This document shows, piece by piece, positions 1-64,000 of a stretch of DNA of 64,000 nt. Positions within the stretch are counted from its first letter, which is position 1; each line of letters begins with the position of its first letter. The stretch comes from Owenia fusiformis (lineage: Eukaryota; Annelida; Polychaeta; Sabellida; Oweniidae): the NCBI GenBank assembly GCA_903813345.2, contig CAIIXF020000003.1, positions 16,756,931-16,820,930 on the forward strand. The letters are read 5' to 3'. Made by a program: the position numbers and the translations under genes. The notes under the pieces were generated by a model. The model saw only the letters and a program-made list of their open reading frames with translations. It did no database searches and was not told where the DNA came from.

Positions 1-3000
1 TTTGTAGATGGATGAACTTGATTAATATACATTAGTAAATAATTTTCCGAGTAAACAGCTCTAAATGATCACTATATCCTGTTACTCATATTATGTAATA
101 ATAAACATCTCATTCAAAACAACTTTGATCACTGAGTGACAGATTTCTAGTTCTCTTTTTGGAATTATTTATTTGAGGCTAATTAAATAAGATAAGAAGC
201 TCATAAAATGCCTCGGATTCTGAGGTTGCTGTATTCTTAAATCGCAAATTGTTCTAATTAGTTTAATGTTAGTTTAATATCGCTTACTGTTATAGATGAG
301 TTCTGTTTTGATAAATTTGTTTTGATGTTTTTCACAAATAATGAGCTGACGTTAAGAGCTAAAAGTCTAATAGCAAATATATATTTTTATACAGTAAAAC
401 TTCAAACAATGAACAGAGAAAGTAATTTTGATAAACATCACATCTTTCCACTTTCAAATTACAGTAAAACCTGTAATGGTGAACACCTTTCTCTGGTGAA
501 CACCTCTCGCTAATGAACACCTGTATTTAATGAACACCTTTCTCTGGTGAACACCTGCCTCTAGTGGACACCCTCAACACATACTCTATTGACTTTTGTA
601 TAAATTACCCTCTCTGAAGTGAACACCTACCAACACTGAACATTTTTTCTTGGCAAAAAAATGTTAAATATAGATAAAGGCTTGGATCTCCACAATTTGA
701 CAATTTCAAACATTATAAAAGAACACAAAGGGTGACATTTGAAAAATAAAACAAGACATTTTTACCAAAATGTCTAAAATCTGGCAATATCTATCTTATT
801 TATACTTTGGTTGTGAAATATACGTAATTGATCTTACTTTACAACAGGTACAGGGATAGAACAGCTGATAATGCATAGTAATGTATAGTAAAGTGGCAGA
901 AACTGAAAATGAAAACTACTCTGACATCCAAGGGATTAAGCTGGGATCCAGCTATTACAACATTCAGCTTTTAGTTCTTGCAAATGATAAACAATTCTAC
1001 TATTGCGGTAAGAATATTATTCCAACTCCACACATTTGTTGCACAATCGGACGTGAATTATTCATATATGCCTGAATAATTGCTTTTATCGCACTCGACA
1101 CGAAACTGACCCCACACTAATTAAATGGAGAGTCATGATCCCGTAAAATATGATACAAATGAATGCTGTACCATAATATGATGATATCGAACCTGCATAA
1201 CTACATAGTTCTACAATACTACGCAATTAGAGAAGTGAGAATGCCTTCTAAATTATTAACGCTCGGTGACAACAATCTCTTACTAGGTATTGTTATTAAA
1301 ATTTTTCAAGTAATATCCACCAGCGAGTATAATTTCATAGAGGTCATGTTTCGCGTGCAAAATTAACTGATAAGGAGTGGAATTTGCGAGGAATAAAATA
1401 CATAGGCATGAAGTAGACACTCCGAATTGTACAAAAATGTAAAAAAATTGAAGTACTCATTCAAATTTTTCTGAGATATTGTATGAAATTAGTACGACTA
1501 ATTATGACTTTTATATGAGGACATATTAGTTAAATGATGACTATGCTCTGAGGCAGCTTATAAAGGGAAGATCTTTATGAGACAAGATTGATACATAACT
1601 ATCAAAGAATTTGGCTCCATATTTAATAATCACAAATTAATAATCAGAGAGAACAGAATCATTATGATCTATTGTCAAGATATCACCTTACCAAAGTTGA
1701 ACACTCTAACAACATATTAATGACAAAATATCACCACCTAGAAAAGTGTAACACTTTATACAGAAGCTGAAACTGAAGTCACAAAAGCAGGTTACTGAAA
1801 TGTCATCTCTTGACATTGACATCATTACTTTGACCTGATAAATGAAAAGATCCCAGGGTGAAGTACTAATAAGCACCTCCCATATGATCTACATACATGC
1901 TTATCAGAGTGGGTGTCATTGTAATAGGCATGATTTTATTTTTTTATGTAATGGGAAATATATGTAACATGACATCTGATGTATATTTTCTATTATCACC
2001 ATTAGCAGATTTCGAAAATTGTCCCGGATTCTGCCTCTAAAGCGATTAATTAATACATAAATTTCTAGAAAGACTTTAAGATAGATGGCAGCAAGGTATG
2101 GTCTGCCAGGGTGTAAATGAAAATTTTTTTGAAAATTCTGGAAAAATTGAATCCAGGGAAACATAATTTTATAAATAACAGTTTTTTTGCAGAAAATCAT
2201 ATTATGTAAAGAATTGAAATATAATACTTTATGAGACTGAAGAAGACTGCCATTATTCAAAATGATGTTCAATGGAGTTCACTTACTTCAAGAATATTTC
2301 TCATATATACATGAACTTGCAATGCACTTCCATCCCGCACCTGGTATTGGAAAAAATAAATGGGAAGGTGGAATAGCTGAATGTCTGCTAAAAAATTCTA
2401 CAAATCTGAAAGATTTATTTTTTTCACGAGAAAGTTTACAAATGAATTTTGTTGAATTTTCTAGCAGAAATGGGTTACTCCCCCCTCTGTTCACTTTTTC
2501 AAATTACCAGGCCTGACTCCAAGCTTTTGTTTTTTAAATCTGATTTTTCTGCCAACCATTTGTTGTCTAGTGATCGGAAATTTCAAACAGGAACTGAACA
2601 GAGTGTGAACAAATGTCAATGTATATTTGTTCAAAGAATTAATAGGCTCGCTTCTTTCCTCTCATGTGCACAATCTGCTTTCTGGTGTTTGTGATATCTG
2701 GAAGTTTTTATATTGGGTGAATAAATGTGTGAGTGCATATGTTGAACTCAGTGATTTTATGACCCGGATTTGATCTTGATGCTACTTTCATCACGTACAA
2801 GATTGTGACATCTGGTGTTTAAAGCGAAGATTTCAACATGTGTGTGACAAGGGTACACTGAGTGCCAGGATTAAAATGTATGGCAACCTTTCTCAGGTAT
2901 TATAGAATGGAAAATGTTCCCCAGATAGCGGAAGATTTCAACGTATGCAGGATGCATGTGTGTGTGACAAGGTCATTAAGTACCAGGGTTTAAATACATT

Positions 3001-3108
3001 GCAACCTTTCCCAAGTATCATAGTATGAAACATGTTGCTCAGATAGTGGAAGATTTCAACATGTGCAGGATGCATGCACGTGTGTGTACCAAGGTCAAGG
3101 TCACTTAC
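1..3108. other. DDX1 intron 14 (left part), no exon seen
   Basis: Because exon 14 ends in phase 1 with a good donor (GTAAGT), this stretch should be intronic on the minus strand. I saw no sequence matching the remaining DDX1 helicase motifs on the minus strand. It holds a run of short 'gtgaacacc'-type repeats at about 478-590 and a degenerate tandem repeat at about 2560-3100 related to exon 14. Otherwise it is AT-rich without recognisable structure. Confidence 0.6.
478..590. repeat. Degenerate 'gtgaacacc' short tandem repeat next to a pogo/Tigger-like end
   Basis: The motif (g/a)tgaacacct recurs at roughly 18-30 bp intervals. It follows a 'cagtaaaacctgtaatgg' segment (463-480) that resembles the terminal repeat of the MITE at 3543-3795 and the half-copy at 8506. 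It is probably a decayed relative of that element family. Confidence 0.4.
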
Positions 3109-3235
3109 CAGGAGTCTCATAATTAGGATTGAGGCGATCTTTCTCGTGCACTCCATCTGTTGCCCAGTGATGGCTGAGAGACTTCCAGCTTGTATCTTGC
3201 TTGGGGTCAACTGGTACAACCTAAAAAAATAATAT
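2560..3235. repeat. Degenerate tandem repeat of about 125 bp that includes DDX1 exon 14
   Basis: Units ending in 'gaagatttcaac(a/g)t' follow each other at about 2820-2940, 2940-3060 and 3060-3220. Fainter copies lie further left. The rightmost unit overlaps DDX1 exon 14. Similarity to the exon covers its 3' half and the region where the splice donor should be, but the GT donor is changed in the other copies. Confidence 0.5.
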
Positions 3236-6200
3236 CATCAATTCACAGGTTCAGCAGGCAAAACATTCCTGTAAAATATTTTATTTATAAACTAGAAGTT
3301 TAAATATAATCTCTACCAGAGTTTAAATTTATTAAAAGATGTTAAATTCATAGAAGTATGTTGCTATGCTGTTTTTACTAGAAAAAACATCATTACATTT
3401 ATTGGTTGACTCAGTTGTTTGTTTAGGTCAAGTGGGGTCATGCAATGTCACAGATAAGCTGTAAATCATTGATATCCCATTGTCTCCTAAGGGAGATAAT
3501 TATACAAAGTTCTCTCATTTATTCCATTGTAATATGTATCTACAGTAGAACGTGTGTAAGTGGAACACCCAAGGGACCACAAAAAGTGTTCCACTCGGGA
3601 GGTTTTCCACTTATAGAGATTCATTCATATAGAGTAGATAGGCCATGGGATTTTAAAATCACTGTTCTACTTGGGAGGTGTTCCACTTACAGAGGTTCAT
3701 TAATATGGAGTAGATAGGCCATGGGATTTTAAAATCACTGTTCCACTTGCAAGGTGTTCCACTTACAGAGGTGTTCCCCTTAGCAGGTTCTACTGTATCT
3801 TATTGTTTTCACATAGTAATTAGAACGCCACTGGGACCAGACAGAAGTATTCAGATAAGTGTTCATAATTAACGGTGTTCTGAATATGTATGTCCATGGA
3901 AGATAACAAAATTGGGACTGAGAAAAAGTGTTCACATTGAGAGGTGTTCAGATTACAGAGATCTTGGAATATACAGTTTTCACTGTATACTTATATATTT
4001 TTATTTATTTCAATACAGACACACAAAATTACCAATATATCATCATACAAATTCATTATATGTTTCCATTTGTGAGAATTAAGGTAGTTCTGCATGATAA
4101 AGACATTATTATTTTTTCAATACAGACACACAAAATTACCAATATGCCATCATACAGATTCTTGATATGTTTCCATTTGTGAGAATTAAGGTAGTTCTGC
4201 GTGATGATGTTTTTCTAGCCATGTAATTTTCTTGATCATAATTACTGATACTTAAAAAATTGGATTATTTCAAAATTTTATGCGCTGTATTTACCTATCA
4301 ATAGTTTGAAATAAAATGGAACATTAAAAAAAATATGTGGTTATTTACATGTGATCTTAACATGAATAAACACCATTGGAATTTCTGACAAAAAATGGAG
4401 AAAATGAATGAAAAAACAGCAAATTTGATATCATAATTATTGTAACAATATACAAACAAAATTGTGCAAGGCCATAGGCAATTATGTGAAGTGATACACA
4501 GATATTAAGAAACACACAGCAGTCACGTTACAGTTCGTAACGTGTCGTTTATTATATTGTATTTGTTGTCATCAAAGTATTAATTGAATGTTCCAATTAC
4601 ACTCTAAGTCATCTCCAAGTAATACATGGGAGGGCATTTGAGGTAAAGTCTAAATAACAAGCACTTATCCTAGAAAGAAAGAAAAATATTTTTCATCTTA
4701 GGTGAAAAAAATAAGATGGATTCACTATAATTAAGCAGATCATGTCACTCAAGCTCTTATCACATTATACCCTTTAGAGGCCGGGTCAATATTTTGATGA
4801 CCATAACGCAATAAAATTAGTGGAGGGGGGGGGGGGGGCGGTTAAAATGCTTTTTAATTATGTGAGAGACAGACATCAGTTTTTAGTTTCCCTGGTTTTT
4901 GTCTTCTGCAATTTCCGCATTCACATTTCATTCATGGGTTGGGATCTCGTACATAAGTACTATATATCAAGTTTTGAATATACTTATTTCAGCTATTTCT
5001 ACCACAGCATTAATCATTTTTAAAAATATGTCAAGATGTAAAAGTAGGTATCAATGATTCCAAAAGTAGTTGTCATGGCCTTTTATGAGAATTTCAATAT
5101 GAAACAAATGCCGGTGATAATTTTTTGGCATAAATTCCACTTAATGCTATTTCTGGGTTTTGATTAGGTAAGATCAAAAGATTATCTCTTAATCAAAGAA
5201 TGAAATGAAATCCAATAAGAAGCTAAATCTAATTATATAAAGTAGAAATATAAAGCTGAAATAAGGAATATATAGTAAAATATCACACACTTATCAACCA
5301 ATCAGAATGCAGGCCTTTAAAGGCTATAAATTGCACTATTTGTTGGGTTATGTTTTTCCACCTCCATAATTAGCATTAGTCACAATAATTAATTTAATGT
5401 ATATCCCAAGAAGTGACCTCTTTTAATTGGGAAAGCAATGAAAAGCATCAAGGGCTAAACCATATTCATAATACAGTAAAACTTGAATATCCTAATCTGA
5501 ACATCTCTTGATAATGCCTCTTACACATTTAATCGTCCAGCAGCTGAAGCTTCCCAGAATTGAGATAAATATGCAGCACAAAATATAGGGATAAGCAGTA
5601 CAATGTAAAATTTCTTTATCGATTTTGTGAAGCTAACGACCGCAATACAGCCGCAGTAAAACAAACGTGATTGAGGCTTAATCGATATGAACACTTTTTC
5701 AGTCGCATCTGTCATAGCCTTCCATGTTACAAAAATGTGAGTACCTGACAATCTGAACACTTTTGGCTGATCCCTGTGGGGTTTTGGATTAGACAGATTT
5801 AATGTTCCAATGTGATTCACTTACCCTTATATAGGTACCTGCACATTATAATGACCTTTTACAGATGCAAAATGCTTATGATTTTCAGACGTCTGCCAAT
5901 GATGCTATAAAGGACTCCTTTTTTAACACATGTGAATTTTTAACCCACACTATACTTATAAATAATGGTATGATGGTCATTTACCAACTAGCTATTTCTA
6001 CCCCAGCCATTAACCTACCTCAAGGGAAAGGTGGTACCACTAACTAGGCTGACATAGGTAAATAGGTCAATAGGGGGTCAAGGTGTCAAAGTAGGTCAAA
6101 TTGCAAAGGAAAATGAGGTCAAATTACAAGAATATCATGGTACATCATGAAATCATTGTTTCATAAAAACTTTGAACACTTGTAAAAACTATCAAGTAGA

Positions 6201-9200
6201 ACACATATACATTGCATGGAACCAATTGACTTGATGTTTAATGAAAGTTTAATGTTAGTGGAACAAGTGTCAAGTGTAGATGTAGTGTTCCACTTACAGG
6301 TGTTCCACTTACACAGGTTATACTGTAATAAATATTCACATACCACATGATGCACTGTCTCTGGTACACTATCTTGTCCTTTTAGGTCTATCCAGGTTGG
6401 AAAGTGCATGAGGCGCTCCTACAAATACAACACAAAAACTCTCAATTTGAAAACATTTTTTTAAAAACTTTCCACCTTTTAACAAATCAAATAGTTCAAA
6501 TTGATGCATTGCCAATGTTTATATGAAATATCAAACTTTCTTCAAAATTGATAAATACGTGTATGCAGTTCAAAAGTTATTGCCTAAAACATTTGAATTC
6601 TGAAAAACATCTAACTATTAGCATTAAAGCCGACTTTGTAATAACATTAACTCTTGATACTGGACTTAGAAATACAGGCTGCCAATGGGCAATGAACAAT
6701 GGGCAATTAGCAAATTGTGACATTCATTTTCAGCTTCTTGAACTAGAATCTATAGATAACATATCATATAACATTCAAGATATTACATGGAGTAATACTT
6801 AGATACTATTCCTATTTTTGGGGAACTCTGTATAGAGATTTTTTAATATAAGCATGAGGAATGATCAGTATATAGGAAGGTTAAACTACATGTTTTTAAG
6901 AAAACTTGGAAGTGGATGTGTACAATTATGATTCTTAGGGATTAACTCTCCCCTTCTTGATTGTTTTTACTATGAAGGGAGAACTAATCCATAGAGGATC
7001 AAATTTTTCTTGTTGACATACATATTCTCTCATAAACATGTAGCTTAACTTCCCTATTATGAGACACCCTGTACATATGCTTACCGCCATTTTCTTTACA
7101 TCAAAGGAATGTAACGTTGCAGAGCAGACTATCATTTGTAAACGTTTGCCATCGTTTGATATCTTTGGCATTTGCTGGTAAAGCCTGTTGATCAGATCTG
7201 TATAGCCGGCAGATAATAAGCCATCCTGCATATAGAAATTAAGTTAGGAGGTTCAAGAGGATTATAAAAAAGTCAATGCAATTTCAGTTATTTTTCAGAA
7301 ATATTAATAGAAATTGTTGGCCTTAATGTAATGCTGAACCCAATCAGTGATCTCCCCAGTGTTTCTTCTCAGATGGGTGCAAAATTTTCATTTTCACAAT
7401 TTAAACCAAAGTTGGTCAAAATATATTTTTCATGATTGTTCTCATTTTCAAGTGGGTGCAAATGGCTTTTCAGGTGGGTGCAAGCCTAATTTCAAAATCT
7501 CAGTTGGGAGCTACGCCCATTTGCTTTAATGATGGGGAGGTCACTGCCGATGCATATATACCATTAAAGACTACAAATTACTTGTTGGGACTATGGATTA
7601 AATGAGAAGTTCTTCATACCTGGTGTCGCCTGTTTAATAAGAACAAAATCTAACAATCTGTATTTCAGTTATCTTTTGCAGAGACAGACAAATGGAGATA
7701 TGGAGACACACTTAAATAGGATTATTTTGAACTTTGTTCAATATTTCTCATGTAATTATATTGTTATATGCCAAATTCATTCACTTACAGCCTCATCTAA
7801 GATAAAGAAGCGGACATTAGACAATGCTAGCTTCCCTGTTGATATCAGATCTTCAAGTCTCCCTGGAGTGCCACACACAATATCCACCTGTAACATATAA
7901 AGTGTGTATTATATGGAAGTAAATACATTTAATATCCACCTGTAACATAAATGTGTCACACACTAGCTGTATCCTCCGAAACACAACAAGGCATTATGCA
8001 TAAATGTCACCACCTGCCATTTGTTACAGATGCCAAACACCATTACAAAAAGTTGGAGATTATTAATATATCATCACTTGTGATGGTGACATGAAAAATC
8101 GTTCAAATCTCCAAATGTATGGTTTAATGAAAATATTATACTTAATTGACTACACCTAATGAGGTGTCTTACAAACTCAAATACAATTACATGAAACATT
8201 CATTCATGGCAATGCCGTCATATACTCATAAAATGCCATGGCGTACTCTAAAAATTTAGAGAAAAGATTTTTTAATCTTTTTGTACCTTGAAAAAGGTCA
8301 TTCAAGGTCAAATCCTAAATGTAAAGTCAGATTTGAACTTCTGAAAACTTGTAGATGATTTTGAAAAAATTAAAGTCAGTCTAAACAGCATTTGTTAAGT
8401 TATTGGAAGTTTTAAGAATTTGTAATGGATGCCATTCAACAACCGCAGCCACAAAAAATTGGAGACCATAACAATATGTCACCACTTTTTAGGGGGAGTT
8501 AAATACAGTAAAACCTGTCTAAGTGGAACACCTTTGGTTCCTGTAAAATTGTTTTACTTGGGAGGTGTTCCACCAGTCAGTTTGTCTTGGGACAACTTAT
8601 AAGTTGTTGTACTTGATAATCATTTTAATATTAAAACAGTTTCCAATGTACCCTGAAATGTGTTATTTTCAAATATCTATATGCCCCAGCTTTTCCAGGG
8701 CAGGAAAAATTATTTTGGTTTTCCCTGACTGCATGCACCCTGCTTATTTTCAATTTTGTATGTACATACCCCATTGTTTAGTGCTGCTATTTGGTCTTTT
8801 GCTGGTACACCCCCAACAATAAGTAGCTCTCGAATGGTAGGGTTAGCCAAGTATTTTTTAAACTTCTGGATCTGAGTGATAGTTTGTTCTGCAAGCTCTC
8901 TAGAAGGCTGAAATCAGTTTCTATTGCAAATTAGAAAAAAAAAGATACATATACAATACAAATAAAATTTGAGGATCGAAAAAGTTTCCCACAATCACAA
9001 ACATAAAGAAACAACTTCTAACATGCCTAAGTACTCTAAATTGACTTCCTACATATGTTAATTCATATTGGACTTAACATGAAGCTGTTTCTTTATGTTT
9101 GTGACTTCTGAAGTATTTCCAGAAATAGCTTCAAGTAGAAGGCGTGAAAGCATTTTAGATTTAAAATTCAAGTTGTTATCAAGAATCAAATTGAAGTAAA

Positions 9201-12200
9201 ATTGTATTTTTAAAAATTTGGAAACGTTTCAAGCTTTATTGAAAGTACTGAAATTCATGAAATGTTGCTCTGTTTGGTATCATCCAAAGGGATACTACAG
9301 TATTATACAGTTAAGTCCAATATGAATTTCCACATATAGGAAGTCAATCTAGAGTACTGTGATAGGATAGAAGCGGTTTCCTTATTGCATATACTTCACT
9401 GGCGGTTCTGGGGGGGGGGGGGCTGGGGCTCCACCCCCTTGGATGGGTCCAGAAAAATAAAATTGGGCCCAAAAAAAATTTGGGCAAAAAAGGCCTTAAG
9501 GCCCCAAAAAGTGGGCCTTTTTGGTCATTACTGGGGCTTGTAAGGCCTTATTTTAAAATTTCAGGCCAAATTTTGAAGAATTGGGCCTCAAAATTTCAAA
9601 ATTTGGGCCCCTGTACATGTACCTATAATTGTTTCTTCACTCACCTCAATTATTATTGCAACTGGTGCATTATTAGCAGGGACAGGTGCAACTGTACTTC
9701 CTCCTGCCTTAGACTCTGAAGTGAACTCCTTGGGGGCCTTGAACAAAGCTGTGTAGCCTCCGATCATCCTGTTCTCAAATGGGGTGGCCCCAAAGTTAAA
9801 CTTCATTTCTGCATTCTATCAACACAAGATCCAGTAATCAGTATGATGAGCATTATTCAGTGGAATCATGTACACTCTATCATTTACATTTATTTTTGCT
9901 TAGTGTATAGTAAGTGGAAATAGTTTATTCCTAAATAGCTGTTTTGACAGAAAAGTTTGACAAAAGAGTAAAGCTCACACTCATCCCCCTAGGTACAGCT
10001 TAACCCTTTATAGTCCTGTCTCTCAAGGAAAAGCACCACCAGTGCAGTATTCATTTAATGTAGCACATTCCCAACTCTCGATGAAGTTTACAGACCCTTT
10101 CTGAGTGAGTGCTCTTTCTGATAAAAATAAGCCTCTTAATAAATCACTAAAAAGACTTAAATGTATCAAAAATAAATAACAGCACATCAAAAATAGTACC
10201 TTGAGAACAACTGCAGCGTAGAAGTTTTGATTAAGTAGATTAGATGGAATATCATAAGCTTTTCCGAGATCATCCCCATTCTTCGACCATTTTATCTGAC
10301 CTGCATCAAGGTCTAGGAAGCAGCCGATGACATCATCTTTACCATATGGCTGTAAGTAAAATGAATGGTAAAACAGGGATAAATCAGGGCATAAGTCTTT
10401 AGTTTAAGCCTAGAGTTTTTGGGAACTTCACCAAACATGAAGTCAACCTTTTCACTATGGACATTGACTTGTAGTCTCAGTAAACACTTTAAGGGTACAA
10501 TTTCAAGTCAGCCTCTGTATAACTAGTATGTGTTAGGTTACCTCTCCATAAGTATCAAACTGCCGGCCAAATGATTTTTTCCCTGTTCCACCAAAGCCAA
10601 ATCCTTGGTTGTCAGTCCCTAGGTCTAGTCTGGCTCTATCTGTAGACCACCCAACACGACACAACCCTTCATCTGTCACTGTCGCCTCATAGTAGTACTT
10701 CCCTTTAACACAATCAGCATATATACAGTAGGAATAGTATTATCATAGGGCCATTAACAGAAACCTCGTAAGTTAAGAATTCTTATTGTTAGTACCTCAA
10801 CTGAAATGCTCGATTCTGATTGGTTGATTAGTGGTCAACAATATGTATTGTTTTTATATATATAAAAAAATTTATACAACTACAGGTAGCTATCTGATAA
10901 CCACTAACCTCCCCCACTGACTGCCTTGTTTGAGCGTGTCCCATGCCATCCCATAGCATCTCTAGCCTGACATAGCAGGCCTTCATCAGTATCTATGGCT
11001 GAAACAGAATTTACATATCATGCAAGTTTCATTTTATATGTTATAACAATGACTTGCATGAAATAATAGAGTTCCTGTGTGCTTTAATTGAAATAAAAAA
11101 ATTCTGAATGGGCAAGAAATTTGAATGAGATAAAATTCTTCTCAAATTGGTCTTGTTTTAAACTTTTGTCATGAAATAATAAAGGTCCTGTGTGCTTTAA
11201 ATGAAATAAAAATTTCCGAATTGGCGGAACAAGAAAATAGCTGAATTGGTGGAACAAGAAATTTGAATCAGATAAAAATATCTAAAATTGATCTTAAACT
11301 TTTGTTAAAACTTAAAATCTTTCAAATAATAGACATGTTGAATTATATTACCCATAGCGTCCCCTCTATCATACACATTCATTTTCCACTTTGTAGACTT
11401 TGGTTTTTTCCCTCCTCCGCCCCCTCCTTTTCCCTCCTTGATGTCACGGTGAGTCTCATGTACTATCTGTAGCACTGGGATACAGAAAGCCTACAACGAA
11501 GATGTAATATAATATTAATGGATAGTTTTTATAACGCCACTTTTAACATCCTCTAATGGGATAAAACACAACAAATGATTCATTGTCTTTACTTATAGAT
11601 TTACGCACACATTAAAAACATCAAGGAACATAAGGAGTCACAGTTAATTAATTAATCAATTAATAAATCCTACAATAACCACAGTTGTTTGGGAAAAACA
11701 AAAATGGGATACATGTAATTATATTTTATAAATTCACTTACTCCTGTTTTTCCACTTCCAGTTTCTGCAGCCTGCAAAAGAAAAGAACATTTTAATATAA
11801 ATTCAGTATATTCTGTTAATCATGGTGCTGTATGGTACATTAAGAACTATGGTACTGTTGGAGTATGGCACCTTAAGTGTTTATGGTACAATACCATTTT
11901 TATGGTACCGTACAGAACAATAGCAAAACAGTCCTGTATGGTACTGTTGAAGATTGGCTGTGCATGACAGAACAGACTGTTATTTACAGTCCAATGACTT
12001 TCCATGACAACATTTTTTGGACAAAATTCTTTTTTATAGAATCCAGAGAGGTTGAATATCCTCTACTATTATATATCAGGGGACGCAATAGTAGCAGTCA
12101 ATCATTAGGCAATATTCTCTGTTTTTTTCCATAATCACCAGTTGTGTTAGGAATTGTGCCAGTATTTTCAAGTTTAAATCTATTTCCAACACTTTTGCCT

Positions 12201-14324
12201 GTTGCTATCATTCATTTTGCTTGTTGTCAAAACCTCTAATAAAACCCACTTTACATACAGGTTACACATTCACTTACCATAAGCACATCCCCTCCTCCTA
12301 GTATCAAAACCTCTAATGAAACCACTTTACATACAGGTTACACATTCACTTACCATGAGCACATCACCTCCTCCTAATATCAAAACCTCTAATGAAACCA
12401 CTTTACATACAGGTTACACATTCACTTACCATAAGCACATCACCTCCTCCTAGTATCATAGGAATGGCCTCTTGCTGGACATCAGTTGGTAAACTACAAA
12501 ATATAAACTTAAAGCAATAATAAACATGTACAGGGTGGTCCAAAGGGGTTGTCATTCAGGCATTTGGCAGTGTTTATCTAATATTTGGCAGTGTTTATCT
12601 AATATGCTTGATATTTGTTCAAAATGTGTACCTTAAAGATAGACAATTTCTAAACTTCTAAGGTTCTATATGGTCTGTGTTTTGACAGTTAACAGCTTTA
12701 TTACATTATCAATTACCACATATTCTAAGATCATCTGATCATCCCTTTGCTTTTTGAAAAGAATATATCCACAGCTATTTTTAGGAGTTTGAAAGTATTT
12801 GTTTGATTACCTCCAGTCCATCTCCTCCACAGCCTGCCCTATTTCAGGCATCACACCAAATTCTGAAACACACATTTTTAAAGTTTAGTTCATTACAATA
12901 CATGAATGTGATGAATACAGACATGTATTAAAAACCTCAACCAAAGAGGAAACCTTCTCCTAAGGTCCCCACTTGTTATGAGTCTCTACTAGCCAATAAC
13001 TTGGCTAGACATGATGACATGAGATAAAAATGCGTACTTAGGAAAAAGTCTAGGCGGGAGTTAAATGCTATTTTAAAAATTGTTTTGAAAATATTTCATT
13101 AATTGAAATTGAAACAAACAACACTGTTCTTTGTGAAATATTTCATGCTTTCAGCTTATATCAAAATCACCTGGGACTGCCATTTCATAAAACAGTTCCA
13201 AAGCGTTTTTAATGTCTGACATTAACATGTAAATGGTTGTGAATTTAAGATCCAAAAGATTTGAAATCATATATTTAGTAGTTATGTTCCTATCATTGAA
13301 TATACATGTATGCCCGAGCTCTGTCATTGATATAGCCTTCAGCTCCATTGAATTCCATACAAATGCTTCACGGGGTATGTAATACCTAACCATTATGTCC
13401 CTATCATTGAATATATGCCAAGGTCTGCAACAAAATAGCCCAAGCTTGTGAGGGTTATATTGACGACAGTCCGAAGGCATATATTCAATGATACGGACAT
13501 AATTGTTGTATTACATACCTCAACCACATTTACATAACATTTCATGAAGATAATATGTAGAAATGCATGAAATAAGACCAAAGTTTTCCACGATTCCAGT
13601 CGAAATCACTTTGTTTACATGTTATGCCATCATAAAATTGTCATGGTAATAAAGTTCAGCAGTTATACACCAATATATAGCCGACCTTCGGCTCCATTAC
13701 CTTCCATAAAAATGCTTCGCTAGGTACATAATACTGATCAATAATATTGATTGGCAATCACGACATAACTCTGTGTTAGCAAAATGGCGGTGGTAAAGTG
13801 TAGTGATAAAAATGCTTCAAAAGAACAATAAATAACAAGTCATGGAGACAGACATATTATCTTACACAACAAACAAATCAATGAGGGTGAGTTTATTTTA
13901 TTTCAGTCCATGAATAGCAACAATTTGTAAAAGGTACATATATCGTGAAGAACAAGAAAACACAGGGCCTTATGATCCAGCATAAGGCCATAACTAAGTA
14001 AAGGCCTGGGAAGGATGACACTGCTATCTTTATTTAGATGACGTGAATACGTGGCGTTATTTAATTTCAAGTGACAACAGGGCAGTTTTGTTTGCGTTTG
14101 TCTCAAACAGTGGTGTACCAAACATAGTCTATTATCACCCACCATTTTTTGAACATTGAAAAAATGTAAAATGTGTAAAGAAGTGTAAATAACACAACAC
14201 TACGGCCAATTATATATTCAACATTGGTTACATATTTAACTACGTATATTCATACTTTAAATAAATTGTGTTTCGCATAGAAATAGATAATACTATGGTT
14301 AGAAATACCTTCAAAAGCAGTCAT
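3109..14324 (-). CDS. DDX1: DDX1, DEAD-box RNA helicase (5' part, runs off left edge)
   Basis: ATP-dependent DEAD-box RNA helicase with a SPRY domain inserted after motif I; the family acts in the tRNA-ligase complex and in RNA processing. Exons (5' to 3', minus): 14309-14324, 12811-12862, 12430-12493, 11742-11771, 11352-11490, 10909-10998, 10542-10702, 10200-10349, 9645-9815, 8770-8907, 7789-7887, 7085-7225, 6344-6418, 3109-3220. The phases agree at every junction and give 479 codons plus one base. Visible motifs: [10 protein letters not shown] (motif I, exon 4), the SPRY insert (exons 6-9, [11 protein letters not shown]), PSRELAEQT (Ia, exon 10), GTPGRL (Ib, exon 11), DEAD split across exons 11/12, and CSATLHS (motif III, exon 12). 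Vertebrate DDX1 is about 740 residues, so the C-terminal helicase lobe lies left of the window; no matching exon was seen in 1-3100. Exon 5 encodes a Gly-rich linker (six Gly). Confidence 0.95.
3543..3795. mobile_element. Pogo/Tigger-like MITE with TA target duplication
   Basis: 253 bp. The left end CAGTAGAAC and right end GTTCTACTG are perfect inverted repeats, each flanked by TA (3541-3542 and 3796-3797). The interior repeats 'gtgttccacttac' and its complement. The TA duplication and the sequence style fit nonautonomous pogo/Tigger elements. It lies in DDX1 intron 13. Related pieces: 463-480, 6280-6330 (3' end), 8506-8580 and about 50772-50835. Confidence 0.7.
4008..4205. repeat. Two-copy tandem duplication of about 104 bp
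   Basis: The segment from 'aatacagacacacaaaatta' to 'gagaattaaggtagttctgc' occurs twice in direct orientation (about 4012-4093 and about 4118-4200), more than 90% alike by eye. It is in DDX1 intron 13. No coding content was seen. Confidence 0.7.
6835..7071. mobile_element. Mariner-type MITE ending beside DDX1 exon 12 splice donor
   Basis: Imperfect inverted arms (about 6872-6900 and 7033-7057, 'ggttaaactacatgttt' against its complement) sit inside a right end reading GAGACACCCTG followed by TA, typical of mariner termini. The right end falls about 14 bp from the last base of DDX1 exon 12. The left terminus is unclear. Confidence 0.45.
7345..7546. mobile_element. MITE with CAGTGATCTCCCC ends, copy 1
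   Basis: About 202 bp, starting CAGTGATCTCCCCAG and ending GGGGAGGTCACTG. The interior shares long stretches ('gtgggtgcaa', 'ttggtcaaaatatatttttcatga') with the copy at 16898-17104 in the opposite orientation. The CAGTG ends suggest a hAT-like family. No clear target-site duplication was found. It lies in DDX1 intron 11. Confidence 0.6.
8002..8492. mobile_element. TGTCACCACC-family element(s), decayed
   Basis: Contains 'aatgtcaccacctgccatttg', 'atcacttgtgatggtgacat' and, at 8480-8492, 'atatgtcaccactttt'. Between them is 'aaggtcattcaaggtcaaat' and 'gtcagatttgaacttctgaaaa', the same material that forms the satellite at 51.9-53.4 kb. It appears to be an older copy in the reverse orientation, inside DDX1 intron 10. 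Confidence 0.5.
9031..9357. mobile_element. Foldback/MITE with arms of about 48 bp in DDX1 intron 9
   Basis: Left arm 9031-9078 ('gtactctaaattgacttcct' and on) is the near-perfect reverse complement of the right arm 9310-9357. Similarity continues weakly outward on both sides. A second, smaller inverted pair ('cacaaacataaagaaac', 8996-9012 and 9087-9103) is nested in it. No coding content was seen. Confidence 0.6.
12273..12493 (-). repeat. Tandem 76-bp duplications of the 3' end of DDX1 exon 3 with its splice donor
   Basis: The true exon 3 (12430-12493) ends in codons for LGGGDVLM followed by GTAAGTG. Two further copies of the exon's last 30 or so nt, with intact GTAAGTG donors, lie directly downstream in intron 3. 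The donors are at 12349-12353 and 12273-12277, spaced 76 bp. Flanking 'acctctaatgaaaccacttt' is part of each unit. Confidence 0.8.
13250..13735. repeat. Complex direct and inverted repeat region in DDX1 intron 1
   Basis: A roughly 58-bp motif ('atatagcc..ttc.gctccatt..ttccata.aaatgcttc') occurs at about 13335-13385 and again at 13676-13732. 'cctatcattgaatata' occurs at 13290 and 13402, and inverted at about 13480-13495. It is probably a decayed transposon. No coding content was seen. Confidence 0.45.
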
Positions 14325-14400
14325 CGTTATTTCACCACACAGCAGGTCAAGGTCGTTTCGCCGGTCTAACGAGTGGCAGTCAACTTCCGTTTCAGTGTTT
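14325..14400 (-). promoter_or_regulatory. Presumed DDX1 5' UTR/core promoter region
   Basis: This is the only sequence between the DDX1 start codon and the hAT MITE. No TATA box is obvious. The segment is slightly GC-richer than its surroundings. The transcription start may instead lie inside or beyond the MITE. The assignment rests on position alone. Confidence 0.3.
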
Positions 14401-14409
14401 TTGTAACGA

Positions 14410-14714
14410 CAAGGAGGATTGGCTCCCAGGATCGAAACTCGATATTTTCCAACAATGAAAACGTCGAAATGTCGTTATTTTCTGAAATTAAAACCGACTA
14501 TAAATTCAAAATAAACAGTTCAAAAGATTCGAACCAATATCTCGATCATTTCTTGTGAGTTTTGGAATTTTTCGTTTGGAAATAAGACCAAAATTCACGA
14601 TTTAAATGTTGAAGTGAACAAAATGGCGGCTGTTTGAATTCGAATTTTGTATTACGACATACCCATATATGGGACAGAATATCGGTGGTGCACTCTGGGA
14701 GCCAATCCTCCTTG
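14410..14714. mobile_element. hAT-type MITE with perfect 20-bp TIRs and 8-bp TSD
   Basis: 305 bp. TIR CAAGGAGGATTGGCTCCCAG at 14410-14429 is a perfect reverse complement of 14695-14714. Both sides carry the 8-bp target duplication TGTAACGA (14402-14409 and 14715-14722), diagnostic of the 8-bp duplicators (hAT/P type). It has no transposase and so is nonautonomous. It sits 85 bp upstream of the DDX1 start codon. Confidence 0.85.
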
Positions 14715-14722
14715 TGTAACGA

Positions 14723-17295
14723 GAAAAAAATAGCTGAGTACTTTTGCATTTCCATTGTTTATGAGACACCCGCATGATATCATAAGATTTTGATGATATG
14801 ATAAAGTAGACAGGGACATTAGGATCACGAGAATATACAAATTGTAGCATCATGCCTCCTATGACAACAGTGGTAACGTTTTCAAATCCAGGCCCCGTCG
14901 ACTTTTCAGAACCGTTTCGATAGCCTGTCTCCCCACTTGCAACTTGCGGAGGTCTTACTCATTAGAAAATGCCCGACAGCTCCGTTAATACATAATCTTT
15001 GCGTAAACTTGATGTGGTGCGCAAGACCCATTGTACTCACGTCAGAAACGCGCAGACTATTCGCGTTACTAAGCAACGCTTTGACCTTGAAATAACAACA
15101 AATGAGACGCCACACCACTTCGTGAAATTGAATTTGGAATGTGTGTTCTCCGCACATTTCTTCGAATATCTTCGGTTGTATTCAGGTAAGATGCATATAA
15201 ATTAGTTTTTTTATATTCCTAAGATCAATGGCCTTACAATGATACCAATTTATATTAGAATTTCAGAATATTTTTGATGAAAAGAGCACTTGAAGTTTGA
15301 TCAAAATATGTTCACGTGTTTTCGTTCATCAAGCGTTCGTGAATTTATACCTACCTCCAGTTGTTTTTGGAAGTTATCCTTTAGTTTATGTTTGTACCAT
15401 GGTATGGTTGAATAAATGTCAAAATTTGATCAATATTACTAAAAATCCGTGAAAGTTATCGATGATTATGTTGGTCATTTTTGGTCCATTTCACTGAACA
15501 ATTTTTCAGTTTTCAGCGTCTATGTTAAAAGGAATTTGATATTTTTTTTTCATATTCTTATTTATTTTAGAATATGGTGCTGTCTTACTTTGTGTGAAAA
15601 AGTTAAGCCCAACTCCCTGTAGTTTTCTTCATCGAGCGGATTTTATATGGTCTGGGATCACAAATATGGGCCCACAAGACACTTCGACTACTTTCGATAC
15701 CAATTGTGGTAATGAATGAGTATGAAACATTGTTAAAACAAAAGTAACCATCATAAAGAATATTTCTGTTTGATATCCACATGAATCTTTCAGTATTTTT
15801 GTCATAAATTCAATCTTCATACCCTTGACCCTGCTAAATATTGAGGATCTCTGTTTTTTTCCGTATATCAGTTTCCTACGAGACATCTTTAGCAACAAGA
15901 TTCCTTGTTGTATTCCTCAAGTACATTATTTAGATAGTGAACATGAATACCATATCAATCTGTCATATCTAAGCTTTTCTTGCTGGGTTTCTTAAAGGTA
16001 TTTATTAGTTTTTTTCCCATTGGTGCTTGTGCTTAATAGATATTCACATGAGGTAAAATGAAATGGCTTACATGACCTATTCATAGCTGCAGATTCATTC
16101 CATGTTTAAGTTTAAAAATGTTTGAGGATCAAATCAGTATCAAAATTTCTTTCAAGTTCTTCAGAGCATAGTTATTATAACACTGTATGCACCAGGTCCA
16201 ACAGGATTGACACACTATTGTGTAGGCTATGTACTGTATTTTAATATTCTCATTGTACAGTTGTATCTGATATGAATTTTGTTTAATAATGTTTGGATAA
16301 CTTACACCGTAGGCCCTATGTCTAATAATAATTTTTCCATTGGGTTGAATAATCTAAGTGGGGGGGGGAGTTCACTCATTTTACCTTTAGTACAAGCAAC
16401 ATGTACAGTTGACCTATCAATATTATTCATTACAATCTCTAATATAAAATCTTCAACAATATGAGTATCAGTGAGTTGAAGTTGTTCAAGTTTGAAAGTG
16501 CAAAAATCAGGAAAAGTGTTAAAACTCTCCCAAATAATCAAATAAATAGTGTTACATGTCAGGGATTTCACCAGAATTTTGCATTACCTGATAACAGACT
16601 CAATAAATGAAAACAACAGGCAAAATTAAGAAATCAAAAATTGAACATGGAAAAGTTGAAAAGTCCCTAAAACAACAGGCAATTTTGTGAAAACAAACAT
16701 TGAAAATCGCCTGTTGTCTGCTGCTAATGCAACCCCTGCATGTCCAGATTACAGGTTGATCCAAAAAATGTAACTCAAACAAATGTTAATGATAACTCAG
16801 CCATTCAGCTTATCTATTTTTAAGTTCATTAATTTTTACATTAGGCCTATTTAGATAACAAACATCAGTATCCGAGGCATAAGTACGAATATCATTTCAG
16901 TGATCTCCCCAGCATTAAAGCAAGTGGGTGCAGCACTCATATGAGATTTTGAAAATAGGCTTGCACTCACCTGAAAATCCATTTACACCCACTTTAAAAT
17001 GAGAAAAATCATGAAAGATTTGCATATTTTGACCAATTTTGGTCTGCATTGTGAGAATGAAAGTTTTCCACCCACCTGAGAAAAAATTCCTGTGGAGATC
17101 ACTGCATTCAGTTATACTGCTATAACTTTAGCTTCTTAATATCACTTCTTTGAGGTAAAATAAATCCAGTAGGTCCTTTGATATTTCAAGTTTATAGCTA
17201 TTTGAGCATACAAATGTTTGCATATAATAAGTACATGAAGTACAGTTACAGTTTCAATCACTTCTGGGTCAATTCATGTTGTTCTGTAGCTTCTT
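14723..17295. other. Spacer upstream of DDX1, no supported gene
   Basis: At 14880-15180 a GC-richer segment contains a 22-bp motif shared, inverted, with about 40340-40362. At 15183 a good splice donor (TCAG followed by GTAAGA) on the plus strand could end a divergent noncoding first exon. A minus-strand ATG at about 15886 opens MSRRKLIYGKKQRSS and runs to possible donors, but no partner exons were seen. The rest is AT-rich. Confidence 0.4.
16898..17104. mobile_element. MITE with CAGTGATCTCCCC ends, copy 2
   Basis: About 207 bp, starting CAGTGATCTCCCCAG and ending GGAGATCACTG. The interior is the reverse complement of the copy at 7345-7546 with moderate divergence. It belongs to the same family and carries no ORF. 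Confidence 0.6.
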
Positions 17296-17388
17296 TCATG
17301 TAGGAGCTTGAGAGTCATCATCAGTGTTTAGTGGTTTAAATTCCTGGGGGAACTCCAGTGTTACATCAGGGGCCTCAACTTTGTGATC
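17296..17388 (-). CDS. Candidate terminal exon of an unidentified minus-strand gene
   Basis: A strong acceptor (ATTTTTTCAG) on the minus strand is followed by 30 open codons (DHKVEAPDVTLEFPQEF, then an acidic tail) and TGA. The other two frames close quickly. The codon pattern looks coding and the peptide is acidic and proline-containing, but I do not recognise the protein. It does not join in phase to the end of the ORF at 18066-18848. The upstream exons were not found, so this remains a candidate. Confidence 0.3.
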   Translation of the reverse strand, partial: DHKVEAPDVTLEFPQEFKPLNTDDDSQAPT

Positions 17389-18065
17389 CTGAAAAAATAT
17401 TAATGATGATCTGTACATGCATTATTGCACTAAATCTAGTCACATAACTGAGTTATAGCTGCCTTAGCTAGGCTAAATCATGAAGGAATGAGTGATTCTT
17501 AGACTTGATTACTTAATAGTATTCTTCAAAAATCTTCAAATATGAATAATCAATTATAAACCTCTACTCTAAGCTATTATGTGGTTAGGGTTTTATGTCT
17601 CCAATTATTATTTTTATTTTATGTGATTTTCCATTGGTTAACATCATCAAGGCTATACCAGCATAAAAAATCATTTGGGATTAGGGGCTGAGTCAATATT
17701 TCAATCTTCGTCAAAAAATATAATTAATTTAGTAGCCTCCCCTCTAATTAAAGTCAAATGTTGAATCTTGTGCAATGTAAAATTGTCAAAATTTTGATTT
17801 ACGTACAGTGTACAAGCATGACAAGTAGAACATCAGCATACAATATCTGCTACTGCTATAACAACACATTTCAAATTCTCTTTATACATCTGTGGATTAT
17901 ATTTAATGGTCATACCATTGCAGAAGATGAAAGCCCAGGAAAGTAACAATCAATGCCCATCACCTAATTAAAAAGCGTTTTACCCCCTCTATCCAAATGT
18001 AATTAATTACGTATTGATGGACATTGAAATATTGACCCAGCCCCTTATATTTCCTGTAACAGTAT

Positions 18066-18848
18066 TCAGTATTTACCTTTCTTCCTCAGTCTGTCAGTCT
18101 CTCTATAATTCTCAGAACTAAAATTAATGAAATTATAAAATTTAATTGAAGAATTACACACCAAACCTAGCTGCTGGTTTGGTGCTGGTAAACTAGGAAA
18201 ATTCCCAAAAATGAAAGTAATTGCTGAGCTGTAGGCATTGGCAAGTCTTGTTTTGCCAATGCTACTCAAATGAACAGAATCCCCAAAATAACAAGAAGAA
18301 AACAAATTAGAGTTCTTGTTGCCGTGCAAAAATAAGCGCTCGCAATTCAAAAATGCTAATGATTGATGGTGGCACAAATCAACAAGACGGCGATTAACAT
18401 AACGTGCCTTTTTGTTAAACTTATATTGATTAAATCTAGGAAGAATACCCAAAATACAAAATTTAGTGTGTGAACTGAAACGTGTACGAAGGACGCTGAG
18501 AAGATTACAAAATTCTTTCTCAACTAAAATATTCAAAGGGGTCCTCGAGTCTGTGGTGCCTTTCCAGTAGATGTCATTTCCTCCACAAAGGACAAATACT
18601 AGATCGGCATCAAAGCAGACTTTTGGATCCGAATCTAAATTAAAAAGCTTGTGTGCAATGGATGGCACAGTGCCACCCGAAAAGAAAATGCTAAATAACT
18701 GAAAATTAAAAAGAACACATAAGAAAGAAAGTTGTGCTTCTAAGGCCTCTTTCAGCCCCCTCCCATGGCTAGTGGAGACAAGCTGTATTTTAAACACCAT
18801 TCTGAAGATAGATAATATTTTTACTTTATTAATGTATGTCTTGACCAT
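18066..18848 (-). CDS. SGNH/GDSL-hydrolase-like ORF, probably transposon-derived
   Basis: A 260-codon open frame. The central part resembles an SGNH hydrolase: a block-I-like segment (VSTSHGRGL), GGND in LVFVLCGGNDIYW (block III), and D-x-x-H in FGDSVHLSSIGKTRLANA (block V, catalytic Asp/His). Such domains occur in host esterases and also in ORF1 of some non-LTR retrotransposons and other invertebrate repeats. Basic, hydrophobic ends flank the domain. The canonical block-I serine context (GDS) is not clear. No reverse transcriptase was found beside it. It is either a relic of a mobile element or a single-exon gene. Confidence 0.5.
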   Translation of the reverse strand: MVKTYINKVKILSIFRMVFKIQLVSTSHGRGLKEALEAQLSFLCVLFNFQLFSIFFSGGTVPSIAHKLFNLDSDPKVCFDADLVFVLCGGNDIYWKGTTDSRTPLNILVEKEFCNLLSVLRTRFSSHTKFCILGILPRFNQYKFNKKARYVNRRLVDLCHHQSLAFLNCERLFLHGNKNSNLFSSCYFGDSVHLSSIGKTRLANAYSSAITFIFGNFPSLPAPNQQLGLVCNSSIKFYNFINFSSENYRETDRLRKKGKY

Positions 18849-18946
18849 AAATCAGTAACTTATAAGTTCATGTTTGGAAAAGAAAAGCCTTCGTTAAGTT
18901 TGTATGTGTTCCGGTTTTATTGGAACATTCATAATACCACACTCTA

Positions 18947-19175
18947 GAGGGTATCAAATAAATATGTTCTCCCCTCCTTAGCTTTAACATCCACATTATG
19001 TTGCATAACCTTTTTGTAGATACATATCTGAATTGTTCTTTAGTACATCAAAACTAGGCTTCACATAGCAACTCCACAAGAAGTTTCAGATGACTAACTC
19101 CACTAGATGCACTTTTTTGCACAAAAGTTCATTCTCTTGAAATTAAGGGGGAGAACATATTTATTTGACACCCTG
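18947..19175. mobile_element. Mariner-type MITE
   Basis: 229 bp flanked by TA (18945-18946 and 19176-19177). The ends GAGGGTATCAAATAAATATG and, inverted, CAGGGTGTCAAATAAATATG continue into TTCTCCCC, giving TIRs of about 29 bp. No ORF is present. Confidence 0.7.
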
Positions 19176-19632
19176 TATTTAAATTTTGTAAGAGGTCATG
19201 ACTTTTGAAAGTGAATGTCAAAATGTGAATGTATCATAATTAATGATGTTTGATTGTATTTTGTTTCAAAAATATTTCTTACTCAAAGTATCAAGCTGTA
19301 AAGTTATAATCTGGTTAAAACATGGGCCTTCAAACATGTTGTACTGACTACTTAAAAACTAGAAGGCAAATGCTGAAAGGGACATGGCCAGGATCTGACA
19401 TTTGGTGAGGCATTGAGTAAAACATGAAATAATGTAATATCATAAAATATCTTCACAGTTCCAATCAAAATAATGTAATTAGGTTTCTGTCAAATTTTGG
19501 TGCAGCAGTTGCCTGGCTATGGCTTGACAGCAGCAAAAACAGCAAATAATTCCTGTATACTGATATATGATCTAGGCCATTCATGAAATATTCCTGGATT
19601 GTGTGACTTTGGTATAGGCAGCTATCATATCT

Positions 19633-20578
19633 GGGGTTTCAATAACAGCCGGCGGCCGGCGAAAACGCCGCTTCAAATCCCAGTTACGCCGGTTCAAATT
19701 TTGAGAAAAAAAATTAGAAAAAAAATTGCCGGCTCAAATGATCAGAGATTTTGCTCACACATGAGACAAATCAATTTAGTTTGTCATGTCAAATGAAAGA
19801 ATATAAATTAACCTACCTTGAGAAGGCAAAATGTAAGTATAATAGGCAGATAATCAGCAGTGTTTTAGAGAAACACTGAGATAATTATCTTACTGTAATT
19901 CGGCCACCATTTTTATTGACCTACTCTCAAACCAAAACATTATGCTTTGAGACTAAATGGGTCAGTAGCAATGTCCTGCCACCCCTTTTGTTTCAATGGA
20001 TACTACATGTACTATTATTACAGTTACACATATACTTGAAATAAACAGTATAAATCAATACAATTGATCTTCTTGGCATTATCTTACATCATATTGAGGA
20101 AGCACAAAGGGCAACATTTGAAAAACACAAATTAATTAACAAGTAAAAAGTTAATTAAAAATCAAATTATGTATTGATCTGCTTTATTGAAATCAATTGC
20201 TCATATACAATTTGCATTAAAGTGACAGGAAAATACTGATTTCAATATTTTACATCACAGTGAGGAAGCACAAGGGGCAACATTTAAAAAACACATAAAG
20301 TAATGAACATGTCAAAGAGATCAATTGATCAAATATACAGTTTGCAATAAAGTGGCAGGAAAATATTGATTCTATGATTTTACATATGGGGATATGCTTT
20401 TATTTTCAATATATTGAGTCGAGCACCTCCAAAAATGAAGTAGAAAGCGAGCGAAGTCGAACGCGAGCGAAGAAGCGAGCGAAGTCGAACGCGAGCGAAG
20501 CGAGCGGCGAACGATTGAAAAAAATTCAGCCTGCTGAAATTGCCTAATGCCTGTTGAAAAAATATTTATTGAAACCCC
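19633..20578. mobile_element. Inverted-repeat element with GGGGTTTCAATAA ends
   Basis: A 13-bp perfect inverted pair (19633-19645 and 20566-20578) bounds about 946 bp. Inside are a GC-rich 'ccggcggccggcg' stretch, a roughly 180-bp imperfect direct duplication (about 20090-20370) and a 'gcgagcgaagtcgaac' simple repeat (20440-20510). No clear target duplication was seen, so the boundaries are tentative. Confidence 0.4.
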
Positions 20579-21039
20579 TGCATATGCCTTTTAAATGCCA
20601 AGAATCCTTAAAAGACATTTCTCGCTCTTTATTTTTAAGCTAATAAAACATGTTTGGAGGATGAAGAGCCCAATTTTAATAGATTTTATATAGGCCTACT
20701 AATATTTTTTATTATTGAGTGTGATGTTATGCCCCCTAGCAGTTGCACTGGTACACTTAAAAATTGATGGTAACTAGATAAGTAACATAACTGCAATAGA
20801 GTTCACGATATCTAATTATCTTATTATTAATTACTAGTAGTATACCAGTGAACCTTAAGCAGAATTCATACAAAAATTTACAATCCTTTTTCATATTTTT
20901 TTATATTGTTTTGTAAATCCATGAAAACTACTTCTGACTTTTTTGTCTGATCATTTTGCTCTTAATTATATCTGATTTCATAATTCTTCAATTTATTTGA
21001 CATTAGTAGATTTTGCTATTGTGAATTTTGCCATTTGTG

Positions 21040-22230
21040 CTCTTATTGCATGTGGTGCTTTCTTTTCATTGCATTTTGCCCTATCTTATTATTGAATTGT
21101 GCCATAGTGTTTTGCCCTTTGTGCTTTCTTATTATTGAATTGTGCTATAGTGTTTCGCCATTTGTGCTTTCTTATTGTTAAATTGTGCCATTGTGTTTTG
21201 CCCTTTGTGCTTTCTTATTATTGAATAATGCCATTGTGTTTTGCCCTTTGTGCTTTCTTATTATTGAATTGTGCCATTGTTTTTTTCCCTTTGTGCTTTC
21301 TTATTACTGAACTGTGCCATTGTGTTTTGCCATTTGTGCTTTCTTATTGTTTAATTGTGCCATTGTGTTTTGCCCTTTGTGCTTTCTTATTATTGAATTG
21401 TGCCATTGTGTTTTGCCCTTTGTGCTTTCTTTTTGTTGAATTGTAATTGTGCCATTGTATTTTGCCCTTTGTGCTTTCTTATTATTGAATTGTGCCATTG
21501 TGTTTTGTCCTTTGTGCTTTCTTATTATTGAATTGTGCCATTGTTTTTTGCCCTTTGTGCTTTCTTATTACTGAACTGTGCCATTGTGTTTTGCCCTTTG
21601 TGCTTTCTTATTGTTGAATTGTGCCATTGTGTTTTGCCCTTTGTGCTTTCTTATTATTGAATTGTGCCATTGTGTTTTGCCCTTTGTGCTTTCTTATTAT
21701 TGAACTGTGCCATTGTGTATTGCCATTTGTGCTTTCTTATTGTTGAATTGTGCCATTGTGTTTTGCCCTCTGTGCTTTCTTTTTGTTGAATTGTGCCATT
21801 GTGTTTTGCCCTTTGTGCTTTCTTATTATTGAATTGTGCCATTGTGTTTTGCCATTTGTACTTTCTTATTGTTGAATTGTGCCATCGTGTTTTGCCCTTT
21901 GTGCTTTCTTATTATTGAATTGTGCCATTGTGTTTTGCCCTTTGTGCTTTCTTATTACTGAACTGTTCCATTGTGTTTTGCCATTTGTGCTTTCTTATTG
22001 TTGAATTGTGCCATTGTGTTTTGCCCTCTGTGCTTTCTTTTTGTTGAATTGTGCCATTGTGTTTTGCCCTTTGTGCTTTCTTATTACTGAACTGTTCCAT
22101 TGTGTTTTGTCCTTTGTGCTTTCTTATTACTGAACTGTTCCATTGTGTTTTGCCCTTTGTGCTTTCTTATTACTGAACTGTTCCATTGTGTTTTGCCATT
22201 TGTGCTTTCTTATTATTGAATTGTGTACTT
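21040..22230. repeat. Tandem array, 43-bp unit, about 27 copies
   Basis: The unit contains 'ttgtgccattgtgttttgcc' then 'ctttgtgctttcttattattgaa'. The copies are similar (mostly single substitutions). Because 43 is not a multiple of three, the repeat opens spurious frames on both strands that spell recurring peptides; I do not consider these genes. This is the leftmost of the arrays flanking the giant ORF. Confidence 0.9.
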
Positions 22231-22519
22231 AAGTGGTACAAACTTGTATATTGGGACAGCTGATGGTTGACAATACATAATGGATTATGTAAATTCAATG
22301 AACAATTTGATATCAATATAACATTATAATCATCATAATTTTTATCTTACAATACACAATCAGAAAGTTTACAATACATAACATTATATATTCAGTCAAC
22401 CAAGCTTAAAAGTCAGAAAAACCCACGTATTTTGCCTATTTTACACACCATGTATTTAAAAGAAGATAAATTTATGGAATAAGTCTGTAAGGACATGTCA
22501 TGGCCAAATGACCATTGAC
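22231..22519. other. Spacer between two arrays
   Basis: AT-rich unique sequence with several 'acaatacataa' repeats. No gene was seen. Confidence 0.5.
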
Positions 22520-25500
22520 TAAATTAAGGTAGTGCAAACCTAAAGGATTTAAACTGATGAAGAGAAAAATAGACTAATAAATATATTTCACTCATATAAA
22601 AAGGGTGAATTAAGGTATTCCAAACCTAGAAGACTTAAAAGCTGACTGATGAAGAGAAAATTAGACTAATAAATACATTTCCCTCATAGAAAAAGGGTGA
22701 ATTAAGTTAGTGCAAACCTAAAAGACTTAAAGGCTGACTGATGAAGAGAAAAATAGACTAATAAATACATTTCACCCATACAAAAAATATGAATTAAGGT
22801 AGTGCAAACCTAAAAGACTAAGGCTGACTGATGAAGAGAAAAATAGACTAATAAATATATTTCACTCGTATAAAAAGGGTGAATTAAGGTAGTGCAAACC
22901 TTAAAGACTTAAAGGCTGACTGGTGAAGAGAAAATTAGACTAATAAATACATTTCCCTCATAGAAAAAGGGTGAATTAAGGTAGTGCAAACCTAAAAGAC
23001 TTAGGCTGACTGATGAAGAGAAAAATAGACTAATAAATACATTTCACCCATACAAAAAAGATGAATTAAGGTAGTGCAAACCTAAAAGACTAAGGCTGAC
23101 TGATGAAGAGAAAAAAAGATTAATAAATACATTTCACTAATATAAAAAATATGAATTTAGGTAGTGCAAACCTTAAAGACTTCGGATTACGCAGACTATT
23201 GAAGAGAAAAATAGCCTAATAAATACATTCCACTACAAACAAACATGAATTAAGGTAGTGCAAATCTAAAAGACTTAGGCTTAGGCTGACTGATGAAGAG
23301 AAAAATAGACAAATAAATCCATTTCACTCATATAAAAAGGTTGAATTACATGAATTAAGGTCATGCAAACCTAAAAGACTTAGGCAGACTGTTGAAGAGA
23401 CTCATGAATACATTTCACTCGTTTAAAAAGGGTGAATTAAGGTAGTGCAAACCTAAAAGACTTAGGCTGGCTGATGAAGAGGCAAATAGACAAATAAATA
23501 CATTTCACTCGTATAAAAAGAGTGAATTAAGGTAGTGCAAACCTAAAAGACTTAGGCTTAGGCAGACTGTTAATTGAAGAGAAAAATAGACTCATAAATT
23601 CATTTCACTCGTATAAAAAGGGTATATTAAGGTAGTGCAAACTTAAAAGACTTAGGCAGACTGATGACGAGAAGAATAGACTAATAAATGCATTTCACTT
23701 ATATAAAAAGGTTGAATTAAGGTATTGCAAACCTAAAAGACTTAGGCTGACTGATGGAGAGAAAAATAGACTAATAAATGCATCTCACTCATATAAAAAG
23801 GTTGAATTAAGGTAGTGCAAACCTAAAAGACTTAGGCAGACTGATGGAGAGAAAAATAGACTAATAAATGCATCTCACTCATATAAAAAGGTTGAATTAA
23901 GGTAGTGCAAACCTTAAAGACTTAGGCTTAGGCAGACTGTTGAAGAGAAAAATAGACTCATAAATACATTTCACTCGTATAAAAAGGGTGAATTAAGGTA
24001 GTGCAAACCTAAAAGACTTAGGCAGACTGATGAAGAGAAAAATAGATTAGTAAATGCATTTTACTCATATAAAAAGGTTGGATTAAGGTCATGCAAACCT
24101 AAGAGACTTAGGCTTAGGCAGACTGTTGAAGAGAAAAATAGACTCATAAATACATTTCACTCGTTTAAAAAGGGTGAAATAAGGTAGCACAAACCTAAAA
24201 GACTTAGGCTTAGGCTGACAGTTGAAGAGAAAAATAGACAAATAAAAACATTTCACTCATATAAAAAGAGTGAATTAAGGTAGTGCAAACCTAAAAGACT
24301 TAGGCTGACTGATGAAGAGAAAAATAGACTAATAATTACATTTTACTCATATAAAAAAGATGAATTAATGTAGTGCAAACCTAAAAGACTTAGGCTTAGG
24401 CAGACTGTTGAAGAGACTCATAAAGACATTTTACTCATATAAAAATGGTGAATTATGGTAGTGCAAACCTAAAAGACTTAGGCTTACGCAGACTGTAGAA
24501 GAGAAAAATAGACTCATAAATACATTTCACTCATATAAAAAGGGTGAATTAGGTAGTGCAAACCTAAAAGACTTAGGCTTAGGCAGACTATTGAAGAGAA
24601 AAAAAGACTAATAAAATAATATATCTCAATCATATAAAAAGGGTGAATTAAGGTAGTGCAAACCTAAAGACTTAGGCTTAGGCAGACTGTTAATTGAAAA
24701 GAAAAATAGACTCATGAATACTGAATACATTTCACTCGTATAAAAAGGGTGAATTAAGGTATTGCAAACCTAAAAGACTTAGGCAGACTGATGAAGAGAA
24801 AAATAGACTAATAAATGCATTTCACTCATATAAAAAGGGTGAATTAAGGTAGTGCAAACCTAAAAGACGAAGGCTGACTTATGAAGAGAAAAATAGACTA
24901 ATAAATACATTTCACTCATGTAAAAAACATAAATTAAGGTAGTGCAAACCTTAAAGACTTAAGATGACTGATGAAGAGAAAAATAGACTAATAAAAACAT
25001 TTCACTCATATAAAAAGAGTGAATTAAGGTAGTGCAAACCTAAAAGACTTAGGCTGACTGTTGAAGAGAAAAATAGACAAATAAAAACATTTCACTCATA
25101 TAAAAAGAGTGAATTAAGGTAGTGAAAACCTAAAAGACTTAGGCTGACTGTTGAAGAGAAAAATAGACTAATAAATACATTTCACTCATGTAAAAAACAT
25201 AAATAAAGGTAGTGCAAACCTTAAAGACTTAAGATGACTGATGAAGAGAAAAATAGACTAATAAATACATTTCACTCATACAAAAAGATGAATTAAGGAG
25301 TGCAAACCTAAAAGACTTAGGCTTAGGCAGACTGTTGAAGAGAAAAATAGATTAATAAATACATTTCACTCATATAAAGAGGTTAAATTAACATAATGAA
25401 TACCTAAATGACTCAGGCTGACTGTTGAAGAGAAAAATAGACAAATAAAAACATTTCACTCATATAAAAAGAGTGGATTAAGGTAGTGCAAACCTAAAAG

Positions 25501-26390
25501 ACTTAGGCTGACTGTTGAAGAGAAAAATAGACAAATAAAAAAAAATTCACTCATATAAAAAGAGTGAATTAAGGTAGTGCAAACCTAAAAGACTTAGGCT
25601 GACTGATGAAGAGAAAAATAGACCAATAAATACATTTTACTCATATAAAAAAGATGAATTAAGGCAGTGCAAACCTAAAATACCTAGGCTTAGGCAGACT
25701 GTTGAAGAGAAAAATAGACTCATAAATACATTCATAAATACTAAAAGACTTAGGCTGACTGATGAAGAGAAAAACAGGCTAATAAATACATTTTACTTAT
25801 ATAAAAAGGGTGAATTAATATATTTCACTCATAAAAAATAGACTAATAAATACATTTCACTCATATAAAAAGGGTGAATTAAGGTAGTGCAAACCTAAAA
25901 GACTTAGGCTTAGGCTGACTGTTGAAGAGAAAATGAGGCAAATAAATACATTTCACTCATGTAAAAAAAACATGGATTAAGGTAGTGCAAGCCTAAAAGA
26001 CCAAGGCTGGCTAATGAAGAGAAAAATAGACTAATAAATACATTTCACACATATAAAAAGGGTGAATTAAGGTAGTGCAAACCTAAAAGACATAGGCTGA
26101 CTTATGAAGAGAAAAATAGACTAATAAATACATTTCACTCATGTAAAAAACATAAATTAAGGTAGTGCAAACCTTAAAGACTTAAGATGACTGATGAAGA
26201 GAAAAATAGACTAATAAATACATTTCACTCATACAAAAAGATGAATTAAGGAGTGCAAACCTAAAAGACTTAGGCTTAGGCAGACTGTTGAAGAGAAAAA
26301 TAGACTAATAAATACATTTCACTCATATAAAGAGGTTAAATTAACATAATGAATACCTAAATGACTCAGGCTGACTGTTGATACTTAAGG
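22520..26390. repeat. Tandem array, unit of about 85-92 bp, about 44 copies
   Basis: The unit core is 'ttaaggtagtgcaaacct', 'aaaagacttaggctgactg', 'gaagagaaaaatagactaat', 'acatttcactcatataaaaa'. Higher-order variants (with an extra 'ggctta', or with 'catgtaaaaaacataaatt') are interspersed, indicating local block duplications. One block at about 24830-25420 is repeated near 26040-26390. There is no coding potential. Confidence 0.9.
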
Positions 26391-26689
26391 AATAAAGAAT
26401 CATGTATCACTCTATATTGGAAATATAAAAGCATGAGTGTATGAACTAACCCATCTTCATAATGCACGAAGGTTTACCCATTTAAAGGGTGAATTAAAGT
26501 AATCAATACCTATAAAAATAAATATGTTTGCATAAAAACAATAAGCACAGTGCAGGATAATACATACGCACGGGTAGGCCAAATGATTATCACTCACCTT
26601 ATAACAGATAATAAATACTGTGAAATACTAATGAAATCACGCAGTAACTATGGGGAATCATTGTTAACACATATTTTCAACTGTAATAT
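26391..26689. other. Transition between arrays
   Basis: Contains degenerate units ('gggtgaattaaagtaatcaa') of the left array and unique AT-rich DNA. No gene was seen. Confidence 0.5.
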
Positions 26690-27275
26690 ATACAGATATG
26701 TACACAAACTACATGTCTGGTAAGAAGAGTTGAAACTTACTGATATGTGAAGACAAGGAGCATCTTACATTCTTACACATATTTTCAACTCTCATCACTG
26801 GACACATTAAACACTGTGAAATTCTTGTGAAACCATGTACTATATACAGTAACTATGATGGGGAATCAACTTACAATCACAATGAAACTGATAACTATAT
26901 TATATAGTACTGTAATATATACAGATATGTACATGAACGACATGTCCAGTAAGAAGAGTTGAAACTTACTAACATGTGAAGACAAGGAGCATCTTACACA
27001 TATTTTCAACTCTCATCACTGGACACATTAAACACTGTGAAATTCTTGTGAAACCATGTACTATATACGGTAACTATGATGGGGAATCAACTTACAATCA
27101 CAATGAAACTGATAACTATATTATATAGTACTGTAATATATACAGATATGTACATGAACGACATGTCCAGTAAGAAGAGTTGAAACTTACTAACATGTGA
27201 AGACAAGGAGCATCTTACACATATTTTCAACTCTTATCACTGGACAGATTGCACATTAAACTGTAAAACACTGGG
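26690..27275. repeat. Tandem array, about 221-229 bp unit, about 2.6 copies
   Basis: The unit carries 'taagaagagttgaaacttac', 'tgtgaagacaaggagcatct', 'ttttcaactct' and 'tgatggggaatcaacttaca'. Copies start near 26712, 26941 and 27162. A piece ('gtgaagacaaggagcatctt') recurs at 30578-30606 just beyond the stop codon of the giant ORF, tying this array to that element. Confidence 0.85.
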
Positions 27276-28054
27276 AAATCCTAAACCATGGCTAAAATGT
27301 ACTATCAAGCATTTCAGGTTGATAGAAAATAATTATTTACATACATCTACAACTACAGTATGAAACGCAGACTAGTTGCTGTGCGCTCACTAAAGTTGTA
27401 ACTCTTTAGATTTATATATTTATACATTACATTTATACATTATACATATGTGGTAAATGTAACTAAATGTAAGTAAATGATAAGAAATAAGACCAGACTA
27501 TTAAGGTAAATGTAACTAAATGACTTAAAGGGACCCAACACCATGGTCACATGATCAGTCGTGTGGAGGTAAGCTCCCAGTTGAAATAAAATCACTGTCC
27601 TCCTTTGGTTTCTGTGAAAAGTAGCTAATACCCTCATGTATTGGTCAGTTTGTGTGTCACACGACTAATCCCCACCATATGCTTCATTCAACATATTTTA
27701 TGCTATTGAGCTGCATATATAAACAGTACTTTGCAACTAAGGTCATACAGTATACTAACCCCTTGCAAATTGTAATTTATTGAATTCACAGTAAACCCAT
27801 CAATTTTTAAGAAAACAAAGAATATTGTTCTCATGGATCTATTATTTATGTTAGACTAACTATGAAAATATAAATATGAAATAATATGTTAGCTTGAAGT
27901 CATATATAAGATGAAAATATATGTTCATGCATTTGCATTTTTCCAAAGGGAATATTCCCATGTAAGTAAATACAGGTGCAATATATAATTTATATGTATA
28001 TCTATGTCATCTGTCTATACATGCGCGTATAGCCTAGTGTAACATGTGAACAAG

Positions 28055-28130
28055 ATGGTTCTTGAAAGAAATGAGCGTGGCAGATTTGCTAAAATGCCAC
28101 ATACACCACAAAAGCAAGACCAATTTGAAA
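28055..28130 (+). CDS. Candidate first coding exon, gene unknown
   Basis: ATG followed by 25 codons (MVLERNERGRFAKMPHT and on), ending in a strong donor (GAAA then GTAAGTTC). The basic RGRFAK-type start is a style I associate with DNA-binding or transposon proteins, which is inference only. No downstream plus-strand exons were identified. It could belong to the surrounding repeat-rich element. Confidence 0.3.
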
Positions 28131-28578
28131 GTAAGTTCATTATTCTCAAGGGTACACTTCAAGTGAAAGCTACATTGCTACAAGGCGGCCTATCATTCTG
28201 AGACAAATGTATTATCCAACGATTGTGATTTTCGAAGCTAAAATATGATATCTTGAGCAGATGGAAATACATTCCCATGAGATATGTATATTTATTCCAT
28301 AGTTAGCATGATATTCATAGGATAACATGTGAAAATAAAAACGGTATTTTTGTAATCAGTGGTAAAATATGATATTTTTGACAAATTTTCACTTAACCAT
28401 AACATACGGTTTTTTAGCCATGACATACGACGTCGTATGCGATGGTTTATGGATTTTTGCTACTTCAGACTCAAAACGAGGCTAAGTGTCAACATCGCCG
28501 GATCGTTTGGAAATTCGAATTAAATAACTTAATTTCCGACGATTCTGATGATGACTTTAACTATGGAATAAAAAGAAC

Positions 28579-28712
28579 ATCCTATGATTTACTCGTGATA
28601 TGATTTTAATCCACTCATGGATATTGATATCTGCTCTCTCTCGCTACGCTCACTCGTGCAGATATCATATCCATTCGTGGATAAAAATCATATCACTCAT
28701 AAATCATAGGAT
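28579..28712. mobile_element. Foldback (hairpin) element
   Basis: 134 bp, nearly a complete palindrome: 'atcctatgattta..tgatatgatttt' on the left mirrors 'aaaatcatatcactcataaatcatagga' on the right. A short loop region contains 'ctctctctcgctacgctcac'. No ORF is present. It is likely a MITE. Confidence 0.65.
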
Positions 28713-29299
28713 ATCCTCTATATAGTCAAAAGTGATAACTATTTATTGAGTGTAATGAAATGTATCCTTCGCTAACTGCTTTTGTTTGAGATAATTATCA
28801 TGAAATGTTTTTAAATCAATTTTTATGTGTGTCATTGATCCTAATCCACCCTGTAGTCTGGTGTTTGTAGAGCATTGCGACTCGTACAACTTATTCTCAC
28901 AAATATCAAACCTCATTTACTAATTAATTTTTTGTGTGAATATGAAGAGTCCAAGCATTGCTTTTTTATGTTTATTGTATAGCTATATTTAGCCTTGATA
29001 TCCATGATTTTTTAAAACAAAATCTCACCGTTAGATTTCGGGCTATTCATGTTTACTCATTTGTCTAATTGGAAAACAATGCAAATCTCTGAAATTCTAA
29101 GACGGTGAAAAATCATTAAAAAATACACAGATTCAGAATCCGGCAAGCATTTTCCCTTATTCCTCTCCGTTAAGAAGTTTTGCAAGGTGTTGGATTCCTT
29201 TAAGTTGATAAGAAGTAAGACCAGAGACTGGAATTTAAGATAACCCACTATTAAGAACTGGCTAAGATAAATTAAAAGTAATGAATAAGGCAAGAAATG

Positions 29300-30115
29300 A
29301 TTGAAGAAATACTACTAGTTACAAGTGGCTAAGATAAAATAATAAGTACCTAAATGACTTAAGTTTGTAAGGAATAAGGCAAGAAATAATTGAAGAAAAT
29401 CCACTATTTAGAAGTGGTTAAGATGAAGTAATGATTACCTAAATGACTTAGGTTTGTAAGGAATAAGGCAAGAAATAATTGAAGAAAATCCACTATTAAG
29501 AAGTGGTTAAGATGAAGTAATGATTACCTAAATGACTTAGGTTTGTAAGGAATAAGACAAAATGTTGAAGAAAATCCACTATTTAGAAGTGGTTAAGATG
29601 AAGTAATGGGTACCGAAATGACATAGGTTTGTAAGAAATAAGACAAAATTATTGAGGAAAATCCACTATTAAGAAGTGGTTAAGATAAAGTGATGATTAC
29701 CAAAATGACCTAGGTTTGTAAGGAATAAGACAAAATGATTGAAAAAAATCAGGCAAACATATAGGCCTATATGTTATATATACTATTGAGAACCTAAATG
29801 ACTTAGGTTTGTAAGGAATAAGGCAAGAAATAATTGAAGAAATCAACTATTTTAAGGCAAGAAATTATTGAAGAAAATCCACTATTAAGAAGTGGTTAAG
29901 ATGAAGTAATGATTACCTAAATGACTTAGGTTTGTAAGGAATAAGACAAAATGATTGAAGAAAATCCACTATTAAGAAGTGGTTAAGATGAAGTAATGAT
30001 TATCTAAATGACTTAAGTTTGTAAGGAATAAGAAAAAATGATTGAAGAAAATCGACTATTCAGAAGTGGCTAAGATAAAATAATGAGTACCTAAAATGAC
30101 TTAGGTCACAAACAA
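29300..30115. repeat. Tandem array, unit of about 85-90 bp, about 9 copies
   Basis: The unit contains 'acctaaatgacttaggtttg', 'taaggaataagacaaaatga', 'ttgaagaaaatccactatta' and 'agaagtggttaagatgaagt'. The first half resembles the 'cctaaaagacttaggctgac..gaagagaaaa' core of the array at 22.5-26.4 kb, so the two arrays probably share an origin. Confidence 0.85.
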
Positions 30116-30535
30116 ACTAAGAAATGTATATCCTCATCTAAGCTGCTGTCTTCTGGTCATTTATATCACCCTAAAACAAACTTAGTAATGTATATCCTCA
30201 TCTAAGCTGCTGTCTTCTGGTCATTTATATCACCTTAAAACAAACTTTGTAATGTATATCCTCATCTAAGCTGCTGTCTTCTGGTCATTTATATCACCCT
30301 AAAACAAACTTAGTAATGTATATCCTCATCTAAGCTGCTGTCTTCTGGTCATTTATATCACCCTAAAACAAACTAAGTAATGTATATCCTCATCTAAGCT
30401 GCTGTCTTCTGGTCATTTATATCACCCTAAAACAAACTTAGTAATGTATATCCTCATCTAAGCTGCTGTCTTCTGGTCATTTATATCACCCTAAAACAAA
30501 CTTAGTAATGTATATCCTCATCTAAGCTGCTGAAC
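30107..30535. repeat. Tandem array, 63-64-bp unit, about 7 near-identical copies
   Basis: The unit contains 'gtaatgtatatcctcatcta', 'agctgctgtcttctggtcat' and 'ttatatcaccctaaaacaaac'. The copies are almost identical, so amplification was recent. The array ends about 110 bp from the stop codon of the giant ORF. Confidence 0.9.
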
Positions 30536-30576
30536 ATATTTACATTTTTTGTACATAATATACAAATATTAAAATA

Positions 30577-30609
30577 TGTGAAGACAAGGAGCATCTTACA
30601 CATATGTTC
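30577..30609. repeat. Segment shared by the giant ORF 3' flank and the 221-bp array
   Basis: 'tatgtgaagacaaggagcat' continuing 'cttacacatat' is found here and in each unit of the array at 26690-27275. It lies 40-70 bp beyond the stop codon, in the presumed 3' UTR of the giant gene. Confidence 0.75.
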
Positions 30610-30645
30610 ATATTTTTAAATACATCTATTGGTTACATTCATCAA

Positions 30646-33600
30646 TCATTGCTTGAACCTTTTTGAACCCTGTCCAAATTGCATTTCAGGAGAATGTGGA
30701 TGCTTCTTGTTTTGTGATGTTTGATTAAAAGACTGCCAGAAAAGCTCTTTAAGTTCAGCAAGGGTTTGGTTAGATGGATATTTAAGACCATTCATATTCA
30801 TATAGGCTTTTATATTAGATATTTTGACATTAGTGTCAGATATGTTCAATGTTGTTTGGTGGTATTCAAGCTCAGTCTGGATTAATGTGTCAATGACATT
30901 TGGTTTTACAGATTCATCAAATATCTCAAAGCACATCATGTAAAGATTATTCTTAATGGTAAACTGTGCATGTTGGCCAGTATAGTTAGCCCTTCCATTT
31001 GATTTAATGCCATCATGAGAATACCATCCAGATTTAAGACTATTTTCTTGGTTAATGAATGGACATACCTCAACATAGAAGTGTGATCCGGTATAATATA
31101 TTATTGATGTTAATGCATACATTTTGTTTCGAATATATACAAAATATGGCAATTTCATTTCAAACATATTTTCTCTGATGCTTTGATTGTCAAATAAAAC
31201 AGTAAACATTAGAGGCTGGTTTTGTATTGTAATTTTACAATGGGGAATGATATCAAGATTATTTTCCCTACGACAAGAGAGGCAGCGATAATCAGGTGAA
31301 AGCTTCATTTCATGAGAACACTTCTGTTCAATGGTTTTTCTCAGGTCAATGGAAACATCATCTAATTTAGACATGTGTTCATATTCAAAGTCATGCATAG
31401 ATATTGTAATGAGAGCTTCAGTGTTGCGTATTCTGGAATCAAAGTGAGATGGGTCCCTTGGACAACGCTTTTCTAATTTGAATTGTAAGGCCAATTGGGA
31501 TTGTTCAGCAGGAGTTAACAATCTATGAAATATTGACCACTCTGCAACAACACTTCCGGTTTGTCCAAGTCCAAAATATTCTGATGCATTATCCGATGTT
31601 GACAGCAACCAATTCCAAAAGATCATCTTGCTTGCATGAAACTTGCCTTGCAATTTAAAGTCTAAACATTTAAACATTGTTTCTAAGGGTTTACTGAAAT
31701 GCACTTGTCCTATGAGTCTTTTGATAATTTCAGATTTTCTGCCAAAGATATTTAGAGTTCCTTCAAGTATGGAGTCAATGTGACAACTGTTGGTTACACC
31801 ATCTGAGCCCCACCTAAAGGATTGATAATGTGTATGATATATTTTAGGTACGTATGCAGGTTTTCGTTGCTTTTTTGTTTTTGGTACATCATACTCTCCC
31901 TGTACAATTTTGATGATTTCTGGATCAATTTTATCCCTCAATGAATCGCATCTTGTCAAAAGAAGGGCAGATTGAGCTAAGAATTTTGATTGTTGATGAA
32001 GAGTAGCAGGGATATTTGGCATTTCATTTTGTAAAACGCAAGATATGTGAAATTGTCTCAAGTAGATGAGGAGTTGGTTAACGTAATTTTCATTATATTC
32101 TATCTTGAAAATGTTTGTACCGACTGGTGTCCAGACAACAAAATGACATTCTTTAGCGCCACTTACTTTCATTTCTAGCATAACTTGGGGTATGTAGTAA
32201 GTAGGGATTTCTGAATAAGGGAATGGTTTTCCATTTTTCCATGGGCATTTCATTTCTATCACTATTTTTGTTCCATCTTCCAAGGTAACGAGACCATCAG
32301 GAGTGACCCCTAACCATATCCTACCCTCAGAACTGGTGTGTATGTATGTGCTTACCTCTTGAAATTTTGCATTTTTGAAGTGTGTTTCAAGATAATTGAG
32401 ATAGGTCACAGTTGCATAACGCTCACAAATTTTCCCCCAACGCATAGCAGAGTTTGAATCAATTTCTTTCCATGTACTGTTGTCAATGTGAAATTCTTTG
32501 ATTAAATTATAGTATTCTTTACGAGCAGTTGATCCATGCATGCCAAGACAGGTGGCTGCCATGCTGCCATTGATTTTACCCTTACGTAAGTCTAGCCATG
32601 CTTTTGACCCTTGTTTGATGCTACCAGTGTATTTAATGAAGCTCGAAAAGGATTCCAATACTTTAGATTTCAATGCATCAAGTAGTCCTATTACAGATTT
32701 CTTGGAATATGATTCAAAATCCTTGGAAAAATTGTGTTTTTTCTGTTTTTGGGAATTTTTCGATTTCTTTAAAGGGCATGTTTTATAATTGTGACCTTTC
32801 GTCTGACATCTGGTACAGGTTTGCTTTTTTAGCCATTCTGGATTTATAGGTGCTGTACATTGTCTTGCCCAATGACCAAAGTTCCGACAGTTAAAGCACT
32901 GATCACTAGATGATGGAATATTTAATTTTGGCTCATTTCCGCTGTAGGATTTCAAGTATTGCCTAATTGCACTATGATCGTTTTCACTGGGACAAAGATT
33001 GTCTTTCCGAATATAATACAAACATCTTTGTTTGAGAAACCTTTTGATGACATGACCAAATACAAATGCAGTATCAGTTGAATCTAATGATGGGTATTCC
33101 AATGCATTCAGTAACCTGTACCATGCTTGCCTTGTTTTTACATCACTATGATAGAAATTTAGAGCTGATAAAAGTACATCAGGCTTCCAAAAACCAGTGC
33201 AGAAAAATTGATTTCTTAAGTTTGAATCAATTTCAACCAAAAATTGTTGTACATTTGGCCAATTTCTGACCTGTTTCAGTGTGTTTGTAAGACGCTGAGC
33301 ACCTGTCATCAAAACATGAGGAGTATTTAGTTCTATATAAGCTGTAATTTCTTTAAATTGCTTTTTCAGAACTTTGCGGTCCCTGCCTGACATACCTGAC
33401 ATAGAGAGTAAGAGGGGAGAATCACTGGGAAGTTGTCCATCGCCAATATTCTCATATGATAAAGAATCATCTTGCCAATTAGCAGTGCTATGAAAAAGGT
33501 CTGTTTCATCCTTGCCATTTTTTGATCTTCTCTTGAGAGGAACTTTGGCTAAATTAGGCAAGTTCAGTGCATTATATGAACCTACAGTGTCATTGATGTC

Positions 33601-36600
33601 TGAGAACTCTCCTCTCAATAACTGATCAGTAGCTAATGTTGTATTTGTTTCAAAGTACTGGTTTACAGTTGGTTTGGATCCTGCAATGCGTTCCCTTTGT
33701 AAACTAAAATAATTTTCAACATCATCTTGGGAAAGGGATTTTGGAACAAAATTAACATTTTCATGGTAAAGTTGTAAATATGAGAATAACCCTATAGTTC
33801 CATTGATAGTTCGTACAATATCAGAGAAAGATTCATGTGTAATAAATGATTTATAATGGTCACGCAATGAGCAGCCATTCCTTCTAAATGCAGATGATTG
33901 TCTCACCTCAGCATTCCAATCAGTAAAATATTTCTTTACTTGGAGGAGTTGGCGGACAAAGTTTGGTTTTGGTGCACATGAATTGAGTGTCTCAAAAAAC
34001 ATTGCTGATGTTCTAATGTACTTTCTTAATTGGATAGTTTTATCGAAGTAATGTTCAGCCAAATCTTCACTGGTTGAATAGGAAAGTAGTTGAACTGCTC
34101 GCTTTACACTCATTTTAGTGCGCGCACTGAGAACAATGTGTTTCCACTTCAGCATAGTATTGTCGTTTTTTATGAGATCCACGATAAAGGATGGAGATAT
34201 ATCATGGCCATCAAAATGCATATGTCTATTGCTGGAGATTAGGTGATTTCTAAGTCTTTTTATCAAGTGTGGAAAATCAGAAAGCCAGTAAATTGGTTTG
34301 TTGTCATTATATGGGTTCGGACATACAAAATTGCTATTTCCTGCTGTTTTAAAAAAAGCACGTGAATATGCAGATCCATCGCAGACTGAATAAAGAATTT
34401 GCATGGTTTCTTTGTCATTGAGTTCAATTTTACTCAGGCATTGGATCACTTGCCATAGCATTGCATCAATTTTCATATGGTTAACCCTTGCCACTGGAAA
34501 TGAAGCTACGGGCCAACAAAAATCTCCCTCAATACTGGTGAAGAAAAATTGACATATCATGGTAGCTAGTTTATTTTTTTCAGGGATAGTTTGATCATCT
34601 GTTGTTGAAGATTGTGTGGAAAAACAATGAGATGATTGTGAACTAGATTGTGACTCTTCATTTACTTGGGAGGATTCTTGAGAGGATTTTGTTTCATGGG
34701 TTTCATGGATGTTGCAAAGGTATTCTTCTGGAATGTTCAAGTTTTCAAAACCTACTAAATTTCCTGTTCGCTTATTGATACATAATCCTTTCTTAATTAT
34801 TATCTCATCAAAATGAATACCGCCGACACCCTTGCATTTTCTTCGTTTAATTTCCTGAACCATTTTAGAAATGTTTTCAAGATTAATTGGGTCAGAGTTA
34901 CATGATTGCTGCCTATATTGTTTGATGGTGTTCCATCTTGGAATTGGAAGGATGTTACTTATTGCATCATAGCCACTCTCTCTACATTGATTTGCAATGC
35001 GGCAACACCATTTTATTGTCAAGGGACTATATCGCATACCTTTAGGACGTGGTTTCTTTTTCTCTTTTGTTAATTTTCCCTTTGATCTTTCAAATTGGGT
35101 TTCTTGTCTTTGTAGGGATAGCATAGAATCTTGTAAGATATGAAAGAGAATGGAATCAGATGACAACCATTTATTTTCTATTGCTGTGTCTACCATTTGA
35201 CCAAGTTGAGATGCATTGACCTTGAAATTAGCTGGAGCATTAACACGATTAGATCTTTGCTCTCGTAGGAGCCTATTGGCATAAACTACCTTTTTAGTAA
35301 GATTCATGTTCTCTTTTTTCAGGGATCTCGATTTCTCAAGTATTTCCTGGTATGAGAGGAATACATTTGGCGTATTGATGTTTGTATGGTCCGAGCCTCT
35401 CAGAAGATATCTAAGAGTGTTACGATGAGCCTCATAGCAATGCTTGCACAATGTGGTATGGACAGACTTAGCTTTATATTCACAACATTTGGTTCTTATC
35501 CTTGAATGATTTCCAATTGTTTCAAAAGTTAACTTGTCAAATGTTTTTCCTTGATTCACTCTTGATTGAAATTCTTTGATAATTTCACCATCTGTGATGC
35601 CAGTGCATATTTGAATATTGTCTGTCATTGGCAAAACATAATCAGAAATTACAGTTGACAGAGATTTCACATTGTTTGTAAGGTGACTTGGTATACGAAA
35701 ATTGTCAATCTCAGATTTTTGTATATGAATTGCACAATTCCATGAATTTTCAAGTTGGGATATGTACACATCAAAGTGGGAAAATTTATCAACATGCTTT
35801 GTCATTTTTATTTGATTTGCAGATATAAGAGCCATACTCCAAGGTTTACCTATTAGAGAAAGGCAGAGCTCTGTGATGACATTTATACAAGAGAATTCAA
35901 GTGGATCAGTGGCCGATTCAATCCGCAGACTAAGCAACTTCTCACAGATACCTGTCTCTGATTTAGATTGATAGGAGGTGGAGTTAGGGTCATTTGATTG
36001 TGCAACAAACAACGGTTTATCAACTGATTGCTGTTCAAATGAGGTCTGCTGCGCCTTTTCTGGAGATTTAGGCATATCATTTATCTCAGCTCCACTTGAA
36101 TGTGACATCTTGGATATTGAACATTGTTCTTTCAAAGGCACGGACAGATCATCAATTAATGAGTCTAATTTGTTAGAGGTTTTGATGAGCTCAAGAAAGT
36201 AGGACTCGCACTTTGAACAGGCATAACCTGCAATTTCAAGACTTGATGAAGATTCAGTTTTGCCAGTTGTATTTGGATCAATACTATATGTACAAGGGCA
36301 TGAAATCGTTTTTCCAGAAATGTTTAATACATGGCTACGACATACACTCGATGTTATGGTGTATGTTTCATTGCAATGCAAACATTGACTTTTGGTAAAT
36401 TGTCCACTACAGGTTTGTTTTGTATGCCTAAATCGCTTAGATTGCTTGTGTGGTTGACGACTATAATGAGCATTACAGATTTTTAAATTACCAGCATCAT
36501 CAGTTGTGAAGTTTTGGTCAATATCAATTTCATACAAGCCATTCAGCGTTTTCAATGTGCGACTACCTTCATTAGTACAGTGCAAAATGCAGCATCGACT

Positions 36601-37665
36601 TCCCCCTGTATTTGTTATGTTTCTGTTTATTGTCTGGTTGATGTCAATACTATCCTGATCAGATTCAACGAGATTGTCATCTAACACTGACTGACTATGC
36701 TTTCTAACAAAAGCTTCAACATACTTGTCGTAGTTGATGGTGGAACAAGTTGATGTTTTATTTTCAAATGTTGCCCTTGGTGACTTTTTACAGAACAGGC
36801 ATATTTTCTTTCTCTGAGTGTAGAAGGTATTAATACTGATAAATACTATGAGTATTGTGTCAAAAAAGAGTGACATTGTATCATATGATTCATTTTGACA
36901 GACCCAGTTTAATGCACTTGTGAAGAACAAACACATCATTTCTATGTGAAACGTTTGGAGAACTGCCCTGTACAGAATTACACAGAACAAAATCAAAATT
37001 GTTATGACTTGTAGTTCTCGTGGCATTCCAAAATACTCAGTGACAAATAGTATCCAGATAAGGATGGTCGAGAGAAAGTGTTCAAAAGAAGAGCATTTGT
37101 ATTTCAGTAATTCTTTGGTGTCATCAATGTCTCTGTTGATGTATTGGCGAAGTCCTAGTATCAAAACATCAAGGGCAAGATAGAATACTGCACTAGGAGA
37201 ACAAATAATTTCTCTGAATGTATCGATTAGGCGCAGAATCCATAGTTTGGTGTGCTTTACTAATGTAAACAAAAGGCCTACCCGTGGTTCACTATCGCAG
37301 GTAATTGAATCAGACTTGTCTTGTTTGGGAGGAATTTTGACCTTTGATTTCCACTGGTTTAGTCTCATGATTCTGTTAAGGTTCATACGCACAATGCATT
37401 TTCTCAATGGAATAGGCCTAACTGATCTGGAGTGGTGTTTATTTGTTCTGAATTTAAAAAAAGCCCAAAATGGTAATATCGGTTCAGGCAGTTTACTTTG
37501 ACCTTTTGGTTTGCTATTGGAGGTATTTGTGAGGAAGAATCCGAAGACTCCACAGAATAAGTGCCAGAACAATATGGGTGGTATGGGAACTAAACACATG
37601 AGATCTAATATTGCAAAATAAATTAGCAAAGTCAGAGATATAAATGTTGGTTTATGATAAGCCAT
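30646..37665 (-). CDS. Giant transposon protein: membrane region + zinc clusters + P/THAP9-like transposase + YqaJ nuclease + USP-like peptidase
   Basis: Single open frame of 2,339 codons from its first ATG (37665). The frame stays open upstream to a splice acceptor at about 37756, so an upstream exon may contribute. Order by residue: 1-290, five or six hydrophobic segments; 290-490, Cys/His clusters (CLFCKK, CCILHC..CNAHY, CLHC, CSKC); about 730-750 another (CKHCYEAH); about 770-800 Leu/Lys coiled coil; about 950-1315 RNase H-like core resembling P-element/THAP9 transposases (GIHFDEI, VCDGSAYSR, DFPHLIKRLRN, QDDVENYF); 1590-1628 two CCHC knuckles (CFNCRNFGHWARQC, CTRCQTKGHNYKTC); about 1675-1880 YqaJ-type nuclease (GVTPDGLV, IEMKCPW, PQVMLEM); 1955-2215 a USP-like peptidase (TNSCHIDSIL near the start, SHFYVEV and GWYSHDG near the end). 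All acidic and Cys/His motif residues look intact. The family assignments are mine from motifs. Confidence 0.8.
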   Translation of the reverse strand: MAYHKPTFISLTLLIYFAILDLMCLVPIPPILFWHLFCGVFGFFLTNTSNSKPKGQSKLPEPILPFWAFFKFRTNKHHSRSVRPIPLRKCIVRMNLNRIMRLNQWKSKVKIPPKQDKSDSITCDSEPRVGLLFTLVKHTKLWILRLIDTFREIICSPSAVFYLALDVLILGLRQYINRDIDDTKELLKYKCSSFEHFLSTILIWILFVTEYFGMPRELQVITILILFCVILYRAVLQTFHIEMMCLFFTSALNWVCQNESYDTMSLFFDTILIVFISINTFYTQRKKICLFCKKSPRATFENKTSTCSTINYDKYVEAFVRKHSQSVLDDNLVESDQDSIDINQTINRNITNTGGSRCCILHCTNEGSRTLKTLNGLYEIDIDQNFTTDDAGNLKICNAHYSRQPHKQSKRFRHTKQTCSGQFTKSQCLHCNETYTITSSVCRSHVLNISGKTISCPCTYSIDPNTTGKTESSSSLEIAGYACSKCESYFLELIKTSNKLDSLIDDLSVPLKEQCSISKMSHSSGAEINDMPKSPEKAQQTSFEQQSVDKPLFVAQSNDPNSTSYQSKSETGICEKLLSLRIESATDPLEFSCINVITELCLSLIGKPWSMALISANQIKMTKHVDKFSHFDVYISQLENSWNCAIHIQKSEIDNFRIPSHLTNNVKSLSTVISDYVLPMTDNIQICTGITDGEIIKEFQSRVNQGKTFDKLTFETIGNHSRIRTKCCEYKAKSVHTTLCKHCYEAHRNTLRYLLRGSDHTNINTPNVFLSYQEILEKSRSLKKENMNLTKKVVYANRLLREQRSNRVNAPANFKVNASQLGQMVDTAIENKWLSSDSILFHILQDSMLSLQRQETQFERSKGKLTKEKKKPRPKGMRYSPLTIKWCCRIANQCRESGYDAISNILPIPRWNTIKQYRQQSCNSDPINLENISKMVQEIKRRKCKGVGGIHFDEIIIKKGLCINKRTGNLVGFENLNIPEEYLCNIHETHETKSSQESSQVNEESQSSSQSSHCFSTQSSTTDDQTIPEKNKLATMICQFFFTSIEGDFCWPVASFPVARVNHMKIDAMLWQVIQCLSKIELNDKETMQILYSVCDGSAYSRAFFKTAGNSNFVCPNPYNDNKPIYWLSDFPHLIKRLRNHLISSNRHMHFDGHDISPSFIVDLIKNDNTMLKWKHIVLSARTKMSVKRAVQLLSYSTSEDLAEHYFDKTIQLRKYIRTSAMFFETLNSCAPKPNFVRQLLQVKKYFTDWNAEVRQSSAFRRNGCSLRDHYKSFITHESFSDIVRTINGTIGLFSYLQLYHENVNFVPKSLSQDDVENYFSLQRERIAGSKPTVNQYFETNTTLATDQLLRGEFSDINDTVGSYNALNLPNLAKVPLKRRSKNGKDETDLFHSTANWQDDSLSYENIGDGQLPSDSPLLLSMSGMSGRDRKVLKKQFKEITAYIELNTPHVLMTGAQRLTNTLKQVRNWPNVQQFLVEIDSNLRNQFFCTGFWKPDVLLSALNFYHSDVKTRQAWYRLLNALEYPSLDSTDTAFVFGHVIKRFLKQRCLYYIRKDNLCPSENDHSAIRQYLKSYSGNEPKLNIPSSSDQCFNCRNFGHWARQCTAPINPEWLKKQTCTRCQTKGHNYKTCPLKKSKNSQKQKKHNFSKDFESYSKKSVIGLLDALKSKVLESFSSFIKYTGSIKQGSKAWLDLRKGKINGSMAATCLGMHGSTARKEYYNLIKEFHIDNSTWKEIDSNSAMRWGKICERYATVTYLNYLETHFKNAKFQEVSTYIHTSSEGRIWLGVTPDGLVTLEDGTKIVIEMKCPWKNGKPFPYSEIPTYYIPQVMLEMKVSGAKECHFVVWTPVGTNIFKIEYNENYVNQLLIYLRQFHISCVLQNEMPNIPATLHQQSKFLAQSALLLTRCDSLRDKIDPEIIKIVQGEYDVPKTKKQRKPAYVPKIYHTHYQSFRWGSDGVTNSCHIDSILEGTLNIFGRKSEIIKRLIGQVHFSKPLETMFKCLDFKLQGKFHASKMIFWNWLLSTSDNASEYFGLGQTGSVVAEWSIFHRLLTPAEQSQLALQFKLEKRCPRDPSHFDSRIRNTEALITISMHDFEYEHMSKLDDVSIDLRKTIEQKCSHEMKLSPDYRCLSCRRENNLDIIPHCKITIQNQPLMFTVLFDNQSIRENMFEMKLPYFVYIRNKMYALTSIIYYTGSHFYVEVCPFINQENSLKSGWYSHDGIKSNGRANYTGQHAQFTIKNNLYMMCFEIFDESVKPNVIDTLIQTELEYHQTTLNISDTNVKISNIKAYMNMNGLKYPSNQTLAELKELFWQSFNQTSQNKKHPHSPEMQFGQGSKRFKQ

Positions 37666-37889
37666 AGCTTGTTCTATATTTACCTTGAAAGAAATGAGAA
37701 GTGATGAGAACTGGAGCCTAGTGCTGTAGTGATACAGATAGAGCAAGAGAGTGTTCTGAAAATATAAAATAATAATACCACTTTATGCCTTTTATTTATA
37801 AAATCAACACAGTGTAATATCTAATAATATTGTAAAAAATAAACATATAATCTAATATGTTGCATGTACAAACATTGTTTATAATCACT

Positions 37890-38850
37890 TATCTTGTTTA
37901 TATATTTACCTCAATGAGTGAAAGTGTAGGCTTGTGAGTGACACCGGGTGAGTGACAAAGCAGATGAAGATAGAGTAGACAGGCAGAGAGTTTGGTGATG
38001 ATTCTGAAAAGATATAAAATAATATCAATTTATGTCTGTTATTGTTAATAAACTCAAAATAATATGTCATGTACCAACATTGTTTATAATCACCTATCTT
38101 GTTTATATATTTACCTCAATGAGTGAAAGTGTAGGCTTGTGAGAGTGACTCCGGGTGAGTGACAAAGCAGATGAAGATAGAGTAGACAGGCAGAGAGGGT
38201 GGTGATGATTCTGAAAAGATATAAAATAATATCAATTTATGTCTGTTATTGTTAATAAACTCAAAATAATATGTCATGTGCAAACATTATGTAAAATCAC
38301 CTATCTTGATTATATATTTACCTCAATGAGTGAAAGTGTAGGCTTGTGAGAGTGACACCAGGTGAGTGACAAAGCAGATGAAGATAGAGTAGACAGGCAG
38401 AGGGTGGTGATGATTCTGAAAAGATAAAATAATATCAATTTATGTCTGTTATTGTTAATTAACTCAAAATAATATGTCATGTACAAACATTGTTTATAAT
38501 CACCTATCTTGTTTATATATTTACCTCAATGAGTGAAAGTGAAAGTGTAGGCTTGTGAGAGTGACACCGGGTGAGTGACAAAGCAGATGAAGATAGAGTA
38601 GACAGGCAGAGAGGGTGGTGATGATTCTGAAAAGATAAAATAATATCAATTTATGTCTGTTATTGTTAATAAACTCAAAATAATATGTCGTGTACAAACA
38701 TTGTTTATAATCACCTATCTTGTTTATATATTTACCTCAATGAGTGAAAGTGAAAGTGTAGGCTTGTGAGAGTGACACCGGGTGAGTGACAAAGCAGATG
38801 AAGATAGAGTAGACAGGCAGAGAGGGTGGTGATGATTCTGAAAAGATAAA
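37890..38850 (-). repeat. Five tandem units of about 207 bp, each with acceptor, exon and donor
   Basis: On the minus strand each unit reads: pyrimidine-poor tract and TTTTCAG acceptor, an exon of about 94-102 nt (encoding HSHKPTLSLIE at its end in one open frame), then GAG followed by GTAAATAT. The unit nearest the giant ORF has its exon at 37910-38003. The ORF's own 5' end repeats the pattern: acceptor at about 37756, then a segment ending TTCAAG with GTAAATAT, so it looks like a diverged sixth unit. The array may supply a promoter, a leader or alternative first exons. Confidence 0.75.
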
Positions 38851-40250
38851 TAATAGGCCTATCATTTATGTTGATTTCGGCTATGTCTTTGACTGTATAT
38901 TTACATGCATAAGTAGGTCCTATTTAATGGACCCTAGGATGATATTATAAGTAGAGAAATATTGAACACATTTAAATATTAAGTGCCATGGGTTGGGCTG
39001 CTGGAGAAGACATATATGTACATGCAAACTATTGTACATTAGCCTAGTATTAAATTGAGCCTATTATAAAGAATGAAACATACATGCAAAATATAAGCAA
39101 GGGAATGTTCATCAACTAGTCTAGACATAAAGCTGACATGCAATGCAACAAACTGGCAATGTGTCATTGAGACAAGTATGACTACAACTAGGCTATATAA
39201 AAATTCTACTTTATCGATTTATAGATGTCACTCCTGCAATCCCAATTTCTTAGAATGCACTCAGTTGAACTTGCCCGATAGCTCCCCCTGTTCATCATTG
39301 TTCATAGCAACGAATAGCGTCGTTGACAAATGTTTCTAAGTCTAGATATGTAGATAGGCTCTATATACTAAAATAAGCATATGAGTATGATAGAAAGACA
39401 GTCGCAGTGTTTTTGTATCATCAAAATAAACGTAGTGCAATATAGGCCCTAAATGGATTTTCGCGGCAAATTTTCGGATTTCAAAATTTGCAAATTAAAA
39501 CATCGAATGATGAATGTATTTGACATAGACTTAAATGAATAACTAATGAAATCAAAACATAAATATGTTATGCATATTGTCATAGTTTTTAATTAAACGG
39601 TTATGTTCATGGTGTGTAATAAAAAAAGAATTTATACTCACCACTGAAATGCACACGTACTTGTTGTATGTATGAGTGAAGCAGAGGATGTGCGATGAAC
39701 GAAACTATTTTACATGAACGTGTATATCGTTCCCGGGAACATATTTACCATCAAATAAAAGAAAGAAGATATATATGTTATCTTTAGTACTTTTATTACA
39801 TTATGTGCATATTATTATGTCTTACAAAATGTTAACTATCTTGTTTTCAAACAATACAGAAACAATCTTAAAAATAGCCCAAATTCCCGGGAAAATGTAA
39901 CGTGAAAACGAAAAATATCTTGTAGTAAATACACTTTAAACGCCTTGATGAAGAAATATACTTTGCTTTGAAATTTTATTTTTCGATAATTGGTTACCCA
40001 TATATATGGAAAGTAATAATTAACAAAAATATTAATAAAATATCCAGTATTAACAGAAATACAGTCGTGTGAAGTGAAGACTCGCATCGTAAATGATCAC
40101 GTCAGAAAGGTGGACAGTCCATGTTTACACAATGCTACGAGAGAGAATAAACAGAGAACATTCCTATTTTGTATACGGTCTGAAAGAATATATAATCAGG
40201 AACATGCTCGTTCAAAAATCATAGAATTTGGTTCAGTATTGATCAAGTAG
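38851..40250. other. Presumed 5' flank of the giant element
   Basis: No ORF was seen. On the minus strand at about 39640-39655, 'CATTTCAGTG' is followed by GTGAGTAT, a plausible donor for a noncoding first exon of the giant gene. The sequence 'agttgaacttgcccgatagc' at about 39263 is loosely like the shared motif at 40340. No terminal inverted repeat to the left side could be identified by eye. Confidence 0.35.
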
Positions 40251-40620
40251 CAAGTATTTTAGTGCTCAGTATTCTTTATTCTTTAGCGCGATCGCGTCAT
40301 TTCAACAATGACGCGACAAATAGAGCGGCTGCTCCTATGTGGGGAGACAGGCTATCGAAAGCGCATCGGCCAAATCGCTCTCGTTTGCGACGTCAAAGAC
40401 AGAAGACAGCGGCCCCCTGTTCAAATCTTGCAAATTTTGACCTTTGAAAAGCATTTTTATAAAAAGTCGACATTCACAATTCTAATGGAATTATTGTATT
40501 CTAATTTCTATCATGTTATTATTTCGTCGTCCATAAGTGCAAATATACTACTGCTTAAGATAGTCTTGGTGGAATAGTCATATATAAATCTGACCTCCGT
40601 ATGCTGTTTGTTGTTATTTT

Positions 40621-40708
40621 TTCTTATTTGGATATTTTTTTATTTTCTTGCATACTGTGGTAGACTATATGCCAAGAAAACAATAAAAAATAAATATCCA
40701 AATAAGAA
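40621..40708. repeat. Imperfect hairpin upstream of DHODH
   Basis: 'ttcttatttggatatttttt' (40621 onward, arm of about 30 bp) is mirrored by 'aaaataaatatccaaataagaa' ending at 40708, with a loop of about 22 bp. It could be a small foldback element or a structured part of the 5' flank. Confidence 0.6.
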
Positions 40709-40777
40709 CAAGGAACATCGAAGAACAGCATATAATGGTCGGATATACACAATTTGTAATTGCTTGTTGTCTTGAAT

Positions 40778-43700
40778 ATGGTCCGTAAACATGTATAAAA
40801 ATTGAGTCTGGGTCTCCTAAGAAAAAACTTTTTTGAAACTCTCAAACTCACTTAATTATACATGTTCCTGGGCCTATGGCCACTTTCATGTCACATTCTC
40901 AGAATAACTATGATAATTCTTTTCCAGCAACGGTATAGGGATGCCGCCATAGTTATAGGTGGAGGCACTGCCCTGTTTATCCTTCAGGCGATAGGGACAG
41001 GAAATGAGAAATATTATGATGAATGGGTTATGCCAACACTTCGTCGCTTAATGAACCCTGAAAAGGCTCACAATTTTGCAGTGTTTTGTGCCAAACATGG
41101 TCTAGTCCCTTACATGAAGAAACAGAATCATGATGTTTTGGTAAGCACTTGATATTTATACACAGAATAAAATAAAAGAATTAGATGGAGGGAGGGAGGG
41201 AGGGATCGAGGGAGATATCACTAACAAGAAGTGATATATTTTTATAGCCACTGTGACTGGTGATTGGCATCATTGTTTGGCAGTCAGCATCTGACACAAA
41301 TGTTAAGCCTACACTTTTGTAACTGCAACCATGTGGTGACATTTTTACACACTAATGCCTTGTTCTATTTGATAATAGGCTACATGAACTGTACTTATGG
41401 TTTTGATATATGGATGTAAACTAGACAGACCATCTTGTGTGACGTATGCAAGTGCAAAGTGTCTCAACTTTAACATTTATGAAGTACTCAACTACAAAAG
41501 AGTAGGGGTTGGGAAGAGGGTTGCCGTATGATCTTTTCATTCCTGTTTGTATGGTTTACATGCACATACAGTGAAGAAGCATTTGACCTTTTTCTAACTA
41601 CCCTGAAAAATTAAATAAGATATGATGAATAATAGCAAAACAATGGTTGTCATAGTAACGTGAATACGGGTTCTGCGGAGCAATTTCTTACTTTAATAAA
41701 AATGTTATAATGCAATGAAATTGATTAAGAAATTGATTAAGATTAATGCTGCATATGTCTTTGTTTGCTATGGCTGAAAGTCACGACAAACATAACAACA
41801 ACATACAAAAATATGATACCATGGCAACAGTAGTCTATGACATCACAGACAGATGATACAACAGATGGAATGATCCAGAATAATCCATCAGACACTGCTC
41901 CATGACATCATCAAAATCATGGCTGCCAGGATTGCCAATGGAAGCAAAATGAACAATGAAATGAAACAACAATTGAGAAGTAGCATCAGATACAATGTGT
42001 TGCTAGGGAAATCCAAGCAGGATACCATTAGGGATATCCAAAAAGCATATGGGGACAGTGTGCCTAAGTACACAATCTACAAATGGTATCAGAAATTCCA
42101 AAAGGGGAGAAAAACAACAAGTGATGAGCCAAGGTCAGGGAGGCCAAAACTTCTAACCAAAGAGGCTAACATGAATCATTTGAGGCAATTGTTAGATGAA
42201 GACCGCAGTATAACTGTAAGGGAACTCTCAGAACTAACCAATATCAGCCTAGGATGGGTACATTATCTGATTCACAATTCTCTAAATATGTCCTTGGTGT
42301 CTGCGAAATGGGTACCAAAGAATCTGACCGACGAGCAGCGTAGAAATCGCCTGGAAGATTCAGTTGCATTCTTGCGCCGTTACAAAGATGAGGGAGAGGA
42401 CTTTCTAAACAATCTTCTCACTTGTGATGAAACTTTTGTTCGATACTTTGAGCCAAATAGTACAAGACAGAACAGTGCGTGGCGAACAAAGAACTCTCCA
42501 ACACCCGTGGGCATCGTTGCAAAGCTAGCTCTTGGAGCATCAGCGGGGAAAGTCATGTTTATCATTTTTATAGACATCGAAGGTCCATTGTTGGCTCATG
42601 CCGTGCCAGAAGGGCAGACTGTTAACAAGGAATATTATGCCATGGTAATTACATTTTATGAAATATATCTTTCTAATAATTAGTTTGGTTTGAGTACTAG
42701 GTCTACCTCTGAAATAATACAAAGAAAACATTTTAACTTAAACATCAAATGACCAAATTCACATTTCATTTTCAGGTGCTGCGGCGCCATCTTGTGAACG
42801 CGATTCGCAAGAAGAGGCCCCATAGGACTCTCAACTCCTACATATTCCATCAAGATAATGCGCCATCGCATAGGTCGCAAATGGTGCAGGATACTATCCA
42901 GAAAACGCTGGAGATGGAGGTTCAAGGCCAGTCAGCGTATTCTCCTGACAAAGCACCGTGCGATTTTGGAGTATTTTCATGTTTGAAAAATGATCTGCGT
43001 GGTAAGATCCACGCAAATATCCATGAGCTTCAGAATGCCGTTCAATGTTCGCTGACAAAGAACTTTCCAGATGGCTTCCACAGGATATATCAGAAGTGGA
43101 TAGAACGACATCAGCTGTGTGTGAAAGCTAAGGGGAACTACTTTGAACATGAAATAGAATGCTAACTTGAAAGTAGAAATGTGGAGTAGCCACAGAACTA
43201 TGGTTGAAATATAGACAGGACAGAAACTAACGTTAACAAAATCTACTATGCTGTGAACTTATAAAATTGCTCCGCAGAACCCGTATTCGCGTTACTATGA
43301 CAACCACCATTTTGCTGTTATTCATTATATCGTGATCATTTTTTCAGGATAGTTAGAAAAAAGTCTGATGCTTCCCCACTGAAAATTTGAACGATAATAG
43401 ACAAGAAATAAAAGTTTGAGAGCAAAATTAGCTTTACTTACTGAACGCCCTGTACATGGACAAATATCCCCTGCACTACTGTACTTTGGCAACATTTCTA
43501 GGATTTCCCCATGCCATTAAGCGTAAAATAATGTGACATGTACCATTATACCATATTCCCTTTCCACATGGATTTAGGTTGATTTAGAGTTGGTGACACT
43601 TGCTGAACATGCAACTAATGGCACTAATATTTCAGCATACCAAAGTATGGGATCAAGAGTTCACTTCTCCCGTTGGACTTGCAGCTGGTTTTGACAAGCA

Positions 43701-46700
43701 GGGACAGGCAGTTGATGGTCTTCTCAAGATGGGATTTGGATTTGTAGAGGTTGGGAGTGTAACCCCTGAACCACAACCTGGAAACCCCAAACCTCGGGTG
43801 TTTCGTCTCACAGAGGATGAAGCTGTAATAAATAGGTATGGATGAAAAAGATAAGTTATGTAATCAATTCTGCTCATGTGCATAATTATTATATTTAATT
43901 AATGTTTAAACATAATAAAATAAGAGTTTTGCACTTAGCAAGAAAACTGTTTAACTTGAAAATTTTATTGATGCTAAAGCAATATAGATCTCATATATTT
44001 TTGGAGTATTCATGCTGAGTAATCATTAAAAATTTCAGCATTTTTTATTTAAATGTGTCATTTTGAATTTTGACAATACACTTTGTTTTGGTCTTTGTAA
44101 AATCATTGGAAGCACTTACGTATGAATGTTTTACTTATTTTCCTCTATAATAGGATGTACAGTCTCAGTACATATTATATGATCATTTTGCAAAAATCTC
44201 ATTGTAAGTTGGAAAAAGAGGATTGAATATTTCAAGGTAGTCCATATTTTCATTCAGATATGGTTTCAACAGTGATGGCCATGATGTTGTATATGATAGA
44301 CTGAAAGCAAGGCAGGACAAAACCAATCCCCTAGGTAGGTGCTACCACTCTTATCGCAATGTCTCAACAATTTTTATCGGAGTTCGGTCTATTTCTGACA
44401 GTAGTGTGAACTGGTGAAAAGTTACTATTTATATGTAATGTATAACACAAATTAGTTGTCTCTGTGATATATCTGACATATATCTGACCCTGTGGGTGTT
44501 TACAGATGTGTCGATTGGTCACATAAACCAGACTAACCACTCTCACTACATTAGTGATGAGAACAATATGTTAAACCAGAACTTCTGTCTCCAAGACCCA
44601 GCCCCAATCTGGCAACCTGAGCCAGGTAAGCTGAGATGAGCTATTTGAAGCAAATGGCTATGCGTTACATGTTTTGGTTGTCATGGTTACAGAGCATTAC
44701 TTGTTATGGTTTAAGTGCTACATGCTATGGTTGTTATGCTTACAGTGCGGTATTCTCCCTTGCCCAGGATTTTTCACCTCAATTGTGGAAAAATTCTGGC
44801 CAAAATATGTTAACATTTATTACAATTTTTCATGATTTTCTTAATTTCATGTAGCTGCTACTCATGTTTCAAAGTCCTGAGTGGTCCCAACAGACATTTC
44901 TTTCAATGGAAGAACACTGCAGTGCATTACAGAGTTAAAACAACTTAATTATGTGGCTGCTTACCACATGGTTAAAGTGCATTATAAGAACATGGATGTG
45001 TCATTCATGATTGTATTACGTGACTGCACTATAACTTGACTGCACATCAGTGTATTGTAGTGCATTGTAGTGCATTATATGGTTGTGCATTACACAACTC
45101 TGTGTGTACAATGAGCACTATTAAGAAATGCTTGAGAAGCTTCATTGTTTAAGTATTTCAGATTGTTAATTGTTTTTAAGCTGGGAAACATAGTCTCGCT
45201 TCTGGTCTCTCATTGGGCTGGCAAATGGGTTTTATATAGACGAGTTCTTGATATCTAGACTAAGACAAGTTGAGAAAAATTAACATTTTCACAAAGGGTA
45301 AGACCTGGCATGTGAGTCTAGACTAAAAACTGGTATAAATAGAGATTTTAGTACCCTGTAATCAACACTGTTCCTCTTCCAGATAAGGGTATACTAGGCA
45401 TCAATCTTGGGAAGAACAAAACATCACCAGATGCTGCAGATGATTATGTGAAAGGTGTGCGTAGATTTGGAGAATTAGCTGACTATCTTGTAGTGAACAT
45501 ATCTAGTCCCAATACACCAGGCCTGAGGGATATGCAAGGCAAACAACAATTGAAGGATCTCCTAGAAAAAGTAATATTGTTTATTTTGATGAATATGAAT
45601 AATAATATAGTGGGTCTCCCACTCATCCTTTTTGTGTGTCCTCCACTTATCCTTTTTGTGTGTCTTCCACTCATCCTTTTTTGTGTGTCCTCCACTTATC
45701 CTTTTTGTGTGTCTTCCACTCATCCTTTTGTGTGTCTTCCACTCATCCTTTTGTGTGTCTTCCACTCATCCTTCAGTTGTGTGTCTTCCACCCATCCTTT
45801 TGTGTGTCTTCCACTCATCCTTTTGTGTGTCTTCCACTCATCCTTTTTTGTGTGTCCTCCACTCATCCTTTTTGTTTGTCTTCCACTCATCCTTTGTGTG
45901 TCTTCCACTCATCCTTTTGTGTTTCTTCCACTCATCCTTTTTGTGTGTCTTCTACTCATCCTTTTGTGTGTCTTTCACTCATCCTTTTTGTGTGTCAAGT
46001 CATCAAAATTGCTATTGAATAAAATCTTATTCTGATCAAACAATTCAGTTTGACAAGTATGAATGATAATTAAGGAACAAATTATAAAATCATCTGTTAT
46101 CCTCAGAGGGTAATATTGTACCAAGTTGATATGAATTAAGGTAAAGGGATACCAGATATTTGGTGCAAAATCATCCAAAAGGCAAGGGGTTGTGGGTTCA
46201 ATCCCCACTAGGGTGGACTGAGTTGTTCACACCAGCCATTCCATTTCATTCTGTGTTTTCATTAACTAAGAATATGTATTTTTGTATTTCATACTTGGAT
46301 GGGTTTGGTTAGATAACACAATGAAATATATATCATATCTGAGGAGCACATAGGATATTATAGTACTTTTCTTCTATACACTGATTTATACATTTCTGTT
46401 TCTAGGTGGTAAAAGAACGTAATGAATTAAAATGTGCCAGAAAACCTCCACTACTTGTCAAAATAGCACCAGATCTTACAGAAAAGGACCAGAAGGATAT
46501 TGCAGAAGTTGTTACAAAAACGCAGGTAGCTAAAGAGACCAGTCACATTTGCTATATGGCAACCGTACGGTTATATTTTATGCTGCATATTTCTCTCGAT
46601 TTAGGGAACCTGTGGCTGTTGCACAGCTGCCGTAGATTAAATGTGACTATGACATAATACGAGGGGTGATTCAAAAGTCTTGGACGCCCTGCTTTAATTT

Positions 46701-48530
46701 TGTTGGTTTTTGATAAAATTACTTTAAATTTTCCAATAATAAAGACCTAACAACTTAACTACTTTGTGTATTAATTTCATGGTGAAATTATATATTTTAT
46801 GTAGTTTTCTCGATAGTTATTAATATAGTGACCCTGCCACCTGGAACGGTATTCGCACATGGCAACTTTCAGCCTTGCAAGTCTTGACCACTACCTTTCC
46901 TTAAATTTCGAGTAATTAATGCCACCTGATATTGATGATAATGTCATTCTCACAGTTTCAGAGCAGGAGTAGAATTAACTTGCTATAAGTGCTCATTTTC
47001 CAAAATATTTGACAATTTTGTTCTCAAATGAAAAATTGGTGCCCACAAAGTACATCATAGATCTAGCCAACTATTGGAGAGCATTAGAAGTAGCGCCCGG
47101 TGGTATGCACCATATTTTTATTTTGGGTCACATGGTTATTTTACCTCACAACATGTATTTGAATGTACAGTATTTGGTTTTTTGGCTGTATATCTATCTC
47201 ACTATTCTCTACAATATTTGGTATGTTTGTTGTTGTATTGTTACAGAGCAGAGTAGATGGCTTAATCATCAGTAATACCACAATATCCAGACCCTCTACA
47301 GTGCAGTCTGATGCCAAAGTAGAGACAGGGGGACTTAGTGGGAAACCTCTCAAAGATCTGGCAACCAAGACTGTTAGTGATATGTACAAGCTAACTGATG
47401 GTAATATTCATTCGTATATTGATACAGGGTGATCCAAAAAATGCAACCCTCCATTTCTTCTATATTTTTCTTAAATGGAGGTAAATTGCTCTGAGATTTG
47501 GCACACTTTACTTTAATGACTCAACCTTGTTTTTTGTTATCTGTAATGTAACTATCAATCATCGATCCATTTTTATGTTACAGTCTGCAACTTTTTTTAT
47601 GCATGGCGTTTGTTGCTACAGTATGGTGTCTGTGACAAATTTTGGCATCTGTAACAAATGGCAGGTGGTGACGTTTTGCATGTTAATGCCTTGTACAAAT
47701 TTGTATTCTGTTATTATTAAAGCCTAAAAACATCATCTGGTTCAATCATATAATGTTTGGTGCTTTCAGGTGCAATCCCCATAGTTGGACTCGGAGGGAT
47801 CAGCAGTGGGGCTGATGCGTATGAAAAGATACGTGCCGGTGCCTCATTGGTCCAGCTCTACACAGCGTTGACTTATCATGGGCCACCTATCGTTGGAAAA
47901 GTGAAACGAGAACTAGCAGAAATACTCAAGTAAATGCTTATTAACTCAGCTGCACATTTCCAAGATAGATAAAGATGGAGTATTAAAAGGGACACTAGAA
48001 TGACATTTTGCATCTTAAATTTTCAATACCGTCTGTACGTCACCAGAAATCTCGCTTCGTTTTAAGGAAGTAAAATTAGGATTAAATTTTGTGAGCAAAC
48101 ATTGAGAATGATTTTTTGAAAAAACTGCTTCCAACATTTGAAGAATCACTAATATAAAATGTAATAATTGATAATATATGGGTTGTTTATTATGTCACCA
48201 CCACAAGTGGTGACATATTGTTATAGTCTCCAACTTTCTTATGGATGGCGTTCAGAGTTTGGTGTCTGTAACAAATGGCAGGTGGTGACATTTTGCATGT
48301 TGCATTGTTGATTAATGATGCAGGTTCAAAGACTCCCAATTAATGCCGCCATCTTCAAGATAATGTGTCATATAAATTCTAAGCATTGTGTAATTGTTTT
48401 AATGTTCAGAATGTTTGATTTTTATTTCAGGAAAGAAGGGCTTGCTTCAGTACAAGATGCAGTAGGACTTGATCATAAACCCCCTCCCAAAGACACTTTC
48501 TATGATGCTTACATTACACAGAAATCATAG
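40778..48530 (+). CDS. DHODH: DHODH, mitochondrial dihydroorotate dehydrogenase (complete)
   Basis: Oxidises dihydroorotate to orotate with FMN and ubiquinone in the mitochondrial inner membrane (fourth step of pyrimidine synthesis). Exons: 40778-40792 (tentative, MVRKH), 40928-41140, 43636-43835, 44258-44334, 45383-45570, 46406-46525, 47247-47400, 47770-47929, 48431-48530; phases agree throughout and give about 408 residues (human 395). Visible: N-terminal membrane segment ([20 protein letters not shown]), [43 protein letters not shown] (catalytic serine), [17 protein letters not shown], and the FMN phosphate loop [21 protein letters not shown]. Intron 2 carries a complete mariner element, intron 5 a minisatellite and a SINE-like piece, intron 6 a mariner relic. 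Only the first exon is uncertain. Confidence 0.95.
41569..43381 (+). mobile_element. Tc1/mariner element with 118-bp terminal inverted repeats
   Basis: 1,813 bp inside DHODH intron 2. The left TIR 41569-41686 starts CAGTGAAGAAGCATTTGACC, and the right TIR 43264-43381 is its inverted counterpart, about 85-90% alike by eye. TA precedes the left end; the right flank reads AA, so the duplication may be mutated. It encodes one apparently intact transposase. TIRs this long are unusual for mariner (usually near 30 bp). Confidence 0.85.
41919..43165 (+). CDS. Mariner transposase with a spliceosomal intron
   Basis: Exon 1 41919-42644 and exon 2 42776-43165, separated by a 131-bp GT..TTTTCAG intron (42645-42775) in phase 0. 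The joined product is 371 residues. Without splicing the frame stops 11 codons into the intron. Features: N-terminal HTH region with GRPK-type linker ([12 protein letters not shown]), first acidic motif LTCDETF, second HQDNAPSH, third [12 protein letters not shown], and the mariner-typical [15 protein letters not shown] and [16 protein letters not shown] across the junction. I count 35 residues between the second and third Asp, against 34 in classical mariner. No frameshift or internal stop was seen. Confidence 0.85.
45615..46000. repeat. Minisatellite in DHODH intron 5, unit about 21-24 bp
   Basis: About 18 copies of 'ccactcatccttttgtgtgtctt' with small length changes in the T-run. It begins about 45 bp after the exon 5 donor. 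It opens repetitive frames on both strands that are not genes. Confidence 0.9.
46140..46260 (-). mobile_element. Possible tRNA-derived SINE fragment
   Basis: 'gggttcaatcccc' (about 46195-46207) matches a Pol III B box in its arms, with a weak A-box-like 'tttggtgcaaaatcatcc' about 35 bp upstream. The plus strand carries the promoter-like order; the minus frame reads [10 protein letters not shown], a peptide often produced by such repeats. It lies in DHODH intron 5. Confidence 0.35.
46658..46975 (+). mobile_element. Mariner relic, 5' end only
   Basis: TA followed by CGAGGGGTGATTCAAAAGTC resembles a mariner 5' terminus. About 260 bp on, an ATG opens [17 protein letters not shown] and then stops. 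The right end was not found. It lies in DHODH intron 6. Confidence 0.45.
47570..47690 (+). mobile_element. TGTCACCACC-family fragment
   Basis: 'gttacagtctgcaact', 'ggcgtttgttg', 'ggtgtctgtgacaa' and 'ggcaggtggtgacgttttgc' match the copy at 48192-48300 and the ends of the large copy at 51739-53433. It lies in DHODH intron 7. Confidence 0.55.
48192..48300 (+). mobile_element. TGTCACCACC-family short copy
   Basis: Starts 'tatgtcaccaccacaagtgg' and ends 'ggcaggtggtgacattttgc', with a compact interior that corresponds to the outer parts of the 1.7-kb copy downstream. It lies in DHODH intron 8. Confidence 0.65.
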
Positions 48531-48673
48531 CAAATATAAAGTAATAGTTGGATTTATAGTAAAATAGAGTAGACATTCAGCAAGTTGTTGTTGCCATAGT
48601 GTTCCAGCACTTGAAGAGGAGTATGGAGCGAATGTGTGTGACTTACCAAAATGTATTCTCGAGCAAATCATGA

Positions 48674-48756
48674 AATAAACGATCTCAAGAAATAGAGATC
48701 ATCTATATGAGAGCTATAAAGTCATAGAATATGAGTTCAAGTAAAAAAAGAATAAA
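48674..48756 (+). terminator. Candidate polyadenylation signals of DHODH
   Basis: AATAAA occurs at 48674-48679 and 48751-48756, about 145 and 220 nt after the DHODH stop codon. Either could serve; which one is used cannot be told from sequence. Confidence 0.5.
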
Positions 48757-48759
48757 GAT

Positions 48760-50000
48760 TCATCAAGGTGTTTTTATCACCATCTTCCCAATTTTCTTAT
48801 TTTGAACAATGCAAATGATGGGGCGTACCTGTATAGAGCAAATGAGTGATGTATACCAAAATTTTTTCTTGCCCTAATCATGTATCTCAAATAGAGGGCG
48901 TCAAAGAAATATACATATTGTATTTGAGCCATTTTTCAGATTCATAATCCTACAGCATAAAGGTTTTTATAGTGATTGTATACAAATCTAGTGTCAAATA
49001 TAAAAGCAACAAAATACCAATTTGTTTTGTTTCATAAATTATTTTATATTTTCAGTATGATACATGGTGTTAATTAAAAGTATATTAATAATTTAATATG
49101 AAATTGAAAATGTTTATTGAGTCTTGCATCATGTTTCTGCCTCCCCCCCATCTCTCCCCCATCTACTTTATTGTTAGAGTGGGGTAAACTGGGAGAGGTG
49201 TCACAAACATGAAGCAAGATGGTTTTAAATCACAATGTACATATAGATTATTAGATATTTAGTATCGCACAAAAGCATTTGAAATCTCAGCATAGAAAAT
49301 ACATGGTGTCTCAAAATATTAGCTCAATAAGCGCTGAATTTACTGGGTGTCCACTTGCAAGATGTACATGAATGAAGATTTTTGCAAGTGATAAGTTTCA
49401 CATTCTGCATGTTTTTGTCTTGTATGTCCATATTAAACACTCAGTAATTTGAACACACAGTAATTTTGAAATGTCTTGTATCTGATTATTGTACCCTATA
49501 CTTGCATCAATATTAAACTGTTAAACATGTGCATTATTAAATTAAATTTTTGGTTTGGAATAAGAGTCAAATTATGAATTTGTAACGTATGAACCAAGAG
49601 CCTAAAGCCCTCAGCCATTATTTCACCTAACAACCAGTATGAATTGTTTAAAAACCCACACTGGCTCTTATGAAAAGTAAATGATCCATGATTCATTTAA
49701 ACTTACACTGTACTACTGTAAGTCTGACTATTCCACTGTTGATACATGTTTTGTGCCACACTGGTTTTGATAGCTTATGAAGTATCCAGTCTTTGAAAAC
49801 AATATAAAAAGAATGTACTCTTCTTTTGTCACAACTGTACATTCTTTTGAATATACAGATTACTCTATTGTGTTGCTACAAAAGCGGGTTTTAAATCATT
49901 TTACAGTATGCAAGAGGCTGTAATTTTACAGTTACATAGTATAACATGAAATGCACTGAGTTAAGCAATATAATGAGTCTGCTATGATGTCATTTTTATA
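48760..50000. other. DHODH downstream spacer
   Basis: AT-rich with a C-run at about 49141-49165. No ORF, tRNA or transposon end was recognised. Confidence 0.5.
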
Positions 50001-50545
50001 AATACATTGAGGTAGTTTATTGCAAACATGCAACGAGGTAGTATGATAAAATCTTATAAAAGTTATATTTAGTACACCCTTAAATTGCATTATACACATT
50101 TATTATACAAAACTTCATTCTATTAAATGTGACATGGGATACAGCAAGGTATATATTTACAAAATGCAATGAATGTAATTACTAATGCAATGCAATGAGG
50201 TAGTTTGATATAAATACATTGCAATAAGGTAGGTTGACACAAAGTACCTTGTAACAAGGTGATTTTATATTTAAAATCACTACTATGAGGTGAGTTGATG
50301 TAAATGTATTGCAATGAGGTAGGTTTATCTATATGGGTTGCAATAAGGTATATAATGCATTACAACAAAGCAATTTGATGTAAATACATAGCAATGAAAT
50401 AGTTTACAATGGGGCAATGGGGCTATACAGTATTGTGTTACAAATGTATTGCAGTGAGGTAGTTTGGTGTAAATGCATTGTAACGAGGTAGTTTGATATA
50501 AATGCATTGCAACGAGGTAGTTTGATATAAAATGCTCTCAGGTAC
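50000..50545. repeat. Degenerate tandem repeat, unit about 29-30 bp
   Basis: 'aaatgcattgcaacgaggtagtttgatat' recurs with many substitutions; the clearest adjacent copies are at 50455-50530. No coding content was seen. Confidence 0.65.
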
Positions 50546-51738
50546 GTAAAACATTGTACTTAGAATACTAATTGTTTTGTAAATCTCAGTACATTTTGAT
50601 TGTTTTGCATTTCAGAACAAAATCTATACATCCTGTACTTGAACTGTTCATACTTAGAATATATATTTGGCAATATTTGGCAGGTACGGTATATGGAATA
50701 CATGTAGCTTGGGAAGTATCTTTGAACAAAGAGCTGAGAATGGCATGGTATTTGATCTCCCATTACAAATGAATTACCAATAAAACCTGCCCAAGTGGAA
50801 CGCCTCTTGTACCTCAAAAGTGTTCCACTTTGTAATTAATGGGTATATTTAAGTTATATGACTTAGTTTCATCATAGAAAGACCATGGTTTCATTTTCAA
50901 GGGTTTTCCACATAAAATGCTTTTACTGTACAATGATTTGAAAATCGCTTCTTATTGTCCCTTCACATAGCCGTAGGCAGCGGGGGTTCGGTGGGTTCGA
51001 ACGAACCCCCGGTCAGGATTTCCCACAATATCATTTTGCGGAAAAATGCATATAACCAGAAACATTAAATCACTGTGCTATTTGAAAACTACATATATGA
51101 GCAGTAAATGAATTGATGTTTGTTTTGGTGAACACGAGAGCCTTATTTTGTTAAAAACATGTCATAGTGAAGTTACACTTCCCTCAAAACTGTTGGCAAC
51201 CTTAGGCACGGGATGAGATTTAGGGAAGACCCCAGAGCATGAGATTTTACATTTAGAAATAACAATAATTTCACACAATTAACTTAAAAGCTGCTTCTTC
51301 TTGGACAAAATAACCCATCTTGGGCAATGGCTAAATCAGTCCTTCGTAGGAATTTTGTTTTAAGCCAGTTCTTGAAGTTCTTGAAAGTTCTTGAAAACAA
51401 TGCTAAGACGTCCCATACTCCGAATGATTTTTACAACATTGACGAATAAATATCTGGAATAGTCGTAATATTGATGAAACACATGTTCCTTCAAATGTGT
51501 ACATCTCTGTTTTGTTTTATTTCAGTTAAAATTTAAAATATTTCTTGGGAAGTCCCTTGGGCTGGCAAGTCCCCGAAACCAATTGCGTTAAATAATTAAA
51601 AACGTTGTGAAATGAATTATTTAAAAGCGAATATCATTTACAAGACACACAAGCATTTATTCAATTTATTCATTCTTTCAGTATTTACCAATCACTTTTC
51701 CAAAGAAAAATCAATCATTGCAAAAAAATGATTTGGTT

Positions 51739-53433
51739 TTTATGTCACCACCAAAAGTGGTGACATATTGTTATGGTCTCCGTTTTTTTGCGACGGCGTC
51801 CGGCGGTTGGAGGTTGGCGTCCGGCGGTTGGCGTCCGGCGTCTGTAACAATTTCTTACAACTTCCTATAACTTAACAAATACTGTTTAGACTGACTTCAA
51901 TTTTTTTCTAAATCATCTACATGTTCTCAGAAGTTCAAATCTGACTTTAGATTTGACATTTGACCTTCAATGACCTTCTCAAGGTCAAAAAGGTCTTTTT
52001 TCAACTTGCTTCACATTGACTAAATTTTTTTTCAAAATCATCTACATGTTCTCAGAAATTCAAATCTGACTTTAGATTTGACTTTAGATTTGACATTTGA
52101 CCTTCAAATCTGACTTTAGATTTGACATTTGACCTTCAATGACCTTCTCAAGGTCAAAAAAGGTCAAAAAGGTCTGTTTTCAACTTGCTTCAAATTGACT
52201 AAAAATTTTTTTCAAAATCATCTACGTGTTCTCAGAAATTCAAATCTGACTTAAGATTTGACATTTGACCGTACCTACAATGACCTTCTCAAGGTCAAAA
52301 AAGGTCAAAAAGGTCTGTTTTCAACTTGCTTCAAATTGACTAAAAAAAAATTTCAAAATCATCTACGTGTTCTCAGGAATTCAAATCTGACTTTAGATTT
52401 GACTTAAGATTTGACATTTGACCTTCAATGACCTTCTCAAAGTCAAAAAAGGTCAAAAAGGTCTTTTTTCAACTTGCTTCAAATTGACTAAATTTTTTTT
52501 TCAAAATCATCTACATGTTCTCAGAAATTCAAATCTGACTTTAGATTTGACCTTCAATGACCTTCTCAATGTCAAAAAAGGTCAAAAAGGTATTTTTTCA
52601 TCTTGCTTCAAATTGACTAAATTTTTTTTTCAAAATCATCTACATGTTCTCAGAAATTCAAATATGACTTTACATTTGACTTTAGATTTGACATTTGACC
52701 TTCAATGACCTTCTCAAGGTCAAAAAAGGTCAAAAAGGTCTTTTTTCAACTTGCTTCAAATTGACTAATTTTTTTTTTCAAAATCATCTACATGTTCTCA
52801 GAAATTCAAATCTGACTTTAGATTTGACCTTTAATGACCTTCTCAAGGTCAAAAAAGGTCAAAAAGGTCTGTTTTCAACTTGCTTCAAATTGACCAAATT
52901 TTTTTTCCAAAATCATCTACATCTTTTCAGAAGTTCAAATTTGACTTTACAAAATCTCAGAAGTTCAAATCTGACTTTAGATTTGACCTTTGACCTTCAA
53001 TGACCTTCTCAAGGTCAAAAAGGTCTTTTTTCAACTTGCTTCAAATTGACTAATTTTTTTTTCAAAATCATCTACATGTTCTCAGAAGTTCAAATCAGAC
53101 TTTAGATTTGACATTTGACCTTCAATGACATTTTCAAGGTCAAAAGGGTCTTTTTTCAACTTGCTTCAAATTTACTTAATTTTTTTTTCAAAATCATCTA
53201 CATGTTCTCAGAAGTTCAAATCTGACTTTACAATTGACCTTCAATGACCATCTCAATGTCAAAAAAAGTCAAAGAGGTATTTTTTCAACTTGCTTCAAAT
53301 TGACGAATTTTTTTTCAAAATCATCTACATGTTCTCAGAAGTTCAAATCAAACCTTCTTAAGGTCAAAAGGTATTTTCCAACTTGCTTTAAATTGACCAA
53401 ATTGTTTTAGGTGGTGACATTTTGTCATGTTAA
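51739..53433 (+). mobile_element. TGTCACCACC-family element carrying an internal satellite
   Basis: Starts 'tatgtcaccaccaaaagtgg' and ends 'aggtggtgacattttgtcat'. The first 150 bp match the short copies elsewhere; the bulk is the satellite at 51900-53390. It appears to be inserted in the 3.5-kb element above. Confidence 0.6.
51900..53390. repeat. Tandem array, unit about 125-150 bp, about 11 copies
   Basis: Each unit carries 'caacttgcttcaaattgact', a T-run, 'caaaatcatctacatgttct', 'cagaaattcaaatctgactt', 'tagatttgacatttgacctt' and 'caatgaccttctcaaggtca' with 'aaaaaggtc' runs. 'tttgacctt' and 'aaggtcaaa' allow internal pairing. Spurious frames on the plus strand repeat the same peptide. Confidence 0.9.
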
Positions 53434-54542
53434 TTTCAGATACACTCCACTCATCTAAGAGATGGTAAAGAATTCAAATTGTTATCGTTCCAGTTTAACT
53501 GCTCTCCATTTTCATGTTAATGTCATGATATGTTTAGCGAAAAAATTACATATAATAAAAAACATTGAAAAATCATAAGGTATTAATCTTCAAATAATGG
53601 AGGCCTAATTTGTTATCAAACCGTCTGAACTTAACAAAATACGTTTTATATTCGAACAGTCGCTTGTATTTATATATGTTGATCTGCTCCGGGGGACTTA
53701 CCACTGAGCTCCGGGGACGTCCAAAGAAATATTTTTAACTTTTTAAAACAAAGCATAATCGAGACCCACTTATTTGAATAATAGATATTTTCATCAGTAA
53801 TACGACTGTCCCGGATAGTTTAAAAAGCCTTCGTGTAAACGTTGTGAAAAGTTATCGTAGAAGAACGATCTTTCGGAGTATAGGGTGCTTGCATTTGATC
53901 CGAACTGGACTCCAACAAAATTCCTGAAAAATTATAAGCCAGTGCAGGAGGTGATTTACTTTGTCCTAGATGAATAAATTGTGTGAAATAGTTGATATTC
54001 CTTGGAAACAAATCATGCTCCAGAGTCTTCCAGAAATCAGACGAAATAATGGTGGATTCGGGGCAAATCAGATTTCAGGATGTGTATTCAGTAAAAGATT
54101 CACCGAAATATATTTTGATGCAGAAAATTAATTATAAGTAACGTTGTCTGACTTTTTTTGCACGTTGCCTGTTTATTTTACTTTGTGAACATCAAAGTTA
54201 CAATGCTACAAGGTCATATACTGTGAAGGTATTAAAATGAATTATATTTCCCCTCCCAAAATAGTTTTTTCTTTACAAATAAGAATTCAAACTTAAAGAT
54301 GCTTTTAATACATAATCCCATGGGTTAGTTAGGATTGCTAAACTTTTGGAGGGGGTGTGATTGTACAAATTGCATTATTTGAGGAACCCTAATGAAGGGG
54401 GGGGGGTTGTGAATAACATAAAAATAGAACCCCCGGTCACCAAATCCTGGCTACGCCACTGCTTCACTATGGGGTGTTAGAAGCAATCTTTAGTGTTACA
54501 AGCACGTTTTCACACTATTGCTTTGTAGTTATTGTACTTTAA

Positions 54543-57500
54543 TCATTGTAGCGTATCGTCATAAACAGGAGTTGAGTCGTCTGATCGCTCCCAGAACGAG
54601 GATGAAGCGTGACGTGGAGAGGATTTGTAATGCAGTGGAGACCCCTGGTGAGAGGATGACGATCCATGACGTGGAGAGGACGACGAACTTTGACGAGGTG
54701 ACGAACCATGACGAGGCGATCGATCATGTCTTGGGGATCGATCATGTCTTGGGGACCGATCGTGTCTTGGGGACCGATCGGAACGTTCCTTCTCTTCGCT
54801 TTTAACAAAAAGATGCGATTGTATTTTACTGATTATCCCTTTAGCCATTTTATTGACAGATTTCTTCCTAGATGTTTCATCCTTTGGCTTTAATTTGTTT
54901 CTAATGTGAGCCAATGTACTGACAAGGAGGTCGTCCACTTTGTGGTTGAGTGCAGCGGATATCTCGGTATATGTACAGTCGTAGGTCTTTGACGTGGACT
55001 TCCCCTCTGAAATTAAAGGTAAAGGGTCATTAATATCAAGGTTTCTTACGTCTCTTATTTTCTATCTTCCTAGCCCGTTTGTCGACTCACATAGTGAGCT
55101 CCATGGAATCGCCCATGCGTCTTTATCGATCAGTTGATATCGTTAAAGTTTTCTGAAATTAAGAAATGTTTTTTAACCCGATATTTTCTCTGTACACCCC
55201 CGCTACTAATCCCTGGGTATCTTTATCGTAATGAAAAATGATTTGACTGACAGTGTCCGACTGTGTCCCAAGCTTAATGTCATATTTGCATTTAAACTAC
55301 CCTAAGTTGCAAAATATGATTGATTGCTAATCTAATCTTATAAAAGTAATCGCATTATTTGAGTTGATGAAATGTTATTTCTTTGCAGAATTCGTGTTTT
55401 TCATAAGAGCCGTCACAAGCGAACTTTCTGAGTTGAGGACACCCATCAATCAATGGACAGCGCTAAGTTAATAGCATCAAAATCTATCCAGTAATGCCTT
55501 GTAATAGATCCATCTCATGCATAGAGTTAATCTATAACATGGACCTCTATTCTCAATAAAGGGGGATGTCCAATCACCATTAGCGTGGACTCTGTTTCGC
55601 TCAACGGAAAATATATGTTAACAATGATTTGAAAGTCATCAGGTTAAGTAGCAATGAGGTATATATCAGACAGGCCATTTTTATTGTAAAGGAAAGAGAG
55701 CTTGAGATAAGGGGTAGTGGGGACTCTTAGTCTTACCAATCGAAAGGATTGGGTTTTGTCAGTTCATATGGTTTCTGCCATGTAACGTTGCACCTTGTTT
55801 GATTTTCAGTCTTTTCTGGGTAGAACTTTGAAGTACATGATAAAAGATGCTTCCACAAGCATGCGGCACCGCAATGACTTGTGGTTCAGTTTGGGGAATG
55901 TATTGATCGAAAGTTAGTTGTCCAAGGATGTCCATCTCTGGGAGAAAGTCATCATTGTTGTGCCCTTTCCACTCCCGTTTCCCAAAATATTCATTAAGTG
56001 AAGTAAAAGGGATAGAGACGACATAAATTCGAAAAAGTGTCACAATTTTCCAATAATTTTAGCTTTCACCATTTCACCTCATAGGCCTATCCAGTTTCTA
56101 AAATGTATGACTTTATTTGGTGTAATCCCCTTTTCAGTTCTAATACAATTTACTTTTGAAAATAAAATGCCCATATGATTAAAGGATTATCATTCATGAT
56201 CCCTGCACTATGGTGAACCATGTCATCTTTTTCCTTCTCAACAATATTGATGCTTGTTGCAAAATTGCCCCTCTTACCTTCGACCAGAATCTGCCTTTGT
56301 CGGACGATATCAGTCTTGTTGCCCACGAGGATGACTACTGCGGGGGTATAGTGTTCCTCCCGTAGGTGGTAGAGGACATCTATAGCGTGATGGTACGAAT
56401 CACGGTCCGTCATAGAGAACGTGACGATATACGCGTCTGCTTTTTCCTCGGAGGCGTCAAAGTACTAAATAGAATAACAAGAATATGAGTGCTATGCGTC
56501 TCATTATGTCTATACATGTTATGGGTATGATACCATGAGTTTGCTCTCTATTTACTAAAATCTAGTCTTATTCTGATAGTGATATTAATGCCTTAATTAA
56601 ATAGCTAGATGGAAGTGCATACGTGGTGCTCAGGGATTAGGGAGTTTAAGCGTGCAATGTTTTTCACAACCTAAACGTGAACGGAAAATATTGAAGCGAT
56701 GCATTAAAGTATGTGCGATTGGACATACGTATAGGTTGGCGTTTCGATTATTTATTATAATGCTAGCTTAAACTCCCTACTATCTTGTATTACATGTATA
56801 AGTGCACTTACCCTATCGTCCTCGCTCTCCTGGAACTCCAACAAAGACTCGGCGCCGTCCAGCAGCACACTGACAGTCTGCGAAGAACCAGATTCTGGAA
56901 TATAAACATTGAATTTAGAGATTCTTGTTCATGTCCTACTCCTGATGTAAATGACCCAACAGGCGCTTAACAATGGTTCATCTAAAACAAGCAGTTGCGT
57001 AGTCAGAATTTAAGAATATGCAAGGCTTTAAATTGGTGAGCAAAGATTGAGTGAAGAACCACACAAATTTACCATTAGACGGTTTCAATGGAAAATGTTC
57101 ACAAATACTGATTAGACTTTACATGTATTACTTGCATGTTACCTGTGTCGAAGTTAAATCCATCCATGTACTCAGATGTCATAAACTGATTGATAAGTGC
57201 ACTTTTGCCGGTGCCCGGTGCACCAAGAACGATCACTTTGAACGAGGTTAAAGGGACATCTGAGAACACCGCACCGGAGGAGCAACTGCTGGCGTTGCTG
57301 CTCGTTCTGTTCCGGAAGTCGTCTGCGGAGAGGTACCCACTCGAGTGAGAGCCACGAGAAGTAGAACTTGAGGTTCTCCTTCGGAAAGGCAGTTTGTAAC
57401 CTGAGGAAGCCCCGCTTGAAGTCCGTCGTCTGAATTCTTCCAGCATTGGACCTTGAGCATATTTAGTACGTCTGAAGGTGCCGTCTGCTAATGAATCTTG

Positions 57501-58100
57501 GCGGGAATTCGAACCGGAACTTGATGAACGTCCACGGAAATCGTCTGACATGTGACCACTATCAGCAGATACAGAGCTCGAGCTCCTTCTTCTAAAAGCA
57601 TCACCACTCGAGAGAATGTTTCCCTTTGACGTAGTTGTAAATGTTCTAACTCTATATACTTCATCAATGTCTTCAGAAGTATCATCCTCTTTTTGATTTG
57701 TTACATCACTCGATTCAACATCTTTTTCAGCAGTATCATAATTTTGAGTTATATCCAGAAAGTTTGGACGATTTTGTTTATTTGGCATACTGAGTGTTCT
57801 CGGACGCATTTCCAAGCTATAGTCCGTTTCAAATGTAGGTGATAGTTGGGTCCTATGGGGGCGACATGCAAATGCCTTTTGGGGTGGAGGGGAGTGTTGG
57901 TCAAGCCCGCGCCTTGCCTTTGGGGCCGGCCTTGGAGAGGGAAGCGTAGAGAATGTGTTTGATCTCTGTCTTGCACGGGCAAGGTATGGCATATAGAACG
58001 GCCCATGTTGTCTCCCTCCATATGCTTGTTGTATACCAAAATCATCATCGATAGAATCACTCAATTCAAGATGTGAAAGGTCAGTGTCTACATTGTCCAT
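54543..58100 (-). CDS. RGK-family Ras-like GTPase (Rad/Gem/Rem relative), complete
   Basis: Four exons (minus): 57143-58100, 56812-56894, 56278-56464, 54543-55006; phases agree, 563 residues. Start ATG at 58098-58100. RGK proteins are atypical small GTPases that bind calcium-channel beta subunits and calmodulin and modulate the cytoskeleton in vertebrates. G1 is GAPGTGKS (about residues 293-300), G4 is VGNKTD, G5 is TEISAAL. At the G3 position the sequence reads LLDGAESLLEFQE instead of DxxGQ, the kind of change that marks RGK. The long Ser/Arg-rich N-terminus holds about six FRxR(S/T)SS repeats, possible basophilic kinase and 14-3-3 sites. The C-terminus has SPRH repeats and ends YDDTLQ; I do not see the conserved C-terminal motif of vertebrate RGKs. 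Assignment to Rad, Gem or Rem is not possible by eye. Confidence 0.85.
54700..54790. repeat. In-frame 21-bp tandem repeat in the RGK C-terminal exon
   Basis: About four copies encode the heptad-like unit HDRSPRH. The unit is a multiple of three, so copy-number change keeps the frame. This may be a charged linker that varies between alleles. Confidence 0.85.
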
Positions 58101-61100
58101 TGTAAAAATCGAAGTGCGGTACCCTAATTTTACAATTTATAGGTAACGCTAAAATGTATTAAGTCCATATTGTTCCTTGGTGTGACCCCGGGTGTGACTT
58201 TTCTAAGACGTGTGCTTCGATGTTTGTCTTTGTAACTACATTTTATTACCTGCTGTCATATTATTTAGGAAATGCGCGCCTTTCACCAAATCTTCCAACT
58301 CGCATTTATGTAATGCTGCTGTTAGACAAGTCAGAGTGCTTCGCAAATTAACCTGAAATTAACAAAAATCATCATATATCAGGGACTTCATATTTATCCT
58401 ACCCACTCGACTCTTTTGTAAGCTTACCCATTACTTTTTGTACGTCAGGAGTTCATGAGACATTCGCATTAATGAGGAGCTAATTCATGACCACCATATG
58501 ATAATGAACAACGTTATTACATAATAGTTTCGTCGTTACGGTTGCTCCAATTTGCTTTACGTCACAGTTATGTGACCAGCCGCTATTCGGTTCAACGTAC
58601 ATTGAGAAACTGCCTTCCCCGCTTCCGTTTGAACAGTAGTTCATTGACATACGTCATCTTTGAAACGTTAATTACCTTTCTTGGCGACAAAATTTATGGA
58701 AATGCGATCATGACATAGGCCTACATGTATATGTGTTTATATATATATATATGAAGATGTGAAGATATAAGCAAAAGTGCTTAAACAGTCATAAGAGCAA
58801 CAGCCCCCAATATCCTTAATCTCACTATTTTAATTTTTACCATTTAAAAATCGAAATTAAACGACACAATTGATATAAACACTGATAAAAAGGTACAGAC
58901 AGTATATCAATAAAAATAAAAATGAAATAGATACTGTTCATTTCCTTGCATGTATACACGGAATGTATGAGGAAGTAACACTCTTGTATTTGATATTTGA
59001 TTCGTAATTAAAACACAAGCTTACAGCGGTTTAGTCTTTGTAAATCCATTTGGATTATTTATCTTCACTGAAACATCACAAGACAGCAATAAGATCTCAG
59101 ATCTAATTAACTTAGATTGACATAGTAGACCTTAACCGCTCTTGTTCACGAGGCATTGTTATCCGCGTCAGAAGCATATGTTAAAAATCTGACTATAGAG
59201 TATGGGACTTGGGGACTTCAATTACACATATTTTATAACAGTGTTCCGCCTGACCATCATGAGGCACGAAAGGTCGCCCTTGTTCGTTGATATGATCTCT
59301 TTAGACTACGAGTACGATCACCAAGCTAGATTCCTTCTCAGTAGTAAGGTTCAAGATGACTGCCCGAATGCGATGATTCGGAGAACTTGGCAAGATCTGT
59401 CCCAATGAAAAGAGGTCAATAATGTTTGTCAAAAATCATTGTTGCATTTTGAATTCACTGAACTATGAACTACTGTTAAAGCATGGTCTATTCAAAATCA
59501 CGGAACGTCCCATATCAATTTGGAAAAGCTTATTTTGTACATTGGGTTTCTCCACTCATGTGTGTTTCCTTTTTCTAGTTTTGTTCATGTTTTTTTTAAT
59601 TTCTGCTAAAAGGGGTCCTAAACGTAAACTAACATAGAATGGGTTTGATATTTGGCATTAGTTATATATTCATTCATCTATTTTTAAAAAACCACTAGTA
59701 TATGTTGTTTCTACGTTCGAAACGTTGAATGAGCACTTATCCAACTTCTTAATGTATGGCTCTAACAGTAAACTTTATGTGATTTGATATCAAGTGGTTT
59801 ATGCTGATATTTCAGAGGAAGGAAGCGGATAAATCAGACGATGGTAATCCACCTAATGCAGGGAAGTGATTTGTCGTAAATTCACTAGATAAGAGAGTAT
59901 CGAAATATCAACCTATTGAGCTCTTCCTATGAATAAGAAAACAACAGGAATTGTGATCAGGCAATAAAATACACTGAACGAAATATTTGTGTTAACAAGG
60001 GAAATATTTAAACAGAAATATGAATAACAGTTGTATTCATAAATAAAGAAGACGCTGTATTCAAAATTTAAGAGAAAAGTGGCGAATTGGTTAAGGTGAA
60101 TGGGATGATGTTTAAGCTTGGGTATTTTGCCTTTCATCTTATAGCCATCAATGCATTATAATCGAATGCATGATTCGTCTACTCCATCAACGTTTACCGA
60201 AAAAATCAGATGTGCCAATCCATTTCTAAATGAATAAAGAATGAGTTAATCGATGCATGTATGGGCATGTTTGTCAATGGTGATTATTCGACCATCGACC
60301 GGAAGCATGTCGTATACTGTTGAACAAGGTCGTACCATACGATTGGATGATGATCATTGCTCTTTTATAGTTTCTGTCCTCAGGTGACTTTAACCGAAGG
60401 AGCGTGCATCGCAAGGATACTATGGATTGTGGTTAGACTATTGTTAGAGGAGTAGATGTATAAATGGCATTTTGTTGCAGGGTAAAAAGTATATTTGATT
60501 AAACGTTATTAAGTACCGCTCGTTGATAAGTCCATTCTTTCAATGGTTCTTATAGATGAGTAATCATTTTCATAAATTTAATAGGTGTCAACAATTATGT
60601 TCACTAATTGTTTTGCCTCTTCGAACAGTTATAGACGATTCAATGTATTTCATAATCCCGCAAGATGATAAAAGTGTAGCTTGATTTCATGGATTTAGTT
60701 ACCGAGGACAAATATTTGTGCAAGAGTGGGGGGAGTGTGACGGAAGATGTAAATGATGAAAGGGAAGATCGTACATAATTATAAGCTATCTGGCTGTCTA
60801 GTACTTAGATCTGGTGTGTATCTAATCATAATTAATATCGAGGAAAACAGAGAATGAAGACCGATATATCTCAATTATAATTTATAGGCCACGTGTTAGG
60901 AGTTTGGTTAAAGGTCTGTGGTCATAAATCAAAAAAATCCCACCCGTGCAAATACATTCCCAATAATTACGACACGACCACCTTGTAAATATGACAATAA
61001 AATAAGTCCAACGAGCAAAATTATATACGAGCAAGAAATATATATTCCATAGCAATTGTGCACAAAGGGCAAATACAGAAAGACGTATCAGAACAGTGAC

Positions 61101-64000
61101 GTTTCGATAAAGACCAAACAAATTATTATGCCTCTCTGTTATAATATGAAAGGGAAGTTATATTTGATCAGAAAGTTTGTTTGATTGGTCAATATGAACT
61201 TTTTTAATTACTACTAAAATACTAGCGCTAATCGATTACCATAAGTAATATCGCAATTTATTGCGATAGCTGTCTTAGTATTTGAATAATTGTGATTCCG
61301 GAAATGTTATTTAAATAGCCTTGGGGGCGAGTTTGGATGATCTTTTAATTTCGAACTTTTCTGATTCCACAAATTCTGATTCAGTAATACACTGCTGCTC
61401 ATAATTTCGAGATTTAACAGAGTTTAATCTGCTTAAATGGAATGAAGAGAAATATTTTCCAATTTCGCATAGATTCGTCAGAGACAATAGACTACAATAA
61501 GATCGGCCGTCATATGCAAACATATTTTTCATTTTCCAACATAACAATTCACAATAAGATAGAAGACGATTTTTTAATTCTATATGTCACGAATTAAGCA
61601 CGACAAACATTTGTACAATCGTAAATAATCAAATTCAAATGTATACTCCAAAGCTGAAAAGAATAAATATCTTAAAAACAGTTCCATGATCCAATGATCA
61701 CTTTTTTATAACAGCTGATACCGATAGACTTTTACAGTTTATGAACTGATGTTTTTTCTTTATCGACAGATCGGTTGCCATGTGGAAATGATTTACTTGA
61801 TCTGACATGACATTTAAACACGTGCGCTGGTTAAAATAGTATTTTTAAATTTTTTAAAATAGTATTTTTTTGTAAAAATACAAACTCATCAAAACCAACT
61901 TAAAGTGCTCCAAAGGACCACCAACTCTGGTTTTGAAACACACCAAAGAAAAAATAGCCTATAACATCGATACTTTGATACAAAGCGTATTTTCCTTTCT
62001 AAAACATTTGCTGAACTGTGGCAATAAAGCAAAAAATCGCTTTCTTTCTAGCTGTGCGTGCAATGGAGGTTTTTCGAACTTCAGTATTTACAGAAAATTG
62101 TTTATCAATGTCTATTGATGGTGTAAACTGCAGGTAATTTTGTATTTTTTCAAAAATTGGGATATATGGGGTCAGAGTGAAAAACGGAGTCCTTTAATAA
62201 AAAACAATTCTATGTACCTTCTGCTTCTATGCTGTTGTATTTCCACTCTGGGTTATGTTTTCTAATCCTAATATCGAGTTGCATTATCCAAATATTTTAC
62301 GTTAATCACAAATTAATCAGTATTAATCACTCTCTGGTTAAGGTGTATTGTTTCTCAGTTTGAAATATTATCCATGCTTTCCTTATCTTTATTTGTAGTT
62401 CATTAATTAATGTACTCGTTTAAGTCCTATAAACCGTTGGTGTTCAAATACAGCGCATTTATCTCCTTCGGGAAGTTCTTGTTTCTGACTTTGCAAAATG
62501 ACCGGAAGAACTAGTACTCCAGGGGGTCACTTTCAAAAGACCTGAACTTAGACTTCGCATTTGTGATTTCGCTCCCGGTTATTTTTTCATGTCATCAATG
62601 TTGAAGTTTTTGTTTTTTACAATGTTTCAATCATACAATTTTAAGCGAATGTGGGAAATGAGAAATCCCTTATCAAATAAACGCCTGAAAACAAGATGAA
62701 AATCACTAGTTTCTAAGCACGAACTTGTACAATCATTCCTACAGCGTTAAAGATATCAAAACTGACTTTCTGAACATCCCAGAACGCTTATTTTTATAAA
62801 CGAACTTAACTATACTAACGGACTGTTTTTCTCCAATTGCGAGTGTTCCCCCAGCTCGGTAGATCAAACTGTTTCGACCCCTGATCATCAGTTAGAGTGA
62901 CCCCGACACCTTATCATATTATTGGTTATTTTTCTCAACCAATCGATAACAGCGCAAGTTTTCTCCAGTCAGATTCAGTTGCAGCTTATGTTTTGAACTC
63001 TCCAGGTGCAGTGAATTACTCGCTTAACATCCCTGAATGAGTTAAGTGATTGGTCGATTACAAAGTAAAAATGGCCAAGCCTGTTTTAACTTCTTCGCAT
63101 CGACAATTGGCGATAAAGGTGGAAAAGAGAAATGCAATATAATACCACTTAATTTTGAGTGATAACATCTTTTGATATCTTTTTTACGATAACTTTTCAA
63201 ACCAGCCAACAAAACGATGCTCTTCAGTTCTAGGCGGGGACGACAGAACATCGTTACGTTTTAACGTTACGCGCTGCCATTTTGAATGAAGTATCAACTC
63301 TTGGCATTTTAAAAAGAGGAGGGAAAGCCCCAGGGCTTTAGCGATGACTGACAAAATACGTCTCTTGCGTACCACCTTCGTTTGCAACATAATATTATTC
63401 GAAGCGTTATTAGAATTTGAATCCGCCATTTTTGTTTATCGATTTGGACCAATCAGAGGTGTATGTCATCTCAATACAGATTTACATTATAAGCGTATGT
63501 CATCTTTGAACTCTGGGGTTAATCCCCCTCTTCATTTTAAACTTATGTTAATTGTCTTTAGTGTTAATACATCCGGTGGATTAGGGGACAAAAATTAATT
63601 TTCATTTTCGTCTTCAATTTAACTTTTTGGTTATTAATTTCCAAGATAATTTTGAAATAAATGGTACCATGGGTACTGGGCTCACAGGGAAAGAAGTCAA
63701 AATGGCTGCCATTTTGGAACGACCCAAGCTTTTAAGGCACGACTTATGGAGCACTTGGAAACTTTATACGACCATATTTTAAAAGTTACCATTTGAATTG
63801 TCGTTGAGGTTTACTAATGTGTCACTAATGGGTTAACATACAGACGGATCGAGGATGTAGTCTGAATAGAACCTGTCATGTAGATGAAGCTCTCTTTTAA
63901 GATGCAAAATCAATTGGCAGGGGTAAGATGTAACCATGTAACGTTCAGATGAAAGTCAGAATGATATATCACGTACGTATTGGGTCTAAGTTCCAGAATT
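58101..64000. other. Right-hand spacer, no supported gene
   Basis: Presumed upstream region of the RGK gene followed by AT-rich DNA. A TA microsatellite lies near 58738-58752. 'ggcctacatgtatatgtg' occurs at 58720. At 63427 (minus) an ATG opens MADSNSNNASNNIMLQTKVV, basic and then hydrophobic, which might be a first exon, but no donor or partner exon convinced me. Nothing else was recognised. Confidence 0.5.

Follow-up and report, generated by a model that had tools for sequence, protein, structure and literature searches.

A single open reading frame in the annelid Owenia fusiformis holds a C2CH zinc-finger-like domain, an RNase H transposase with a GTP-binding-type insertion, two CCHC zinc knuckles, a YqaJ-type nuclease and a putative USP-fold peptidase, each recognized by its sequence or its fold. 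The frame lies in a stretch of 64,000 nucleotides (the window) and may be the protein-coding part of a P-type DNA transposon, large and apparently autonomous, whose product is one self-processed polyprotein, a reading to which we give about an even chance. Residues are numbered from the first in-frame ATG, at 37665, and the features of the frame are as follows.

30646..37665, minus strand: polyprotein ORF from first ATG to TGA, 2,339 amino acids; the open frame extends to 37782
36823..37644, minus strand: hydrophobic, transmembrane-like N-terminal module (residues 8-281; five stretches in a hydropathy scan)
36601..36606, minus strand: GG (G354-G355), candidate cleavage site directly before the C2CH finger
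36433..36600, minus strand: C2CH zinc-finger-like domain (residues 356-411; C-x3-C ... C-x2-H-Y; alignment A8)
33706..34821, minus strand: P-type transposase core, RNase H with a GTP-binding-type insertion (D953, D1096, E1317)
32776..32898, minus strand: two CCHC zinc knuckles (residues 1590-1630; Pfam and motif scan)
32155..32598, minus strand: YqaJ/lambda-exonuclease-like nuclease (residues 1690-1837; E1748, D1790, E1804, K1806, Q1827)
30919..31797, minus strand: putative USP-fold cysteine peptidase (residues 1957-2249; AlphaFold2 model, VIA-align and Foldseek)

The reading frame

The open frame runs from 37782 to 30646 and contains 2,378 sense codons, in agreement with the preliminary description, which reported more than 2,300; the longest open frames in 20 mononucleotide shuffles of the window were 109-176 codons. 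The motifs quoted in that description are all present: HFDE (D953), VCDG (D1096), SDFPHL (from 1129) and QDDVENY (E1317) in the transposase, CCHC knuckles beginning at 1590 and 1617, TPDG (D1790), IEMKCP (E1804/K1806) and PQVMLEM (Q1827) in the nuclease, and NSC (C1961) and HFYVEV (H2195) in the peptidase. The frame had been placed at 30646..37746, and it is real, but position 37746 is a TTG and not a likely eukaryotic start. It had also been called intronless. The 7-kb frame is indeed free of stops. Even so, a TTTTCAG resembling a splice acceptor lies in frame 5' of the ATG, its last base at 37756, so that an upstream exon is possible on sequence grounds. An exon resembling the front part of the relatives P0017 or P0021 was sought, and none of the matches in the window was credible; the best two (0.003 and 0.011) paired proline-rich stretches with a frame at 57 kb. 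Scans for tRNA genes and Rfam families found none.

The transposase core and the C2CH finger

Both Pfam families that describe a P-type RNase H domain split by a GTP-binding insertion match the frame, namely TNP-like_RNaseH_N (PF21787; 3e-7, 31.3 bits against a cut-off of 24.6) and TNP-like_GBD (PF21788; 3e-5, 24.9 bits against a cut-off of 24.8). The latter scores higher in the relatives P0001 (36.1 bits) and P0016 (50.3 bits), and has no match at E up to 5 in P0002, P0005, P0007, P0008 and P0015. Profile comparison with the PDB matched 6p5a at 8.2e-12, and the profile alignment places the P catalytic residues D303 and E531 on D1096 and E1317, respectively; D230 lies outside that alignment and pairs with D953 by position only. 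The helix-turn-helix family Tnp_P_element (PF12017) appears only below its cut-off, in P0017 (E 0.14) and P0015 (E 2.4), with none in the window frame at E up to 1.

The enzyme had been described as P/THAP9-like. Pfam and the PDB profile comparison bear out the P-type assignment, but THAP9-like in the strict sense is not shown: no Pfam THAP match occurs in the window frame or in the relatives scanned, and the C2CH finger profile has no match in the PDB. The spacing of the finger is kept across alignment A8, and it is apparently in this spacing only that the finger is THAP-like. Among the ORFs of the window the finger profile, of which the window sequence is itself one row, matches this frame only (1.6e-23).

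The zinc knuckles and the nuclease

The knuckles match Pfam zf-CCHC at 2.6e-4. The YqaJ assignment was upheld by Pfam (YqaJ, 6.3e-15), by TIGR03033 (2.3e-18; 66.8 bits, just under its cut-off of 68.05) and by fold comparison with VIA-align, which matched LHK-Exo and lambda exonuclease; the domain thus combines a PD-(D/E)xK core with the profile of the YqaJ/lambda exonuclease family. The motif residues are invariant in six aligned sequences, except that P0007 has PDA for PDG. Phage-type exonucleases of the YqaJ/lambda kind work with an annealing protein. The preliminary description supposed that the polypeptide might also anneal ends, and this part finds no support, in that a single-strand annealing domain is absent from the five Pfam families matched at E up to 1.

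The putative C-terminal peptidase

The C-terminal domain is a putative USP-fold peptidase. In an AlphaFold2 model of moderate confidence (mean pLDDT 59.4), a Cys sits at the N-terminal end of the first core helix and a His on a later sheet, as in the USP fold. Structure alignments to 9f6g (USP30), 7ay2 (USP1), 5l8h (USP46), 5k1c (USP12), 3v6c (USP2) and 3mtn (USP21) all start four residues before the catalytic Cys of those enzymes, which then falls on C1961. The candidate triad of C1961, H2195 and D2218, including H2195 as catalytic His, is assigned by position. Whole-model TM-scores from Foldseek are near 0.25, and one or two domains take up the VIA-align lists, so that other parts are barely covered. 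It was fold comparison that backed the USP-like peptidase proposed earlier; the Pfam USP family has no match in the window frame or the relatives scanned, and the sequence profile of the C-terminal peptidase retrieved from the PDB no solved USP, only one chance row. The claim is therefore one of a USP fold rather than of membership in the USP family. The start of the peptidase is only 26-28% identical to its counterparts in five longer relatives, and a small peptidase tree places a 28-residue piece of P0012 differently.

The N-terminal module and the GG junction

Three features absent from the preliminary description point to polyprotein processing: the hydrophobic module, the GG junction, and a ubiquitin-like domain found in relatives. 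P0002, P0015, P0017, P0018 and P0021 have 6-8 N-terminal hydrophobic stretches, P0016 and P0005 one each, and P0020 and P0011 none. Homology of the window module to those of the relatives is not shown, the similarity not going beyond shuffles: the score was reached by 50 (P0018), 13 (P0021), 6 (P0017), 98 (P0015) and 43 (P0002) of 200 shuffles, and for the first part of the module by 229, 189, 140, 26 and 19 of 300, in the same order.

The GG lies directly ahead of the C2CH finger in 9 of the 11 proteins that include the finger's first Cys in their frame; the other two, P0005 and P0011, have frames that begin 28 residues ahead of the finger. In relatives the ubiquitin-like domain ends at this GG. 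No such domain matched in the window, even with filters off. Seven sequences carry it, and they stop short of the RNase H part, within it or at its end; none of the sequences compared has it in one frame with the YqaJ/USP part, which counts against the self-processed polyprotein. Since P0002 and P0007 cover the two halves (and are 76% identical where aligned), we infer that the two parts co-occur. The AlphaFold model of the N-terminal half of P0018 has a mean pLDDT of 36.6, with the ubiquitin-like part alone usable.

The same polyprotein could be read in another way, which we consider rather unlikely: the USP domain would be a deubiquitinase that removes ubiquitin from host proteins, or from the transposase itself and so shields the latter from degradation by the proteasome, the ubiquitin-like domain of the relatives would be a decoy or folding aid, and there would be no self-cleavage at the GG. 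The fold is close to that of true deubiquitinases, the window keeps the peptidase motifs without a recognizable ubiquitin-like domain, and Helitrons carry deubiquitinase domains with this proposed role (PMC9741609). However, the GG is also kept in the window and in P0016, both of which lack a recognized ubiquitin-like domain, and this argues against the alternative.

Flanking repeats and relatives

The ORF is flanked by tandem arrays that presumably belong to the element.

22522..26381, no strand: 90-bp tandem arrays, further downstream of the ORF, carrying CCTAAAAGACTTAGG
29278..30532, no strand: tandem arrays immediately downstream of the ORF, in units of 64 bp and of 89 bp, with CCTAAATGACTTAGG in the latter
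37853..38855, no strand: 207-bp tandem array just upstream of the ORF

The sequence CCTAAAWGACTTAGG may be a target of the C2CH finger. No terminal inverted repeat (TIR) with a target-site duplication (TSD) was found for this one copy, with ends searched in 20001-30646 and about 37666-50010. The search required an exact 10-base end, so that less perfect ends would escape; it gave 396 pairs, 0 passing, and ten shuffles gave 288-345 pairs, 0-2 passing. Comparison of the left and right flanks gave nothing below E 0.1.

The lack of a TIR/TSD pair around the ORF, together with an intact frame of 2,339 codons, would suit a host gene domesticated from a transposon, one that has lost its mobility and is retained for some cellular role. 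This is improbable, however, in view of the large 90%-identity clusters of several relatives (197 member sequences for P0002, 359 for P0011 and 406 for P0012, not resolved by genome), as expected of mobile families. Still less probable is that the frame belongs to an integrated virus or similar element, self-replicating and with the RNase H protein serving as its integrase. The style of a polyprotein that combines a hydrophobic part with a YqaJ nuclease and a peptidase is reminiscent of viruses, and P0017 has a GDSL/SGNH domain in its front part (1.6e-6; 29.2 bits, below the cut-off of 32.9). Against this, four queries found no relative in four scans of IMG/VR viral contigs (two scans without any match, the others with 131 and 7 pattern matches, none a relative), and four of the five window ORFs of at least 150 amino acids were scanned and contain no capsid or polymerase Pfam family, a scan to which spliced genes are invisible. 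Bacterial and archaeal genome contigs likewise yielded no relative (132 pattern matches).

The fusion recurs in relatives: six sequences share the domain order, and the trees of the transposase end and of YqaJ match. As judged from these sequences, the relatives show the joining of transposase, YqaJ nuclease and USP-like domain to be evidently old. The preliminary description thus withstood the results that would have spoken against it, namely parts always separate, folds rejected or an accidental merger; the relatives keep the fusion and the comparisons back the folds. That a chance open frame joined unrelated neighbours has a negligible probability, nothing being found in favour, and is ruled out by the conserved domain order, the matching trees and a frame far longer than those of the shuffles. 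One relative comes from a coral.

Proposed mechanism

Returning to the self-processed polyprotein, we tentatively propose a fuller version, which we consider less likely than not: giant P-type transposons of animals would encode a polyprotein that is anchored in a membrane and contains both a ubiquitin-like domain and a USP. This USP, or one supplied by the host, would cut after the GG, as after ubiquitin or ISG15, leaving the C2CH finger at the new N-terminus, the position of the THAP finger in P-type transposases. The freed transposase-nuclease would enter the nucleus, bind repeated subterminal sites and cut the element ends as P transposases do; the YqaJ domain might trim DNA ends at the donor gap or on the element. 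Transposition would thereby be switched on by release, with transposase, resecting nuclease and deubiquitinase forming one machine. Release from a membrane would resemble that of some membrane-bound transcription factors.

Comparison with known systems

P transposase is 751 residues long. Like P element transposases (Drosophila P, Galileo; THAP9), the protein described here has a split RNase H domain with a GTP-binding-type insertion at or above Pfam cut-offs, aligned counterparts of D303 and E531, and a C2CH finger N-terminal to the catalytic part. Unlike them, its ORF product is about three times longer, with C-terminal zinc knuckles, YqaJ and USP domains, an N-terminal hydrophobic module and a GG/ubiquitin-like junction; moreover, the THAP and P-type HTH profiles were not matched above cut-off, and the TIR and 8-bp TSD were not found. 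The YqaJ nucleases, lambda exonuclease and LHK-Exo are stand-alone phage-type enzymes, whereas here the nuclease is a domain within a transposase polyprotein. P-type transposases bear the THAP finger N-terminally, and THAP9-like proteins have 819 and 828 amino acids (PMC13228809).

ISL2EU, of the PHIS superfamily, is likewise an animal DNA transposon, in which a YqaJ nuclease accompanies the transposase (PMC4482050). Its ORFs are mostly two and separate, and its transposase is a DDE enzyme related to PIF/Harbinger; a USP domain is not mentioned in the accessible part of that paper. Here a single frame encodes a P-type enzyme and a USP-fold domain, and the combination of a PIF/Harbinger-related DDE transposase with a separate YqaJ ORF was not found. 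Helitrons with VTD or OTU deubiquitinase domains similarly build a ubiquitin peptidase into a transposon protein (PMC9741609), but the peptidase family and the transposition enzyme are different. At title and abstract level the fusion is undescribed in the literature searched (mostly without subscription papers, and without Repbase), and nothing there joins YqaJ with "P element".

P transposases are known at roughly 750-830 residues, and the conserved form described here exceeds 2,300 and adds a nuclease and a putative USP-fold peptidase, with a ubiquitin-like junction in relatives. If the proposed mechanism is true, it would represent a new control by a cut-and-paste transposon over when its transposase becomes active, and a new way to handle the 3' extensions of 17 nt left by P-type cutting.

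Extent of the polyprotein frame

The polyprotein frame spans 2,378 open codons on the minus strand, between 37782 and its TGA (30648-30646), whereas the longest open frame expected by chance was 109 to 176 codons (20 mononucleotide shuffles). The start originally listed for this ORF, a TTG at 37746, is a product of bacterial start rules; the first ATG, at 37665, gives a protein of 2,339 aa and is the origin of the residue numbering used here. The following signals lie upstream of this ATG:

near 37800, minus strand, TATA-like stretch just upstream of the ATG (region 37680-37810)
ending at 37756, minus strand, splice-acceptor-like stretch, in frame
37683-37682, minus strand, splice-donor-like GT just upstream of the ATG

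Given this in-frame acceptor-like stretch and the TATA-like one around 37800, an upstream coding exon is possible. The preliminary description called the ORF intronless, which holds for the 7 kb in hand but may not hold beyond them.

Transposase part

Pfam models matched the polyprotein at 3e-7 (TNP-like_RNaseH_N, above its curated cut-off) and 3e-5 (TNP-like_GBD, 0.1 bit over its cut-off). Among solved structures, the Drosophila P transposase 6p5a was matched at 2.1e-5 by the single sequence and at 8.2e-12 by a four-sequence profile. An excerpt of PMC7776569 gives the catalytic residues of that enzyme as D230, D303 and E531. The profile alignment places D1096 (D of VCDG) and E1317 (E of QDDVE) on residues 303 and 531 of the 6p5a chain, and D953 (HFDE) is, by position only, the likely counterpart of D230.

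How far the fusion is conserved

Three protein searches yielded 21 relatives, one of them from the coral Oculina patagonica, and all 22 sequences, including the window, were motif-scanned. The full motif order (QDDVENY, one or more zinc knuckles, all three YqaJ motifs and then NSC-x-x-D) occurs in one frame in 6 of the 22, namely the window and relatives P0001, P0003, P0007, P0008 and P0012; P0008 and P0012 stop ahead of the peptidase histidine, and P0003 stops at it. The frame of P0006 (1/22) stops within YqaJ, and 15 of the 22 stop ahead of it. Relatives are 32-34% identical to the window at the transposase end and 35-37% identical to it in YqaJ; over the first 150 peptidase residues the identity is 26-28%, with 57% for the P0012 peptidase piece of only 28 residues. 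The unrooted trees of transposase and YqaJ agree in shape, and that of the peptidase departs from them in the position of the short P0012 piece. We read the transposase-YqaJ-peptidase fusion as old and passed down as one unit.

P0007 (1,819 aa) has a GNHRLWVA stretch in its C-terminal tail (residues about 1695-1780). This tail, which we take to resemble ParB, matched no Pfam family (E up to 5).

Proposed self-processing

The polyprotein is best read as putatively self-processing, which would free the transposase, because a hydrophobic front module and a ubiquitin-type GG junction (G354-G355) are combined with a USP-fold domain at the opposite end. A cut after GG would leave the first Cys of the C2CH finger at residue 3 or 4; the THAP finger of P transposases is N-terminal, and di-glycine sites in polyproteins are often cut by viral deubiquitinases (excerpts of PMC7776569 and PMC9741609, respectively). 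The chief weakness of the self-processing reading is that a ubiquitin-like domain, YqaJ and USP were not found within one frame among the sequences in hand. Relatives P0002 (a front half) and P0007 (a back half) are 76% identical over their aligned part, and therefore a single element is expected to carry the ubiquitin-like domain together with YqaJ/USP.

Other frames and repeats in the window

A mariner-type transposase frame (41919-42683, plus strand) is enclosed by 118-nt inverted repeats (41569-41686 and 43264-43381; 86% complementary). A 260-aa GDSL/SGNH-hydrolase-like frame (18066-18848, minus strand; 3.1e-6, 28.2 bits, under the cut-off of 32.9) was unmatched by any relative at 1e-3; it lies downstream of the polyprotein ORF, whereas relatives P0017 and P0021 have a similar domain, likewise under cut-off, in front. 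Frame 57099-58100 (minus strand) closes with the start of a Ras-type GTPase (PF00071, 0.0039, under cut-off) and presumably resembles an exon of an RGK-type GTPase. With this frame and the mariner one as neighbours of the polyprotein ORF, the window has the look of animal DNA. Frame 45448-46035 (plus strand), whose start we assume to resemble a dihydroorotate dehydrogenase exon, continues into a 23-24-bp minisatellite. Inverted pieces at about 8.3 kb (8259-8489) are related (75-88% alike) to a tandem array at 52111-53349 with units of about 125-277 bp.

Flanking arrays and known systems

Tandem arrays lie on both sides of the polyprotein ORF:

29278-30532, tandem array close to the ORF on the downstream side
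37853-38855, tandem array close to the ORF on the other (upstream) side
22522-26381, tandem array farther downstream

Dozens of copies of a near-palindromic box, CCTAAAWGACTTAGG, occur in the 90-bp units of 22522-26381 and the 89-bp units of 29278-30106. Exact CCTAAN5TTAGG sites number 25 against 0.04 expected from shuffles, a count inflated by the tandem copies; what stands out is the presence of the box in two separate arrays with different units. It is absent from the upstream array (37853-38855) at up to 3 mismatches, and the window search found no TIR with target duplication around the ORF.

The YqaJ domain may trim the ends of the donor or of the element; the earlier suggestion that the polypeptide also anneals ends is without support. 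An excerpt of PMC4482050 states the function of the YqaJ protein of ISL2EU elements as unknown and describes it as a separate ORF, whereas YqaJ in the window lies within the transposase polyprotein. In Galileo (P superfamily), THAP binding sites sit in tandem repeats of the long ends (PMC3688188), and the window arrays are therefore candidate binding regions, those with the box being possible transposase-binding arrays.
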